This document shows positions 1 through 64,000 of a stretch of 64,000 bases of DNA, piece by piece. The DNA lies in the NCBI GenBank assembly GCA_963575745.1, contig CAUYUJ010018059.1, forward strand, positions 527,501 through 591,500, given 5' to 3'. The translations under genes and the position numbers were made by a program. How positions within the stretch are numbered: position 1 is the first letter of the stretch; each line of letters starts with the position of its first letter. This DNA comes from Prorocentrum cordatum. Taxonomy: Eukaryota > Sar > Dinophyceae > Prorocentrales > Prorocentraceae. The notes below the pieces were generated by a model, which saw only the letters and a program-made list of their open reading frames with translations, was not told the DNA's origin and did no database searches.

Positions 1-188
1 CCTGCCTCGCCATACCCCGCCCAGCCCAAGCGTTACCGTTACCCGAGGGGCACGACCCCCCCCCCCCCCTCCCCGGGTAACGAGCGTTATCGGCCAGAAT
101 AAAAAAACAATCTCTAGAGCTGTCATAGGGCTTATGTTGGAGGCCTTTGGGGCCATCTTGATACGATCTTGGGGGCCTCTGGGCCGTC

Positions 189-870
189 TTGGGCCGTCGC
201 CAGTCCGAAAAGAAGCAAAGTCCATCATCTGTCGAAAACCGTAAGAAAACAAACGATCGTGACATCTTCGGGCCCTCTTTGATGACCTTTTTGATGACCT
301 CTTGGAGTCCTCTTGGGCCGTCTTGGAGGCCTCTTGGGGGTCTCTGGGGCCGTTTTGGAGGCTTCTCGGGCGAACTTGGAGGAATCTTGGACTCTCTCGG
401 GCCGTCTTGGAGACCATCTTGGACCATCTTGGGCGAACCTGGAGCCATCAGCAGGCAAAACCTGGGCAACCACCTCTCGAGCTGCTTTCCGTGTGGCCGG
501 CGCGCTTTGCCAATGGCCCAGGGAGGGCTCTGAAAGAGCCACCAATTTTTCAGAATGTCCAGCACGCCTGGCACCCTCTGTGGCAAGCCAACAGGGGACG
601 GCGGACACAAAGTGGTATTTGGCCCATCCCGCCTCCGTGCCTGGGCCGTGGATGCCTCTCGGGGACCTCTTGGAGTGCTCTTTGGGGGCCTCCTGTGGGC
701 CTCTTGGGGGCCTTATCCGACCTGTGGGCTCTCGTGGGGACCCTCTTGAGTCGTCTTGGCGCTCTCTGGCTTCTGGAAAAGCCCTGCGACCAGCTCCAGA
801 AGTCACGCGGTGTCCGCCAGGAAATCCTGCAATTGTGGCTCTGGGCACTTTGAGGTATATACAAGATTCA
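189..870. repeat. Dispersed 'CTTGGAGGCCTCTTGGG' repeat, copy 1
   Basis: The stretch is built from degenerate short units such as cttggaggcctcttggg and ctctggggccgtcttgg. It is followed at 430-660 by a tail (cagcacgcctggcaccct ... ggcccatcccgcctccgtgc) that recurs at about 28255-28345. Both strands have long open frames, but they are Leu/Gly/Trp- or Pro/Arg-rich translations of the repeat and not protein-like. The family recurs at 26821-28340, 35560-35740, 41280-41660 (reverse sense) and 43130-43730. I call it a repeat, not a gene. Confidence 0.7.
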
Positions 871-1820
871 GTATTGGACAACTCGAAGGGACCTGAGGAC
901 ATTACCCTGAGTGGCAGCGGCACGGTGGCGGACTGTGTGGTATGAACAATCGAGACGCACGTGCAACTTCTCTGCGCAAGCACTGCATGTCAAATCGATG
1001 ATCTGCCTTATACGTGTCTCTGTGTCGATATGCGTCCCCAGTCGAGGCTTCGCCGTGGGATTGTCTGATCCTTTCTTCTCGTGTAGCCGCAGTCACAGTG
1101 CCGCTTGTGCAGGACCCCACGAATTGGAGAGGTCACCGCGACGCGGCGTTGCAGGTTACCCAGGGTGGGACCGCTTCGTGTGCTACTTCCTCTATCTGTG
1201 CCAGTCCTCTTGCTCAGGTTGCAACTCCTGGGAGGTTGAATGTTCTCTCGGCCGCAATCGCACCTCATGGATCTCGCAAACTACATACGGTGTAACCCAT
1301 AAACGAGGCCACCCCTGGATCGCACATGCCATGGCGCGCGGCTACGCCCGATTTGTGCTCCCAGCTTGGGCCGGCTGTGGGGCTCAAGAGGCGAGCTGCG
1401 TCGTGGCTGGAGCGTTCGGGAGAACGCCTCTGGGGAGATGTTGGAGCAGGTCTGGGTGGGGTTTTGACTTCCCTGGGGCCCACGTGCCAAACGCCGGAAG
1501 CGCCCAAGTGCGGACGATGTTTCCAGCAAATTGGTGGTCTTGGGTTTTTGATGAATCCTACAGCTCCTGTCTCCACCTCCTGCTCCCTACTCGTCCCCTC
1601 GCTTATTTCGTTGACCCTGCTCCGCTCAGTCCGGCCAGTACATTTCCTCATCTGCAGCGGTATCTGACAGTCAGAGCCCCTACGAAACCGAGTTATTGTC
1701 GAGTTGATCTTCGCTCAAGAGATGATGAAGATGAGATCCAATAGATTCGCAATCAGAATTATCATGGCACTGGAGCGGAATCATCTATTCGGCGACTTGC
1801 CTTCTGTTCCCCAACCCTCC
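871..1820. other. Non-coding stretch, no gene recognised
   Basis: About 950 bp of mixed-composition sequence. Frames of 90-280 codons are open here, but they switch, overlap one another and carry no motif I recognise. I see no repeat structure either. It may be intergenic or hold an unrecognised short exon. Confidence 0.5.
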
Positions 1821-1823
1821 TGC

Positions 1824-1842
1824 GTTGGGTTCTCGTTTTGAA
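1824..1842 (+). repeat. Conserved 19-nt leader motif beside satellite array (copy A)
   Basis: The sequence gttgggttctcgttttgaa lies about 75 bp before the 101/102-bp array. The same 19-mer, differing at two positions, occurs at 12933-12951 beside the 89-bp array and, on the reverse strand, at 54367-54385 beside the 90-bp array. Similarity continues for about 30 nt downstream (GC-rich, then ctcctt-type pyrimidines). Confidence 0.6.
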
Positions 1843-1914
1843 TAGAGCACTGCTCGCGCGTCTCCTTCCCACGCGCGTCTCCTTCCCACCCCCTCCCGTC
1901 CCTCTTCCCCCCTG

Positions 1915-3414
1915 CCTTTGACCCACCGCAGACTCAAATTAGACCTCGCCATCCCTGGGGGGCTGCGATCTGTGAAACTGTCGCCACTTTCGAGGGCTGC
2001 TGAGGGGCACGGCACAGTGGGTACCCACCGCAGACTCAGATTAGACCTCGCCATCCCTGGGGGGCTGCGATCTGTGAAACTGTCGCCACTTTCGAGGGCT
2101 GCTGAGGGGCACGGCACAGTGGGTACCCACCGCAGACTCAGATTAGACCTCGCCATCCCTGGGGGGCTGCGATCTGTGAAACTGTCGCCACTTTCGAGGG
2201 CTGCTGAGGGGCCCAGCACAGTGGGTACCCACCGCAGACTCAAATTAGACCTCGCCATCCCTGGGGGGCTGCGATCTGTGAAACTGTCGCCACTTTCGAG
2301 GGCTGCTGGGGGGCCCAGCACAGTGACCCACCGCAGACTCAAATTAGACCTCGCCATCCCTGGGGGGCTGCGATCTGTGAAACTGTCGCCACTTTCGAGG
2401 GCTGCTGGGGGGCCCAGCACAGTGGGTACCCACCGCAGACTCAAATTAGACCTCGCCATCCCTGGGGGGCTGCGATCTGTGAAACTGTCGCCACTTTCGA
2501 GGGCTGCTGAGGGGCACAGCACAGTGGGTACCCACCGCAGACTCAAATTAGACCTCGCCATCCCTGGGGGGCTGCGATCTGTGAAACTGTCGCCACTTTC
2601 GAGGGCTGCTGCACTGGGTTTTCCATCCCTGGGGGGCTGCGATCTGTGAAACTGTTTCGAGGGCTGCTGAGGGGCACAGCACAGTGGGTACCCACCGCAG
2701 ACTCAAATTAGACCTCGCCATCCCTGGGGGGCTGCGATCTGTGAAACTGTCGCCACTTTCGAGGCTGCTGGGGGGCCCAGCACAGTGACCCACGCAGACA
2801 ATTAGACCTCGCCATCCCTGGGGGGCTGCGATCTGTGAAACTGTCGCCACTTTCGAGGCTGCTGGGGGGCCCAGCACAGTGGGTACCCACCGCAGACTCA
2901 AATTAGACCTCGCCATCCCTGGGGGGCTGCGATCTGTGAAACTGTCGCCACTTTCGAGGCTGCTGGGGGGCCCAGCACAGTGGGTACCCACCGCAGACTC
3001 AAATTAGACCTCGCCATCCCTGGGGGGCTGCGATCTGTGAAACTGTCGCCACTTTCGAGGCTGCTGGGGGGCCCAGCACAGTGGGTACCCACCGCAGACT
3101 CAAATTAGACCTCGCCATCCCTGGGGGGCTGCGATCTGTGAAACTGTCGCCACTTTCGAGGGCTGCTGAGGGGCCAGCACAGTGGGTACCCACCGCAGAC
3201 TCAAATTAGACCTCGCCATCCCTGGGGGGCTGCGATCTGTGAAACTGTCGCCACTTTCGAGGCTGCTGGGGGCCAGCACAGTGGGTACCCACCGCAGACT
3301 CAAATTAGACCTCGCCATCCCTGGGGGGCTGCGATCTGTGAAACTGTCGCCACTTTCGAGGGCTGCTGAGGGGCACAGCACAGTGGGTACCCACCGCAGA
3401 CTCAAATTAGACGC
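1915..3414. repeat. Satellite array, 101/102-bp units, about 15 copies
   Basis: Head-to-tail units each contain gacctcgccatccctggggg and tgaaactgtcgccactttcg. Spacing of gacctcgcc is 102, 102, 102, 99, 102 and 102 bp in the first half and mainly 101-102 bp after a rearranged unit near 2610-2680. Early units read ttcgagggctgctg, while most late ones read ttcgaggctgctg (1 bp shorter). Because 102 is a multiple of 3, the early block is open on both strands as a 34-residue repeat; the 101-bp block is not. I regard those frames as by-products. The last unit is cut off at about 3414. Confidence 0.95.
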
Positions 3415-4604
3415 CGCTTTCGTCCTTGTTCTCCTCCTGCAGTCACCTTCCCTCTGCTGCTGCCGTGCTGATGGTTCGGCTTCCCGCACGTTTTCCTCCT
3501 GCTCTGCGTTCCCGACTCCCCATGTCCTCTTCGAGCATGTAGCTGTCGCCCCTCGTTTTTGTATGGTTTTCCTGCGCATCATGCCATAGGCGTATGTCCC
3601 AAGTAGCTTACATATCAAGTTGATTGTTCATGCAAGTTTCGGCCAACTCTTCGTTTCCATTGATACAACTGGGTTGGGTACGTCACAGGGTAATGAGTCC
3701 AACGTCGTTGGGGCCTCGGCCTTCACACACCTGGCACGCCTGGCCTTTGACGAGAGCTAGGCGTACATGAGGCCTTCCAGAAATTCGGCGGCGAGCGAGG
3801 GGGGGAAGTGAGAAGGAGAAGGCCTTCTCAGAAGGCGGCGGGACTTCTCAGAAGCCCTCGCGCCTTCTCGGGGAAGGCTCAGAAAACTTCTCGGAAGGCC
3901 CGGGGACTTCCGAGCCTTCCGAGAAGGCCCGCCCCTTCCCACTTCCCCCCCTGGCTCGCCGCCTAGAAAGCGGGGGATTGGGAAAGGGGGAGCCACGAAA
4001 TCTGCTGCATGCAGCTGGCCTCGGCCCCGCCGAGGGGCCCACTCCTCGACACGTGCACGCCTCCGGCGCCGGGAGGCGCCGGGAACATCGGGTTTGCGTG
4101 AGCTGCCTCTCAGACCCCCCTCTTCTTGGCATCGCTCGGACGTGTGCATTTTTCCTTCGGCGAGTGCCATCGAGGAGCATCCTTGAGCATGTGGCGAAAA
4201 AACCACGCACGAAGCCGAAACAAAAACACAGGGAATGGACGTCCGAGCGATGGCGAGTCTTGCTGCCCCCCCCCCCTTTCCACCCGAAGGCTCAGATTCA
4301 CCCTCGATTTCTAGTGGGGGGGGGGGGTCGGGAAACATCGAGGAAACACATGTGGAACCCTTACCCCCCCCAAACCCGAAATTCGGGTCTTCGGGTTGGG
4401 TTGGGGTGGTCTGGTAGGTAGCCATTTGCTGCCCCCCCCCCTTCTTCGCCCGGCCCGACACCGTTGGCGTCGAGGTGCTCGGAGTCGGCAGCGTGCGGCC
4501 GCGCGCCCCGCCAAGCGTCCGGCGCTCGTGCGGCGAGGCGCGCGCCGGCTCCTGCGCACGCGCACACCCGGCGCGAGGATTCTGCAGATGTTCCGGACGT
4601 GGAT
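3415..4604. other. Non-coding stretch between satellite and LINE
   Basis: About 1.2 kb. It contains a local cluster of ccttctcggaag-type repeats at 3765-3935 and several poly-C/poly-G runs (4265-4275, 4314-4327, 4433-4441). Overlapping open frames on both strands carry no recognisable domain. A short match to part of the dinoflagellate spliced leader near 4413 is too weak to use. Confidence 0.5.
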
Positions 4605-4742
4605 CCTCCTCCTCCTCCTCCTCGTATTCCTCCTCCTCCTCCTCCTCCTCCTCCTCCTCCTCCTCGTATTCCTCCTTCTCCTCCTCCTCCTTCTCCTCCT
4701 CCTCCTCCTCGTATTCCTCCTCCTCCTCCTCCTCCTCCTCCT
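4605..4742. repeat. (CTC)n microsatellite with CGTATTC interruptions, 5' flank of LINE
   Basis: A nearly pure CCT/CTC run is broken three times by cctcgtattcctcc. The same interrupted motif follows the LINE at 11703-11754. The retrotransposon therefore lies between two pieces of one kind of microsatellite. Confidence 0.9.
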
Positions 4743-4752
4743 AGCCGTTTCG

Positions 4753-4828
4753 GCTCGAGCTGATTTTGTGAAAAGCTCGAGCTTGTGCCCGCGTACTTCG
4801 AAGCGGCTCGTGGGCACGAGCCTTCCAT
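4753..4828 (+). promoter_or_regulatory. Stem-loops in the LINE 5' leader
   Basis: A perfect 9-bp inverted repeat (gctcgagct at 4753-4761, agctcgagc at 4774-4782) encloses a 12-nt loop. Just after it, gcttgtgccc pairs with gggcacgagc across about 20 nt, and ctcgtgggcacgag is a small hairpin itself. LINE 5' leaders can carry promoters or self-cleaving ribozymes; which, if any, applies here is not shown by the sequence. Confidence 0.4.
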
Positions 4829-4866
4829 TCTTCACTAAGGAGCCAAGCGTCTGCGGGAGGCGGCGC

Positions 4867-5976
4867 ATGGTTCCCCAGCCCGATGTGCTGCCAGGCGCTC
4901 GCACCCCCTACTGGGGGTGCTCCTGCGGCTGCTGGAACAACTGGGCGAGTCGGGTCAAGTGCAGGAGCTGCGGGGCATCGGCACCCGCGAAGGTGGTACA
5001 GGCGGCGCGCAGGGCTGCCGCGGCTGCCAAGAGCCCTTCGGTCTCGGTCAGGCCACAGGCTCAAGGCGCCTGGGCCGACGGGCCGCCAGGAGGGGCAGTG
5101 GCGGCCGAGCAGGCGAGGCTCATCCAGGAGTTGCGCGCCAAAGTGGCGGAGCTCAGCGGCAAGCCAGCGCCGCCAGTGCACCCATGGCACCAGCAGCCTG
5201 CGGGCACCAAGGCCAAGGGCGGCGGCAAGGGGCAGGGCCCAGCTGGAGGCGGTCCGCCGAATGCCAAGGGCGAGGCGCCAGCGCCTGCTGCGGGGCTCTC
5301 CCACGAGCAGGTGGCGGAGTTCCTCAAGAGTGAGGGCCTTGAGGACGCCCACGCTGCTGTCTTGGCGGCTGCGCAGACCAAGGCCGTGGCGCCGCCAAAG
5401 CCGCCCACCACCATGTCTGCCTGGTGGAAGGTGGAGAACCTCAAGAAGAAGATCCAGAAGGCAGAGGCCCGCTGCGTGGACATCAATGCGCAGAGGGCAG
5501 CCCTCGATGAGGAGCTCGACGGCATCCAGAAGGGGATCGACCAGGCCAAGGCGGACCTTGTCGCAGCCCGTGGCGTGCTGGCGAAGCTCCAGGCAGGAGA
5601 GCACGAGAACCCCCTCAAGGTGCTCACGGCGGTGCTGGAGCCTGCTGTGCTGGCAGCGCAGGAAGGCAAGGACGCCCTTGCCGTCCTTGAAGGGCTCCAG
5701 CGCCAGGCGGCTGCGGAGGCTGAGGCAGCCAAGCAGGCGGCAGAGGCTGAGGCCAGTCGCCCAGGCCCTCCTGGCGATCCTGCTGCTGATGATCAGGCAG
5801 TGGATGCCCCTGATGCTGGAGGTGAGCACCAGGCCGTTCCCATGGACGAGACCGACTTCCTGGAGTCTGACTTCCAGGAGTCCCTCAAGCGAGCCATGGA
5901 CGGCGAGGGGGACACGTCTGCAGCCGTGGCCAAACTGCTCGCCGAGCACACGGGCAAGAAGGCGCGGCGAGGGTGA
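4867..5976 (+). CDS. LINE ORF1 protein: RanBP2-like zinc finger plus coiled coil
   Basis: Encodes 369 residues from the first ATG after the CTC tract; the open frame upstream of it only translates the microsatellite as poly-Leu. Residues 16-36 have W-x-C...C...N-x6-C-x2-C spacing (C18, C20/C22, N25, C32, C35), close to a RanBP2-type zinc finger that could bind RNA. A central Ala/Gly/Pro-rich linker is followed at about 183-245 by a strongly heptad-like, Lys/Glu-rich helix typical of trimerising or dimerising ORF1 coiled coils. The acidic C-terminus ends in a basic KKARRG. In LINEs, ORF1 proteins coat the RNA for reverse transcription. ORF2 starts 73 nt further on in another frame. The family role is established knowledge; the assignment to ORF1 comes from position and architecture. 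Confidence 0.75.
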   Translation: MVPQPDVLPGARTPYWGCSCGCWNNWASRVKCRSCGASAPAKVVQAARRAAAAAKSPSVSVRPQAQGAWADGPPGGAVAAEQARLIQELRAKVAELSGKPAPPVHPWHQQPAGTKAKGGGKGQGPAGGGPPNAKGEAPAPAAGLSHEQVAEFLKSEGLEDAHAAVLAAAQTKAVAPPKPPTTMSAWWKVENLKKKIQKAEARCVDINAQRAALDEELDGIQKGIDQAKADLVAARGVLAKLQAGEHENPLKVLTAVLEPAVLAAQEGKDALAVLEGLQRQAAAEAEAAKQAAEAEASRPGPPGDPAADDQAVDAPDAGGEHQAVPMDETDFLESDFQESLKRAMDGEGDTSAAVAKLLAEHTGKKARRG

Positions 5977-6049
5977 CGGCCTTGTGCGTCTTGATGCTGC
6001 CCCAGTGGCGTCTGGTGCTCCCGAGCCAGCGGCGAGGGCGAACCTCGGC

Positions 6050-9000
6050 ATGGCCGACCTCGACGCCTTCGCAAGTGGCAACATGATCGATTTCGACTGG
6101 GAGCAGGCGACGGGCTTCGCAGTCCCAGTGCTGAGGGACGACCTTGTCTTCGACACGGAGCTGTTCCGCCAGCTCGACGGGGTCGGTCTGGACCCACGGC
6201 AGTGGCCGCGCCTGGGCCACGAAGCTTCGGACAGAGACGGACGGTCTCGCGAAGCTGCCCCCCCTCGGGTCGAGGACCCTCGAAGAGGGTCAGGGCCAGG
6301 GACATCGTCTTCTGGGCCGACCTCGACCCCGACGGCATCACTTTCTGTTATGTCGCGCGAGGTGGGACCCCTCGGTCGCAACGGGGCTGGGGGCCTTCCC
6401 CGCGAGTCCACAGCTCCTACGGGTACCACCTCGGGGTCGGCGGCTCCCTCGGCTTCGGGCACCGCGTCGGGTGGAGGTACCAGGACGGCTGGTGGCGCAC
6501 CTACAGAGCGGAAAGGCCCGCACCACCTCTCCTCCCCACCTGTTCATGGACATGGTGAGTTGCAGGCTTGCGTCGCATCTGGAAGTGATGGGCCTTGTGT
6601 TCTCGATGGAGGCCTGGGTGATTTCATGGAAGGATGTGGCGGTCTGCTTCCACCTGCGGCAGGAGCTGCGGGGCGTCAAGCTAGCCCTGACGGTGTTCCA
6701 GGAGACGCACCTTCTGCGCGGAAAGGGGTGCACCATCTCTCGTCCCCACCTGGCGACGGACGCGGAAATGGAAAACTAAGTCAGGACGGCGCGGCTCGTG
6801 GAGTCGGCCACCCGGTCACGATCGTCAGCGATCTGATCATTTTTGGCGTGAACGCGAACACGTGGGACTCCTTCACCAATGTGGTAGACTGGTGTAAGGA
6901 CCAGGAAGCGAACCTCTTCGGCGTGGGGTCGGCTTCAGGCGAACCAGTCAAGCCGCATGTGATCTGTGTACAAGAGACTCGGCTGAAGGAGAAGGGTAAG
7001 TTGGACTCCGCCTACGGCTGGGGCGATCGCCACTCCTTCGCGTTTTCTCTAGGACCAGCAGCGTCCACGGGGGCAGGTCCGACGCAGTCCTCGGCAGGAG
7101 TAGGCTTGGCAGTGGCCAGCTCCCTGGCGTCTTCCAGTGTGCCATGGCCACCCGAGTTGGAATCTTTCAAGTCGCGCGTGGCAAGCAGGCACATCAACGT
7201 AGGACTCCCAGGTGGGTTGATGGTTTTCTCGGTCTACCTCTACACCAGCATTGGCGTAACAGGGGACAATGTTGAGTTATTGAACACTCTCGGCGAGTAC
7301 ATCAAGTCCCTAACATGCCTCTGGATTGTGCAAGGCGACTGGAACCTTACTCCTGAAGAGCTAGAAGCATCGGAATGGGTGTCCAAGGTTGGGGGCTGCA
7401 TGTTTACGACGGGCCACGCTACGCGTAGAGCAGGGTCCGCTCCAGGAACCACTTCGGGGCCAGAGGAGGAGGTCGACAGGAAGGATGAGCGGGAGATCGA
7501 TTTCTTCGTGGGGTCCAGGTGTGTAGGGCACTGCGTCAAGGATGCCCAGGCGTTCCCAGCGGCCCCTTCGTGGCCTCATATGCCTGTGGGTATCGTCGTC
7601 AAGAACCTGGCCCCGTCGACGGTCGTCCCGAAGCAGGTTAGATATGTGCAGTTCCCCCTGGACAAGCTTGTGGGTCCTCGGAGGCTCCCTACGGAAAGCA
7701 CGTGGTCTTGGGAAGTCGGAGGTGGCTCGCACTGTTTGGGGTCCATGGTCAGGGAATGGTTTACCCAGGCTGATGGCTGGCTCATGCAGTTCCACGACCT
7801 AGACAGTGCTAGCGCTGCCAGGATGTGCGGAAGAGCTGGGGGCCCCAAGGTCATAAAGATCCCCCTCGAGACGGTTTGGGACCGTGAGTCTAGGAGGAGA
7901 TATTCAAAGCGGACCACCAGTTGGATGTCCTTCGAGGCGTTGGCTCGTCGCGCAGCTGCAGTTGGCCAAGATATGCTAGGAGCCAGAGCACGCGGTCTTT
8001 TTCACGAATGGTGTGCCGCCCTGTTCGGGATGATCTCGGCGCTGGAGGCGCCAGACGAAGGCGCGAATGCCCGCTTTTTGATCAGCCTGGTAGAAGGGAT
8101 ATCCATGGGGCTCAGAGAGGAGTTAGAAGGGCTGCTCGGGCAGTTACGAGTGTATGTAGAAGGCCTGCGCAAGTCGGACGCCAAGGAGTCCCTGTCGGAG
8201 TGGAAGGAGTGGGCAAAGTCGTCAGTGCAGCGGGGAGGGAAGGCAGCTCATGCTTATTCCAGGGTCTCTCGCGCAGACAGGACGGCCCCGTTCAGTGTCG
8301 TAGACGACCATGGCCGCTTGCCAGTCAACAGTGAGCTTGCGCCCCTCCAGCTTCTCGATCAATGGCTTCCCCTTTGGCACAAAGAAGGCAGGCTCAGCGA
8401 ACATCACCCAGCTCATTGGGATGTGTTGGGACAGGAATTGCCACCCATATCATTGGAGCAGCTGAGGCGTGTGTGCAGCTCGTATGGGGAAGGGGCTGGT
8501 CTTGGGTGGGACTCCTTTCATCCCCGCCAGATCTTGTTTCTTCCAGAGGAATACCAGTTACGTGTTATTGACATCCTTCACTCGTTCGAAGATCGACCTT
8601 GTGTGATTGCAGAGTTTTTGGCGAATATCATCTTCCTTGATAAGCCAGATGGTGGAGTACGCCCGATAGGATTATTGTGCATGTTCACCAAGATTTGGTC
8701 GAAGTGCCGTCAAAACACCTGCCGTGCCTGGGAACAGGCCCACGAGCAGGCCTTCTTCTGGGGCGTCGGGGCCACGTCGACCTGCGAGAGAGCAGGATGG
8801 GTCCATAACATGCTGGCCCACTTCGGGAAAGTCCTAGGGACCTCGGCGGCGACGGTGCTTCTGGACCTTAAGAAGTTCTATGAGCACATCGACCATATGG
8901 ACTTGTATCGTGCGGCGTGCCAGCATGGTTTCAATTTGAAGCTGCTGCGAGGGCTGTGTGTGATTTATGCAGGGGATAGGATGCTGCACTATGGAGGGGC

Positions 9001-11347
9001 GATGTCTAGGAAGGTGCAAGGTAATGGGGCAGTGATTGCAGGGTGCTCAGCAGCTACCACGCTTACGAAGTTACTTGTGTTATCGCCGCTTGCGGCCGCG
9101 CAGTCTGGCCGGCCACAGTTGTGCATCAGGAACGTGATAGACGACATCGCGTTGCAGATTGTTGGGCCGCAGCAGCTCATTGCACCGCAGCTTGCCTCAG
9201 GAGTGCAGTCCCTGTTGTCCAGTTTCTCGGAGCTCGAGCTCCCCGTCTCGGATAAGTCGAAGTACATGACAAGCGACTTGGATTTGAATGAGGCCTTGCA
9301 GCCCCTGTGGGACCTCCCGAAGGAAAGCAAGGTGGATCATGCAAGGAACCTCGGCACCGACGCGGTGATGGGGTCCCTACGGAGGTTTCAGATCACTCGG
9401 GACAGGTGGGACAAGGCCAGAGGGAGGACGGCTAAGATTAAGAAGCTCAGGGAGGCGGGGGCCAACACGGGGTTCATTCAACGTGGAGGCCCTACAGCGT
9501 CGGCTCTATGGGGGTCCAGTATCATGGGGATTCCCTCGACCCAACTGCATCGTCTTCGATTGGGAGCTGCTGGAAGTCTCGGGAAGGCCCCCAAGGGCTC
9601 CACGGTCGGGCTCCGTCTCCAGAGTTATGCTGAAGGGGTCCGAGTGGACCCGCTGCTGTTGAACGTCGGGATGGTTGTGGTCCAATGGGCGACTGCGGTC
9701 TGGGAGTCGTTTCCGAAGCTTCCTGTCCTGGAACGGTGCCTGGAAGGAGCCCTGGGCCGTCTCGAAGGAGTTCAAACACCTTGGAGGTTAGCAGCAGCCC
9801 CAGCTGAAGTAGCCGTTCTCAGTCTCCGCAGAATAGGCTGGAGTTTGCGGTCAGGTGCGTGCATGGTCACGGATCGGCAGGAAGCACTAGACCTTCGAGT
9901 GTTACCTCCAGCGCTCGTTCAGGAGCTAGCAGTTGCAGGCGCCAGGCGAGCTTCTGATCGGCAAGCTCTATTTTGTCGCGAGCCCAAAGCCAGGTGGAAT
10001 ATGCCGATATTTTGGGCAGGACTTGAGGGGCTCCTGCATCGGACCAAGGGATCCTGGGCGAAGAGGTTTCAGAGGACGCTGAGATCTTTGGTTTCTGGAG
10101 GACACTGGCCACAAAGTCGGCTCCACCACCATGGACTTGTCGGCTCAGCGAGGTGTTGTGTATGTGGTGATCCTGAAGGGTCCTTGTGGCACAGGGCCTA
10201 CGAGTGCCCGAAGCATGCAGGGCTCAGGCGTGAATGGGTTGACGACTTCCACAGGACGAGGGCTCGCAGGGTCCGCGAATGGGGGTACGACGAGGGGGAG
10301 AGGTTTGCGAGAGGCCTGTTCCCGTCGCCAGAGTTGGTCACCCCTGTCCCGACCGATGCCCAAGAGACCATCTTGTGGCACAACAGACCTGAGTCAGGGC
10401 TCCTGAGTGGCACGCTGTTCTTAGACGGTTCGGCCCTATGGGCCTCGGCTCCGTTTTTGGCCCGAGCGGGCTGGGCCATTGTGCAGGTTGATAGGTTTGG
10501 AGATTTAGTTTCGGCGGCCTACGGGCCCGTCCCATGCAGGGTGTGTCCTAAGCAGAGCTTTAGAGACGCGGAGGATTATGCCGTCTCGATGCTGCGTGTG
10601 TGTGCTATGGCGCCCTTCGATGTCTTTATAGACAGTGCAGGCACTGTTGGGACTCTCCGTGGCGGCGAAGGCGCGGGATCCCAAAGCAGTTGTGGTCGGG
10701 CCCAGCTCTGGAGTCCGTTCTGGGGAGCGTTCTCGGAAGGGGACTTCCAAGTTTTTAAAACTAAGGCCCATTGCACCAGGGCCCAGGTAGATGCGGGTGC
10801 TACCACGGAGTGGGAGTTCAGAGGGAACGCCCACGCCGACAGGTTTGCTAAGCTAGGTGCTGCGGAGCACGGTGTGGGTGAGGAGCTGTACCAGTTGTGG
10901 CAAGGGTTTAAGTTTTTAGCCCAAGAATCCGCCCGATGGGCGGCTTGTGTGCACGTTGAGTCCGATGGCCAGGACCATGGGGACTTGATGGAAGCGTACT
11001 GGAGGTCTCGGGGCTCCGCTGCCGTGGAAGACCCTGAGGCCCCAGAGGACCCCGAGCCTGTGCCCCAGGCTTGCAGCAGTGGTGGGGAAGCGGGGTCGTC
11101 GTCGCTCGTTGGCTACGGGGTGGGCGACGGGTGGGAAGAGTATGCCGACGCCAGTTTTTGGTGGCGAGGCCACAACCTGCTGGAGGCAGACGTGCTCAGC
11201 CGCACCGCCCACGTTTCCTCGGTCGTCTTCTGCTGCCGCTGTGGCACGGTAGCCTCGGATGGCAAGCTAACTACGGGTCTCTCGGGGTGGTGCCCCGAGA
11301 AGGCCAAAGTTGGTGGTGTGGACCAGCTGCGAAGGATCAAGAAATGA
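6050..11347 (+). CDS. LINE ORF2 polyprotein: AP-type endonuclease, reverse transcriptase, RNase H
   Basis: Encodes 1765 residues from the first ATG after ORF1; the frame is open further upstream, but that part overlaps ORF1 and is not protein-like. The endonuclease shows VNAN (about 267), QET (308-310), GDWN (429-432), IDFF (D484) and an SDH-like PHM (H510). The RT shows KPDGGVRP (about 867), motif A LLDLKKFYEHID (D939), motif B GNGAVIAGCSAATT and motif C VIDDIAL (D1031, D1032). A C-x2-C-x8-H-x4-C knuckle follows at about 1370-1386. The RNase H has the full set D1459 (LDGSA), E1508, D1528 (IDSAG) and D1597 (HADRFA). A second CxxC pair lies near the end. The enzyme would nick DNA and prime cDNA synthesis at the nick. 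The stop is TGA, with an open in-frame stretch beyond it. Confidence 0.92.
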   Translation: MADLDAFASGNMIDFDWEQATGFAVPVLRDDLVFDTELFRQLDGVGLDPRQWPRLGHEASDRDGRSREAAPPRVEDPRRGSGPGTSSSGPTSTPTASLSVMSREVGPLGRNGAGGLPRESTAPTGTTSGSAAPSASGTASGGGTRTAGGAPTERKGPHHLSSPPVHGHGELQACVASGSDGPCVLDGGLGDFMEGCGGLLPPAAGAAGRQASPDGVPGDAPSARKGVHHLSSPPGDGRGNGKLSQDGAARGVGHPVTIVSDLIIFGVNANTWDSFTNVVDWCKDQEANLFGVGSASGEPVKPHVICVQETRLKEKGKLDSAYGWGDRHSFAFSLGPAASTGAGPTQSSAGVGLAVASSLASSSVPWPPELESFKSRVASRHINVGLPGGLMVFSVYLYTSIGVTGDNVELLNTLGEYIKSLTCLWIVQGDWNLTPEELEASEWVSKVGGCMFTTGHATRRAGSAPGTTSGPEEEVDRKDEREIDFFVGSRCVGHCVKDAQAFPAAPSWPHMPVGIVVKNLAPSTVVPKQVRYVQFPLDKLVGPRRLPTESTWSWEVGGGSHCLGSMVREWFTQADGWLMQFHDLDSASAARMCGRAGGPKVIKIPLETVWDRESRRRYSKRTTSWMSFEALARRAAAVGQDMLGARARGLFHEWCAALFGMISALEAPDEGANARFLISLVEGISMGLREELEGLLGQLRVYVEGLRKSDAKESLSEWKEWAKSSVQRGGKAAHAYSRVSRADRTAPFSVVDDHGRLPVNSELAPLQLLDQWLPLWHKEGRLSEHHPAHWDVLGQELPPISLEQLRRVCSSYGEGAGLGWDSFHPRQILFLPEEYQLRVIDILHSFEDRPCVIAEFLANIIFLDKPDGGVRPIGLLCMFTKIWSKCRQNTCRAWEQAHEQAFFWGVGATSTCERAGWVHNMLAHFGKVLGTSAATVLLDLKKFYEHIDHMDLYRAACQHGFNLKLLRGLCVIYAGDRMLHYGGAMSRKVQGNGAVIAGCSAATTLTKLLVLSPLAAAQSGRPQLCIRNVIDDIALQIVGPQQLIAPQLASGVQSLLSSFSELELPVSDKSKYMTSDLDLNEALQPLWDLPKESKVDHARNLGTDAVMGSLRRFQITRDRWDKARGRTAKIKKLREAGANTGFIQRGGPTASALWGSSIMGIPSTQLHRLRLGAAGSLGKAPKGSTVGLRLQSYAEGVRVDPLLLNVGMVVVQWATAVWESFPKLPVLERCLEGALGRLEGVQTPWRLAAAPAEVAVLSLRRIGWSLRSGACMVTDRQEALDLRVLPPALVQELAVAGARRASDRQALFCREPKARWNMPIFWAGLEGLLHRTKGSWAKRFQRTLRSLVSGGHWPQSRLHHHGLVGSARCCVCGDPEGSLWHRAYECPKHAGLRREWVDDFHRTRARRVREWGYDEGERFARGLFPSPELVTPVPTDAQETILWHNRPESGLLSGTLFLDGSALWASAPFLARAGWAIVQVDRFGDLVSAAYGPVPCRVCPKQSFRDAEDYAVSMLRVCAMAPFDVFIDSAGTVGTLRGGEGAGSQSSCGRAQLWSPFWGAFSEGDFQVFKTKAHCTRAQVDAGATTEWEFRGNAHADRFAKLGAAEHGVGEELYQLWQGFKFLAQESARWAACVHVESDGQDHGDLMEAYWRSRGSAAVEDPEAPEDPEPVPQACSSGGEAGSSSLVGYGVGDGWEEYADASFWWRGHNLLEADVLSRTAHVSSVVFCCRCGTVASDGKLTTGLSGWCPEKAKVGGVDQLRRIKK

Positions 11348-11656
11348 GAATTCCCCTCGCACCGCGCCAATGTGCGCTCTTTGAAGGTCGGGAGGCCGCA
11401 CGGAGTGCTGCCAGCGACCCGCTCGAGCCTTGCCGAGGCCGAGCCGAGCCTGCCCCCAGAGCCGCAGCCCTCGGCCCCAAGCGCCAGGGCTAGCGGCGGA
11501 TGGGGTAGGGCTGATCTTGGGGGGCGGGCCGAGGTTCTGAGGGCGTTTGGGCTGTGGGAGGGGGAGCTCGAACTGGTCCGAGACCTCGGCCGATCGGCCC
11601 TGCAGCGGAGCGCGGACAGCCCCGATGAGGGCGACTCCGACGCCGAGCCATTCTGA
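11348..11656 (+). other. Open in-frame extension after the ORF2 TGA
   Basis: After the TGA at 11345-11347 the same frame continues for 102 codons to a stop at 11654-11656, ending in an acidic tail (DSPDEGDSDAEPF) just before the element's 3' end. It could be the original C-terminus cut off by a nonsense change, a readthrough product, or chance in GC-rich DNA. No motif is recognised. Confidence 0.4.
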
Positions 11657-11683
11657 TTTGGGGCTTGACCCCGCGTTTAGCGC

Positions 11684-11754
11684 AAACCCATACCATACCA
11701 TACCTCCTCCTCCTCCTCCTCGTATTCCTCCTCGTACTCCCCTTCTTATTCCTA
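11684..11754. repeat. (CCATA)n tail followed by (CTC)n with CGTATTC interruption, 3' flank of LINE
   Basis: The element ends with about three CCATA units and runs directly into CTC repeats interrupted by cgtattcctcc, matching the 5' flank at 4605-4742. A short simple-repeat tail in place of poly(A) is known for several LINE families. Confidence 0.75.
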
Positions 11755-12023
11755 GGAATCCTGTTATTATCCGTGTTATCCTTGTTCTAATCATTGTTCT
11801 GACTCTGAGCATTATTATTGCGTGTGTGCTTTTTGTTTGCGTGCCCATGTCTCTCTTTGCGTCCGTGTGCGTGGCTTCTGGTGGGATCCACAAGCGACTC
11901 CTGAGGGCCCAGCCGCGGCCCTACGCTTGGTGCGTTTGCTGACTCCGCCCTGTTGCGTCGCGCCGGGCCGCTTCCGCCAAGAGGTGCGTGTGGCTTCCAG
12001 GCCTCCCAGATGGGGTCCGAGCA
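11755..12023. other. Non-coding stretch, nothing recognised
   Basis: About 270 bp of unique-looking sequence between the microsatellite and the fold-back element. No motif or coding signal is seen. Confidence 0.5.
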
Positions 12024-12203
12024 GATGGGGTCGGAGGGTCGCGCCGCATCGCCGATGCACATCGGCGATGCGGCTCGATGTAGAGTTCGATTTTCTCCAC
12101 GTCGACTGCGCCGATGCATCGCCGGCGTCGCCGATGCATTGCCGACGCACGGGCTGTGCATCGCCGATGTATCGACGATGCGGCGCGATCCTCCGACCCC
12201 ATC
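12024..12203. repeat. Fold-back (inverted-repeat) element of 180 bp
   Basis: The outer arms are 28 nt (12024-12051 and 12176-12203) and match as inverted repeats at 27 of 28 positions. Inside the left arm region is a second, perfect palindrome with 15-bp arms and a 2-nt centre (12043-12074), built on gcatcgccgatg. The interior is rich in further CGATGC repeats. This could be a MITE-like or purely structural hairpin element. No target duplication was found. Confidence 0.7.
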
Positions 12204-12375
12204 TACGCGTACCCTATCCAGGAGCCCTCTGTGTCGGTGCCTGTGCATGTGCCTGTGTGTGTGTCTGTGTGCTGCGCATCCAGAGTGACTTGCCAGTGTT
12301 GTGAGGCAGGTTGCAGCTGTTGGCCGCAGTTGGTGACGTTGAAGATGAAGGTTTTGATGGTGATAAGAAGAAGTA

Positions 12376-12412
<37 letters not shown>

Positions 12413-12755
12413 GTGGTGGTGATGATGATGTTGGTGATGCTGGTTGTGGTGGTGATGATGATGGTGGTGATGATTTGGATGCTGATGAGGATGACGATTG
12501 TGATGCTGTTGATGATGCTGCTGATGGTGAGAGTGGTGATGATGCTGATAAGAATCATCAGCATCATCAGCATCATCATCATCGGCATCATCAGCATCAT
12601 CATTATCAGCATAGTCATCAGCATCAGCATCATCAGCATCATCATCTTCATCATCATGATCGTCATCAGCATCATCATCAGCATCATCATCACATTATCA
12701 TCACCAGCATCATCATCATCGTCATCATCAGCATCATCAGCATCGTCATCCTCCG
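12376..12755. repeat. (GAT)n then (CAT)n microsatellite
   Basis: GAT/GGT triplets run to about 12550, then switch to CAT/CAG triplets (ATC register) to about 12755, giving an inverted arrangement of the same triplet. Long poly-Met, poly-Asp and poly-His frames here are repeat translations. A longer CAT tract lies at 13690-14225, beyond the 89-bp satellite. Confidence 0.95.
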
Positions 12756-12932
12756 GTTTCTCAGCAGCCCGCTGTCATTGGCGTACCTCTTCCGCCTGGC
12801 CCCTTTCTGCATCCGCCGTACCCGCACCATTTCTCAGCCTGCTGACCGTTGTACGCCACGCCAACGCTCCTCCTCCTCCTACTCCTCCTACTCCTCCTCC
12901 TCCTCCTCGTTCGTCCGCCCCCATCCTGTGGT

Positions 12933-12990
12933 GTTGGGCCCTCGTTTTGAAGAGACAGCGCCCCGCGTTGCCGCCTCCTTCCTTCCTCCC
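12933..12990 (+). repeat. Conserved leader motif beside 89-bp satellite (copy B)
   Basis: gttgggccctcgttttgaa (12933-12951) is followed by gagacagcgccccgcgt. The reverse complement of 54343-54385 is nearly identical over this whole stretch. A shorter match lies at 1824-1842. Confidence 0.7.
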
Positions 12991-13041
12991 CCTCATCCTG
13001 TCTCCCATCCCTTGCCTCTGCTCTCCGCATGCTCATCCCAT

Positions 13042-13590
13042 TCTGGCACACTCCTCACACGGTTCGTGGCCCCATGGGGAGCTCCACCGAAGTCCCCAGC
13101 GGCAGGGTCCGCATGCGTCCCCCCGCTTGTTTCGGCACACCCCTCACGAGGATCGTGGCCCCATAGGGAGCTCCACCGAAGGCCCCAGCGGCAGGGTCCG
13201 CATGCGCCCCCCAGCTCATTTCGGCACACCCCTCACGAGGATCGTGGCCCATAGGGAGCTCCACCGAAGACCCCAGCGGCAGGGTCCGCATGCGCCCCCC
13301 AGCTCATTTCGGCACACCCTTCACGAGGATCTTGGCGCGTGCGTCCCCGGGCCCGTTTCGGCACGCACTTCACGAGGATCGTGGCCCCATAGGGAGCTCC
13401 ACCGAAGGCCCCAGCTGCAGGGTCCGCATGCGCCCCCCAGCTCATTTCGGCACGCCCCTCACGAGGATCGTGGCCCCATAGGGAGCTCCACCGATGCCCC
13501 CCGCGGCAGGGTCCGCATGCGTCCCCCCGCCAATGTAAGCACACCCCTCACGAGGGTCGTGACCCCGTAGGGAGCTCCACCGAGAGCGGT
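13042..13590. repeat. 89-bp satellite array (about 6 units), reverse of the 53-54 kb array
   Basis: Units contain cacgaggatcgtggccccat, gggagctccaccgaaggccc and agggtccgcatgcg. The gctccaccg landmark recurs at 13081, 13170, 13258, 13396, 13485 and 13574, i.e. 88-89 bp, with one longer 138-bp step. The reverse complement matches the 90-bp units at 53030-54225 (cgcatgcggac, ggccttcggtggagctccct), so the two arrays are one family in opposite orientation. Confidence 0.92.
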
Positions 13591-13689
13591 ACCCACAACG
13601 CGGCACTCGCAAGTGCGCATGGTTGGGCCTTTCGCCAGGATAATTTGTTTCTGGGCACCGCGCGCAGGAACAGCAACCCACAGCAGCAT

Positions 13690-13774
13690 CATAATAATAA
13701 AAATAATAATAATAAGAATCAGCATCATCATCATCATCATCATCATCAGCATCATCATCGTCGTCGTCATCGCC

Positions 13775-13806
<32 letters not shown>

Positions 13807-13916
13807 CATCATCATCAGCATCATCATCATCATCGTCATCATCGTCATCATCATCATCATCATCTTCATCATCTTCATCAGCACCATCACCATCGCCATC
13901 ACCATCATCAGCATCG

Positions 13917-13952
<36 letters not shown>

Positions 13953-13962
13953 CCATCATAAC

Positions 13963-13996
<34 letters not shown>

Positions 13997-14225
13997 GTCA
14001 TCAGCAATACCATCAGCATCATCACCATCCGCATCATCATTATCAGTATCACCATTACCATCACCATCACCAGTATCATCATCAGCATCATCATCAGCAT
14101 CTACATCATCAATATCATCATCAGCATCACCACATGTATCATCATAGTCAAAATCATCATTACCATCACCATCGCCACTACCCCATCGCAGACCACCATC
14201 GCCATCATCATTACCATCTCATCAT
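13690..14225. repeat. Long (CAT)n microsatellite
   Basis: About 535 bp of CAT/CAG/CAC triplets with few interruptions. Open frames on both strands are poly-Ile, poly-His and poly-Met by-products. Confidence 0.97.
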
Positions 14226-14249
14226 GATCATCGACCAAGCGGGAGCCTC

Positions 14250-15075
14250 GTCTGTGAGTGACTCGCGAGAAAATCTGAGGCGGTAGCCCATTCCTGTGAG
14301 GCCCGCATTTCATGTTAATAATCCGAACGGGTCATCCGGATCTTGTAATTGTCTTCATGCCTCGTCTGTGAGTGACGTGTGAGGAAGGTCCAGGCGGGAG
14401 CCCCCTCCCTGTGGGGCCCGCAGCTCATGTTATTGATCCTAGCGGGTCCCCGGAATCTTGTAATTATAATCATTTTTGACCTCTTCAAGCCTGAGGATGG
14501 AGGACGTATCAGGACGGAGCCTCGGCTGTGAGTGATTTGCGAGGTCGTTTCACGCGGGACCCCCCTCCCCATGGGACCCGCAGCTCCTGTTATTGATCCG
14601 AGCGGGTCATCGAAATCATCTACCAGAAATTGCATTTGAGCACCCCAGAGGGGCACATTGTGAGGATGTCTCGAGCGGGGGCCTCGCTGGGGAAGTCCTC
14701 AGGCGGGAGCCCCCGTCCTATGGGGCCTGCCCTTCATGTTCGAATCCGAACGGGCCATCGAAGGTATCTACTAGGAATAACATTGAAGCACACGAAGGGG
14801 GCAAATCGTGAGGATGTCTTGAGCGTGGGCCCCGTTTGCGAGTGAGTTGCGAGGAAGTCTCAGGCGGGTGCCCCCGTCCTGTGGTGCCTGCACTTCATGT
14901 TCGAGTTCGACCGCAGTCACCTACCATGCATAGCACTGGAGCACCCCCAGGGGGGCAAATCGTGAGGATGTCTCGAGCAGGGGCCGCTCTCGTGTGTGCA
15001 TTGCGAGGATGTCTCAGGCGGGAGCGTCCTTCCTGTGGGGCCCGCGCTTCACGTTGGTAATCCGAGCGGGTCATC
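14250..15075. repeat. Degenerate tandem repeat, units of about 120-160 bp, six copies
   Basis: Each unit holds gcgaggatgtctcaggcggg-like, cctgtggggcccgc-like and cttcatgttcgaatccgaac-like segments. The ggcccgc landmark falls near 14300, 14425, 14575, 14722, 14885 and 15040. Units have diverged strongly, which suggests an old array. Confidence 0.75.
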
Positions 15076-15204
15076 GGAACAATCTAACGGCCATCGGAGA
15101 AGGCGCCCCCTCTGGCGGTGGTGGCGAAGGTGCCGAGGAACATCCTCGTGCGTGCCCCAGCCAGGAAGAAGGAGAGGTGCATGACGAGAACAGGCGGGAT
15201 GGAG

Positions 15205-15330
15205 GTGAGGAGAGGGAGAAAGAGGAAGAGGTGGAGGACGAGGAGGAGGAGGAGGAGGAGGAGAAGACATGGAACGAGGAGGACGAGAAGGAGGGGACGG
15301 TTGACGAGGAGGAGGAGGAGGCGCAACACA
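15205..15330. repeat. (GAG)n purine tract
   Basis: Imperfect GAG/GAA/GAC triplets on the + strand give Glu-rich frames. I see no sign that these are coding. Confidence 0.85.
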
Positions 15331-15624
15331 AGGCGGGATGAAGGCCTCCCTCTGCCAGGGGGAAGATGAAAAAGCGAGGCGCAAGCTAAATATATTCTCA
15401 TGCCGTCGGAGTAATTTCCCGGGTCCGGCGATGACCCCATAACCGGGGTTATCGGGTTCGCCCGTCTTCCCCGATGGATAGCCTAATTTTGTTTGTTGTG
15501 CAGGTCCGGTGGTGGCACAGCGACCTCGCAGGGAGCGTTGTGTTCAACGGCGCGATGGTGAGCGCAACCGCATGCTGGTGTGTGGTGCACGTTGGTGAAA
15601 CGTTAGGGCTTGGAGCGGCAGGGG

Positions 15625-15760
15625 GAGACGGCGACGGCAACGGCGGCGACGACGACGACAACGACCCCGAAGACGACGACGACTACGACGACGACGACGA
15701 CGACGACGACCACGACCACGACGACGACGACGACCACGACGACGACGACGACGACTGACG
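15625..15760. repeat. (GAC)n microsatellite
   Basis: GAC/CAC/TAC triplets, nearly pure from 15640. Similar GAC tracts lie at 18433-18600 and 42408-42542. Confidence 0.95.
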
Positions 15761-15764
15761 TTGT

Positions 15765-17310
15765 CTATAGGCATCCGGAGGTAAACGTGAGCAGCGCGTA
15801 CACAGGCACTTGCGTTGTCCATAGGCAGAGAGGCGATTTGGTGCACGAATTTGTTGCTGCTGCAGCAGGATCAGTTGTGTACGCAGGCGCCGTGGCGCAC
15901 GTAAACATGATTCACGCAGGCAGCGCGGTACACTAGGGCATCTTGATGCACCCATGCACTATGGTGTAAACAGGCATTGTGGTGTGCACATCTGTTGCTG
16001 CAACAGCAGTTATGGTTCACGCAGGCATCCCACGCATGGTGGTGAGCAGAAGCACTGTGGTGCACGGCCAATGCGGTGTACCACACCTTGTGGTGTTCAC
16101 AGGCGTTATGGTGTACGCATTCGTGGTTGCGCACACAGTCGCTAAGGTGTTATGGTGTACACTGGCGTTGTGGGCCCAGAAGACGTGACCGTTTCCTTCG
16201 CCAAGACAACAGGAATCACCAATAACATACAATTGGATTTGACACGTTCGGGTCCCCTACGATTTTCCAGACTGTGGTCCCGCCGGGGCCTTGAAAGTGT
16301 ACGCAGTTCTGGGGTGTAAAGAAGCAATTTGGTGCACAGGAGCTTTGGTCCACACATCTGGTGCTGAAGCAACAACCGTAGTGCACATAAGCGTCGCAGT
16401 GTACACAGGTACCGTGGTGTACACAGGCGCTGTGGCACACACGGCCGCTGTAGTGTACACAGGCCTTGTGGTGCTCGCAAGTACAGCTGTGCAGACATGT
16501 GCTGCGTTGTACATAAGCAGCTGTAGTGTGCGAAAGCGTCGTGGTGTGCACTAGACAGGCATTGTGGTGTACACAGACATGGTCGGCTCCAAATGTGGGG
16601 GGACCGTACCCTGGGCCAGAAAAGTATAGAATCGCACATAACCTGTAGATTGAATTTGATACGTTCGGGCCCAGACGAGTTTCCAGATTTGGACTCCGCT
16701 GGGATCTTCCAGGTGCACGGAAGCGCTGTGGCGCAAATGTTCTCCATGAGTTGTGGTGCACGCGGCTTCTGCACTGTGTGCGCAAGCATCGGCGTGTACA
16801 CAGGCGCTGTGGTGCACGCGGCTGTTGTAGTGTACCCAGGCTTTGTATTGTACACAATCACAGTTGTGTAGACAGACGCTGCGGTGTACACAACCAGCTA
16901 TGTTATACAGAGAATCCGTGGTGTGGTGCACACTAGACACGCAATGTGGTGTACACAGACATGGTCGGCCCCAAACGTGGGGGGACCGTACCCTGTGCCA
17001 GCAAAATCAATAATCACAAATCGCCTGCATATTGAATTTCATACGTTCGTGCCCTCTGCGATGTTTCAAATTTGGGTTCCGCCGGGACCTTGAAGGTGTA
17101 CGGAAGCGCTGTAGCGCAAGCTGTTCGCCATGCATTGAGGTGCACGCGGCTCTTGCGGTGCGCACAAGCATTAGAGTGCCCACTGGTGCAATCAGAGGCT
17201 GCTGCTGCGGCGGTCACCTGTGGTGTACAACAGCTTTGTGGCGCACGCATTCGCTGCCGTGTTCACAGGCATTGTAGTACACGTGTGCACGATAGCGTAC
17301 ACAAGATCCC
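15765..17310. repeat. GTGTACACAGGC / GTGGTGCAC degenerate minisatellite
   Basis: Units of about 18-24 bp carrying gtgtacacaggc and tgtggtgcac recur throughout. Many are partial palindromes (gtgtacac, gtgcac). Three copies of a longer, different sequence (16185-16320, 16577-16745, 16955-17130) are embedded. No coding evidence. Confidence 0.85.
16577..17130 (+). repeat. Embedded repeat of about 170 bp inside the GTGCAC minisatellite
   Basis: Copies at 16577-16745 and 16955-17130 share acatggtcgg, tggggggaccgtaccctg, attgaatttgatacgttcg-like and cggaagcgctgt segments in the same order, 378 bp apart. A more diverged copy lies at 16185-16320. The sharp boundary with the minisatellite suggests either insertion followed by duplication, or a higher-order unit of about 380 bp. 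Confidence 0.7.
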
Positions 17311-18432
17311 GCGGCTGCTCTCAATCCCATCCCGCGTATCACAATGCTAGCTGCCCGGACATGTCACTAGGCATTCTCAGACGGCGCCCGCACCGTCGCA
17401 GCACCAATAGCAGCATCGTCGCAGCACCGTTCGCAGCTTAAGAGGCCGCAGCCCGGGTGCGCGCGGGCATATGCAGGGCTGCCCACGGAGCGAAGGTTCG
17501 GGTATCGACCAGCCCCTCCCCCCCCCCAGGATAACCCAGGTTATCGCCGATTGGAGAAAAAGCAGTCTCCACCTGGCTTGGTCTGCCGCAGGCCATCGCT
17601 TATCGTCGCCTTATCGGGTCCTGCACCGCCTGGTTTTGTTTGACCCCGAGCCGGCATTGCGCGCATTTGGGCAGGATCGTTTTACCACGCCGCTTCACAA
17701 TGACATGTATGATGTGCAAGTGCGTCTCTGTATTGTCCGCCGACTGGACCCGTCGGCGCGCCGAAAGAAAAATTGTGTGCGTGTCCCTGCGTGTGTGTCA
17801 CGTCGCCTCCACGCCGCGGACTCCACGCCCACCCGGCTTGGCCTGCCTTTCGCGCTCCTTTTTTCCGCTGCTTGTTCCACTCGCCTACCCAGGTCGTTCT
17901 CCGACTCTTTCATTCTGCCTGGCACCGCCTTGGTTTCGGCCCTGGGTCTCCATTCGGGCATCTTGGAGTATCGTGCGGCCACGTTGCTTCAAAAGGATGT
18001 CAGCTCTTTGCACGTTGCATTGCCAGCCGATTGGAATGTTTGGCGCGTCGGGGGAAACATGCTTACCACGTGAGGGTAATTTCCGTTGTCAGCGACTCCA
18101 CACCCGAATAACCATTGGTTGTATCTCGCTAGCGCATCAGGGGAAACATATGTGTGCACATGTGTGTGCGTGTCACGACGTGAGGACAAGTATGTGCGCA
18201 TGTGTGTGTGTGTTTCACGACGTGCCTCGTGTTCGCCCTCCGCTTTCACGCCCTGCATTGCTTTGAATGATCTACACGCCCGACTGCACGCGACTGCCGC
18301 CAGCCAGTCCATCCATCTGCTCACGCCGGGCAGAGCTTCGCCTACTAGTAAGAATGCCCCGGCCTAGCGTATTGCGACGGCGTCGCCATCTCGCCGTTGG
18401 AGAAGTATGTCACGACGTCGGAAGCCGTTGGC
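17311..18432. other. Non-coding stretch, no gene recognised
   Basis: About 1.1 kb. It holds a poly-C run and a 16-nt palindrome (gataacccaggttatc) near 17530-17550. A frame of 200 codons at 17471-18073 and others overlapping it have no recognisable domain, and composition does not single one out. A short unrecognised gene cannot be excluded. Confidence 0.45.
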
Positions 18433-18600
18433 CCCCCCCGACGACGACGACGACGACGACGATGACGACCTCCCCAACAAGTCACGTCCGAGCACGACGA
18501 CTCTGACGGTGACAGCGACGACGACGACGACGACGACGTCGTGGACGACCACGGCGACGGCGACGACGACGGCCGACGCGACGAACGGCGACGACGTCGT
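18433..18600. repeat. (GAC)n microsatellite
   Basis: GAC-rich triplets with a few interruptions. The frame starting with SRRRKPLAPPDDDD and its opposite-strand Arg-rich frame are repeat by-products. Confidence 0.9.
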
Positions 18601-18834
18601 CGTCGGCGGCTGCAGGCTGCTGGCGCTCGCGTCCCTGTCGCTGGGCGCCCTGGCGGCCTGCTGCGGCTCCGCGGCGCCCCGCCGCTAACCGCCGCGCCGC
18701 GCTTTTTCGCCCCTCCGTGAGGGGGGGAGACGGCGACCGATGCCATCGCGCCGATCCTGGCTGGGCCAATTGTGGATCTACGTGGTGCCACATTTTCAGA
18801 GCCCCGAATCATCAGGGGTAACTCGGGTCAGGGC

Positions 18835-18905
18835 TAACTCGGGTTCGCTTTTCGGGATTCCGAACCCGAGTTACCCCGGGCCCGAGTTACCCCGGGTAAC
18901 TCGGG
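18835..18905. repeat. Two adjacent perfect inverted repeats built on TAACTCGGG
   Basis: taactcgggttcg (18835-18847) and cgaacccgagtta (18861-18873) form a 13-bp stem with a 13-nt loop. cccgagttaccc (18881-18892) and gggtaactcggg (18894-18905) form a 12-bp stem with a 1-nt centre. More taactcggg words flank both. Confidence 0.8.
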
Positions 18906-18944
18906 CGTCCACCCCGGATAACTCGGGCGCCCAACATTTGTTGT

Positions 18945-19060
18945 GGAGCATATGTTGTGCAGATCTTTGTTGTGCAGTCTACGTGGTGCAGTCCATGTGG
19001 TCCACCACGTGTGGTGTGCGAGACATGTTGCGGAAACTCTGAGGTGCAATCTGCTTGGGG

Positions 19061-19100
<40 letters not shown>
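18945..19100. repeat. GTGGTGCA minisatellite and (TA)n tract, left flank of the YR retroelement
   Basis: Short units such as gttgtgcagtctacgtggtgcag run to about 19060, then (AT)n to 19100. The same two components, in mirror order, resume at 25875 after the YR element, so they were probably one site before insertion. Confidence 0.8.
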
Positions 19101-19104
<4 letters not shown>

Positions 19105-19191
19105 AGTCGTAGACGTGAATACCCCAACAGGCCCCTCCTCGCCCGAGCTTGTAAATGCTGACCCCCCGCAACTGCGGTGGCTCAAAGTCTG
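19101..19191 (+). repeat. Split direct repeat A1 (left terminus)
   Basis: 91 bp starting gtatagtcgtagacgtgaat and ending ggctcaaagtctg. It abuts the (TA)n tract directly. It differs from A2 at two positions (gtgaata/gtgagta and gtaaatg/gtacatg). Confidence 0.93.
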
Positions 19192-19219
19192 AGAGGCCCC
19201 CAGCCGCGGCGGCCCCTGC

Positions 19220-19699
19220 ATGGACGGTGGGGCGCCTCCGCTGTGGGCGACACTGCTCACGGCGTGGGGGGCGACCTGGAGCGCCTGCTGGAGCTGGGGC
19301 TGGGGCGGAGTCACCACCCAGGCGGCTCACGCGGCGCCGTTCGCGACCTCTGGCCACTGCCAGGAGGACTCTGAGCGCTGCTCCTGCGACTGGGAGCTGC
19401 GCAAGATCATCGACCTCCAGCAGGAGGTCGGCCTCCTCCAGTCGGAGGTGTGGGCGCTGCGGTGCCTGCTGCTGGCCGGGTTTCTGCTGCTCGGCGCTGT
19501 GGCCTCTGGTGCTGGCACGCTGGGTTTCCTGGTGGGGGCCTGCCGGCGCTGCCGCTGCGGCGGGCGCGAGCGCGCGCCGGGCCGGGCGGCCGAGCCCGGC
19601 GCCCAACCGGCCGCGGCCTCGAGGGCGGCGGCGGTAGAGGGGCCGGCGTGCCCTCAGCCGGGCCGAGGGCCCTCGACGCCGAGCCGCCGGCAGCTGTAG
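19220..19699 (+). CDS. Small membrane-type protein upstream of gag, function unknown
   Basis: Encodes 159 residues from an ATG 28 nt after A1; the stop lies 4 nt before the gag-like ATG. The N-terminus is Trp/Ala-rich. Residues about 58-81 (WELRKIIDLQQEVGLLQSEV and on) look like an amphipathic or coiled-coil helix. Residues about 82-104 form a hydrophobic segment (LLLAGFLLLGAVASGAGTLG) that could span a membrane, followed by a Cys/Arg-rich cluster (CRRCRC) and an Ala/Pro/Arg-rich tail. I know no family for it. Its tight spacing to gag suggests it belongs to the element. It could also be a chance frame in GC-rich DNA, but the helix-then-membrane pattern argues against that. Confidence 0.5.
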   Translation: MDGGAPPLWATLLTAWGATWSACWSWGWGGVTTQAAHAAPFATSGHCQEDSERCSCDWELRKIIDLQQEVGLLQSEVWALRCLLLAGFLLLGAVASGAGTLGFLVGACRRCRCGGRERAPGRAAEPGAQPAAASRAAAVEGPACPQPGRGPSTPSRRQL

Positions 19700-19703
19700 C
19701 CCG

Positions 19704-20891
19704 ATGGCAGACGTGCTGACGCTGGACATCGGCGACCCGCAGATCCTGGTCCACTACCCGGACGACGAGAACGGCTTCCTCTGGCACCACAGAGTCTTGC
19801 TCTTCAGGGTGTCGGACGACATCTGGATCAGCTTGACCCCTGATCTCGCCCTGGTGCGCTTGAAGCTCCTGGACATCCGGCACGAGGTGCTGGAGAGGCG
19901 AGCCCCGTTCCCTGCCCACCTGGGCAACCAGGTCTATGCCCACGACCCCATCGCCGCCGCCGCCCTGGCGGGCTTCCGCCGCCGTGCGAAGATCCAGGGG
20001 CAGCTGCTGGGTGTGGGCCAGGTGGACGTGGTCGAGAGGATGATCTGGGTGGTGGCCGAGCCCCGGTCGGCGAAGTTCGGCGAGGTGATCGACTCGGCCA
20101 TCATGGACGACGACGCCCGCGGCACAGGCTTCGACACGAAGGGGGTGGCGGTCGTGGACGGGGAGGAGATCTTCGTGCAGAAGATCGCGGCCAGCAAGCT
20201 CGACGACTTCAAGAAGGAGACCAAGGCGGACCTCGGAGACGTGCGCACGCTCGGGGACCACCTCGACGATGCTGGGCAACGCTGCCTGAGGCTCTCGGAG
20301 GCGGTCGCCCTGATGAGAGACACGGATCAGCCGAACTTCCCGCTCGCCGGCGTGAGGAGCGTGAAGGAGTTCCTCGAGTCGGTGGCCTCCGGGCCTGGCA
20401 ACATGACGTCGTACCAGGCGGAGTGGGAGCGGCTCAGCGGAGTCGGTGAGGGTTCGGCAGTCAACCACGTGCACCGCAACTTGTGCGAGGTGATTCGGCT
20501 CATGCACTCCTGGGACCAGGTCGACGCCTCCATGCTGGCCTCTGCGGAGCTGATCGTGCGCTGGCTGGTTCAAACGGAGATAGCGGTAGAGCGCAACCCG
20601 CGCCACCCTGACTACAGCGGGCTGGACATAGTGATCTCGGCCCCGGTGAATGCAGCGGGCCGCGCGACGACGAACAAGTTCAACTCCTGGGCCACTGACA
20701 AGCTCAAGGAGAGGGCGCAGATCTGGATCAAGGAGAGGGCGCAGATCTGGAAGCAGGAGCGCCTGTACCGCGAGGAGCAGAAGACGAACCTGAAGGAGGG
20801 CAAGGGCGGCGATGGCTACGACCCGTCCAAGAAGAAGCTGAAGAAGAGAGGGGGCAAGGCCGGCGCCGAGGGCGCCGGCGAGGGAGGATGA
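19704..20891 (+). CDS. Gag-like structural protein of the YR retroelement
   Basis: Encodes 395 residues from an ATG. I do not recognise a named domain. The N-terminal half is a mixed alpha/beta-looking sequence with acidic and Trp residues (HYPDDENGFLWHHRVLLF). The middle is helical with charged heptads (about 150-200). The C-terminus is a highly basic tail containing a duplicated KERAQIW, then poly-Lys/Gly, as expected for nucleic-acid binding. There is no CCHC knuckle. Its place, first large ORF before RT, is the basis for the gag call. The stop overlaps the start of the next frame as ATGA (20888-20891), which suggests coupled translation or reinitiation. Confidence 0.65.
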   Translation: MADVLTLDIGDPQILVHYPDDENGFLWHHRVLLFRVSDDIWISLTPDLALVRLKLLDIRHEVLERRAPFPAHLGNQVYAHDPIAAAALAGFRRRAKIQGQLLGVGQVDVVERMIWVVAEPRSAKFGEVIDSAIMDDDARGTGFDTKGVAVVDGEEIFVQKIAASKLDDFKKETKADLGDVRTLGDHLDDAGQRCLRLSEAVALMRDTDQPNFPLAGVRSVKEFLESVASGPGNMTSYQAEWERLSGVGEGSAVNHVHRNLCEVIRLMHSWDQVDASMLASAELIVRWLVQTEIAVERNPRHPDYSGLDIVISAPVNAAGRATTNKFNSWATDKLKERAQIWIKERAQIWKQERLYREEQKTNLKEGKGGDGYDPSKKKLKKRGGKAGAEGAGEGG

Positions 20892-23489
20892 CGCCTCTCG
20901 GGGCTGTGGGGGAGCCGGTGCTGGCAGCCCGGGCGCCGAGAGAGCCCCCCCACAGCCGACACAGACGTGGGCTAGCCCCCTCTATTCCTGGAGGGATCCG
21001 GTCACGAGATCGACGGCACGGAGACCCTTTTCCTCTGCCCTGCGATCCGAGTGGCCTCGGCTCTGCATGCAGCTCTGCGCGGCAACGGCAAGTTTTTGAC
21101 ACGGTTCGGGCCCTGAACCAGCTTGCCGCCGCCAACGTGAATTCACGTCGCGCCCAGGGGCACGACCGCGCACCAGAAGGGCACCTCCGGCCGGCCGCCG
21201 TGCAGCAGTGGATGATCCAGAATGTCGCCCGGCGTGTACTGGCGCATGGGGATTGCCCCACTGACCTCACAGAGGAGTCATCGTTGCACGAGATCCTCGA
21301 CTCGAGACCACTACGGGATGGAGCCCAAGAACCTGGCCAGCTTCGACTTCGACAAGGTCAAGATCCTGCACAGGAAGGTCCACGTTCGGCCGATGCGCCG
21401 GGAGTTGCCCGCGTCGGCCGCTGGCTACCTTCGGCACGCTTCCGACTTGATCGAGGTGGACGAAGCGGAGCTTGAGAGAGATCGTGCCGAGGGAGTGGGT
21501 GTCACGCCATACTGGGACCCTCTCCTCCGGCGCTCGCGAGACCTTCGGAAGCGACTGTACCAGCGCCTGGACCAGCAGGGCCTGCTGACTTGGCGTCGGC
21601 GGCTGAAGGGGCATGCGGGCATCTTCGTGGTCAAGAAAAAGGATGGGCTCCAGAGGTTGATCATCGACGCCCGAGCGGCCAATCGGGCGCATCGGCCACC
21701 TCCCACTACTCGGCTAGGCTCCTCGCGATGCATGGCCGACCTCGACCTCTCCGACCCCCGCCTGAAGGCATCGGGCTTCGGGGGCCTCGGCTCCGGGGCC
21801 TTCAGCCCAGCTGGCCGCGAGGGAGACGTCGGGGACTGTTTCTACAACTTCACCATCCCCGAGCTGGCGAGCTGGTTCGGCTTCGCAGACCAGTTCGACA
21901 CCCACGAGCTGACGGAGATGGGCTGCCTGCCGGACTCGATCTGGGACGACGCCGAGGGGGCCGAGACCAAGGTCGTGGACGGCGAGCAGCTCTACCCCTG
22001 CATGTGCGCGGTGTGCATGGGCTGGTCTTGGGCGCTCTACTTCGCCAACGAGGCCGTGACCTACCGCGTCCAGCGGGCGCTGCCCGACGGGGCCGAGAAG
22101 GTGATGAGGGAGATGCAGCCTGCCCCGACCATCGAGCCCGGCAAGTGCGTTGCCGGAGTGCACGTTGACAACGTGCAGGTGATCGGAGGCTGCGAGGCTG
22201 ACGCCAACACTCAGATGCATGAAATCGAGAATCTTTTTCGAGAGGACCGTATACCTTTCGACGTGGAGCCGGGGGACAGTTTGGAGATGCAGTCCCTCGG
22301 CCTGGTGTACCACTGGCAGGAGCGTCGCCTGAGGCATGTGGCTCGGCGCGTCTGGCGGACCTACATGGCCGGACACGCCCTTTTGAGACGCCGCAAGCTC
22401 CACGGGCACGCGCTCCAGTGCTGGCTGGGGCACGTCGTGAACCTGAACCAGCTCTGCCCCGAGGCGATGTCCGCGCTGAACGCCTGCTACCGCTTCATCG
22501 AGGAGTCGCTGGAGTCGCCCAAGCGGGTCTGGCCCTCTGCGAAGTCCGAGATCCGCTGCTCGATGAACTTGCTCTTCCTGATGGAGGCGGACCTGGGCGC
22601 GACCTACTCGGACCAGGTGTACTGCGGGGACTCGTCCGGCCGCGGCTACGCACTCCACGTGACGACCGCCGAGCCGACCGAGCTCCGAGAAGCCTGGAGG
22701 TGGAGAGAACGCTGGCGGTACCGCGACGTCCCGACAGTGACGGGCCACGTCAGCAACGGGCTCGACTACGTGCGCGGCGGCACGCCCGGCACCGCCACTG
22801 GCCCGAGGACCGCCTTCGGCCAGTCCCTGCTGAGTCAGGCGGAGGTGCCAGAGGATGCGAGCGGCCTGGCTCCCTCTCCGGCCCGAAGCCGCGCTGCGAA
22901 GCCGGCTCGTGGCCGCACCCAGCTGCATCTTGACTCGGGCATCCCCGCCTTGGAGGACAGCTGGGTGGCCAGGCGCCGCTGCAAGCTGGTCGCCGCGGAC
23001 CGCTGGCGCTGGCAGGACGAGCACATCAACCTCAAGGAGGCGAGGGTCGCCTTGATGGGGCTCCGACGGCACTGCCGATCGGTGAAGTTCATGGGCACAA
23101 AGCTGCTCTCGATCAGCGACAGCCAGGTCACAGTCGGGGCCTTCGAGAAGGGCCGCTCCAGCGCGGGCCTGCAGGCCCTCTGCAGGCGCGCAGCCGCCTA
23201 CCGCCTGGGCGGGCAGATCTCCTGGCGGCTCAGGTACATCGAGACTGACCGAAACCCGAGCGGCGAGGACTCCCGGCGCTGGGACCTGAAGAAGCCTGCT
23301 GGGCTGAACCGGGGGCCCGAGCGTCGAGACGCCGCCCCGAGCCTGTCCGCTCCGGCTGCGAGTTACACGACCTCCTCCTCTTCTCGGTCACCTCCGTCGG
23401 CATCCTCAGCATCTGTTGTACGCCCGTCAATTCAGAGCGAGCCTGGTAAATCAGATTTTTTGTATGGAGCTCTTCGGTGGAAAGGGTGA
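20888..23489 (+). CDS. Reverse transcriptase-RNase H of the YR retroelement (with an apparent +1 frame change near 21300)
   Basis: Protein-like sequence starts at the ATG of the ATGA overlap with gag and runs (DPFPLPCD...VRALNQLAAANV...LHEILDS) to about 21300, then continues in the +1 frame as YGMEPKNLASFDFDKVKI. The uninterrupted downstream frame is 21222-23489 (755 codons; the numbering below starts there). RT: KKKDGLQRLIIDARAAN at about 138; motif A GDVGDCFYNF (D202, D205); motif B region MCAVCMGWSWALYF; motif C GVHVDNVQVIG (D316, N317), so the second Asp is Asn. RNase H: D470 (CGDSSG), E606, D633 (SISDS) and D683 (GEDSRR) are all present. DIRS-order RTs have this RT-RNase H order. The frame change may be a mutation, an assembly error or programmed. 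Confidence 0.85.
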
Positions 23490-24121
23490 GCTGACTCGAG
23501 CTTGCCTGGCGGAGGGGCTTCCCTTCGCGGATTCAGTTGATATCAGAGACGGCTGGGAATTTGATCTTTCTCGTCGCAGTACACAAGAGTATATCCTGAG
23601 GCTGGCCCGAGAAGGGCGTTTGATATATGTGCACCTGGGAACGCCTTGTCAGGTTTGGAGTATCGCTCGGAGGGGGATCCGAAACCACGTTCGAGCCAGG
23701 GCCCGGGAACGTCTGGGCATCGAGTTCGCACTGTTTACGGCTACGTTGTGTCATATCCTATCACGTCGTGGGTGTTATTGGAGTGTGGAAAACCCCCGGA
23801 CTTCGAGACTCTGGAACTTCGACCCGATCGCTCGCCTTCATGGACTCGCGGACGTCGTCGAGGTAAACTTCGATATGAGCATGTATGGCACGGCCTATCG
23901 GAAACCTACTCGAATCCTGACAAACCTGAGAGCGTTACAGTCCCTGGGAGATCGACTTCGCATTCGACATAAACACTCGGTCTTGCTACACGGTCATCTC
24001 ACACCACTTGCCGCCGCCTACCCGCCAGCATTGGGCTCGTGTTGGGCCAGGCTCCTTTCTTCGGCCCTGCCGGGCGACATACGCCCGGGCCAGCGAGCCT
24101 TCGACCCCAGCGAGGTCCGCC
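23464..24121 (+). CDS. DCM-like C5-cytosine methyltransferase module of the YR retroelement
   Basis: Starts at an ATG that overlaps the end of the RT-RNase H frame by 26 nt. Motif I is MELFGGKGELT (residues 1-11, SAM-binding FxGxG type). Motif IV is GTPCQVWS with the catalytic-type P61-C62. Motif VI is SVENPR (E109-N110-P111). Spacing between them fits bacterial C5 methyltransferases. It continues with a segment ending HLTPLAAAYPPALGSCWARLL at about 24055. No clear motif VIII-X or target-recognition domain is seen, so it is short and may not be a complete enzyme. The frame stays open to 25278, but from about 24120 the sensible protein is in the next frame, so I end the call where the recombinase starts. 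The end is approximate and not at a stop codon. Confidence 0.72.
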
Positions 24122-25330
24122 ATGGCCTCCAGCGGGCCGCGGGCCGTCGCCCGGCGGCTCGAGGAGCAGCGGTTCACGGTGAGGTCGATGAACCCCGTGA
24201 GCCAGCCTGCCAGGCCGCCGACTCGTTCCTCGAGCACGACCCGATCATCCAGTTCGGCCAGGACGAGCGGCCCCGGCGCTGGAGGGCCCACCCGGACTGG
24301 GCGGCAGCCGCCACCGGGGAAGGGCCGACCGCGGCAGCCTACAGGCCCCCGGCGGGCAGGCCCCATCACCGTCCCGCGGAAGGACTCGCTGATCATGGCG
24401 ACGGTGACCGGAGGCACGCTGGAGAGGTACGCGACGGCGGTCCACGAGTTCGAGACCTACGCGAAGGAGAAGCGCCTGCCGCTGCAGCCGCTGGCACGCC
24501 TGGACGACAGCCTCTCCCTCTACTTCGTGGACCTGTTCGACGACGGCTTCGGGGTCTGGGAGGGGCGCAACGCCTTCTACGGGTACAAGCTGCTGAAGCT
24601 CAGGACGACGGGCAAGGTCGACCTCCCAAAGGCGCTGGCCTCCCTGAAGGGTTGGACGAAGCGGGCGCCCGGGAGGATGCGTCTGCCGCTGCCCGACATC
24701 ATCGTGGACGACATCGCGCTGGACCTGGTGGAGCACGGGAACCCCCTGATGGGGGCCGCGGTGGTGATCCAGACAGACACCTACACGCGGCCCTCCGAGG
24801 TGGTGGGGCTGAGGCAGGGCCAGATCTTGCCGCCGGCGCCGGTCGCGAAGCTCGGCGCGCACTATGGCATCGTCATCGCGCCCTCGGAGTGGCACGAGAC
24901 CACGAAGACGGGCGGCCAGGACGACAGCCTGCTCGTGGGCGACGTGGCGAGGCCCTGGCTCACGAGCGTGCTGCGGCTGCTCCACAAGCCCAACGTGTCG
25001 GACAAGAAGAAGATCTTCGACTTCACCCTCGGCGACTACGAGCGCGAGGTGAAGAAGTCGGCCTGCCGCCTGGGCTACACCGCCCTGGGCGTTTGCCCGC
25101 GCGTCTTCCGGCACTCGGGCGCCAGCAACGACAAGGCGCACTCCCGGAGGACGTTGAAAGAGGTTCAGAAGCGCGGACGATGGGCATCCTCCGCGTCGGT
25201 GGCTCGCTACGAGAAGGGGGCCCTGATCTTGCAGCAGTTGCGCAAGGTTCCCTTGGCCAAGCAGAGGAGGGCGGCTGAGCGCAGCAAGCGCCTGCCGCAC
25301 GTCCTCCTTCAAAAGATTCGTGAAATGTAG
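24122..25330 (+). CDS. Tyrosine recombinase (integrase) of the YR retroelement
   Basis: Encodes 402 residues from the first ATG of the frame; ATG at 24395 is an alternative that removes a Pro/Ser/Arg-rich N-terminus. A core-binding helical domain begins at GTLERYATAVHEFETYAKEK. Catalytic residues are visible: box I Arg R223 (TYTRPSEVVGL), a likely beta-hairpin Lys in HETTKTGG, box II RVFRHSGAS (R330; the usual His three residues before is Arg, R327), W354 in GRWASS, and nucleophile Tyr Y363 (ARYEKG). This matches DIRS/Ngaro recombinases, which insert a circular cDNA by strand exchange without a target duplication. It ends 25 nt before B1. Confidence 0.88.
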   Translation: MASSGPRAVARRLEEQRFTVRSMNPVSQPARPPTRSSSTTRSSSSARTSGPGAGGPTRTGRQPPPGKGRPRQPTGPRRAGPITVPRKDSLIMATVTGGTLERYATAVHEFETYAKEKRLPLQPLARLDDSLSLYFVDLFDDGFGVWEGRNAFYGYKLLKLRTTGKVDLPKALASLKGWTKRAPGRMRLPLPDIIVDDIALDLVEHGNPLMGAAVVIQTDTYTRPSEVVGLRQGQILPPAPVAKLGAHYGIVIAPSEWHETTKTGGQDDSLLVGDVARPWLTSVLRLLHKPNVSDKKKIFDFTLGDYEREVKKSACRLGYTALGVCPRVFRHSGASNDKAHSRRTLKEVQKRGRWASSASVARYEKGALILQQLRKVPLAKQRRAAERSKRLPHVLLQKIREM

Positions 25331-25355
25331 CGGCCACCAGTTCATGATACGGGTA

Positions 25356-25539
25356 TGGGCGAAAGAGGGGCCGTCCAAGATGACAGCCCGACGATGTTCG
25401 ACAATTTATCTCGTCTCAGGCCTGAGCTTCGATTGGATTACCTTGTCAGAGAGTGCGTGTGAAAGGTGATCCAAAATATATCGCACAGCTTCGCTGGATA
25501 TGCATGTCTGGGCGAGGTTTTTAGGCCATCTAGGGGTGT
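25356..25539 (+). repeat. Split direct repeat B1
   Basis: 184 bp from tgggcgaaagaggggccgtc to taggccatctaggggtgt. It is identical to B2 and joined without a gap to A2, which resembles the head-to-tail junction expected in a circular intermediate. Confidence 0.95.
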
Positions 25540-25630
25540 GTATAGTCGTAGACGTGAGTACCCCAACAGGCCCCTCCTCGCCCGAGCTTGTACATGCTGA
25601 CCCCCCGCAACTGCGGTGGCTCAAAGTCTG
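25540..25630 (+). repeat. Split direct repeat A2
   Basis: 91 bp, 89 identical to A1. Followed by 60 bp of sequence not found in A1 before B2 starts. Confidence 0.95.
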
Positions 25631-25690
25631 CCCGCCCTCAGCCACCCTCGAGCTCAGCACGCCTCGCTCGTAATTCAATGCTTTTTCCGC

Positions 25691-25870
25691 TGGGCGAAAG
25701 AGGGGCCGTCCAAGATGACAGCCCGACGATGTTCGACAATTTATCTCGTCTCAGGCCTGAGCTTCGATTGGATTACCTTGTCAGAGAGTGCGTGTGAAAG
25801 GTGATCCAAAATATATCGCACAGCTTCGCTGGATATGCATGTCTGGGCGAGGTTTTTAGGCCATCTAGGG

Positions 25871-25874
<4 letters not shown>
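25691..25874 (+). repeat. Split direct repeat B2 (right terminus)
   Basis: Identical to B1 over 184 bp. It ends in ctaggggtgt and passes straight into (AT)n. Confidence 0.95.
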
Positions 25875-25912
<38 letters not shown>

Positions 25913-26060
25913 CGCCATCTGCGCGGTGCAATCTTTATGGTGCGATCGTCGTGGTGCATTCGGTGTGGTGCAAACCACGTTGTGCAATTTATTTTGTATT
26001 GTCCATGTAGTGCAATCGGCATGGTGCAATCGACGCGGCGCAGCCTATGTTGAGCAGTTC
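25875..26060. repeat. (TA)n and GTGGTGCAAT minisatellite, right flank of the YR element
   Basis: (AT)n to about 25908, then units such as gtggtgcaaaccacgttgtgcaat to about 26060. It mirrors the left flank at 18945-19100. Confidence 0.8.
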
Positions 26061-26074
26061 ACCCTGCCGAACTT

Positions 26075-26470
26075 GAAGTTGTCAATGCCACTGCTCCCGC
26101 AAGCATCCCACCCACCCACCCGCAATTACGTTTGCAAAAAATTATGCGGCGGCGATTGCGATGTCTGCTATTCGCTGGCTGGCGCATCGCTTCGGCCGCG
26201 CTAGCGCGCGCAGGCTCGCGCGCAGAGCGGCCATGTAGTCTGGCGCGACCGACGCGGCCGCAGTGGCGCTGACCCTCGGGATATCCCAGCATTTTTCGCA
26301 GGCCGCGCTGAAGCGCGGGCACTTCCGTGCGAGTCGGTGATTCGGAGGGCGCAATAGCATGGCGATGTCGACAACGGCATACGCGATGATGAGTATAGCG
26401 GCGTTGGTGACGACCATGACGATGACGGCAAGGCCAATGACGTCGCCGATGCTGACCACGCCTCTGACTA
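26075..26470 (-). repeat. Partial copy of the 50-58 kb macrosatellite (X module), reverse strand
   Basis: The reverse complement carries cactcgcacggaagtgcccg-like, ggccgcgtcggtcgcgcca and gcgggtgggtgggtggga-like segments in the order seen at 50630-50880, 51900-52140, 55150-55360, 56740-56980 and 58060-58280. It is an isolated copy about 25 kb from the main array. Confidence 0.75.
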
Positions 26471-26722
26471 TGATGGCGCCCGCGCGTCGGTGATGAACGT
26501 ATCAGTGGGATTTCGACATGCGCGCGGGGCCGGCGGGCGCGAGTTGCACGCATGGTGTCATCGAAGGCGCTTTGGGCGAATCACCGCCGCCCCCTGCCTT
26601 TTGGAATCGCCCATGTGGCCGAGCGTTGTGGCAAGAGCCCTGCCACGCTATCGGACCCCGTGTTCTCCCAGATGGTGTGGGAACCCTTCGTGGAACACTA
26701 TGGGGAGGATGGCGGGGAAGAC

Positions 26723-26730
26723 CAGGAGGA

Positions 26731-26762
<32 letters not shown>

Positions 26763-26820
26763 GAGGAGGAGGAGGAGGAGGAGGAGGAGGAGGAGGAGGA
26801 GGAGGAGGAGGAGGAGGAGG
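26723..26820. repeat. (GGA)n microsatellite
   Basis: A nearly pure GGA run with poly-Glu, poly-Gly and poly-Arg frames on +, poly-Pro and poly-Ser on -. It marks the left edge of the repeat family that follows. Confidence 0.97.
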
Positions 26821-28340
26821 GCATCTTGGGAGCCTCTTGGGGCACTCTTGGGGCCTCCTGGGGGCTTTCTGGAAGCCTCTTGGGTGTTTCCTTGGCCCGC
26901 CCGGCGCCGTCTGAAACTGACTTGGGGGCGTCTCTGGACCGACTTGGGGCCTTCCTGGGGTACTCCAGGGCCGTTTTGGAAGCCATCTTCTGTGTCTTGA
27001 AGGCCTCTTGGGCCGCTTGGGGCCCTCTTGAGGCCGTCGTGCGGGCCTCTGGGGCCGTTTTAGTGCCATCCTGGAGGCCTCTTGGGCGATCTTGGGGCGA
27101 TGTTTGGGGGTTGTTGGGTCGACTCGGGCCGTCGGAAGGCCGAACAGAAGCACATGCCAAAATCCTTCAAACACCATGGGAACATCATTGATTTGTGCCT
27201 TTGGTGGCCTTCCTGGAGGTCCTCTTGGAGGCCTCTGGGGCCGTCTTGGAAACTTCTTCGTTGACTCTTGGGTCATCTTGGCCCATCTTGGAGCTATCTT
27301 GGGCCGTCTCCGTCTTGGTGGGCTCATGGCCCTCACGCAGTTGGAAGCCGTGTTGTGGGCCTCTGGGCCGACTTGGGGCTCCCTTGGGGTGCTCCAGGGC
27401 TGCCTTGGAGGCCATCTTAGGCCGTTCTGGGGCCATCCTGGGGGCCTCTTGGGTGATTTTGGAGCGATTTTTGGGTGCTCTTGGGCCGAATCGGGCCGTC
27501 GAAAGGCCGAAAAGCAGCCAATGCCAACATCATGCAACCACCCGGGGCAAATCAATGTTTTTGGCATCTGGGGGCTTTCCTGGGGGTCCTCTTGGAGGCC
27601 TCTGGGGTTGTCTGGGGGACCTCTTCGGGGCCTCTTGGGCCGTCTCGGGCCATCTTGGAGTCATCTTGGACCGTCTTGGGGGCCTCGCTGGGCCGACTTT
27701 GGACCGTCGTGGAGGCCATCTTGGGCGTCTTGGAAGCCTCTTGTGCCGTCTCGGTGCCCTCTTGGGGCCGTCATGGGGGCCTCTGGGGCCGTTGTGGGGC
27801 CATCCTGGAGGCCTCTTGGGCGATCTTGTGCCGATCTTTGGGGGCTGTTGGGCTGTTTCGCGCAGTCGGAAGGCCGAACATAAGCAAATGCCAACATCCC
27901 CCACCCTAGGAGAATTTGTGATTTTGGCCTCTTCGGGCCTTCCTGGGGGCCCTCTTGGTGGCTTCTTGGGCCGTCTTGGAGGCCTCATGGGGGCTGCTTG
28001 GGCTGTCTGCCGTCTGCTCGAGGCCGTCTTGGAGGCTTCTTGGGCGAACTTGGAAGCATCTTGGATTTTTTGTTGGGCCGTCATCGAGGCCATCTTGGAC
28101 CATCTTGGGCGAATTCGGAGGCCATCTTGGCTGTCTTGGAGGCCATTTTGGAGCCATTCGGACCAGGAACATGTTGGCAACCAGGTTTTCGGCGTGGCTG
28201 GCGGGACGGGCGGAAGACCCACTCTTTTGGAGAAAGGGCCAACACCAAACCGTATATGGTTCAGCACGCTGGGCACCCTTGTGACAAGACCACAAGGGGG
28301 CGGCGGATCGAATGGCCTTCGGCCCATCCCGCCACCGTGC
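26821..28340. repeat. Tandem repeats of about 370 bp of the CTTGGAGGCCTCTTGGG family
   Basis: A landmark of about 80 bp (ttgggggttgttgggtcgac, cgggccgtcggaaggccgaa, catgccaacatc) recurs near 27095, 27462 and 27832, i.e. 367-370 bp apart. Short cttggaggcctct words lie between. The end (28190-28340) is similar to 430-660. Long open frames on both strands (up to 438 codons) are repeat translations rich in Gly/Leu/Trp or Pro/Arg. Confidence 0.8.
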
Positions 28341-28351
28341 TTGGCATGTGG

Positions 28352-31300
28352 GTCAGAGTTCTCAGGGGGGTGGCCAGGGCGAGGTGGGTGCGCGGTGGGG
28401 GGTATCTGTGAATTTCTTGCCAGAAATTTTCGAATAACGGTCCCAAGAAGAGGGCTCCTGGAACGGGGGGTGCCGGGGCGAGGTGGGGTGCGCGGTGGCA
28501 GGTATCGGTGAATTTCAGGCAAGAAAGTGTCGGGTGTGGGGTCCCAGGAACAGAGCTCCTGGAGTTGGGGGTGCCAGGGCGAGGTGGGGGGCTCGGTGGA
28601 GGGTATCGGTGGGTTTCAGGCGAGGAAATGTTAGGTGGGGCTCCCAAAATCAGAGTTCTTGGAGCTGGGGGTGCCGGGGCGAGGTGGGGAGCGCGGTGGG
28701 TGCCAGATAATGCCACATGGCGGGTCCCACGAAAAGGGCTCTTGGAGCTGGGGGTGCCTGGGCGAGGTGGCGGATGCGGTGGGGGTCATCGGTGGTTTTC
28801 AAGCAAGAAATTGTCCGGTGGAGGGTCCCAAGAACAGAGTTCCTGGATCTGGGGGTGCCGGGGCGAGAAGGGGTGCGCGGTGGGGGGAAAAATCGGGAAA
28901 TGGCGAGTAGGGGGTCCTGGGAAGAGACGTTTCGAGCTAGAGGTTCCAGGGAGAGGTGGGGGGCGCAGTGGAGGGTATCGGTGGGTTCCAGGTGACAACA
29001 TGTCAGGTGGGGGTCCCAAGAACAGAGCTCCTGGAGCTGGGGGCGCCAGGGCGAGGTGGGGGGCGCGGTGGAGGGTGGCATCGGTGAAATTCAAGCAAGG
29101 AAATGTCGAGTGGGGGGTCCGAAGAGCAGAGGTCCTGGAGCTGGGGGTGCCGGGGCAACGTAGGGGGCGCGGGGCATCTGAGCGCTCCGAGCCAAAATAT
29201 GCAGGGTGGTAGGTCCGAAGAGCAAAGGTCCTGGAGTTTGGGTGCAGGGGCGAGGTGGGGGGGGCGCGGTGGGGGGCATAGGTCAATTCCAGGTCCGAGA
29301 ATGGCGAGTGGGGGTCCCAACAAGAGACGTCCTAGAGCAGGTGCTGGGGCGAGGTGGGGGGGCGCAGTGGGGGGTATCGGTGAGTTTCAGGCCAATTAAT
29401 GTCAACTTGGGGGTCCCAAGAAGGGAGCTCGTGGAGCTGGGGGTGCCGGGGCAAGGTAGGGTGCGCGGTGGCATGTGTCGGTGAGGTTCCTTCAAGAAAA
29501 TGTGGGGAAGGGGGGTCCCAGGAACAGAGCTCCTGGAGCCGGGGTTGCCGGGGCGCGGCGGGGGCGCGGTGAGGGACATCGGTAGGTTTCAGGCAAGAAT
29601 ATGTCGGGTGGGTGGGGGCCAGAAACAAAGTCCCTGGAGTTGGGGGTGCCAGGGCGAGGTGGGGGGCGCGGCGGGGGACATCGGTGGGCTTCAGGCCAGA
29701 TAACGTCACATGGGTGGCCCCACGAACAGAGCTCTTGGAGCTGGGGGTGCCCGGGCGAGGTGACGGGCGCGGCGGGGGGCACCGGTGGGCTTCAGGTGAG
29801 AACATGTCGGGTGGGGGGCCCGAGAACCAAATTCCGAAAGCTTGGGGCGCCATGGCGAGGTGGGGGGCGCGGTGGGTGGCATCTGTGGGTTCAAGTCAGA
29901 AAATATCGGGTGGGGTGGCCCAGCCCCTTAGAGCTGGGGGTGCCGAGGCGAGGTGGTGGGCGCGGTGGGGGGTATCGGTGGGTGTCAGGCCAGAAAATGC
30001 TGGGTGGGGAACAGAGCGCGTGGAGCCGGGGGTGTCGGGGCGAGGTGGTGGGCGCGGTGGAGTGCACTGGGGTATCGGTGGGTTCCAGGCGAGAAACAGA
30101 ACGCGTGGAGCGGTGAAGCTGAGGGTGCGGTGGCGAGGTGGCGGGGGCGGTGGAGGGTATCGGTTGGTTTCAAACCAAACAATGTCGAGCGGGGGGTCCC
30201 AAGAACAGAGCTTTTGGAGCTGGGGGCGCCGGGGCGAAGTGAGGGGCGTCGGCGGAGTCAGGCCAGGAAATGTCGGGAGGGTGGCCCAAAGAACAAAGCT
30301 CTTGGAGTTGGGGGTGCCGGGGCGAAGTGGGGGGCGCGGTGGAAGGCGTCGGTGGGGGGTCGCAGGATCATAGTTCCCAGAGGTGAGGGTGCCGGGGCGA
30401 TGTGGGGCGCGCGGCGGGGGGCATCGGTGGATTCCAGGTGAGAACATGTAGGGTGGCGGGGCCCAAGAACCGAGCTCCGGGGCGAGGTGGGGGACGTGGT
30501 GAGGGGCATCGGCGGGATTCAGGTTGGAATATGTCGGGTGGGGGGCTCCAAGAACAGAGCTCCTGGAGCTTGGGGTGCCGAGGCGAGGCGGGAGGCGTCG
30601 GCGGGTGTCAGGCCAGGAAATGTCGGGTGGGGGGCCCAAAAACAAAGCTCTTCGAGCTGGGGGTGCTATGGCAATGCGGGGGGCGAGGCGGGAAGACAAA
30701 AATCAAGCGGGGGGCCCCAAGAAGAGAACTCTTGGAACTGCAGGTATCAGGCTAGAAAATGTCGGGCGGGGGAGGCAAAGAAGATAGCTCCTGGAGCTGG
30801 GGGTGCCGGGGCGAGGCGGGGGGCATCGGCGGGTTTCAGGCGAGAAACTGTCGGTCCGGGGGGGGGCCGGGGCGAGGCGGGGGGCGCGGCGGGGGGCATC
30901 GGCGGGTTTCAGGCTGGGACATGTCGGGCGGGTGCCCCCGAGAACAGAGCTTCTGGAGCCGGGGTTGCCCGGGCGAAGTCGGGGGCGCGGCGGGGGCGTT
31001 GGTGGGTTCAGGCCAGACAGTGTCGAGAGGGTGGCCCCAAGAACGAAGCTCCTGGAGCTGGGGGCGCCGGCCAGGGCGAAGCGGGGGGCGAGGAGGGGGG
31101 CGTCGGCGGGCGGCCTGGTGGACATGAGGTCGCCGGGGCGAGGCGGGGGGCGCGACGAGAGGCGCCGGCGGGTTTCAGGCGAGAAATGTCGGGTGTGAGG
31201 TCCCAGGAACAGAGCTCCTGGAGCGGGGGGGGCCAGGGCGAGGGGGGGGCGCGGGGGGGAGGATCGGCGGGTCTCAGGCCAGAAAATGTCGGGTGGGGGG

Positions 31301-32503
31301 CCCGGGGGCCCCGAGAAGAAAGCTCCTGCCGGGGCGAGGTGGGGGGGCATCGGTGGGCGTCAGGCCAGGAAATGTCGGGCGGGGGGGGCCCAAGAACAAA
31401 GCTCATAAAGCTGGAGGGCGAGGTGGCGCGGTGGGGTGCATCGGTGGGTTTCAGGTTCGAGAGTGTCGGGTGGGGATCCCGAGAACAGAGCTCTTGGAAC
31501 TGGTGGCTCCAAGCAGGAACATGTCGGGCAGGGGTCCCCAAGCAGAGAGCTCCTGGAGCTGGGGGTGCCAGGGCGAGGTGGGGGGCGCGGTGGGGGGCGC
31601 CGGTGAGTTTCAGACCAGAACATGTCGGGTGGGGGGTCCGAAACCCAGAGCTCCTGGAGCTGGCTGGGGGTGCAGGGGCGAGGTGGGGTTCGCGTTGGGG
31701 GGCGTCGGTGGGGTTCAGGCGATAAAATGTCGGGGGAGGGGCCCAAGAACAGAGCGCGTGGAGCTGGGGGTGCCGGGGCGAGGTTGATCGAGGGGGCGGC
31801 GGAGGATATCGGTGGGATTTCAACCAGAAAATGCCAGGTGGGGGTCCCAAGATCAGAGCTCCTGGAACTGGGGGTGCCGGGACGAACGGGGGGGCGCGGC
31901 GGGGAGTGTTGGTGGGGGGTCGCCAGAACAGCGTTCCTGGAGCTGGGGGTCTCGGGGCGAGGCGGGGGGCGCGGTGGGGGGTACCGGTGGGATTTCAAAC
32001 CAGATAGTTTCGGGTGGGGGGTCCCGAGAAAAGAGCTCTTGGAGCTGGGGGTGCCGGGGCGAGGGTGTGAGTGCGGTGGGGGGTATCGGTGGGTGTCAGG
32101 CCAGAAAATGTTGGGTGGGGTGGTCCCGAGAACAGAGCTCTTGGAGCTGGGGGCGCCCGGGGGAGGTGGGGGGCGCGGCGGGGTGTATCGGCGGATTCGA
32201 GGCCAGAAATTGACGGGCGCTGGGCCCCCCGGACAAAGCTCCTGGAGCAACAGAAGTTCTGGAGCTGAAGGTGCCGGGGGATCCGAAGAACAAAGCTCCT
32301 GGAGCACGGGGGCCAGGGCGAGGTGGGGGGCGTGGTGGGGTGTAATGGTGGGCGTGTGGGATTCAGGCAACAACATGTCGGGTGATGGGTCCCAAGAGCA
32401 GGGCGCGCGGAGCCGAGGGTGCCGGGGCGAGGTGGGAGGGCATCGGTGGGCGGCATCCGGTGGGTGTCATGGCCCGAAAATGTCCGGTGGGTGGGGTGTA
32501 TCG
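28352..32503. repeat. Large minisatellite array, units of about 98 bp, roughly 40 copies
   Basis: Units contain agagctcctggagctggggg, tgccggggcgaggtgggggg and tatcggtgggtttcaggc plus aaatgtcgggtggggggtcc. The gggcgaggtgg landmark falls at 28377, 28475, 28577, 28677 and 28761, so unit length varies from about 84 to 105 bp. Strong G-strand bias makes many Gly/Trp- or Pro-rich false frames. At 4.15 kb it is the longest satellite in the window. Confidence 0.93.
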
Positions 32504-32639
32504 TGGAAACTTTGAAGAACTGGGGTCGAGGTCCGGAAGGAGGAGGACGTGCTAGAGCGATGCAAGGTGGCGCAGTGTCGAGCCAGGAAGGATGTCGCAC
32601 ACGCCTTCAGGGGTGGGCGGATTTATAAGGACAAGGAAT

Positions 32640-32970
32640 GGGGGAGAATGAGGAAAAAGAGGGGGAGGAGGAGACCGGAGACGGGGAAAAGAGGAGGCGG
32701 AGGAGGAAAAGGAGGGGGAGGAGGGGGAGGAAGGGGAGGAGGGGGAGCGGGAGGGGGAGGGGGAGGGCGAGCTGGAGGGGGAGGGCGGCATCCGACTGAC
32801 TCTTGCGCCTTCAGCTCGCCAGCTCGTCGGAAGGAGGGGGAGGAGGAAGAAAAGGAGGAGGAGGAGGAGGAGGAAGAAAAGGAGGATGAGGAAGAAAAGG
32901 AGGAAGAGAATGAGGAGGAGGAGGGGTAGGAGAAGGAGGAGGAGGAGGAGGAGGAGGAGGAGGAGGAGGG
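32640..32970. repeat. (GGA)n/(GAA)n purine-rich tract
   Basis: About 330 bp of GGA, GGG and GAA triplets with one unique break at 32790-32830. It could form triplex or G-rich structures. No gene. Confidence 0.9.
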
Positions 32971-34913
32971 GAGGGAGCCTTGCTCGTTTCAGGAGGAGGC
33001 GTTTCCTGCCCGCTTGGCGATGTCAGCCGCTCGGCGGAGATCCTGCACAGCCTCCCCTTTTTTTCACGGGCCCGCCGTCCCCCGCAGCCTTCCCGCCCCC
33101 CCCCCCGGTCTTTTGCCCCACTTCCTCCGTTCAGGAATGCGCGACTGGGCGCCGTGATGCAAATATTGCGCCGGCGTGTGCCAGGCATGGTCTTGGCATG
33201 TGTGACACCCGGACTTCCCGGCGGCGCCCGCGGGCACCCCTTGGCCCGCCATTGTGTTGTCCCCCCGCTCGTGGTATCTACATTGGAGGTGTCGTCTGGG
33301 CTGCTTGGGAGGGCGTTCGTGCAAGTTCTGTTCCTGCGGCAGTATGGCGCGCGCGGGCATGCTGCAGAGCCTCGTGCTCATGGAAGAGCTGAACAAGTGT
33401 TACCCATTACCGTCGTCGGATGTTCGATCTCCGTCCTGGTGCCCCGTGCCCGGACGCGAAGCGGCTTTTGGTGGGCGCGTGTTGCACAGGGCCGGTGTAG
33501 GCCTCCGCACTTCGGTCAATTCCGTGCGCCTCAGCCGTTGACCATTGCAAAGTGCAGGGCGAATTCGGGTATAGATATGTGTATATATAGATATGTATGT
33601 ATAAGTATTCGTTGTGTTCGGGAGGGGTGGTCTAAGCTTGCGAGCCCCGCAGTGCCAGGGACATTGTTTTTTTTGTTGTTTTGGCTGGAGGGCGAGACTT
33701 GCTCGGTTGCCCGGTGGTTGAGCGCGATGTTTCTGCATGTGGACATCGATTGCAAAAGTCCGCGCGTTTGTTCTTGGTCTATCGAGGGGCAATCTAGTTA
33801 AAATCATCAGTCCTTGAAGCTTCGCCTCCGCCGTCAGCCAATCCAGCAAATATTACGTTGCGACATGTCGCGTGCAGGGGACGGGGCGCGTCAAGTCGGA
33901 GCCCCTGTGACGTTAGCAGCCCCCATCGGCTTGACAAGAGCTACAACGCTTCTGCACCGCAGCCATCTTGAACGACCGACCCACCTGGCAGAAGCTGTTT
34001 TTTAAGACAATGATTTCTTGTCAGACAACATCCCCAATCCGCGTGAGGGCAAATGAGGACAAGCGAGGACAATGAGGAGGGAGGAGGCGGAGGAGGAATA
34101 TCACGAGGAAGGAGAGAACATGAAGCACATGGAGGAGCAGAAGAAACGATGCAGGAGAGCGGGGTGGAGGGGATGAGGGGAATTAGTAAGCAGGAGTACC
34201 AGATCATGTGTTGAGCACTTGGCCAGTATTATGTTGTCACTGCACGTGATGCATCGACGCCATATTTAAAAAGAGCTACCAGTGACACTTATTGCCTGGC
34301 GTATTCCGGGGCATCGCCCCAGGGACGCACACAATGCTAAACCCTCGAATGATATGATATCGACTCGCGCGCCGTCGCTTGGCATTCTGGGCACGACCTG
34401 AAGTCGCCGCAGGCATTTGGGTGCTCACAGGGATCATAACTTGTAGGGCCCACAGGGTTGTAAAGCACATACGGCCCAAGGGGTGCACCGAGGCTCAACC
34501 TCGCCAGGCGCATGGGGCCGTAAGCCTCACAGGTGCCGTGCGGATCATAAGGATCAGGACGTCATGGGGCACATGGGGTACAGGACTTGGAGGGCTCACG
34601 GGGACTATTGTGATCACGGCGCTTACAAGGCCCACAGTGCCCGTGGAGTTCGCAGGGAACAAGAGGGTGACACGAGGCGCAAGAGGGTCATGGGGTATAT
34701 GTGCACAGGAGGTTCGCAGGACAACAGGGGCCGTTGATATTGCTCCTCCTTGTTCCTCCTCTTGGACCTCCTCCTCCTCCTCCTGCCCGTCCCCCTCCTG
34801 CTCCGAGTTTTCCTTTTCCCTGCGCTCACTCCTGCCCGATTTGAGCGGCGCCCCCGCTCATTGTTCCACTCGTGCTCCCCAATACGCACGCGAGGGTCTC
34901 GTCCGAAAGCGTC
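32971..34913. other. Non-coding stretch, no gene recognised
   Basis: About 1.9 kb of mostly unique-looking sequence. It contains a TA-rich patch (33568-33605) and a diverged run of gcccacagg/catacgg-type words at 34430-34740. Frames of up to 270 codons (e.g. 32980-33801) lack any motif I know and overlap on both strands. Confidence 0.45.
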
Positions 34914-35310
34914 CCTAAAACATCCCGACAGCATGCCGAAAACCTTTCGAAACATCGCGAAACGATCCCAGAAACATCCCGAGAACATCCCGAAACGATC
35001 CCGAAGCGATCCCGATAACATCCCGACACCATCCCGAAGCCATCCTCATGGTGCCGTGCGCGCACGACGGTGGTCTGACGGGAATTGAAAAAAACACGAC
35101 GGGAAGTAAATGCAGTGAAAACCATGTCGGGCAGAGGACGACGGGAATTGAAGAGTGCCGACGGGAATTGAAACATCCCGAATTCATCCCGAGACGCATC
35201 CCGAAAACATCCCGAAACGATCCCGAAAACACCCCGAACACATCCCGAAACAAATCCCGAACACATCCTGAAAGCATTCGGAAAGCACCTCGAAACCATA
35301 ACGAAGCTTT
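34914..35310. repeat. ACATCCCGAAA minisatellite (10-12 bp units) with GACGGGAATTGAA repeats
   Basis: Words acatcccgaaa and cgatcccgaa alternate at 34914-35058 and 35170-35310. Between them gacgggaattgaa or a close variant recurs four times (35088-35180). Just downstream (35438-35545) gaacgcaccactgggacc is repeated three times. Confidence 0.85.
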
Positions 35311-35559
35311 CTTGTCAATGCGGCTTGACACCGCACGAACATAACCATGTATATGAGGTAGCGTCCGATCTGGGCATGCCCTCAAACATATTGCCAGCAT
35401 GTTGCATCTGAGGTAACCAATGTTGGCAGCCATGCGTGCCACTGGAATCGAAGCAGGCAGCGAACGCACAACTGGAATCAACGCAGAGATTGAACGCACC
35501 ACTGGGACCCTGCACAGGCAGCGAACGCACCACTGGGACCTTGCACAAGCTCTCTCGGA

Positions 35560-35740
35560 GCTCTCTGAGGTCGTCTTGGAAGCCTCCCTCTCGGGCCGTC
35601 TCGAGGTCATCCTGAGCCATCTTGGGGCCATCAGTGGCCGTCATTGGGGCCTCTTGGGCGATCTTGGCGACCCTGGTGGCTTGCCCGGTCCATCTGGGAG
35701 GCTACCTTGAGCATCTTGGGAGCGTTGGAGAGCGCCAGAG
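35560..35740. repeat. CTTGGAGGCCTCTTGGG family, short copy
   Basis: Units such as gtcttggaagcctccctctc and gccatcttggggccatc, continuing into a tail (cagcgtgccagggggcacgg at about 35870) that resembles the tails at 560 and 28260. Confidence 0.65.
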
Positions 35741-37188
35741 ACGTGTCTGGGCCGTCGACAGCCATGGAAAGATGGGAAGATACACGCGTCCGGGCGCTTC
35801 CCCGGAGGGGGGTCCCTGAGAAGATTGCAGAAGCCTTGCAAGACAGCATTTGGCATTCTAACATGCCTCAGCGTGCCAGGGGGCACGGTGGCGGATCACT
35901 GTCGGTTGTCCCAATGCACGCGATTACTTCCGGGGGCCACCTATGACAGTTACTGCCCGGCAGTTCTCTCCCTCCCCCGGGGTCACCCGTGACAACTATT
36001 GCAGCAGATTTTTGCATCTCGTTTTTTTCATTAGAGCAGTATTCGCTGGCCCCCGCCCCTCCCAGAGTAGCGAAGATAACAACCATACATGACTAGTCAT
36101 GGCGCCGACTATCATCGCCGAGCCTCGCTGCAGGAATGGGGATAATCAACACATTCCCCCTCCCCGCTTTGCTTGCACCCGTTGCTCTGGCGAGGTAGTA
36201 GGTGCTCGAACGTTCGGCCCTTGAGCGAGTTGGGGCGTCTCGTGCGCGTGATTTCGTTTCCGAGGCCACGCGTGATACACGGAGTCGCGCAGCCACTGGT
36301 CGTGTCCAACAGCTATTCGTCTCATGGCGTCGGGCTAAAGTCCAGTTCTCCTTCACCCCGCCCTCGCCCTTGCCATGGTCAGTCCGCCTTAGTATCGGAG
36401 TCCCTGGAGCATCCTGCCCCTCCTATCTGCAGGCCCTCCACGGGAAAGGGTGTCGCTGTTCTTTCGCCCGTCCCGCAGGCAGGCCTTCCAGGCGGCGGGC
36501 CTTCGCCGTTTGGCTTTCCGCTCGTGCCGCGGCAAGTAGGTTGGCATGGCCTGCGAGAGGCTTTGTGCGCGTGTCGGTTGGTTTCAGGGCAGCGGCCCTT
36601 CCACCGCGCGTTATCGGCAGCGTGGTTTTCGTTTGCAATTGGGCTGTCTAGTCGTTTGAAAGTGTCTGCGCGTTGTGTTTTTCTTGAACGGTTGTGAATG
36701 GGGGGGGGGCGTTTGCCACGGGCCCAGTCGGCCCAGTCTGTCAACGGCCGCGGTGGGGAATTGACAAACCAGGTTAGGGTTTACTTGGTCGCAGCCATGC
36801 GACTTTACAGGGCATGTGCGGGTATGGCAAGGCATTCCTGACCAGAGGCCTCGTGGGCATGGATCATGAGGATACGCGGGCACGTGCAGGCATAGCACGC
36901 GAGTGTATGTGCGGGGGGGCAGCGACTTCAACGCTGCCCCGCGCAGGGGCGCACAGGCGGGCGTGCACGCAACCTGCGGCACGCGCGCAGAGACTCCGCA
37001 GAAAACCAACAAGTATTCCTTCAAAGCATGAGAGCCTCGTGATGCTGAGCCCTGCGCACGCCGAGCGCGGTGCCGTGGCCACCCTGGCTCGAGCCGCAGC
37101 CGTTCCGTGGCACTGGGCAGGAGGCCTGCGCCCCCCTCGTCGCGCGCTGCCTGGGCGGCGGCCCGCGCCCCTTCAGAGGGGGGGCGGC
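35741..37188. other. Intergenic stretch upstream of the channel gene
   Basis: About 1.4 kb. No domain is recognised in overlapping frames such as 36173-36697 and 36202-36651. It may contain the promoter and leader of the channel gene; dinoflagellate promoters lack motifs I could score reliably. Confidence 0.45.
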
Positions 37189-37212
37189 ATGAGCCGGGAG
37201 TGGGTGGCGAGC

Positions 37213-37420
37213 AGGACGTGGAGCAGCAGGACGCGGGGCAGGGGATGGGGGAGTTCTTTTTAGAGGCACCCCTGCGACCCCTGCTTTTTCAGAAGGCGCG
37301 GACCTTGCCTGTGGTGGATGTAAGGCTGGCACCCTGGAAGTAGGGGCCTCCTTCTAAACAACCTTCTCCTGTCCCCCTTAGCTTCCTTTTGCGCGCCGCC
37401 AAAGGACGTGGAGCAGCAGG
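37213..37420 (+). other. Candidate intron of 190 bp bounded by 18-bp direct repeats (introner-like)
   Basis: aggacgtggagcagcagg occurs at 37213-37230 and again at 37403-37420. Splicing at AG|G within both copies removes 190 bp (37230-37419), with GA at the donor and AG at the acceptor, and joins a short exon (ATG at 37189, MSREWVASRTWSS...) in frame to ...RENAGNYMHVSGEDSD of the channel ORF. 190 is not a multiple of 3, and the two repeat copies are in different frames, as this needs. Non-canonical donors and repeats at intron ends are known in dinoflagellates. The intron is inferred, not proven. Confidence 0.5.
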
Positions 37421-37438
37421 GAGAACGCGGGGAATTAC

Positions 37439-40204
37439 ATGCACGTCAGCGGGGAGGACTCCGATGCCAGCGTGTCCGACGAGGATTCGGACGGCTTCAT
37501 GGAGTTCGAGAGGGACGCGATCGCAGGCCCCAGTATGGAGAGGCTCTTGGAGAAGGCCAGCGCTGGGCAATGGCCGCTTGAGCGGAGGTCTCGGGTGCTG
37601 GAGGAGGCCGCACTGAAGGGCGAGCTCGTGAGGATGTTGGAAGCTATCGACATGCCGCTGTTCATGCACGTGCGACTTGCCAGCAGCTACTTCCAGCTGG
37701 CGGGTAAACAATTCAATGCGATGGACGAGGAAAGCGACGAGGAGAACGGGGGGTCCAAGAAGCTCTCCAGCCGGAGGGGCGACGCAAGCTGGCTGCAGCC
37801 ACCATCACGATTCGCGCGCCTGCTGTCGAATTATTTGATCGTGCCAGGGGTGCCCGTCTATAAGTGGCTGGAAGAGTCGGAAGTGCAGATGGTCGTGTTC
37901 GATGGTAAAGAGCCGGTCGAACATGGCATGCGCGATTTCCCTGAAAAAATCGGCGCGTTCTACCTCACTCCTCGCGTCGAGTGGAAAGGCGACAACATGA
38001 TTTACGAAGTACTGGAAGGCGAGGGTCGCTTCACTGTTTTGCATAGCCACAGTACCCTCCATAATCTGGCGGCCACGGAACCGTTTGACTTCAATTTCCC
38101 GCTAGGTAAGATCCCGCATGGCATAGCACCGGAGGCTACGAAGAAGTTCGCTTATGTATATCCGCATTTTCACTTCAGAACTGGGGGGTTCCTGTACTTG
38201 GGCGCAGGTTTAGAGTGCCTAGCGGTAAGCCAGCTCACTGCGAATGTCAGTTCCCACGGGGTGCGGATGGGAGAGAGATTCCGGGAGGGTGTAGACAAGG
38301 GGCAGGATCTGAAGCCTCAGCCGACGACGCTGCCTGCCATCAAGCGCAAGGGGGCGACACATTTCTGTTTCTATGGGCCAAATTATTTCCATAAGGATAA
38401 GGGCATGGGCGGGTTCGTGTACTGGTTCGAGGACGACAAATCCGACATCTCGTACTTCCCGATCCGCTATTTCTCCAAGGTGTTGGAGCACGGCCCGGCC
38501 GGCGCCGTCGGCAACGCGAAGCTCTTGCCCAGGAAGCCTCACAGCAACATGGTGGTCGACGGCATCATGACGGACCGCTGGCACAGCGAAAGTAGAGGAC
38601 TCACGTACCAGATCAGGCACGGATGTGTGGACATGAAGGTATGCAAGCTGAAGCAGAAAGGCTTGACCCATCCTGTCGTATTGAGGAGCCTCGTCTTCAC
38701 GCCCGAAGAGTGCCTACTGGAGTCGGAGCAGGTTCAGGCGATCGTAACAGCAGCCTTCCATACATGCTCAATGGTTATTGTCCGGGAGATGTTCATTATC
38801 GCGAGTATGATGGTATCGATTTTCAGATTTACGTATTCGTTCCGGAATGAGTCCCCCGATGCTTGGGGTACCCGAAGATGGACGTCTTTCGAGTGGGCTC
38901 TTCTCGGCGTGATGGTCGCAGCATGGACCATGACTGTCAGCAGGTTGCTGTTTGGCATCGTGGGATATCGCGTCATGTTTGGAAGCTTTGACGGGTATTT
39001 CTTGTACAGTTACCGCACGTGTGTATGGTGGTTACAGAGTTTCACGGTGATCTGCCTCATTGTGATGCTGTTGAGAGGCACCTTGTATTACTTCCCCAGG
39101 ACGGCGGCAATTGCTTTTGCGTCGTCAGGAGCCTTCTGCTGGATGGAGTTGTTGTTCCTCGCGAGGTCCTTCACTGTTATTGGGAAGCGGTTTCTCCCCA
39201 TCATGAGTGCATGGAGCGACGCGACGTCATTCCTCTTCGTGACATCGTTCATCTTGGCAGCTTCTGTTCAGGCGTCGTACTCTCTGACTCGCCTACCGCT
39301 GTCGGCAATCGCATTCGACACCTACCGCATGGGATTTCTTGGCGAGCTGAAGCCCCGGCTGTTCGTGAGCCAGGCGTTTGATCTGGACGAACATCCGGAC
39401 GCCATGAGCAGTCTCGACATGCCCGAGGGGTCTCGTACCAGTTTCGGCTACATCGTCCTGATGATATTCGGATTCATCCTGATGGTGTCGATGGCCAATA
39501 TCTTCATTCAGGTGATGGGCGACGCGTACAGCTCCAACAAGCAGAGGGTGCAGGCCACGCTGACGCGAGCACGGGCCGAAGAGAGCCTCATCTGCGCCCT
39601 GTGGATGGCGGGGCGCGAGAAGCTCCTGCCCCCGGCGCTGCGGACGGCCATCCGCGCGGCCCCGCGCGACGAGCTCGTGTGGTTCACGCGGAGGGACGCC
39701 GGCGCGTTCGGGGGCGACAGCGACGTGGACCCGGCCAGCCCCCAGCAGGCGATCATCGCGGCCGTGGCGGCTGCCGTGGCCGTGGCCGCGACGGGCACGC
39801 AGAGCGGCAGCCATTCGGCTCGCGCCCGGGCCGCCGGGCAGGCAGCCACGCAGGCCGCGGGCGGGCTCGGCGGATGCGCCGTCTCGGGGGCACTGGAGCT
39901 CAGAGGAGGAAGAGGTGCCGATACCGCTGCCCTGGCCTCGTCTTCACCCTCTTGGGCCTCCCGGGAGGCCCTCGTCGCTACCGCTGAGTTCGCTCCGAGA
40001 TCCTTGTCAGAACGCACACCTGGAGAGGTCCAGAGAGCAGCGGTGTCGGTACCTGTCTGGTTTCCCAAGGAGTTGGCGGTGGAGAACGCGGTGCTGGAGG
40101 CCACCCACAGCAGCAGGGCTTCACCGCCGCTTCGGTCCGCCGCGCGCGCGGCCGTCACGGCTTGCAACGCGTGCCGCCGCATGTCTGCGGGATTGGGAGG
40201 GTGA
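37439..40204 (+). CDS. TRP/polycystin-like six-transmembrane cation channel
   Basis: Encodes 921 residues from an ATG; an upstream exon is possible. The acidic N-terminus and a soluble region of about 430 residues are followed by six hydrophobic segments at about 437-468, 488-517, 525-552, 555-587, 594-620 and 667-700. A likely pore stretch lies before the last one. The last segment reads FILMVSMANIFIQVMGDAYS, closely resembling the end of S6 in TRP and polycystin channels (NxxI/VxxMGDxY). S4 has few positive residues, so strong voltage gating is not expected. The C-terminal 220 residues are Ala/Arg/Ser-rich, and residues about 826-872 overlap an inverted-repeat element, so the true end may be earlier or altered. 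The codon pattern and unbroken length support a real host gene. The exact subfamily is uncertain. Confidence 0.75.
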   Translation: MHVSGEDSDASVSDEDSDGFMEFERDAIAGPSMERLLEKASAGQWPLERRSRVLEEAALKGELVRMLEAIDMPLFMHVRLASSYFQLAGKQFNAMDEESDEENGGSKKLSSRRGDASWLQPPSRFARLLSNYLIVPGVPVYKWLEESEVQMVVFDGKEPVEHGMRDFPEKIGAFYLTPRVEWKGDNMIYEVLEGEGRFTVLHSHSTLHNLAATEPFDFNFPLGKIPHGIAPEATKKFAYVYPHFHFRTGGFLYLGAGLECLAVSQLTANVSSHGVRMGERFREGVDKGQDLKPQPTTLPAIKRKGATHFCFYGPNYFHKDKGMGGFVYWFEDDKSDISYFPIRYFSKVLEHGPAGAVGNAKLLPRKPHSNMVVDGIMTDRWHSESRGLTYQIRHGCVDMKVCKLKQKGLTHPVVLRSLVFTPEECLLESEQVQAIVTAAFHTCSMVIVREMFIIASMMVSIFRFTYSFRNESPDAWGTRRWTSFEWALLGVMVAAWTMTVSRLLFGIVGYRVMFGSFDGYFLYSYRTCVWWLQSFTVICLIVMLLRGTLYYFPRTAAIAFASSGAFCWMELLFLARSFTVIGKRFLPIMSAWSDATSFLFVTSFILAASVQASYSLTRLPLSAIAFDTYRMGFLGELKPRLFVSQAFDLDEHPDAMSSLDMPEGSRTSFGYIVLMIFGFILMVSMANIFIQVMGDAYSSNKQRVQATLTRARAEESLICALWMAGREKLLPPALRTAIRAAPRDELVWFTRRDAGAFGGDSDVDPASPQQAIIAAVAAAVAVAATGTQSGSHSARARAAGQAATQAAGGLGGCAVSGALELRGGRGADTAALASSSPSWASREALVATAEFAPRSLSERTPGEVQRAAVSVPVWFPKELAVENAVLEATHSSRASPPLRSAARAAVTACNACRRMSAGLGG
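39914..40053. repeat. MITE-like inverted-repeat element inside the channel ORF
   Basis: 140 bp with termini ggtgccgataccgctgcc (39914-39931) and agcagcggtgtcggtacc (40036-40053), which match as inverted repeats at 15 of 18 positions. The right-hand 100 bp recurs, inverted, at 44759-44858 with high similarity. A perfect 18-nt palindrome (gggcctcccgggaggccc) lies inside. No clear target duplication. Confidence 0.6.
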
Positions 40205-40301
40205 CTGGCGCTGACGGGCACCCGATGTCCGATGGCATGTGGAGGAGACGGATGAGAAGACGGTCGCGATCGGACGGAGTTAGGACGAGGATAGACCCGT
40301 T

Positions 40302-40348
40302 CCAGAGTGTCCTGGAATGCTCTCAGAGCGTTCCAGAACGCTCTGAGA
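40302..40348 (+). terminator. Paired hairpins about 100 bp after the channel stop
   Basis: ttccag and ctggaa enclose 6 nt near 40301-40318. Then tctcagagcgtt (40321-40332) and aacgctctgaga (40337-40348) form a perfect 12-bp stem with a 4-nt loop. The position suggests a 3'-end or RNA-processing structure, but no such signal is defined for dinoflagellates, so the role is a guess. Confidence 0.3.
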
Positions 40349-41039
40349 AGGCCGCGGCGCCCGAGACATTATCCAGAGCCGCCAGATCACAGAGATTCCC
40401 GATTTATCCTCACCCGATTTATCCTCTTCCTGGTTTCGTCTTACACGAGGGGAGGAGAAAACAAGGAGGGGGGGGGGAGGAAAATTCAATCTGGTGGCGC
40501 GCGTACGTCGAGGCTGCCGCCCCGCTCCGCGGGTCCGCGGCGCGCTCTTCGGGCGCTGCGCCCCAGCCAGCTGGCAGGAGTTGGCCAGCGCCTGCCAGGC
40601 GCTTTGGTTTCAGCCTCTTCCTCTTCTCCGAGGGGACTGGAGCGAATCGAGCAGTGGCGAGGCGTCCTGGCTGGCCAAATCATAGGCCCACCAAAGAATG
40701 TTCGAAACACCTCTTGTGGTAGGCCTATATGAACTTTCATTTAGGTTGTGCTTCGGTTTTCAGCAGCCACGCCGCGATTCCTCTCTTCGCCGACAACGCA
40801 AGACTGTCAGGACGGAGACCCTTCCAAGCAACGGGCGCGTGTGCGCAGGGAGCCCTTTCCAGGCTCGCATAGCGAATCTGGACATGCATGCAGTCGTTCT
40901 GGCCCTGAGCTTACAATTCCACGCGCAAGCAGATTTCTATCCACTTTGGTGCGCCTCAGACCACCATCCGTTTGCAGCAGCCGCACCGTGATTGACGAAT
41001 AACAGCACGTTGTTGCCTTCGCCGCAGCAGACCGCAACA
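40349..41039. other. Non-coding stretch, no gene recognised
   Basis: About 690 bp with a poly-G run at 40470-40480. No repeat or coding signal is seen. Confidence 0.5.
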
Positions 41040-41275
41040 AGAACCTATATGTATATATATATATGTGTATACACACATATATATGTATATATATATATAT
41101 ATATTCATAACAAATATATGTATATATACAAATATATATATAGTCATTGATACATTGCCGTGTAGCTGTGTAGCATTGCTACATGTAACTATAGATGCAC
41201 ATGTATATATGTAAACAAATGTATGTGTGCTATATATATATATATATATATAATATATATATATATATATAAGGG
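41040..41275. repeat. (TA)n/(GTATATA)n AT-rich tract ending in poly-G
   Basis: TA, GTATA and CATATA words with short breaks; poly-G starts at about 41273. Confidence 0.9.
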
Positions 41276-41760
41276 GGGGGGGGGGCGGGCTGGTGCCTGT
41301 ACCCCCCATGGGCGCCCCCTGGGGATTCTGAGGGGGCCCAGAGCTCCCGAGACGGCCCTGGCCCGCCCCGAAACGGGCCACGACAGGCCAAGGGGGTCCC
41401 AAGAGGGCCCAAGACAGTCCCAAGAGGCCCCGACCGACGACGCCCAAGATGCCCTCAAGACGGCCGACGAGGACTCCAACACGCTCCAGGACGGCTTCAA
41501 GAGGCTTCCCAAGAGGTCTCTGGCCCTAGAAGCCCTCAGTAGGCCCCTGGAGGCCACCAAGAGGCTTCCAAGAAGCCCCGTGAGGCCCCCAAGAGGCCCC
41601 CAGGAAACCCCAAGGGGCCCCCAGGAAACGCCCAAGAGGCCCCCCAACACACCCCAACAAATCATGTCCCCAGAAAGCCTTCTTGGGACATGGTTCATCA
41701 TGGGCTCTCCGGGAGCTCAAGTACCATCACGGTACCGGGGAGCTGTTCGGGAGGTTCATT
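41276..41760 (-). repeat. CTTGGAGGCCTCTTGGG family, reverse-sense copy
   Basis: On the + strand it reads ccaagaggcccccaggaaac and similar, the complement of the family at 26821-28340. The end (aacaaatcatgtccccagaa ... gggacatggttcatca) is repeated in diverged form at 42598-42655. Confidence 0.75.
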
Positions 41761-42407
41761 GGGAACATGACTGATCGCCTTCTCGCGGCCCTCCGCGGAT
41801 CGTTTCACACAAAGTTGCCCCAAGTGCCCTTTTGAACCGTATGGTAGCACCCGGGACGTGTTCCCGCTTCTCCGCACGCTGGGGCCCAAGTTTTTGACTT
41901 AGTGATCGGCTTCAGCCGGTCCTGCGGAGGGGCCGAGGTCTTGCGCCGTCGTCGTCGTCGTCGTCGTCGACTTGGGAATGGCGCCCCGGGGAGAGGTCCG
42001 GGGACTGGCGGCAGCGGCATCTCTTCGTCCCCCCAACGGCCGGCCTGCACGCCGCCGGCCTCGTGGAGCTCCCCGAGCCCTTGGCGTCTGGGCGCGGGCG
42101 GGCGGCCTGGCCTCCCGGACCCCTGGGCGCCGCCGCCGCCGCCGCCGCCGTCGCCGTCGTCCACCGCGACGCGCAGGCGCGTCGGGCGCCGCCCCTCGGC
42201 GCCCGCGCCCCGTGCCGCAGCGCGATGGGGCCGGCGTGGAGCGAAACCGCGCGAATCCGCCGACGACGAAGACGACGGTTTTTTCGAGTTTCGCTACGGT
42301 GGTTCGGCGCTTTCTGCCTTCGGGGGCCTCTCTCGGGCCCTGGGGTCGTCGGGCTTTGGTCTGGAGTGGGAAACTGCGCTTGTTGGATCCTAGTAGGGGC
42401 CCATCCG
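41761..42407. other. GC-rich non-coding stretch with GTC/GCC triplets
   Basis: Contains a (CGT)n run at 41947-41970 and (GCC)n at 42128-42150. Frames open in several registers, but none shows a domain. Confidence 0.5.
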
Positions 42408-42468
42408 ACGACGACGACGACGACGATGACGACGACGACGACGAAGACGACGAAACGACGAAGACGGG

Positions 42469-42542
<74 letters not shown>
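42408..42542. repeat. (GAC)n microsatellite
   Basis: Almost pure GAC over about 135 bp with one gaaacgacgaag break. Poly-Asp, poly-Thr, poly-Arg and poly-Val frames are by-products. Confidence 0.97.
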
Positions 42543-42869
42543 CGCGCCCCAAGAGGCGACGACGACATCAAGGCGACGACGACACGCCCCAACAGGCTCC
42601 CCAAGACGCCCAAAAAAATCAGATTCCCAGAAGGCCTCCTGGGAACCCGATTCATCAGGCCTCCGCCCTCCCACACAAGTATCTTCCCCGAAAGCCTTCC
42701 AGAATGCGGGTTGACGCGCGTGGACTTTTGATTGCCCACCATGCTTTCAGCGTTATGGACACTTCTTCACTTCCCGCTCAAACCATCTGTGGTCTACTGA
42801 TTCAGTGGAGCAGTGAACTCGTCAAGGCCTGGGGCCTGCTAGAACCTAAGCGCGCGAAGCGCGCGCGTG

Positions 42870-42980
42870 GTTCTAGTACATGTACATACACATATGTATA
42901 TATGAATATACATGTAAGTGTAGATAGATAGATAGATATATAGATAGATATATAGATATATAGATAGATAGATAGATATC
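42870..42980. repeat. (TAGA)n/(TATAGA)n microsatellite
   Basis: tagatagatagatata words follow a short GTATATA patch. Confidence 0.95.
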
Positions 42981-43129
42981 GTCGCAAATCGTATGTTCAA
43001 GATGCATACGCCAATCCGCGGATCACCAGAAGAGGCGATCACTCCAGCTGCACGTAGGATCTGCAAGGACTGCAGAAGAAGATGACAAGGAGCAGGAGGA
43101 GAACGAGGCCTTCAGGAAAGTCTCTGACG

Positions 43130-43730
43130 GTCTGTTGCAGGGCGTTTGGGAGGCCTTTTGGAGCGTCGGGGGCGCCTCTTGGGACTCTTGTACGGCACCC
43201 GGGATGAGTCTTAGGCTCTTATGGTGATTTTGGGGGGCCATTTTGGGGGTCTGATGAGGGCCTTGGGGGCCATCTCGGGGGGGGGGGCCGCTCCCGGGGC
43301 CCGTTCGAGTTCTTCGGTGGAGCTTTCTTGGGGCTCTCTCGGTGGAGCCTCTTGAGCCCGCCCAGGATGCGGCAGGGGCCGTCTCGTGACTCTCTCGGGT
43401 TGTCTCGGTTCCTCTAGGGCCGTGAGAGGCGAGTTTCGGGAGCGTGGTGGGCCGCCAGCAGTCCATGGGAGGCGAATGCGCCAGAATCAATAGAACACCT
43501 TGCGGTTCGGGTTGCCTTTTGGGAGTGCCTTGGGGGTGTTCTGCGAGCTCTCCTGCGGCGTCTTCAGGGCCTCTTTGGCAGTACTGCAGCCATGGTTGGT
43601 CTTTTCCGGGCCGCGCGAGCACGCTGGAGCCATTCTGGCGCCGTCTTGGTGCGCATCGTGGGCAGCGTGGGCGCAGTTGGAGGTTCGGAGGGCGTGAGAG
43701 GAGCACCGACGACTTCGCTTGACCCCACAA
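43130..43730. repeat. CTTGGAGGCCTCTTGGG family, diverged copy
   Basis: Contains ggcgcctcttgggactcttg and ctcttgagcccgcccaggat type words and Gly/Leu/Ser-rich false frames. More diverged than the 26.8-28.3 kb copy. Confidence 0.55.
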
Positions 43731-43961
43731 ACGGCATGTGGGATTTGTGGGGAGGGGGGAAGGGGGAGGGGAACACCCAATCATCTTGAAATTGTCCATA
43801 ACACTATGAAGCTCAACAGTGCCGATGTGATCACCATGTTGGTCATGCGCGGTACCCGTATTACACACGCACGTTGTAAATGTCAGAGCAGGTGCGTGTG
43901 TCATATCGAATCATGTAGTTTGTGTGTGTGTGTTGCTCTGAACATAACTCGCATGAAGGAT

Positions 43962-44140
43962 TGCAAAAAAAAACCAGGATTGCAAAAAACCCTAGGATTG
44001 CAAACAAACCCTAGGATTGCAAAAAAACCCTAGGATTGCAAAAAAACCCTAGGTTGAACGAAGGATTGCAAAAAAACCCTAGGGTTTTTTTGAAAACCCT
44101 AGGGTTTGTTTTGCAATCCTTTGGTTTTTTTGCGATCCAG
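43962..44140. repeat. Minisatellite of about 18 bp with telomere-like AAACCCTA words and palindromes
   Basis: aaaaaaccctaggattgc recurs about six times, then inverts. caaaaaaaccctagggtttttttg has perfect dyad symmetry over 24 nt (44069-44092), and aaaaccctagggtttt follows. AAACCCTA is a permutation of the plant-type telomere repeat, but the array is not a clean telomere tract. Confidence 0.85.
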
Positions 44141-44329
44141 GGCGTGTTCACACCGAGGGTAGCTGAAGGGCTTCGCCCCTTTGCCCCCCTTGATTGCCTG
44201 AGTGGTTCGGTTGGCTGGTGGACTGGAAGATAGGGCAGGCCGGTTGGCATCTCCGCGGGTTGGCAGATTGGCGGGCTGGTTCAGTGGCGAGTTGGGTTGT
44301 TGGCGGCTTCGCGGCGCGGGCACGTCTTA

Positions 44330-46030
44330 CACACATATATCGACCCAGGCTCAGAGTCACTCAAAGCCAGACTCACTCACACTCATATTGACGTCCAGAC
44401 CCAGCCCAGCTTAGACCCAGTCGCACTAAACTCCAACCCCCGAACATACTCAGACTCACTCGTATCCGGACCTGTTTAGATTCACGCGAACTCATACGCA
44501 TACTCATGCACAGACTCGCTCACACGCAGCTTCACTCCTATTCAGACTCACGCACACTCGAAGTCACTCATACTCAGTCTCGCGCAGGCTGTGATTCATT
44601 CGCGCTGAGACCAGACCCACTCGTACTCAGACTCACTCGTCTCCAGACTCGTTTACACTCGTGCCCTGCACTATTACGCATGCGCAGACTCACTCACGCG
44701 CAGCCATTATCAGGCTCATGCGCACTCGCACTCACTCATGCCCATGGGGGAACCAATAGGTACCGATACCGCTACCTCGCGGACCTCTCCAGGGGTGCGT
44801 TCTGACCAGAATTTCGAGGCGAATCCAGCGGTGGCGGCGAGGGCCTCCCAGGAGGCCGATAAATGGGAAACGGCCCTAGGGTAGAGGTATGTGTACGTTT
44901 TCTCGCTCTTGGCTCAGACTCGCTCAGGCTCAGATCAGCCCATGTCTTAATCAAGCACCACTCGGGCTCAGATCATGTTCATACTCGCTCGCACACGGCC
45001 TCCAAAAGGGTGTGTCGACAAGGGGTCGTCACGGGCCCGCTCACGTCCGGATGGCCTGTACATCTCGAGCAGAATTCGTGGTTTTGGTTATGGCCATCGC
45101 GATCTAGCAGGCATGGCACTTGGACTCCACGGACCCGGTCTCGCCCAGATGGCGGGGTCCTCCCAGGCAGAATTGGCGTGGATGGTTACATGCGTTTCTT
45201 TCCAGAGCCACAGGATCACCTCGATGCAGCCGGCTTCAAGGGGGAATCGACCACGGGCGATCAACGGGCCCGTTCGCGCCCAGATATTTGGCACCGTGCC
45301 CGCAAAGTGCGCGTTTTCCGCACCTTGAGTATTGGGTTATCGTTGTTATTGTTTCGATGTCTCCACCTCCTCCTCTCACCTCCCTCCATCCCGTACTCAG
45401 TCTCCCTCAAAGTCAGACTCATTCACATTCAGACCCACTGGCACTCGCACCCACTCGCATTGATGCTCACCCACACGCAGGCTCACATTCGGACTCACCC
45501 ATATCCAGCCTCACTCACGCTCAGGCCGCTCAAACTCCGACTCGCGTACACTCCAAAGCCATTCATGACCAGAATCGCTCTTATTCCGCACCTCATACTC
45601 TGACTTCTCGCGCTCAGGACCTACTCATTTCCAGGCAAGCGTCTATGAAACCCTTTTGTGTGTTTTGTTTGTTTTCTCTCTCTCTCTCTCTCCCTCTCAT
45701 ATATATATATATATATATTATGCATGTATGTCTGTCTGTCTATCCGACTGTCTGTCAATATGCCTGTCTTAATGTCTGTCTGCCTGCCTGTCTGTGTGTA
45801 TCGGCTCACACCTAAGAGATTCACACATGTTCTGACTCACGCCCAGTACAGTAATACCTGGATCTTCTCACACAGACCCTCTCATACCCAGACCCAGCAC
45901 AGTTAAATTGATTTGAACTCAGACTTGGCCCTTGTGATGCCAATTTCCAGTCAGACCTACTCGTATTCAGACCACGTGTGTTCAGTCTCACGCGCTGTCA
46001 GACTGACTCATGAGCAGACCAACTCATACG
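44330..46030. repeat. ACTCA(GACTCACTCGC) degenerate minisatellite clusters
   Basis: Words cagactcactc and cactcatactcagac dominate 44330-44745, 44905-45000, 45395-45640 and 45830-46030. Between clusters, a different repeat (gccatcgcgat...gcaggaatggcatttgggcctcca) occurs near 45095, 46060 and 46430. A TA tract lies at 45699-45719 and TGTCTGTC words at 45727-45800. Confidence 0.75.
44759..44858 (-). repeat. Partial inverted copy of the MITE-like element found in the channel ORF
   Basis: The reverse complement aligns with 39955-40053: gaggccctcg, accgctg, gtcagaacgcac, cctggagaggtcc and gcggtatcggtacc occur in order with about 85% identity by eye. Only one terminal repeat is present. Confidence 0.7.
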
Positions 46031-46603
46031 TAGCCTCACCCAGCGCAGACCAATTGCGACGCAGCAGGTATCGCATTTGGGCCTCCATACGCGGTCTCGG
46101 CCAGAGGTGCTCCACCGGCTCGGTCACGCCCCGATGTTTTGGGAATTCTCAGGCAGAAGCATCATGTTGATATGCGGCGACGTATTTGTTCCAGCTCCCC
46201 AGAAACATCGCGGTGTACGGCACTTGGGCCTCGCAATTAGGAGCCAATTGGGGTCTTCTCAGGGGTCGGCCTAACCGGTATTTTGGCGATTCCGTGGGCC
46301 GTTTTCGTTTCGATGTCGGTTTGCAGCGACGGCGGATTGGGGAACAAACGAAGTACAACGAAACCAACATGACAACGAGAAACATTGTTTAGGTCGATCC
46401 GGTGTCCTTGATCGAAGCTCCACGGCCATCGCGATACCGCAGGAATGGCATTTGGGCCTCCAGGGTGGAGCCGACCATTGCGTGCGCACAGTCATCCTCC
46501 TGCCGCTTCCCTTCGAAGAGGCCCTGTCTTGGAAGCTCCGCCATATGCCATTCATCCCCCACTTTCCTGGAGCGTTTCCTCCATTTCCCCCTCCGTCCCT
46601 CCT

Positions 46604-46757
46604 TCCTTCCCTCCATCTCTCCCTCTCTCTCTGTCTCTGTCTCTCTTCTCTCTCTCTCTCTCTCTTTCTCTTGTTGTTGTGCGTTTGGTTCCTCTCTCTG
46701 TCTCTCTTTCTCTCTCTCTCTCTCTGTCTCTGTCTCTCTCTCTCTCTCTTTCACTCC
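46604..46757. repeat. (CT)n polypyrimidine tract
   Basis: CTCTCTGTCTCT and CTTTCTCT words with a short unique break at 46672-46690. A similar tract lies at 49938-50115. Confidence 0.95.
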
Positions 46758-46795
46758 CATTATATGTAGTACCCTCTATGTATTCGCATAGACGT

Positions 46796-47960
46796 GAGAC
46801 CTGATCGTTATGATGTCGGCTCTCTCCGCGGGGCCCCTCGGGGGTTCGACATGTACGCTACCACGTGCTTGTGCCCGCACCCAGGTCAAAGCCAAGCTCA
46901 CAGAGTGGAAACGGGGCCTCTTCAGATGTCTCTGCGGAGGCGACCACACGAAGCAACGCAAGGCCCGGGCCGAAGGGTCAGCGGACCCCTCTCCGCTTTG
47001 CCGCTCGTGTGTTTTCAAGGAGGAAACCCAAGAGCATACTGTCTGGCGGTTTGCCTGTTTTGCCAATCGCTGGTTACCTCTGACCACCATGGCCACTGAG
47101 GCTTAACGGCGTGTGCTACCACCGCACACTGGCCAGTGTGGCCTTATCGATGCAGGCCCGCGTCTTCTCGATCGCCAGGCCGCCATGTCTTCCGGCCCGC
47201 TTCCGCAGCCGAGCCTGCGGTCTGCCCAGGAAGACGAGAAAAACCATCATCAAACCTACACCGACCCAGTTCCAGGTTGCCAAGTGGTCTACGCCTCCAC
47301 AGACCGCGTTTGCTCCCACCTAGTCCACCCGTCCCTAGACAGGGCGGCGTACGGCATCTACTACGGCGATGGGCACCGCCTGAACTACGTGGCCAAGGTC
47401 CATGTAGTTCAGGCGGTGCCCAGCGCGCCGAAACACTGGCCTTGCAATATCATTTCCACCGCCGGGAGAGCCGTCCACATCCACGTCGGCAACATGGCTG
47501 TCGTCGACGGTTTTTCCAGCCATCCACGATGGCGGGCCCCCACCCGCCCACAGGCGCACAAAGCGACCTGTGGGAGAGAATGCTCCGGGTTGTTCAGGCC
47601 AAACCCCACATGCTCCGTGCCGAGAAAGTCACCAGCCTCGTCGGCCACGCTGGCATCGACGCCGGTCTCATCACTGATCTCTTCAGCCGCCACGCTGGCA
47701 AGCGCGCCACCGCAGCGGTTGCCTTGCACGACCTGCCAGCTGAGGTCATCCAGGCCGAACCTAGCCACAAGTTCGCCGCTGTATTGCACAGCGCTGCCGT
47801 TGCCATCCACGGCCAGCGCGCCCGAGCCCTCCCAGCTTCAGCACCGCAGGGGATGGTGCAGCAAAATCGAGCTCCGCCGCATGGGCCCCGACCCCGGCCA
47901 TCGGCGGCGGCCTCATGGCGCCCCCAGAGGACGACCTGGCCGTTCACCTCAAGCTGGCCG
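46796..47960 (+). pseudogene. Decayed LINE 3' end: zinc knuckle and RNase H remnant
   Basis: Frame of 46810-47106 holds CRSC...HTVWRFAC, a C-x2-C...H...C knuckle as found before LINE RNase H domains, then stops. From 47113 another frame reads VVYASTDRVCSHLVHPSLDR and AAYGIYYGDGHRLNY, matching the start of an RNase H (normally VYTDG...AGYGvyyGdg). It continues as VHIHVGNMAVVDGF, where the usual catalytic Asp appears to be Gly, and then the sense moves to another frame as EKVTSLVGHAGIDAGLI. Frame breaks and lost residues mark it as dead. It is a different LINE lineage from the one at 4.7-11.7 kb. The 5' part of this LINE is absent. Confidence 0.65.
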
Positions 47961-48004
47961 CTCTAGAGAAGGCTCGGGCTGAAGACAGCCGTAGGCCCCG
48001 AGGA

Positions 48005-48420
48005 CGACCACGATTTTTTCGATTTGGGAGGCTCTCTCGACCAGCACGGCGACGACCAACCGCCTCCCCCACCAGGCGCAGGCCGAGTTACTGCTGGTCA
48101 GGGGAGCACATCTCCTGGCCCTCAGGCGGCCTCGGGCGACCAGGGCGATCCGAGCACCACCGCGCCACGCGGAAGCCATGCCCCCTCCGCCGAGGCCCGC
48201 GGCAATAGATGCCCCGACGCCGAGGATGGCTTCGATGGCCCATTCGACCAGCGCGACAATGACCAGCCCCCCCCACCAGACACAGGCCGAGGCACAATTG
48301 GCCAGGGGAACGGCCTTCCCGCGCGTCCGACGGCCTCGCGCCGAGGACGACCAGGACCTTCTGGGTTCCGGCGGCTCTCTCGACCAACGACGGCGACGAC
48401 GACCACGACGGCGACCATGA
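48005..48420 (+). repeat. Tandem repeat of about 215 bp after the LINE remnant
   Basis: Segments like ggcggctctctcgaccagc, gacgaccaaccgcctccccc and caggcgcaggccgag recur near 48025, 48240 and 48370. In one frame (48024-48530) the repeat reads GGSLDQHGDDQPPPPPGAGR and then FDQRDNDQPPPPDTGRG, so it may be the end of a retroelement protein or just a minisatellite. Confidence 0.55.
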
Positions 48421-48505
48421 CCACGACCACGACCACGACCACGACGCCGACGCCGACGCCGACGCCGACAACGAAGCCGATGACGACGACTCTGACGACG
48501 ACGTC
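48395..48505. repeat. (ACGACC)n/(GACGCC)n microsatellite
   Basis: Hexamer and triplet GAC/CGC words on the + strand. Confidence 0.85.
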
Positions 48506-48544
48506 GACGACGCGCTGGCGTCGCCAATAGCTTGCCGGACGACC

Positions 48545-49937
48545 ATTGGGCAGGGGGGGCCATTCCCGCCCCTTGATCGGCCCCAGGCGGGGCCACATGG
48601 CGCCCTCGCGCGCCCCCGCCCCCCGGGGGCACTCACGTCGACCGCCCTGGAGCTCCAGCGCCCGCGCAGGCTCGCGTCCACAAATCAAAGCACGACGGAG
48701 AGAGTCGGGGGGCGTTCGGCCTTTGGGGGCCCGCGCAAGGGCCCAGGGCCGCCGAACAACGAATCTGGATGAAGACCGATTCGGGGGAAGGGGCTTGGAT
48801 TTCCGGGCACCCCGCGCGGAACAAATCAGGACAGCGCTCGCCTGGGCAGCGAGCCCCGCGCGGAGAGGGGCCGTGCCCCCGGGGGTCCCGTTGCAGATCT
48901 GCACCCCAGGCCACGGCCCAAGGCCGCATCAGCAGTAGCAGCGCCGCCATGCGAGGACAGGCCTGGCATAGGGCCCGCGCCCATAGACCCAGAGGCGCCT
49001 GCGCGACACTGGCTCGCGCATCTGCGCCCGTGCCCCACCAGCTCGAAGTTCCCGCGGGGCCGCGAGCCCACTGGCCTACGCTGCTGAGGACCACCCCCGT
49101 CAGCACAGCGCAAGCCACGCACTGGCGACTGGCGAGGGCCGACTGGACCGCGCAGCGCGACCCTCCCCCGCGACGGTCCCGTTGCCCAGTCCGCTTGAGC
49201 GGCGCGCCCTGGGTCGCTCGCGAAGGCAAACCGCTCGGCTTCCGCAGCCCTTCCACGGCGGTTGCCGGCCCGCGGGCCGCGGCTGTCGACGCGCAAAGCC
49301 TCTCCGCCGTCCGCGCCAGAGTCCAAAGCTATCGCGCAAACGCAATCACATCAACACCTGCTACGCAAACAAGACGGCGAGGCCGCCCAGGCAGAGGCCG
49401 CCCGCGTCGCCCTCGCTAGCGTTCATTTCTTCGTCCGCGGACAAATGCGCCACCCTGCGCCCGCTCCCCGCCGCGCGCGCGCCCGCGCGCAGTGGCGAGT
49501 CCAGCCGTGCATCGGGCCGCTAGCGCCGCGGCGCTGGCGCCTGGCCACTGTCGCTCCGGCGCGCGTGACCTCAACGCTCCATCCTGCCGCGGTGGCGCTG
49601 CCCGGCTTGAAGCGCCGCGCCGAACGCCCCCCGCGCGGGCGACCGGGGGAAGGGGCCGCCGCGCCCACGGCGGCGCCTCGCTGCGGCGCCGCTCGGAGGC
49701 GCTGCCGCCTCTGACTGCAAGCCCCTGGCCGCCTCGCCTGCGACTTCGCAAGGTCGCGCTTGCGCGTTGCTCGGGGGCTGGATTCCGCTGTTCTGTCGCG
49801 CGCGTCATCGCGCGCCTGGAGTCGTCTTCTCGCCCCTCCGTCACCGTCAGAATGCTGCGCTCCAGCCATGAGGGCCCCGCGCACCTGCTGCTTGCCGCGG
49901 AGCGCCAGCGCGGTGGATCATCGCAACTATGTTGGCC
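48545..49937. other. GC-rich non-coding stretch, no gene recognised
   Basis: About 1.4 kb. Arg/Ala/Pro-rich frames are open on both strands as expected from high GC. No domain, no clear repeat. Confidence 0.5.
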
Positions 49938-49978
<41 letters not shown>

Positions 49979-50002
49979 TCTCTCTCTCTCTCTCCCTCTC
50001 TC

Positions 50003-50053
<51 letters not shown>

Positions 50054-50165
50054 CATGTTTTGGGTTTTCTCTCTCTCTCTCTCTCTCTGTCTCTCTCGCT
50101 TTCTCTCTCGCTCCCCATGTATGTATGTATGTATGTATGTATGTATATATATATATATATGTATA
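49938..50165. repeat. (CT)n tract followed by (TA)n and (GTAT)n
   Basis: CTCTCT to about 50040, a short TA run, CT again to 50115, then gtatgtatgtat and TA to about 50165. Confidence 0.95.
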
Positions 50166-50221
50166 TACACACATTCCCCGAGCAGCGCTGGCACTTAGGG
50201 GGGTCTTATCTATTTTCGAAA

Positions 50222-50445
50222 GAACTGGGCCTCTGCGCAGTCGCCGTCGCCGCCCCGTCGCCGCCTCGTCGCCGGTCATCTTCTGGGCCTGTGCGTCGGT
50301 CTGGCGGCTGCGCAGCCGCCGTCGCCGTCCCGTCGCCGCCTCGTCGCCGCCCATCGTCTGGGCCTGACCCCTGGTCTGGTGGCCATGTGGTCGCCGTCGC
50401 CGCCCTGCCCCGTCGCCGCCGCCCAGGCGCGCCCCCCCCCCCCCC
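50222..50445. repeat. Minisatellite of about 75 bp (GTCGGTCTGGCGGCTATGTGG family), copy 1
   Basis: Units contain ggtctggcggct, tcgccgtcgccgcc and gtctgggcctg. It is preceded by agcagcgctggcacttaggg, which is matched by agcagtgcccgcacttaggg before the copy at 60575. Other copies: 59355-59600 and 59885-60060. Confidence 0.8.
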
Positions 50446-53029
50446 CGTTGCGACCCAATCGCCTACTCGATTGCAATCCACCCGACTGCACCACAATCGA
50501 TTGCAGACAATTGCACCATTAAGATTGCACGCCACACATAGTTTCGCATCGATTTCATCATATACGTTGCACCACGTCGAGCGCACGACATATTACACTG
50601 GATAGATTGCACAACGTACATCGCACATGATATATTGCATTTGCCCGACTCGCACGGAAGTGCCCGCTGGAATGCGCCCAGCGGTCAGCGCCATCGCGGC
50701 CGCGTCGGTCGCGCCAAATTAGGCGGCCGTTGCGCGCGCATGCGCGGGTTGGCGCGGCCGCAGAGATGCGCCACTCAACGCCAAGTTTCATCGCAATCGC
50801 CGCCGCATAGGTTTTGCAAGCCAAGTTGCGGGCGGGTGGGCGGGATATTTGCAAGAGCAGTGGAGTGGGCAGCTCAATGCGAACAGTTATGCATTTTCCT
50901 TTTTACAGAAGAATTAGGATCCAGCACCACCACCCCCTGGCTTTGTCGATCCTTCTCTCGTGCTGCAATTTACGTACGATTGTGCCCCATCGCCCATCCT
51001 ACACATAGACTCGTATCCCCTTAGCCCAGCTGGTATCGATCCCCCCCCCCCGCCATCCTTTGCAAAGAATACCATGCACGCGCAATCGTTTATCCAGGAA
51101 CACCAGTTTCCAATCCTCCCGGGCAAAAACACAGAAACGAAGGACACACGCGCGCGTCGTCGCGCACATGCCGAAATCCTTCAAACATCTTCGCTTCCAG
51201 AAGGATTTCAAAATCGATTGTCCAAACAACGCGTAAAAAAAAACATGGTTTCGCAACGCGGGTTTTCAGAAAAAAGCGCGCGCATTCTTGCGAATTCTTA
51301 AGGGGGCCATGATTGTTCAACATTATTTGCAAATGCTAGCAAACGGGCTTCGCGCGCGCATGTCGAAATCGTTCGAACGCCCTTTTGCGCGTGTTGTCGC
51401 GAGAGTCCTCTGGCAATTAAATTACGACGAAGTGCGCGCGCGTGCATCGTCGCGCGCGCATGCCGAAATCCTTGGACAACCGTCGTTTGCGCAGCGTTTT
51501 CAAAACCGAATGCCCAGGTCACAGCCAACATCACATGGTTTCGCAACACCAGTTCTCAAGACATATCTTGCGCGCGCGCCCTTTCGAATGCTTCATAATA
51601 CCATGAGTTTGTTATGCATCTTCATGGGATTCTGCCAAACGGGCCTCTGTCGCCGCATGCCGACATCACTCGCGCGCTCTTGCGCGCGTGCTGGGGGGGG
51701 GGGGGGGGGGCGCGATGCGTATCAAATAACTTCACGCGAGCCACTCTCGCGAGTGCGCAGCGCCCGCATGCCGAATTCCTTCCGAAACCTGCATCGCCGA
51801 TGCGAGGGCGCCGTCATCGCCGTCGGCGCGACCAGCATCGGCGCCCGCGTCGCCAGCATCGCCACTATCATCGCCGCGTCTACCGCAGTCGGCATCGCCA
51901 TTCTGCCGCGCCCGCCCAAGTCGCCGACTCGCAGTGAAGTGCCCGCTGGGATGCGCCCAGCGGTCACCGCCACCGCGGCCGCGTCGGTGGCGCCGAACTA
52001 GTTGGCCGCTGCGCGCGCGTGCTAGGGTCGGCGCGGCCGCAGGGATGCATCAGCCAAAGCCAAGCATGCATTGCAATAGCCACCGCATGGGTTTTGCAAA
52101 CCAAGTTGCGGGTGGGTTGGTGGGATGTTTGCAAGCGCATGGCATGCGTTAACTCATGGGTAGAAAGCAATTGCACCACCCAGATTGCACCTCGCCCGCT
52201 GCACTGCATAGATTTCCCTTTCCAAAGAAAAACGAAGAAGAGATAGGTTCTTCCACCTTCCTCCCCCCGGGGTCTAGAGACTCACCCTTTGGCATTGCAA
52301 GTTGCATATGAGTCTGGCCCACTGTCCATCCATCCTACCTGTGAATTCATTGTATCCCAGCCAGGTCGGTATCATCGCCCCCCCCCCCCCCGCCATCCCC
52401 TGCAACTAATATTACGCGTGCTCGTTTATCAAAAACCATCATGGATCAAGAACCCGTGGCGAAAATGGGACGAAGAGCGCACGCGCGCGTCGTCGCGCGC
52501 GCTCGCCGAAATCCTTCAAAAACCTTGCGGGTTTCGGTAGGATTTCAACATTGAGCGCCCCCCCCCCCCCCCCAAACAAGACCATATTAAAACAAAAAAC
52601 AATAGCCTGGCGAAGGACCCAACCATATGCAGTTGAGAGTACCGCAATTGTGAATATCTTCTTCGGTGGCGCTCCCTATGGGGCCACGAGCCGTATGAGG
52701 GGTGTGCCGAAATGCGTGGCAGTGTACACAACACGAACGAAGACGATAGGTCCGAATATGAAAGCTTGAGCGCGTGCGAGTCGGATCGCGAGCGAGTCTG
52801 ATTATGAATGAATCTGCGCGCGATTGATTCTATTCGCATGAATGCGTGCATGGATACGCCCAGTGTAAATGTATGTATACGACTGTGAACAGTTTGGGTC
52901 TGCGTGACTCTCGGTACTCGTGACTCTGAGCGTCGCCTCTGCAGGGGGCTTCCCTGGGAACCCCGACGGCAGCGCCCGCGCGCCGCGACGCCCATGTCGG
53001 CACGCCACACACCTGGTGTGCGGGACGCA

Positions 53030-54225
53030 TGCGGACGGCAGCACTGGGGCCTTCGGTGGAGCTCCCTGTGGGGCCACGAAACGTGTGAGGGGTGTGCCGA
53101 AATGGGTGTGCGGGACGCATGATGGGGGGTGTGGGGACGAAATGGGTGTGCGGGACGCAAGATGGGGCCTTCGGTGGAGCAGCCACAACGTGTGAGGGGT
53201 GTGCCGAAACGTGTGAGGGGTGTGCCGGGTGTGCGGGACGCATGCGGACGGCAGCACTGGGGCCTTCGGTGGAGCTCCCTGTGGGGCCACGAAACGTGTG
53301 AGGGGTGTGCCGAAATGGGTGTGCGGGACGCATGCGGACGGCAGCCATGGGGCCTTCGGTGGAGCTCCCTATGGGGCCACGAAACGTGTGAGGGGTGTGC
53401 CGAAATGGGTGTGCGGGACGCATGCGGACGGCAGCACTGGGGCCTTCGGTGGAGCTCCCTGTGGGGCCACGAAACGTGTGAGGGGTGTGCCGAAATGGGT
53501 GTGCGGGACGCATGCGGACGGCAGCCATGGGGCCTTCGGTGGAGCTCCCTATGGGGCCACGAAACGTGTGAGGGGTGTGCCGAAATGGTGTGCATGCATG
53601 CGGGACGCATGCGGACGGCAGCACTGGGGCCTTCGGTGGAGCTCCCTGTGGGGCCACGAAACGTGTGAGGGGTGTGCCGAAATGGGTGTGCGGGACGCAT
53701 GCGGACGGCAGCATGGGGCCTTCGGTGGAGCTCCCTATGGGGCCACGAAACGTGTGAGGGGTGTGCCGAAATGGGTGTGCGGGACGCATGCGGACGGCAG
53801 CCATGGGGCCTTCGGTGGAGCTCCCTGTGGGGCCACGAAACGTGTGAGGGGTGTGCCGAAATGGGTGTGCGGGACGCATGCGGACGGCAGCCATGGGGCC
53901 TTCGGTGGAGCTCCCTATGGGGCCACGAAACGTGTGAGGGGTGTGCCGAAATGGGTGTGCGGGACGCATGCGGACGGCAGCACTGGGGCCTTCGGTGGAG
54001 CTCCCTGTGGGGCCACGAAACGTGTGAGGGGTGTGCCGAAATGGGTGTGCGGGACGCATGCGGACGGCAACCATGGGGCCTTCGGTGGAGCTCCCTATGG
54101 GGCCACGAAACGTGTGAGGGGTGTGCCGAAATGGGTGTGCGGGACGCATGCGGACGGCAGCACTGGGGCCTTCGGTGGAGCTCCCTGTGGGGCCACAAAA
54201 CGTGTGAGGGGTGTGCCGAAGTGGG
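53030..54225 (+). repeat. 90-bp satellite array, about 13 units, with two-unit alternation
   Basis: Units carry gtgtgcgggacgcatgcgga, ggccttcggtggagctccct and aacgtgtgaggggtgtgccg. From 53274 the units alternate ctccctgtgg and ctccctatgg without exception for 11 units, mostly paired with cactgg and ccatgg, giving a 180-bp higher-order repeat. The first two or three units are rearranged. Because 90 is a multiple of 3, both strands are open for 430-730 codons, which I treat as by-products. Confidence 0.93.
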
Positions 54226-54274
54226 TGATGACGATGACGATGACGACGATGACAATGACGATGATGATGATGAC

Positions 54275-54317
<43 letters not shown>

Positions 54318-54405
54318 GGAGGAGGGGGAGGAGGAGGAGAGGAGGTGGGACGCGGGGCGCTGTCCCTTCAAAACGAGGACCCAACACCACACGATGGTTG
54401 GGAAA
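54226..54405 (-). repeat. (GAT)n tract and conserved leader motif (copy C, reverse)
   Basis: GATGAC/GATGAT to about 54317, a short GGA tract, then the reverse complement of the copy B leader (54343-54385). The arrangement satellite, triplet tract, leader is shared with the 12.4-14.2 kb locus. Confidence 0.8.
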
Positions 54406-55429
54406 AAAAGAAGGGTTTCGCACCGCGGCTCTTCGAAACACACACACACATACACACGCACACGCACACACACACACACTCTCTCTCTCAGTCACACACA
54501 CACACGCGCGCGCGTTGTTGCGAATTCTTATGAAAACCGTGCGTGTTTCACGATTTGAAGAAAATGTTACCAAACAGGCTCGCACGCGCGCATGTCGAAA
54601 TCGTTCGAACGCTCTTTCGCGCGTGCCGTCGCGAGAATTCTCTGCAACAAATGAGACGAAGTGCGCGCGCGCGTCGTCGCGCGCGCATGCGGACATCCTC
54701 CATCAAAAAACTTCTAGGATCCGGAAGGATGTTCTAAATCGAGTGTTCAAGCACAGGGTTTCGCAACGCGGATGTCCAACAAAAGCGCGCGCGCGCTCGT
54801 GATTGCGAAACTTTTAGAAAACCACGCGTTTCTTAACATGCTCTTAAACGGGCTCCTCGCGCGCGCATGTCGAAATCGTCCGAACGCCCTTGCGCGCATG
54901 CTGGGGCGGCACGATCCCGAGTCAAATAATATCTTGCGAGCCACTCTCGCGAGTGCGCAGCGCCCGTGCTTCGAATTCCTTCCGAAACCTTCATCGTTGA
55001 CGCGAAGACGCCGTCAACATCGTCGGCGTGATCGGCATCGGCGCTTCAGCATCGCTTCAGCATCGTCGCTTCAGCATCGTCGCCAGCATCGCTACTATCA
55101 GCACCATCGCGTCTACAATTCTCGACGTTGCCATGATACCGCGCCCGCCCACGTCGCCGACTCGTATTCAAGTGCCCGCTGGGGCGCGCCGAGCGGTGAG
55201 CACCGCCGCGGCCGCGTCGGTCGCGCCAGACTACTTGGCCGCTGCGCGCGCGCGCATGCGCGGGCTGGCGCAGCCGGCGCCAAGCACTCATCGCAATCGC
55301 CGCCTCATGAGGTTTGCAAACCAAGTTGCGGGTGGGCGGGTGGGATGTTTGCGCGAGCAGTGGAGCGGACAATTCATTGCGAATAGAAATGCATTGCAAC
55401 TCTTAGTTTGCACCGCCTACGCATACGCA

Positions 55430-55560
55430 CACACACAGTAATTTTATATGCGTATCTATAGGCATACGTATATGCTACATTGTATATCTAGATACGTCTA
55501 TATAAACATACATATATATAGGTATGTATAATTTTATGTGTAGATATATGCGCAAATCAC
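55430..55560. repeat. AT-rich TATA/GTATA patch
   Basis: Imperfect TA, GTATA and ATACATA words in the spacer of macrosatellite unit 3, probably why that unit is longer. Confidence 0.7.
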
Positions 55561-58369
55561 GTTGCGCGAATTGCGACACATAGGCTTGCTTTCATAGATT
55601 GCACCGCCTAGGCTACACCATTTTGTTCGCACCGCGTATAATGCTCCACGCATATTGCTCCACATAGGTTGCGCCGCACCTAGTGCGCCGCAGAGATTCC
55701 AAGTTCGACCCCCCCCCTCCGGATTATCGGTTCCTTTTTTCGCATTGCAATGTACATGTTGGTCTGCCGCATCCCCATCCTAAATATTGATCAGACCATC
55801 CCAGCCGAGCCCGCATCGACCCCCCCACACGCCATCCTTTGCAAAGATGAATGCGCGCGCGCGCTCGCTTATCACAAGTACGCACTTCCGAAGAATCCCC
55901 TGCAACAAACGAATCGAAGTGCACACGCGCGCGTCGTCGCGCGCGCACGCCGGATTCTTTCGGACACCGTTCTGGTGTTCGTAAGGATTGCAAAATCGAG
56001 TGTCCAAAATGCATCAAAAGCACATGGTTTCGCAACGCGGATTTTCCAAAAAAAAATTGTTCGCTCGTTCTTGCGAACTGTACAGTTTTTTTTCTTGCGA
56101 AATTCTTCGCTCGTTCTTGCGAAGTGCTACCAAAATGGCTTCGCTTGCGCGCGTGCCGAAGTCGTTCGAACGCCCTTGTGCGCGTGCTGTCGCAAGATTT
56201 TTTTGCAACAAATGGGACGTCATGCATTCGCGCGCGTCGTCGCGCGCATGCGGGTATCTATATATATATATATATAAGGGAAAAACGTGTGCTTGCTAGG
56301 TGTTTACATAAAAAAATTAAGCTTCGCACGGATTTCAAAACCGAGTGTGCCGAAGCCATACAAAAGCACAGTGTTTCGCAACAGCAGTTTTCAAACAAGC
56401 GTTCGCGCGCTGTTGCGAATCCTTGAGAACACCATGCCATTAAATTCTGCCAAACGGGCCTCTGGCGCCGCATGTCGAAATCATTCGAACACCCTCGCGC
56501 GCGTGCTGGGGGAGGCGGAATGGGCGATACGCGTCAAATAATACCATGCGGCCAGTCTCGCGCGTCTGCCGCGCGCGCACGTCGAACTCCTTCCACATTT
56601 CTCATCACCGGAGCGAGGACGCCGTCATCGACGCTGGCCTGATCAACATCCGCGCCGTCACTAGCCGTGCCGTCGTCGCTGTCAGCATCGTCGCCATTAT
56701 CGCTACGATCATCATCGTGTCTATCGTTGTCGACGTTGCCATGATATCGCGCCCGCTCACGTCGCCGACTTGCACCGAAGTGCCCGTTGGGGTGCGCCGA
56801 GCGATCAGCTCCACCGCGGCCGCGTCGGTCGCGCCAAAGTAGCTGGCCGCTGCGCGCGCGCATGCGCAGGCTGTCGCGGCCGCAGAGACGCACCAACCAG
56901 CGCCGAGCATTCGTCGCAAACGCCGCCGCACGGGGTTTGTAAACCAAGTTCCAGGTGGGTGGGTGGGGCGCATGCGAGAGCACTGGAGTGGACAACGCAT
57001 TGCGAACATAAAATCACGCACCGAGTAGATTGCACCACGTAGGTTTGCACCACATATTTCGTACAACCTAGATCCGCCTTTTCTCGAAAGGAAGCCGATT
57101 CGACCCCCCACCTGGGATTATCCGTTCCCCTTTCCGTATTGCAATGTGCAGATGATTCTGATCGGCCGTCCATCCTAAATACGAATTCGTACCATCCCAC
57201 GCAGGCCTGTACCGGCCTTGTCCCGCCATCCTCGGCAACAAGCTAGCATGCGCGCGCACTCGTTTGAAGTCATCGGTCATCAAGAAACCCATTGCAAAAC
57301 ATGAGACGAAGTGCGCACGCGCGCGTCCTCGCGAGCGCATGCCGAATTACTGTAAAAACCGTCAGTCCCGCAAGGATTTCAAAAATCGACTGTCCACAAA
57401 AAAACTTGCACGCGTTCTTACGGATTCTTAAGACACCCAACCTGTTTTCAACATGTGTTATGACATGCTACCAAACGGGCATCGCGCGAGCGCATGTCGG
57501 CATCGTCCGAACGCCCTTGCGCGCATGCTCTCGCCAGGATTTTTCGCACACAACGAAACGACATACATGCGCGCGCATGCCAAAATCCTTCAAGAACCTG
57601 TGGTTCCGTAAGGATTTCAAAGCCGGGTGTCTAAAAATCGCAGTGGTTTCGCAACATCAGTTTTCAAAACAAAAACGGCGCCCGCGCCCTTAGCGAATCC
57701 CCCAGGAAACCATAACTGGTTCAACATGTTCATTGGATTTCGGGCTTCTGCCATACGAGCCATTCGCGCCGCATGTCGAAATCATTCGAACACCCTTGCC
57801 TTCGTGCTGGGGGGGGGGGGGGGGGGCGATACGTGTGTCAAATAATACCATGCGGCCAGTCTCGCGCGTCTGCCGCGCGCGCGTCGAACTCCTTCCACAT
57901 TTTTCATCACCGAGGCGAGGACGCCGTCATCGACGCCGGCCTGATCAGCATCCGCGCCGTGCCGTCACTCGCCGTGCTGTCGCCGCTGTCAGCATCGTCA
58001 CCATCACCGCTACGATCATCATCATGTTTACCGTTGTCGACGTTGCCATGATACCGCGCCCGCCCAAGTCGCCGTCTCGCACCGAAGTGCCCGCTGGGAT
58101 GTGCCCAGCGGTCAGCGCCGCCGCAGCCGCCGCGTCGGTCGCGCCAAAGTAGCTGGCCGCTGCGCGCGCGTCTTGGGTTGAAACGGCCGCAGAGACGCAC
58201 CAGCCAGCGCCAAGCACTCATCGCAATCGCCGCCGCATGGGGGTTGCAAATAAAGTTGCGGGTGGGTGGGCGGCGCGCTTGCGAGAGCATGGGATGCGTC
58301 AACTCGTTTTTCCCCAATCAGAGCTTGCCTCTGTAGGGGTCCTAGCGGATTAAAGGATTAGGTGAGAGG

Positions 58370-58768
58370 TGCGGCCGATTTCGGTGGCCGCGCCCGGGTG
58401 CCCGGGGGTGCCCGGGTGCCCGGCGGTGCCCAGGTGCCCGGGTGGTGGTGAGGTGCGTGGCCGATTTCGGTGGCCGGGCCCGGGTGCCCGGGTGTGCCCG
58501 GGAGTGCCCAATAGCCCAGTAGCCCTATAGCCCTTTAGCCCTATAGCCTTATAGCCCTGTAACCCTATAGCCTTATCCCCCTATAGCCCTAATAGCCTTA
58601 CATCCCTTAGCACTATAGCCCCATAGTCCATATAGCTCTATAGCCCCATAGCCCTATAGCCCTATAGGTCACAGTCCTATAGCCCTATAGCCCTGTAGCC
58701 CGATAGCCCTATGGCCCTATAGCCCGATAGCCCGATAGCCCTATAGCCCGATAGCCCTTAGCCCTATA
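58370..58768. repeat. GGTGCCCGG minisatellite then CCCTATAG minisatellite
   Basis: gggtgcccgggtgcccgg words with a duplicated ggccgatttcggtggccg to about 58510, then 8-10 bp units ccctatag/agccctat to 58768. No gene. Confidence 0.92.
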
Positions 58769-59354
58769 AGGGAGCAGTTGGAATATTAAAACAATCAGAT
58801 TTGGGTTTTTCTCTGGTATCATTATTCAAACCAATTGCACCGCGTAGATTGTGCCACATAGGCTGCACCACAGATATTACACCACATTGGTTGCACCACA
58901 TCGGTTGCACCGCATCGATTGCAAACCACATAGCCGCCAGACCAACAGGCAGGCCCAGTTCCTCAGACCAGAGGCAATCACCCTGAAGCGCAAATGCTGT
59001 TGTGGCAACCGAATATGCGTAAGTTCTTTTATATATATATATATATTCATAAACTATGCGAGGGTGGAACGATGCAGATGTGTACAGGTATATATATATA
59101 TATATATATATATACATACGCATGGCGGCTAGCGTGGATCCCAAATAATATTTCTAACAACGCTTCCAAAGGTAGGGGTTGTGCAACAGAGGTCGGCAGT
59201 ATGTCCGGTGCAGCCTACGTGGCGCAATCCATGTTGTGCCATTTACGTTGTGCAATCTAGGTGCGAACTTAGGTGGTTCAACGCATGTGGTGCAAGATCT
59301 TCTATGCAGCCTGTGGTGTGCAATCTATATCGTGCGAACCACGTGGTGCAACAG

Positions 59355-59600
59355 ATGTTCGCCGTCGCCGTCCCGTCGCCACCCCGTCGGCGCCCGCATT
59401 CTGGCCCTGCCCGTCGGTCTGGCGGCTATGTGGTCGCCGTCGCCGCCCCGTTGCTCTGGGCTTGCCCGTTGGTCTGACGGCTGTGCGGTCGCCGTCGCCG
59501 CCTCGTCGCCGCCCGTCGCTTGGGTTTGCCAGGCGCTCTGGCCGCCATGTGGCCGTCGTCGCCGCCCCGTCGCCGCCCGCCGCCTCGCCGCCACCCGCTT
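59355..59600. repeat. Minisatellite of about 75 bp (GTCGGTCTGGCGGCTATGTGG family), copy 2
   Basis: About three to four units with tcggtctggcggctatgtgg and gtcgccgtcgccgccccgtc. Confidence 0.8.
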
Positions 59601-59884
59601 TGCAGTAGTTCGCAATGCAATCAAGGCATAGATTGCATCACCTAGATCGCACCGCGAATATTGCACCACCTAGGTTGTTCCTCATGGGTTGCACCTCACA
59701 GATTGCAAACAAATATTGCACAACCCATCGTGCACCGTATTGCTGAACCCGCATGGCTTACACCGCATGCACTGTACCACGTAGGTTGCACCACAGTGAC
59801 TGCTCCACCTAGATTGCACCGCACGGGTTGCATGAACTCACTGGTTGGGGTCACCCTTGGCTAACATAGATTCCCTCGCGTCGA

Positions 59885-60060
59885 CCTGGTGGTTATGTGG
59901 TCGTCGTCACCTCCTCGTTGCCGCCTCGTCGCCGCCAGTCGTCTGGGCTTGCGGGTCGGTCTGGCGCCTATGTGGTCGCAGCTGCCGTCTCGTCGCCGTC
60001 CGTCGTCTGGGCCTGTACGTCGGTATGGCGGCTATGTGGTCGCCGTCGCCGCTTGGGCTG
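59885..60060. repeat. Minisatellite of about 75 bp, copy 3
   Basis: Two to three units of the same family, flanked by TTGCACC clusters on both sides. Confidence 0.8.
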
Positions 60061-60419
60061 CGCAACACATGTTGCACCGCATAGATTGCACCACCTAGAT
60101 TGAATGCCAAGTGTTGCACAACATATTGCACCACCTACATGCCACAAGGGATATTTGAAACACGTAGATTGCACAACCTAGATTGCACCACACAGATTGC
60201 ACCACGTCGATTGTACAGCGCATATAGCGCACAACATCGATTGCACCACAAACAGGTTGCACAGTCTAGATTGCACAACATAAAGTGCACACCATATATT
60301 CTCACCACCTAGCTTGCATCATACAGAGCGCTCCACATACATTGCACACTATATATGTATGTGTAGACATTGCACAACATGAACGGCTAGAAGCAAACTG
60401 GTTGATTTCCACACTGGCT

Positions 60420-60725
60420 GAGTTCTATCGAACTCTGTCTATATGTATACATGTATATATAGATATAGATATATACATATGTATATATATATGAATATAT
60501 ACGCAGATCAGCTGATACCCCAAGCAGTGCCCGCACTTAGGGATGTTTCACGTCTTTCCCAAGGAACATGGACTGCCTGCCGTCGGTCTGGCGGCTATGT
60601 GCGCCGCCCGTCTTCGGTCTTGTGGTTATCTAGTCGCCGTCGCCGCCCCGTAGTTTTGGGCCTGCCCGCTGGTCTGGAGGCTGTGTGATCGCCGTCGACG
60701 CCCCGTCGCCGTCTGGGCTTTGAGT
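60420..60725. repeat. TA-rich patch and 75-bp minisatellite, copy 4
   Basis: atatatagatatagatatat at 60450-60500, then agcagtgcccgcacttaggg and about two units with gtcggtctggcggctatgtg. Confidence 0.75.
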
Positions 60726-60900
60726 TGCTGTGTATTTCATTCCATTGAATTGTGTTGCTTTCGTTGTGTTGCACTGATTGGCATTGCTTTGCATTGCCCT
60801 TGATGGTTTTACATTGTATTGCTGTGTCTTGCTTTGCCTTGGTTGGCCTTGCGTTGCACTGCTCCTCATTGCTTCGCAATGCAATACACTGCTTGGCAGG
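60726..60900. repeat. TTGCATTG-type degenerate minisatellite
   Basis: ttgctttgcattgcc, ttgtattgctgtg and similar words; probably a variant of the TTGCACC clusters. Confidence 0.6.
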
Positions 60901-61010
60901 CGATGCGTTGCTTTGCGCCACATACATTGCACCACCTGGCTTGCACCACCTCGATTGCACCACACGGATTGCACAACCTAGGTTGCACCCCATATGTTAC
61001 AAGAAATCAT

Positions 61011-61758
61011 TGTCTAGGGGCCCATGTTGGCGAACACATATGTCTGCGACAGCCACTCTATTTCTAACTCCCTCGCATTAGATCTCGTCCTCTCTGGTGC
61101 ATCGCACATTCCGTGTCGTGCCCCTGTGGCGGCTGGCCAGCCGGCGGACGGACGACGCCTGGACGAAGACGACATTGCGTTGCTGCGGTCGCTGCTGGGG
61201 CAGAGCAGGGGGGGCAAGGGAACTAGGCTGAGGTGGGCGGGGGGAGTCAGCTTTTGTTAGCCTCAGGTCACGTCTTGGGGCACCCCGAGCCCTCCTCGTG
61301 GCCCTCTTGGGGCCCTTGTGGGTTTTTCTTCGGAGCAATCTTGGTGCGCCTCCTGAGGCCCTCCTGTGCCCACTGAAGACTCGGCCGGGCGAAGCTCGGC
61401 CAGCCTGAACTCAGCCAGCTGACCTCGGCCAGGCTGAGCTTGGCCTGGGCCGAAGTCAGCTCTGCCGATCTCCGCTGGCCGAGCTCCGCCTGGCCGAGGT
61501 GCCCCGGGCCGCCTTTTTATGGCGTCCCTCCCTCCTGCTGCGCCTCTCGCGCCCTTCCCGAGGTGTTAGTCGCCGTGGGCGCCTGGGCACTCCTCACGAT
61601 GGCCGCGCCCGCCGCCGCCCTCCCCTCGCCGCCCGTGCAAGCGCTCCGCTCGGCGGGCCGTGGTCCGAGCATCCGCCGCGGGTGCTCGCGCCACCGCGGG
61701 CCCCCTGAGCAGGGCATGGACACATGGGGTGCATCGAAGAAGAACACTGAGAATAACA
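61011..61758. other. Non-coding stretch, no gene recognised
   Basis: About 750 bp with a short run of ggccgagctcggcc-like words (61385-61505). Frames open on both strands carry no domain. Confidence 0.5.
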
Positions 61759-61910
61759 AACAGACAAAGAAGAATAATAAGAATAAGCGCATCATGAATC
61801 ATGATAATATTGCATAAAACATCATGAATCATAATAATAGTGCATACAACAGACAAAGAAGAATAATAAGGGCATCATGAATCATAGCAATATTGCACAA
61901 AACAGCAATG
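61759..61910. repeat. AT-rich direct repeats CATCATGAATCATAATAAT
   Basis: catcatgaatcat followed by a(t)aatattgcat-like sequence occurs three times (61790, 61822, 61873), and cagacaaagaagaataataag occurs twice (61760, 61850). This low-GC island stands out from its surroundings. Confidence 0.85.
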
Positions 61911-64000
61911 GTTGGAGGTCAGCGCGGACTTCCTGGATCGGCGCGGGGCCCTCGTGGCGGCGCCGCCCCTGGCGCTCTCCGCGCACCGGGGAGCGGGCCC
62001 CGGTGCCGATCCGCGAACTCCACGCGGACCTCCGAAGGCGTGTGCTGATGCTGGTTTGAGCCCCTTTGAGCCGGGGGGCCCTCGGTCGCACCCTGCCGTC
62101 GTTGCGTCGCGGGCGCACCTGGGACCTGGAGCGAGGGAGGGCTCACCGTGTGTGCTGACTTTTCCAGGAGGCAGCAGCCGCACACCGCCGCCGTACAAAC
62201 TCTGGACAGGATGGCGTATGTCGTCGGGAATCCTGGCTCAGTGTGTCGCGCCGCCAGTTCTGGCCCACCGCTCCTCGGCGCGACGTGCTGTCCACTCTCC
62301 CATTCCCAAGCGTCCAGTTTTCCGAGCCTCCCGCCCCGCGGAGCAAGCGACACGCTACTCAGTCGCAAGGCATAGCGTGTCGTTGGGGCCGCCGCGGCGA
62401 CAAGCCATCCCTGAGTTCCCGATCCTAGACCCTCCTGGTCGAGGCCAGAAAGATCGAACGAACGCAAGCCTTGCGCCGAACGGCGCGCGAGCAGGGTTAA
62501 GTACAAGATCATTAGTGCAGAACTGCAGCACTACTTGCATCCGGCTCCTCTTCTCCACTGATGACTCCCACGAGGCAGCTGTTCTGTCGCCCCGAAAGAA
62601 GAATGCAGACACGGCCTCCCAGGAACCAGCCACGGGCAGACAATTGCGCATGACCATGTTGCTCCAAGATTGTCTTGGGTCTTGGGCAACCTCGCTTGCG
62701 TGGCCCTGATGGGGGGGGGCGAGGCCAGAGGTGGTTGTGTCCTGGACGGCCCTGGGCATACACGGCGGTGTTGTACAGCTGTCTTCTGCGCACGGTCCGC
62801 ACGCCTCGAGTTGGTTCGGCCCGGCTCGGGCGCACTCGGCACGGTTGAGCTCGGCTCGTGACCGTCGTTCTGTCGGTGGCTCGCGCACCTTGCCCACAGA
62901 ACGTCTGCGCCTGAGTCAGATCGCATCGTTCTCGGCAGCCTTCGCATGTTCGAGTTAGTCAGCCCCATCTCGACACAGCATATTTACAGGGCTCGGCCCT
63001 GTGCCGCCAGCCCCCCCCTGCGCTCTGATGGCCTGCGCGGCTGGGCCGATGTGGTTGGTTGATGGGTTGATCGGTTAGTATGCTGGCAAAGGGATGGCTG
63101 GCTTGCTACCTGGATGGACTCTTAGCAGTTGAGCTAGTAGCTAGGTTGATGGGTTGGTTCGCAGGCTCGGTTGCTGGTTGGAAAATTGGCCCGGTTGCTC
63201 GCGACTCCGACGAGCTGATCTGTTGTTTCCAGAAGAGATCGCAGCTTTTTGAGCCCAGACCCCAGAACATCAAAAACGGATCGTGGCCTTGGGAGCGCGG
63301 GCCCATAGCTGTTTTTTTCAGCCGTCAAGCCAGGCTTCCCCGCTGGGCAGCGCCCTGTCCAAGGCGCTGACGCCGACGCCGTCGTCGCGCTTACGCCTTC
63401 GGTGGCGCGCGTTTCCGCCGCTCCGCCGCCCTGCGTCGACGTCGACTGCGGCTCTTCCGCCGCCGCTTCGCGCCGACGCCGACGCCGCTCCCGCTGCTCT
63501 CCGGGTCGCCGCCGCCGACGCCGTCGGCGCCGCCGCTCAGAACACGCCCAGTGGACTTGCCAAGGGGTTGACCAGATCTTCGAGGCGAGCCTGGCCGCGG
63601 CGACGATGGGCCTCCCACAGGCCCCCAGCCAGTCGGCAGAAGAGCTGCCTGACGAACAGCTCCCCGTTTCGGTCTCTCGCCGCTTGCGCTTGAGAGGGGC
63701 GCGCGCCGGCGCGCGCGCGCCCTGGCGGCTCCGGGCCACGGCCCGTGGCCGCCACTGCACCTTTGCCCGTCGCCCTCGCGACCGCTGACCCCCGCCCTGC
63801 AGGTGAAAGCCCTCGCCTCCCCCCCGCCGGCCCTCGGCAGCGCCCTGCCGCCGTCGTCCTCGCCGTCGCCGCCCCCGTCGCGGGAGGCCCACGCCGCGCT
63901 CCACCCTGGCGGCTCCGGGTGCGCGGTCGCGCGCGCGCCCGCGCGAGCGGCCGCTCCCCGCTCGCCGGCCGGCGCCCCTCGGCGCCCCTCGGCGCCTCCT
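61911..64000. other. GC-rich end of window, no gene recognised
   Basis: About 2.1 kb. Contains GGTTGATGGGTTGGTT words at 63050-63200 (similar to 44200-44300) and (GCC/CGC)n-rich sequence from 63370 on. Overlapping Arg/Pro/Ala-rich frames on both strands have no recognisable domain. Confidence 0.5.

Follow-up and report, generated by a model that had tools for sequence, protein, structure and literature searches.

A probable tyrosine-recombinase retrotransposon with split direct repeats and a methyltransferase-like domain in the dinoflagellate Prorocentrum

Introduction

Retrotransposons combining split direct repeats with a methyltransferase have been described in dinoflagellates. For SymbioDIRS-Dnmt3 of Symbiodinium (de Mendoza 2018), the available part of the paper reports an A-coding-B-A-B layout with the methyltransferase located in Pol (PMC5890265). 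In the same source, PF00145 served to find the SymbioDIRS DNMTs, which group in the Dnmt3 clade, and the methyltransferase (MT) typical of the DIRS class is characterized as Dam-like and acting on adenine (PMC5890265).

In this study, we analyzed a stretch of 64,000 bp of Prorocentrum DNA, here called the window, and related loci. The window very probably contains a tyrosine recombinase (YR) retrotransposon of the DIRS order with split direct repeats of the PAT/Ngaro type, which is one copy of a recently amplified dinoflagellate family.

Results

The element in the window comprises 6,774 bp, and its split direct repeats are ordered A1...B1-A2-B2 (Table 1). B1 and B2 differ at none of 184 sites, A1 and A2 at 2 of 91 sites. 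A 15-base piece of A was found with up to two mismatches at two sites of the window only, namely in A1 and A2, while shuffled sequences gave 0.05 sites on average. Between the repeats, an ORF with a membrane segment (ORF1) is followed by a gag-like ORF, by Pol with reverse transcriptase (RT), RNase H and a C5-type methyltransferase-like domain, and by the YR. A preliminary description of this DNA had claimed that a YR retrotransposon with split direct repeats is present in complete form in a dinoflagellate-like genome, that its B copies are identical across 184 bp, and that RT, RNase H and YR motifs occur in this order; the mapped repeats and ORFs, the repeat comparison and the motif positions bear out all three. 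On both sides, the element is flanked by (TA)n within a degenerate host minisatellite with a 14-bp period, which is split by the element.

Table 1. Positions of the repeats and coding parts of the element in the window
Feature	Position	Strand	Remarks
A1 terminal repeat	19101..19191	+	91 bp; T at 19100 goes along with A1
ORF1	19220..19699	+	159 aa; putative membrane protein
gag-like ORF	19704..20891	+	395 aa; lysine-rich C-terminus; named from its position only
Pol, first part (RT and RNase H)	20888..23489	+	frame broken in the window copy
Pol, last part (C5-type DNA methyltransferase-like domain)	23464..24180	+	3' limit approximate
Tyrosine recombinase ORF	24122..25330	+	from first ATG; PHROG integrase match
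B1 repeat	25356..25539	+	184 bp
A2 repeat	25540..25630	+	91 bp; directly after B1
Unique spacer between A2 and B2	25631..25690	+	60 bp
B2 terminal repeat	25691..25874	+	184 bp; forms the right terminus

All four repeats were present in 17 of the 21 loci examined, which rules out that B1-A2-B2 is a local assembly artefact, a case for which the preliminary description had allowed. The 30 bases around the B1-A2 junction were identical in 15 of these 17 loci and one base off in L009 and L027, and the right end was altered in three (L010, L012 and L014). The base preceding A1 was T in all 20 readable left ends, not all of which are independent. It is barely credible that the array arose by misassembly or segmental duplication and is not a mobile element: L016 and L017 are indeed a single insertion, and a common left flank is combined with different right flanks and bodies 1.3% apart in L019 and L020, so that recombination or wrong joining may have affected some loci, but the remaining loci have differing flanks with constant ends, and for two loci related insertion-free sites were found. 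Three distant loci were also fetched; L031, which represents a second family, shares the complete layout of the window element, with every ORF and the four repeats, and L029 and L030 yielded 5' parts only.

Most copies are 1–3% apart, which supports a recent amplification; the family of the window element, the window copy aside, appears to have been recently active. Within copies, the repeats are closer on average than between copies (mean differences of 1.0 versus 5.3 for B in 14 copies, and of 0.69 versus 2.15 for A in 16 copies), as expected if both ends are regenerated together. The B2 of another copy was closer than the own one in 4 of the 14 copies (L009, L011, L013 and L023) and equally close in 6.

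For L015 and L020, the closest insertion-free relatives were 84–87% identical and showed no gap in the 30 bases to the left and to the right of the junction; the best match of L015 was gapped at its far right edge only. Judged from these related repeats, whose members used as insertion-free sites are only 69–87% identical and include some weaker matches with small gaps near the junction, both sites show integration without target duplication or loss. Matches for L011, where an internal end was used, and L026, a simple repeat, were left out, and no usable insertion-free site was found for loci other than L015 and L020.

ORF1 contains one strongly hydrophobic segment (aa 77–95, mean hydropathy 2.17) and is open in all 18 aligned copies, one of which has a 3-base deletion. 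Its dN/dS was 0.23 among 17 copies, and 0.53 and 0.61 between families, which indicates purifying selection among copies and, more weakly, between families. For the gag-like ORF, which is frameshifted in L023 and lacks its usual stop in L009 among the aligned copies, dN/dS was 0.21 among 17 copies and 0.14–0.15 between families. It gave no match to Pfam, and with 2 cysteines in 395 residues it has no zinc finger pattern of the CCHC or C2H2-like type.

Pol starts with an ATGA overlapping the gag stop. In the window copy, the RT motifs A, B and C lie at 21831, 22017 and 22161, and the RNase H motifs at 22620, 23028, 23109 and 23235. Motif C reads HVDN here; the RT box is [Y/H]VDN rather than YxDD, i.e. 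the second Asp is replaced by Asn. The ordered motifs of RT and RNase H are conserved within and between families. Among 17 copies, dN/dS was mostly 0.1–0.3 for Pol and mostly above 0.6 for the other frames; between families, RT/RNase H gave 0.26. RT and RNase H were tentatively assigned by motifs and selection; Pfam (E up to 10) and PDB (sequence and profile) searches gave no meaningful match. In NCBIfam, methyltransferase, RT and YR matched nothing and RNase H had one match without meaning, and no RT relatives were found in IMG/VR.

The methyltransferase-like domain was recognized by the motifs GTPCQ at 23638 and ENP at 23788 together with a weak match to a PHROG DNA methyltransferase profile (E 3e-4 to 6e-4), a phage methyltransferase family being its best profile. 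PF00145 did not match at E values up to 10, with the HMMER filters dropping most matches above about 0.1. Neither Pfam nor PDB supported the assignment, no relatives were found in IMG/VR or prokaryote genomes, the best hit of a phage tblastn search was a hypothetical protein (E 0.1, 42% covered), and a single-sequence AlphaFold model had a mean pLDDT of 34. Between families, dN/dS was 0.10 for the core and 0.16 for the whole stretch, and no other part of the element is as strongly constrained as the core. RT motif B and a methyltransferase motif share one ORF in 16 of 17 listed copies, the exception being the window copy with separate frames; L025 is not among the 17 owing to a deviating motif B.

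The YR matched a PHROG integrase profile (E 3.3e-6), and its first ATG has an identical offset in 18 of 18 copies. In the window, the catalytic R is encoded at 24788, RxxR at 25100 and Y at 25208. The catalytic R is present in all 18 aligned copies and the Y in 17 (not in L023). The second box, given as RxxR in the preliminary description, reads HxxR in 15 of the 18 and RxxR in three (window copy, L009 and L027). dN/dS was about 0.3–0.5 among 17 copies and 0.21 for the C-terminal part between families. Taken together, these ratios show purifying selection on all four coding parts (ORF1, gag-like ORF, Pol and YR), both among copies and, less strongly in the case of ORF1, between families. The YR had no match in Pfam (E up to 10) or by phage tblastn, and a profile search against PDB, which was weak with the L031 alignment row out of frame from halfway, gave nothing meaningful. 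No match was obtained in an Rfam search of the whole window or in a plasmid search.

Also, the Pol frame is open across most of the YR in many copies. Dual coding of this region was rejected: after synonymous shuffling of the YR of one copy, the Pol frame was fully open in 8.4% of 5,000 trials, and its dN/dS over the YR was about 0.7–0.95, so that the open frame was taken as a composition effect.

The window copy has two frameshifts in Pol, which are absent from all 17 other aligned copies, and altered catalytic-motif residues in RT and YR. It is therefore probably inactive, contrary to its earlier description as possibly active, and as a defective copy it could probably move only with the help of other copies, if at all. 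We regard it as very unlikely that the copy is active and that the frameshifts are assembly errors: B1 and B2 are identical, and in a strict motif check all four reading frames are open in 5 or more of the 18 aligned copies, but none of the 17 others has the two frameshifts, and residues of the RT and YR motifs are changed as well.

Discussion

The precise ends, the repeat layout, the ORF order, purifying selection and duplication-free integration at two sites can be read from the sequence, and from them we infer the following course of transposition. The RNA of the element would be copied by RT/RNase H, and the internal B1-A2 would supply the terminal pieces absent from the RNA, giving a circle. 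The joined ends of this circle would correspond to the B1-A2 junction, which indeed reads like them. The Pol methyltransferase domain may modify the cDNA or its target. Finally, the YR would open the circle at GGGGTG-T-GTATAG and insert it, often into TA- or T-rich sequence.

An involvement of the host spliced leader in replication was considered after the sequence had been seen, and we judge it to be improbable. The A repeat ends just past a block equal or nearly equal to TGGCTCAAG, the 3'-terminal sequence of the spliced leader of dinoflagellates. At the A end, this block is exact in L029, L031, L035 and L036, carries an additional A in the family of the window element and is one base short in L030 and L032–L034; L029 and L035 are identical around the left end and may be one insertion. 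The genomic RNA might be trans-spliced at the block, whereby most of A1 would be lost; strand transfer from A2, mediated by the short identity, might then restore A1. This would account for the positions at which the A repeats end. If so, the leader should be joined at TGGCTCAA(A)G in transcripts of the element. The 21-base leader with up to three mismatches was absent from the window, as was exact TGGCTCAAG, of which 0.70 occurrences were expected. Exact TGGCTCAAG occurred 10 times on the two strands of the 28 fetched loci L009–L036 (228,155 bases), 5 times in A repeats of two families and 5 times elsewhere; two of the latter sites form a real leader-like tandem in the flank of L013.

Comparison with known systems

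Returning to the preferred reading as a DIRS-order retrotransposon, a tyrosine recombinase and split terminal repeats with internal copies (17 of 21 loci, and L031) were found, and target-site duplication was missing at two sites (L015 and L020), as judged from relatives at best 84–87% identical. With the PAT-like elements Pat1, Kangaroo and Toc, the element shares split direct repeats combined with an MT domain, but its MT motifs are of the C5 type, whereas the DIRS-class MT is described as Dam-like and acting on adenine (PMC5890265). From Pat1 alone, it also differs by a gag-like ORF without zinc knuckle.

The A1-[ORFs]-B1A2B2 structure, about 6 kb of GC-rich sequence, a YR and a protist host are shared with Ngaro elements such as those of Cafeteria burkhardae (PMC8547959). 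A strict Ngaro element with extra cargo is nevertheless unlikely: Ngaro elements are set apart from DIRS elements mainly by having no MT domain, and the element in the window has a strongly constrained C5-type MT-like domain, identified by a weak profile match and motifs. The earlier suggestion of a layout unlike standard Ngaro stands with respect to the MT domain, but the overall layout, including a cytosine methyltransferase in Pol, is already known from Symbiodinium.

The asparagine in the RT box has a counterpart in nematode BEL/Pao elements with YVDN (Cer7–Cer12 and Atlas; excerpts of PMC554778 and PMC9094657), which belong to another retroelement order, characterized by LTRs and a DDE integrase. 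Besides these elements, the conserved [Y/H]VDN box offers a second setting for asking whether an RT works with Asn at this position.

SymbioDIRS-Dnmt3, to the extent covered by the available portion of its description, has the same A-coding-B-A-B layout, a methyltransferase and RT in one ORF (here in 16 of 17 listed copies, not in the window copy), a separate YR ORF, an RT poorly recognized by Pfam and a dinoflagellate host. Membership in this lineage, with a Dnmt3 diverged past profile recognition, is accordingly a real possibility, if somewhat short of probable: the published DNMTs were retrieved via PF00145 and are members of the Dnmt3 clade, but the domain in the window did not match PF00145 (E up to 10, most matches above about 0.1 being filtered out) and was closest to a phage profile. 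Also, the host is Prorocentrum instead of Symbiodinium, and the accessible portion does not mention an ORF1 with membrane segment.

Overall, the general design of the element is already known from related algae, and its less ordinary parts are the methyltransferase and the membrane protein; it departs from that design by a putative methyltransferase without PF00145 match, the [Y/H]VDN box and the additional membrane ORF. With this element, the range of YR retrotransposons that carry a methyltransferase probably reaches beyond Symbiodiniaceae and includes one with a different-looking methyltransferase. It thereby becomes testable whether methyltransferases were captured more than once and whether such elements mark their own cDNA.

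Family structure and termini of the element

The genome (4.13 Gb, 21,875 contigs) was searched with A1 plus ORF1 as query, and 40 of the 101 first-look candidates were scored. Thereby, at least 23 places with 95–100% identity (window included) were found for the close family and at least 8 with 70–72% identity for more distant relatives, while at least 9 places matched A only, 8 of these 9 on contigs also carrying a listed element. The element is a copy of a multi-copy family. It is best explained, with high confidence, as a tyrosine recombinase (YR) retrotransposon of the DIRS order with PAT/Ngaro-type split direct repeats, belonging to a recently amplified family.

The close-family set comprised 20 fetched loci (L009–L028) and the window, in total 21, of which 17 have all four repeats. 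The contig of L016 ends inside A2, L018, L021 and L024 have the 5′ part alone inside the fetched stretch, and L016 and L017 are one and the same insertion. Divergence among 18 aligned copies is mostly 1–3%, with L027 about 7% away. Among loci of other families, L031 (second family) has repeats and ORFs ordered as in the window element with some frames broken, L029 matches ORF1 and gag only, and L030 matches ORF1, gag and part of the reverse transcriptase (RT).

From 5′ to 3′, the element consists of A1 (91 bp), ORF1, a gag-like ORF, Pol, YR, B1 (184 bp), A2, a 60-bp spacer and B2. The left end starts with GTATAGTCG, preceded by T, in 20/20 readable close-family loci (L011 shows N at this position, and the pairs L016/L017 and L019/L020 are non-independent); in other families the base before A is T in 7/8 loci and C in L034. 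Through CTAGGGGTG, the right end is invariant in 14/17 copies with four repeats, apart from one base changed in L009, and deviates in L010, L012 and L014. In L010 and L012 the B2 match stops at position 168 and 166 of 185, respectively; similar sequence follows in both, yet their left flanks are unlike, and their bodies are 0.25% apart.

Features of the window
Feature	Window position	Strand	Description
Whole element	19101-25874, T at 19100 belonging to left end	+	Repeats and ORFs
Degenerate minisatellite	18931-19062 and 25909-26060		14-bp period, GTGGTGCAATC-like; flanks of element
Tandem and dispersed repeat	26976-28008		Rich in CCAAGAGGCC-type units
Open frame	4772-11344	+	2,191 codons
Open frame	37382-40201	+	940 codons
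Tandem repeat	53205-54227		90-bp unit, 11.4 copies, 94% matches

Integration and renewal of the repeats

The insertion point is a (TA)n run within the minisatellite, units of which (≤3 mismatches) occur 3 times left and 8 times right of the element, compared with 0.22 per 150 bases window-wide. This minisatellite is host sequence split by the insertion. For L015 and L020, the closest element-free stretches are 84–87% identical and the joined flanks align ungapped at or near the junction, with small gaps nearby in weaker element-free matches. A YR, unlike a DDE integrase, is expected to integrate without duplicating the target. A simple repeat starts the right flank in 8 of the 14 invariant-end copies, as scored by eye without a control. 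L019 and L020 have a common left flank but unlike right flanks, so the set is not free of local recombination or assembly errors. The CCAAGAGGCC-type repeat is also present in L019, L020 and L031, and the L020 copy sits in a relative of it, the source of the insertion-free comparison.

After removal of copies in which a repeat was truncated or unreadable, B1 and B2 are on average 1.0 base apart within a copy and 5.3 between copies (14 copies), and A1 and A2 0.69 and 2.15 (16 copies). Renewal is clearest in L027, where B1 and B2 are identical and the nearest foreign B2 is 12 away; own and foreign B2 tie in 6 copies, and a foreign B2 is nearer than the own one in L009, L011, L013 and L023. On average, the terminal repeats of a copy thus appear to be renewed together.

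Protein domains and selection

The YR matches a PHROG integrase profile (E 3.3e-6). For the methyltransferase (MT), 5/5 aligned members, four of them near-identical, matched the PHROG DNA methyltransferase phrog_2882 (best E 3.2e-4); supporting matches were absent from Pfam, NCBIfam and PDB searches. The motif order of the MT, FGGxG, GTPCQ, ENP, YRKPTRILTN, resembles that of C5 cytosine methyltransferases. RT motifs stand in clear order, without a match in profile searches, and the catalytic box reads YVDN in 15/18 aligned copies and HVDN in 3/18. ORF1 has one membrane-spanning-like segment. In the accessible parts of the sources, a YVDN box is known from nematode BEL/Pao elements (PMC554778, PMC9094657), and mutation of either aspartate inactivates retroviral RTs (PMC554778).

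Among 17 copies (L016 excluded as duplicate of L017; 300-base windows for Pol and YR), dN/dS was 0.23 for ORF1, 0.21 for gag, mostly 0.1–0.3 for Pol with 0.37 and 0.49 in two RNase H windows, 0.09–0.15 for the MT and about 0.3–0.5 for YR. Since single gag, RT and RNase H windows reach down to 0.11, the MT is lowest by a small margin. Selection on the Pol frame weakens toward the MT end, giving way to selection on the YR frame. A comparison of the window family with L031 (protein identity 61–79%) gave dN/dS values of 0.10 in the MT core and 0.16 over the entire 238-residue stretch, 0.15 in gag, 0.21 in the C-terminal part of YR, 0.26 in RT/RNase H and 0.61 in ORF1. Gag and Pol share an overlapping ATGA in 17/18 copies, an MT motif and RT motif B lie in one ORF in 16 of 17 listed copies, and all four frames are open in at least 5/18 copies by a strict motif check.

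The window copy is probably not autonomous. Its two Pol frameshifts, absent from 17/17 other aligned copies, may be sequencing errors. In its RT box, Tyr is replaced by His, a change shared with L016/L017 and L031; in its YR box, His is replaced by Arg, which L009 and L027 also have.

Elsewhere in the window, the 2,191-codon frame weakly matches an endonuclease/exonuclease domain (E 8.5e-4) and RVT_1 (E 1.2e-4), in LINE order and in both cases below Pfam cut-offs. The 940-codon frame has several hydrophobic segments and by eye resembles a TRP/polycystin-type channel; a Pfam search gave no match at E ≤0.01.

Spliced-leader-like block

In the window family and L031, the A repeats end 4–5 bases past a block that matches the dinoflagellate spliced leader's 3′ end exactly or nearly so (leader sequence from an excerpt of PMC12014239), a likeness noticed after the fact. 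All window-family A copies read to their end contain TGGCTCAAAG, save A1 of L022 (one change). The exact TGGCTCAAG occurs in 4 of 8 other-family loci and a one-base-short form in the other 4, these loci being homologous and representing three families only. Outside A repeats, the fetched loci contain this 9-mer another 5 times, and the 64-kb window lacks the longer leader. That the element would use the host's spliced leader in its replication is improbable. The flank of L013 (9705-9740, +) contains two spliced-leader-like units in tandem (CCATTTTGGCTCAAG), a pattern expected of a retrogene.

Comparison with known elements

According to the available text of PMC4157794 and PMC6681497, DIRS-order subgroups are told apart by repeats, MT domain and trees. 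The split direct repeats found here are compatible with PAT, Ngaro and VIPER, whereas the MT domain speaks against a strict Ngaro element. In DIRS elements, the MT is described as Dam-like in the sections available of de Mendoza 2018 (PMC5890265), in contrast to the putative C5-type MT of the window element. Among the matches listed from open-licence literature, no title or abstract described such elements in Prorocentrum. The preliminary description had seen in the layout a possible new lineage. This was largely anticipated by SymbioDIRS-Dnmt3 of Symbiodinium, for which the same sections report the same repeat layout, an MT as part of Pol and a YR in an ORF of its own; compared with these sections, the window element remains distinct in its MT without a PF00145 match, its membrane ORF and its host Prorocentrum.
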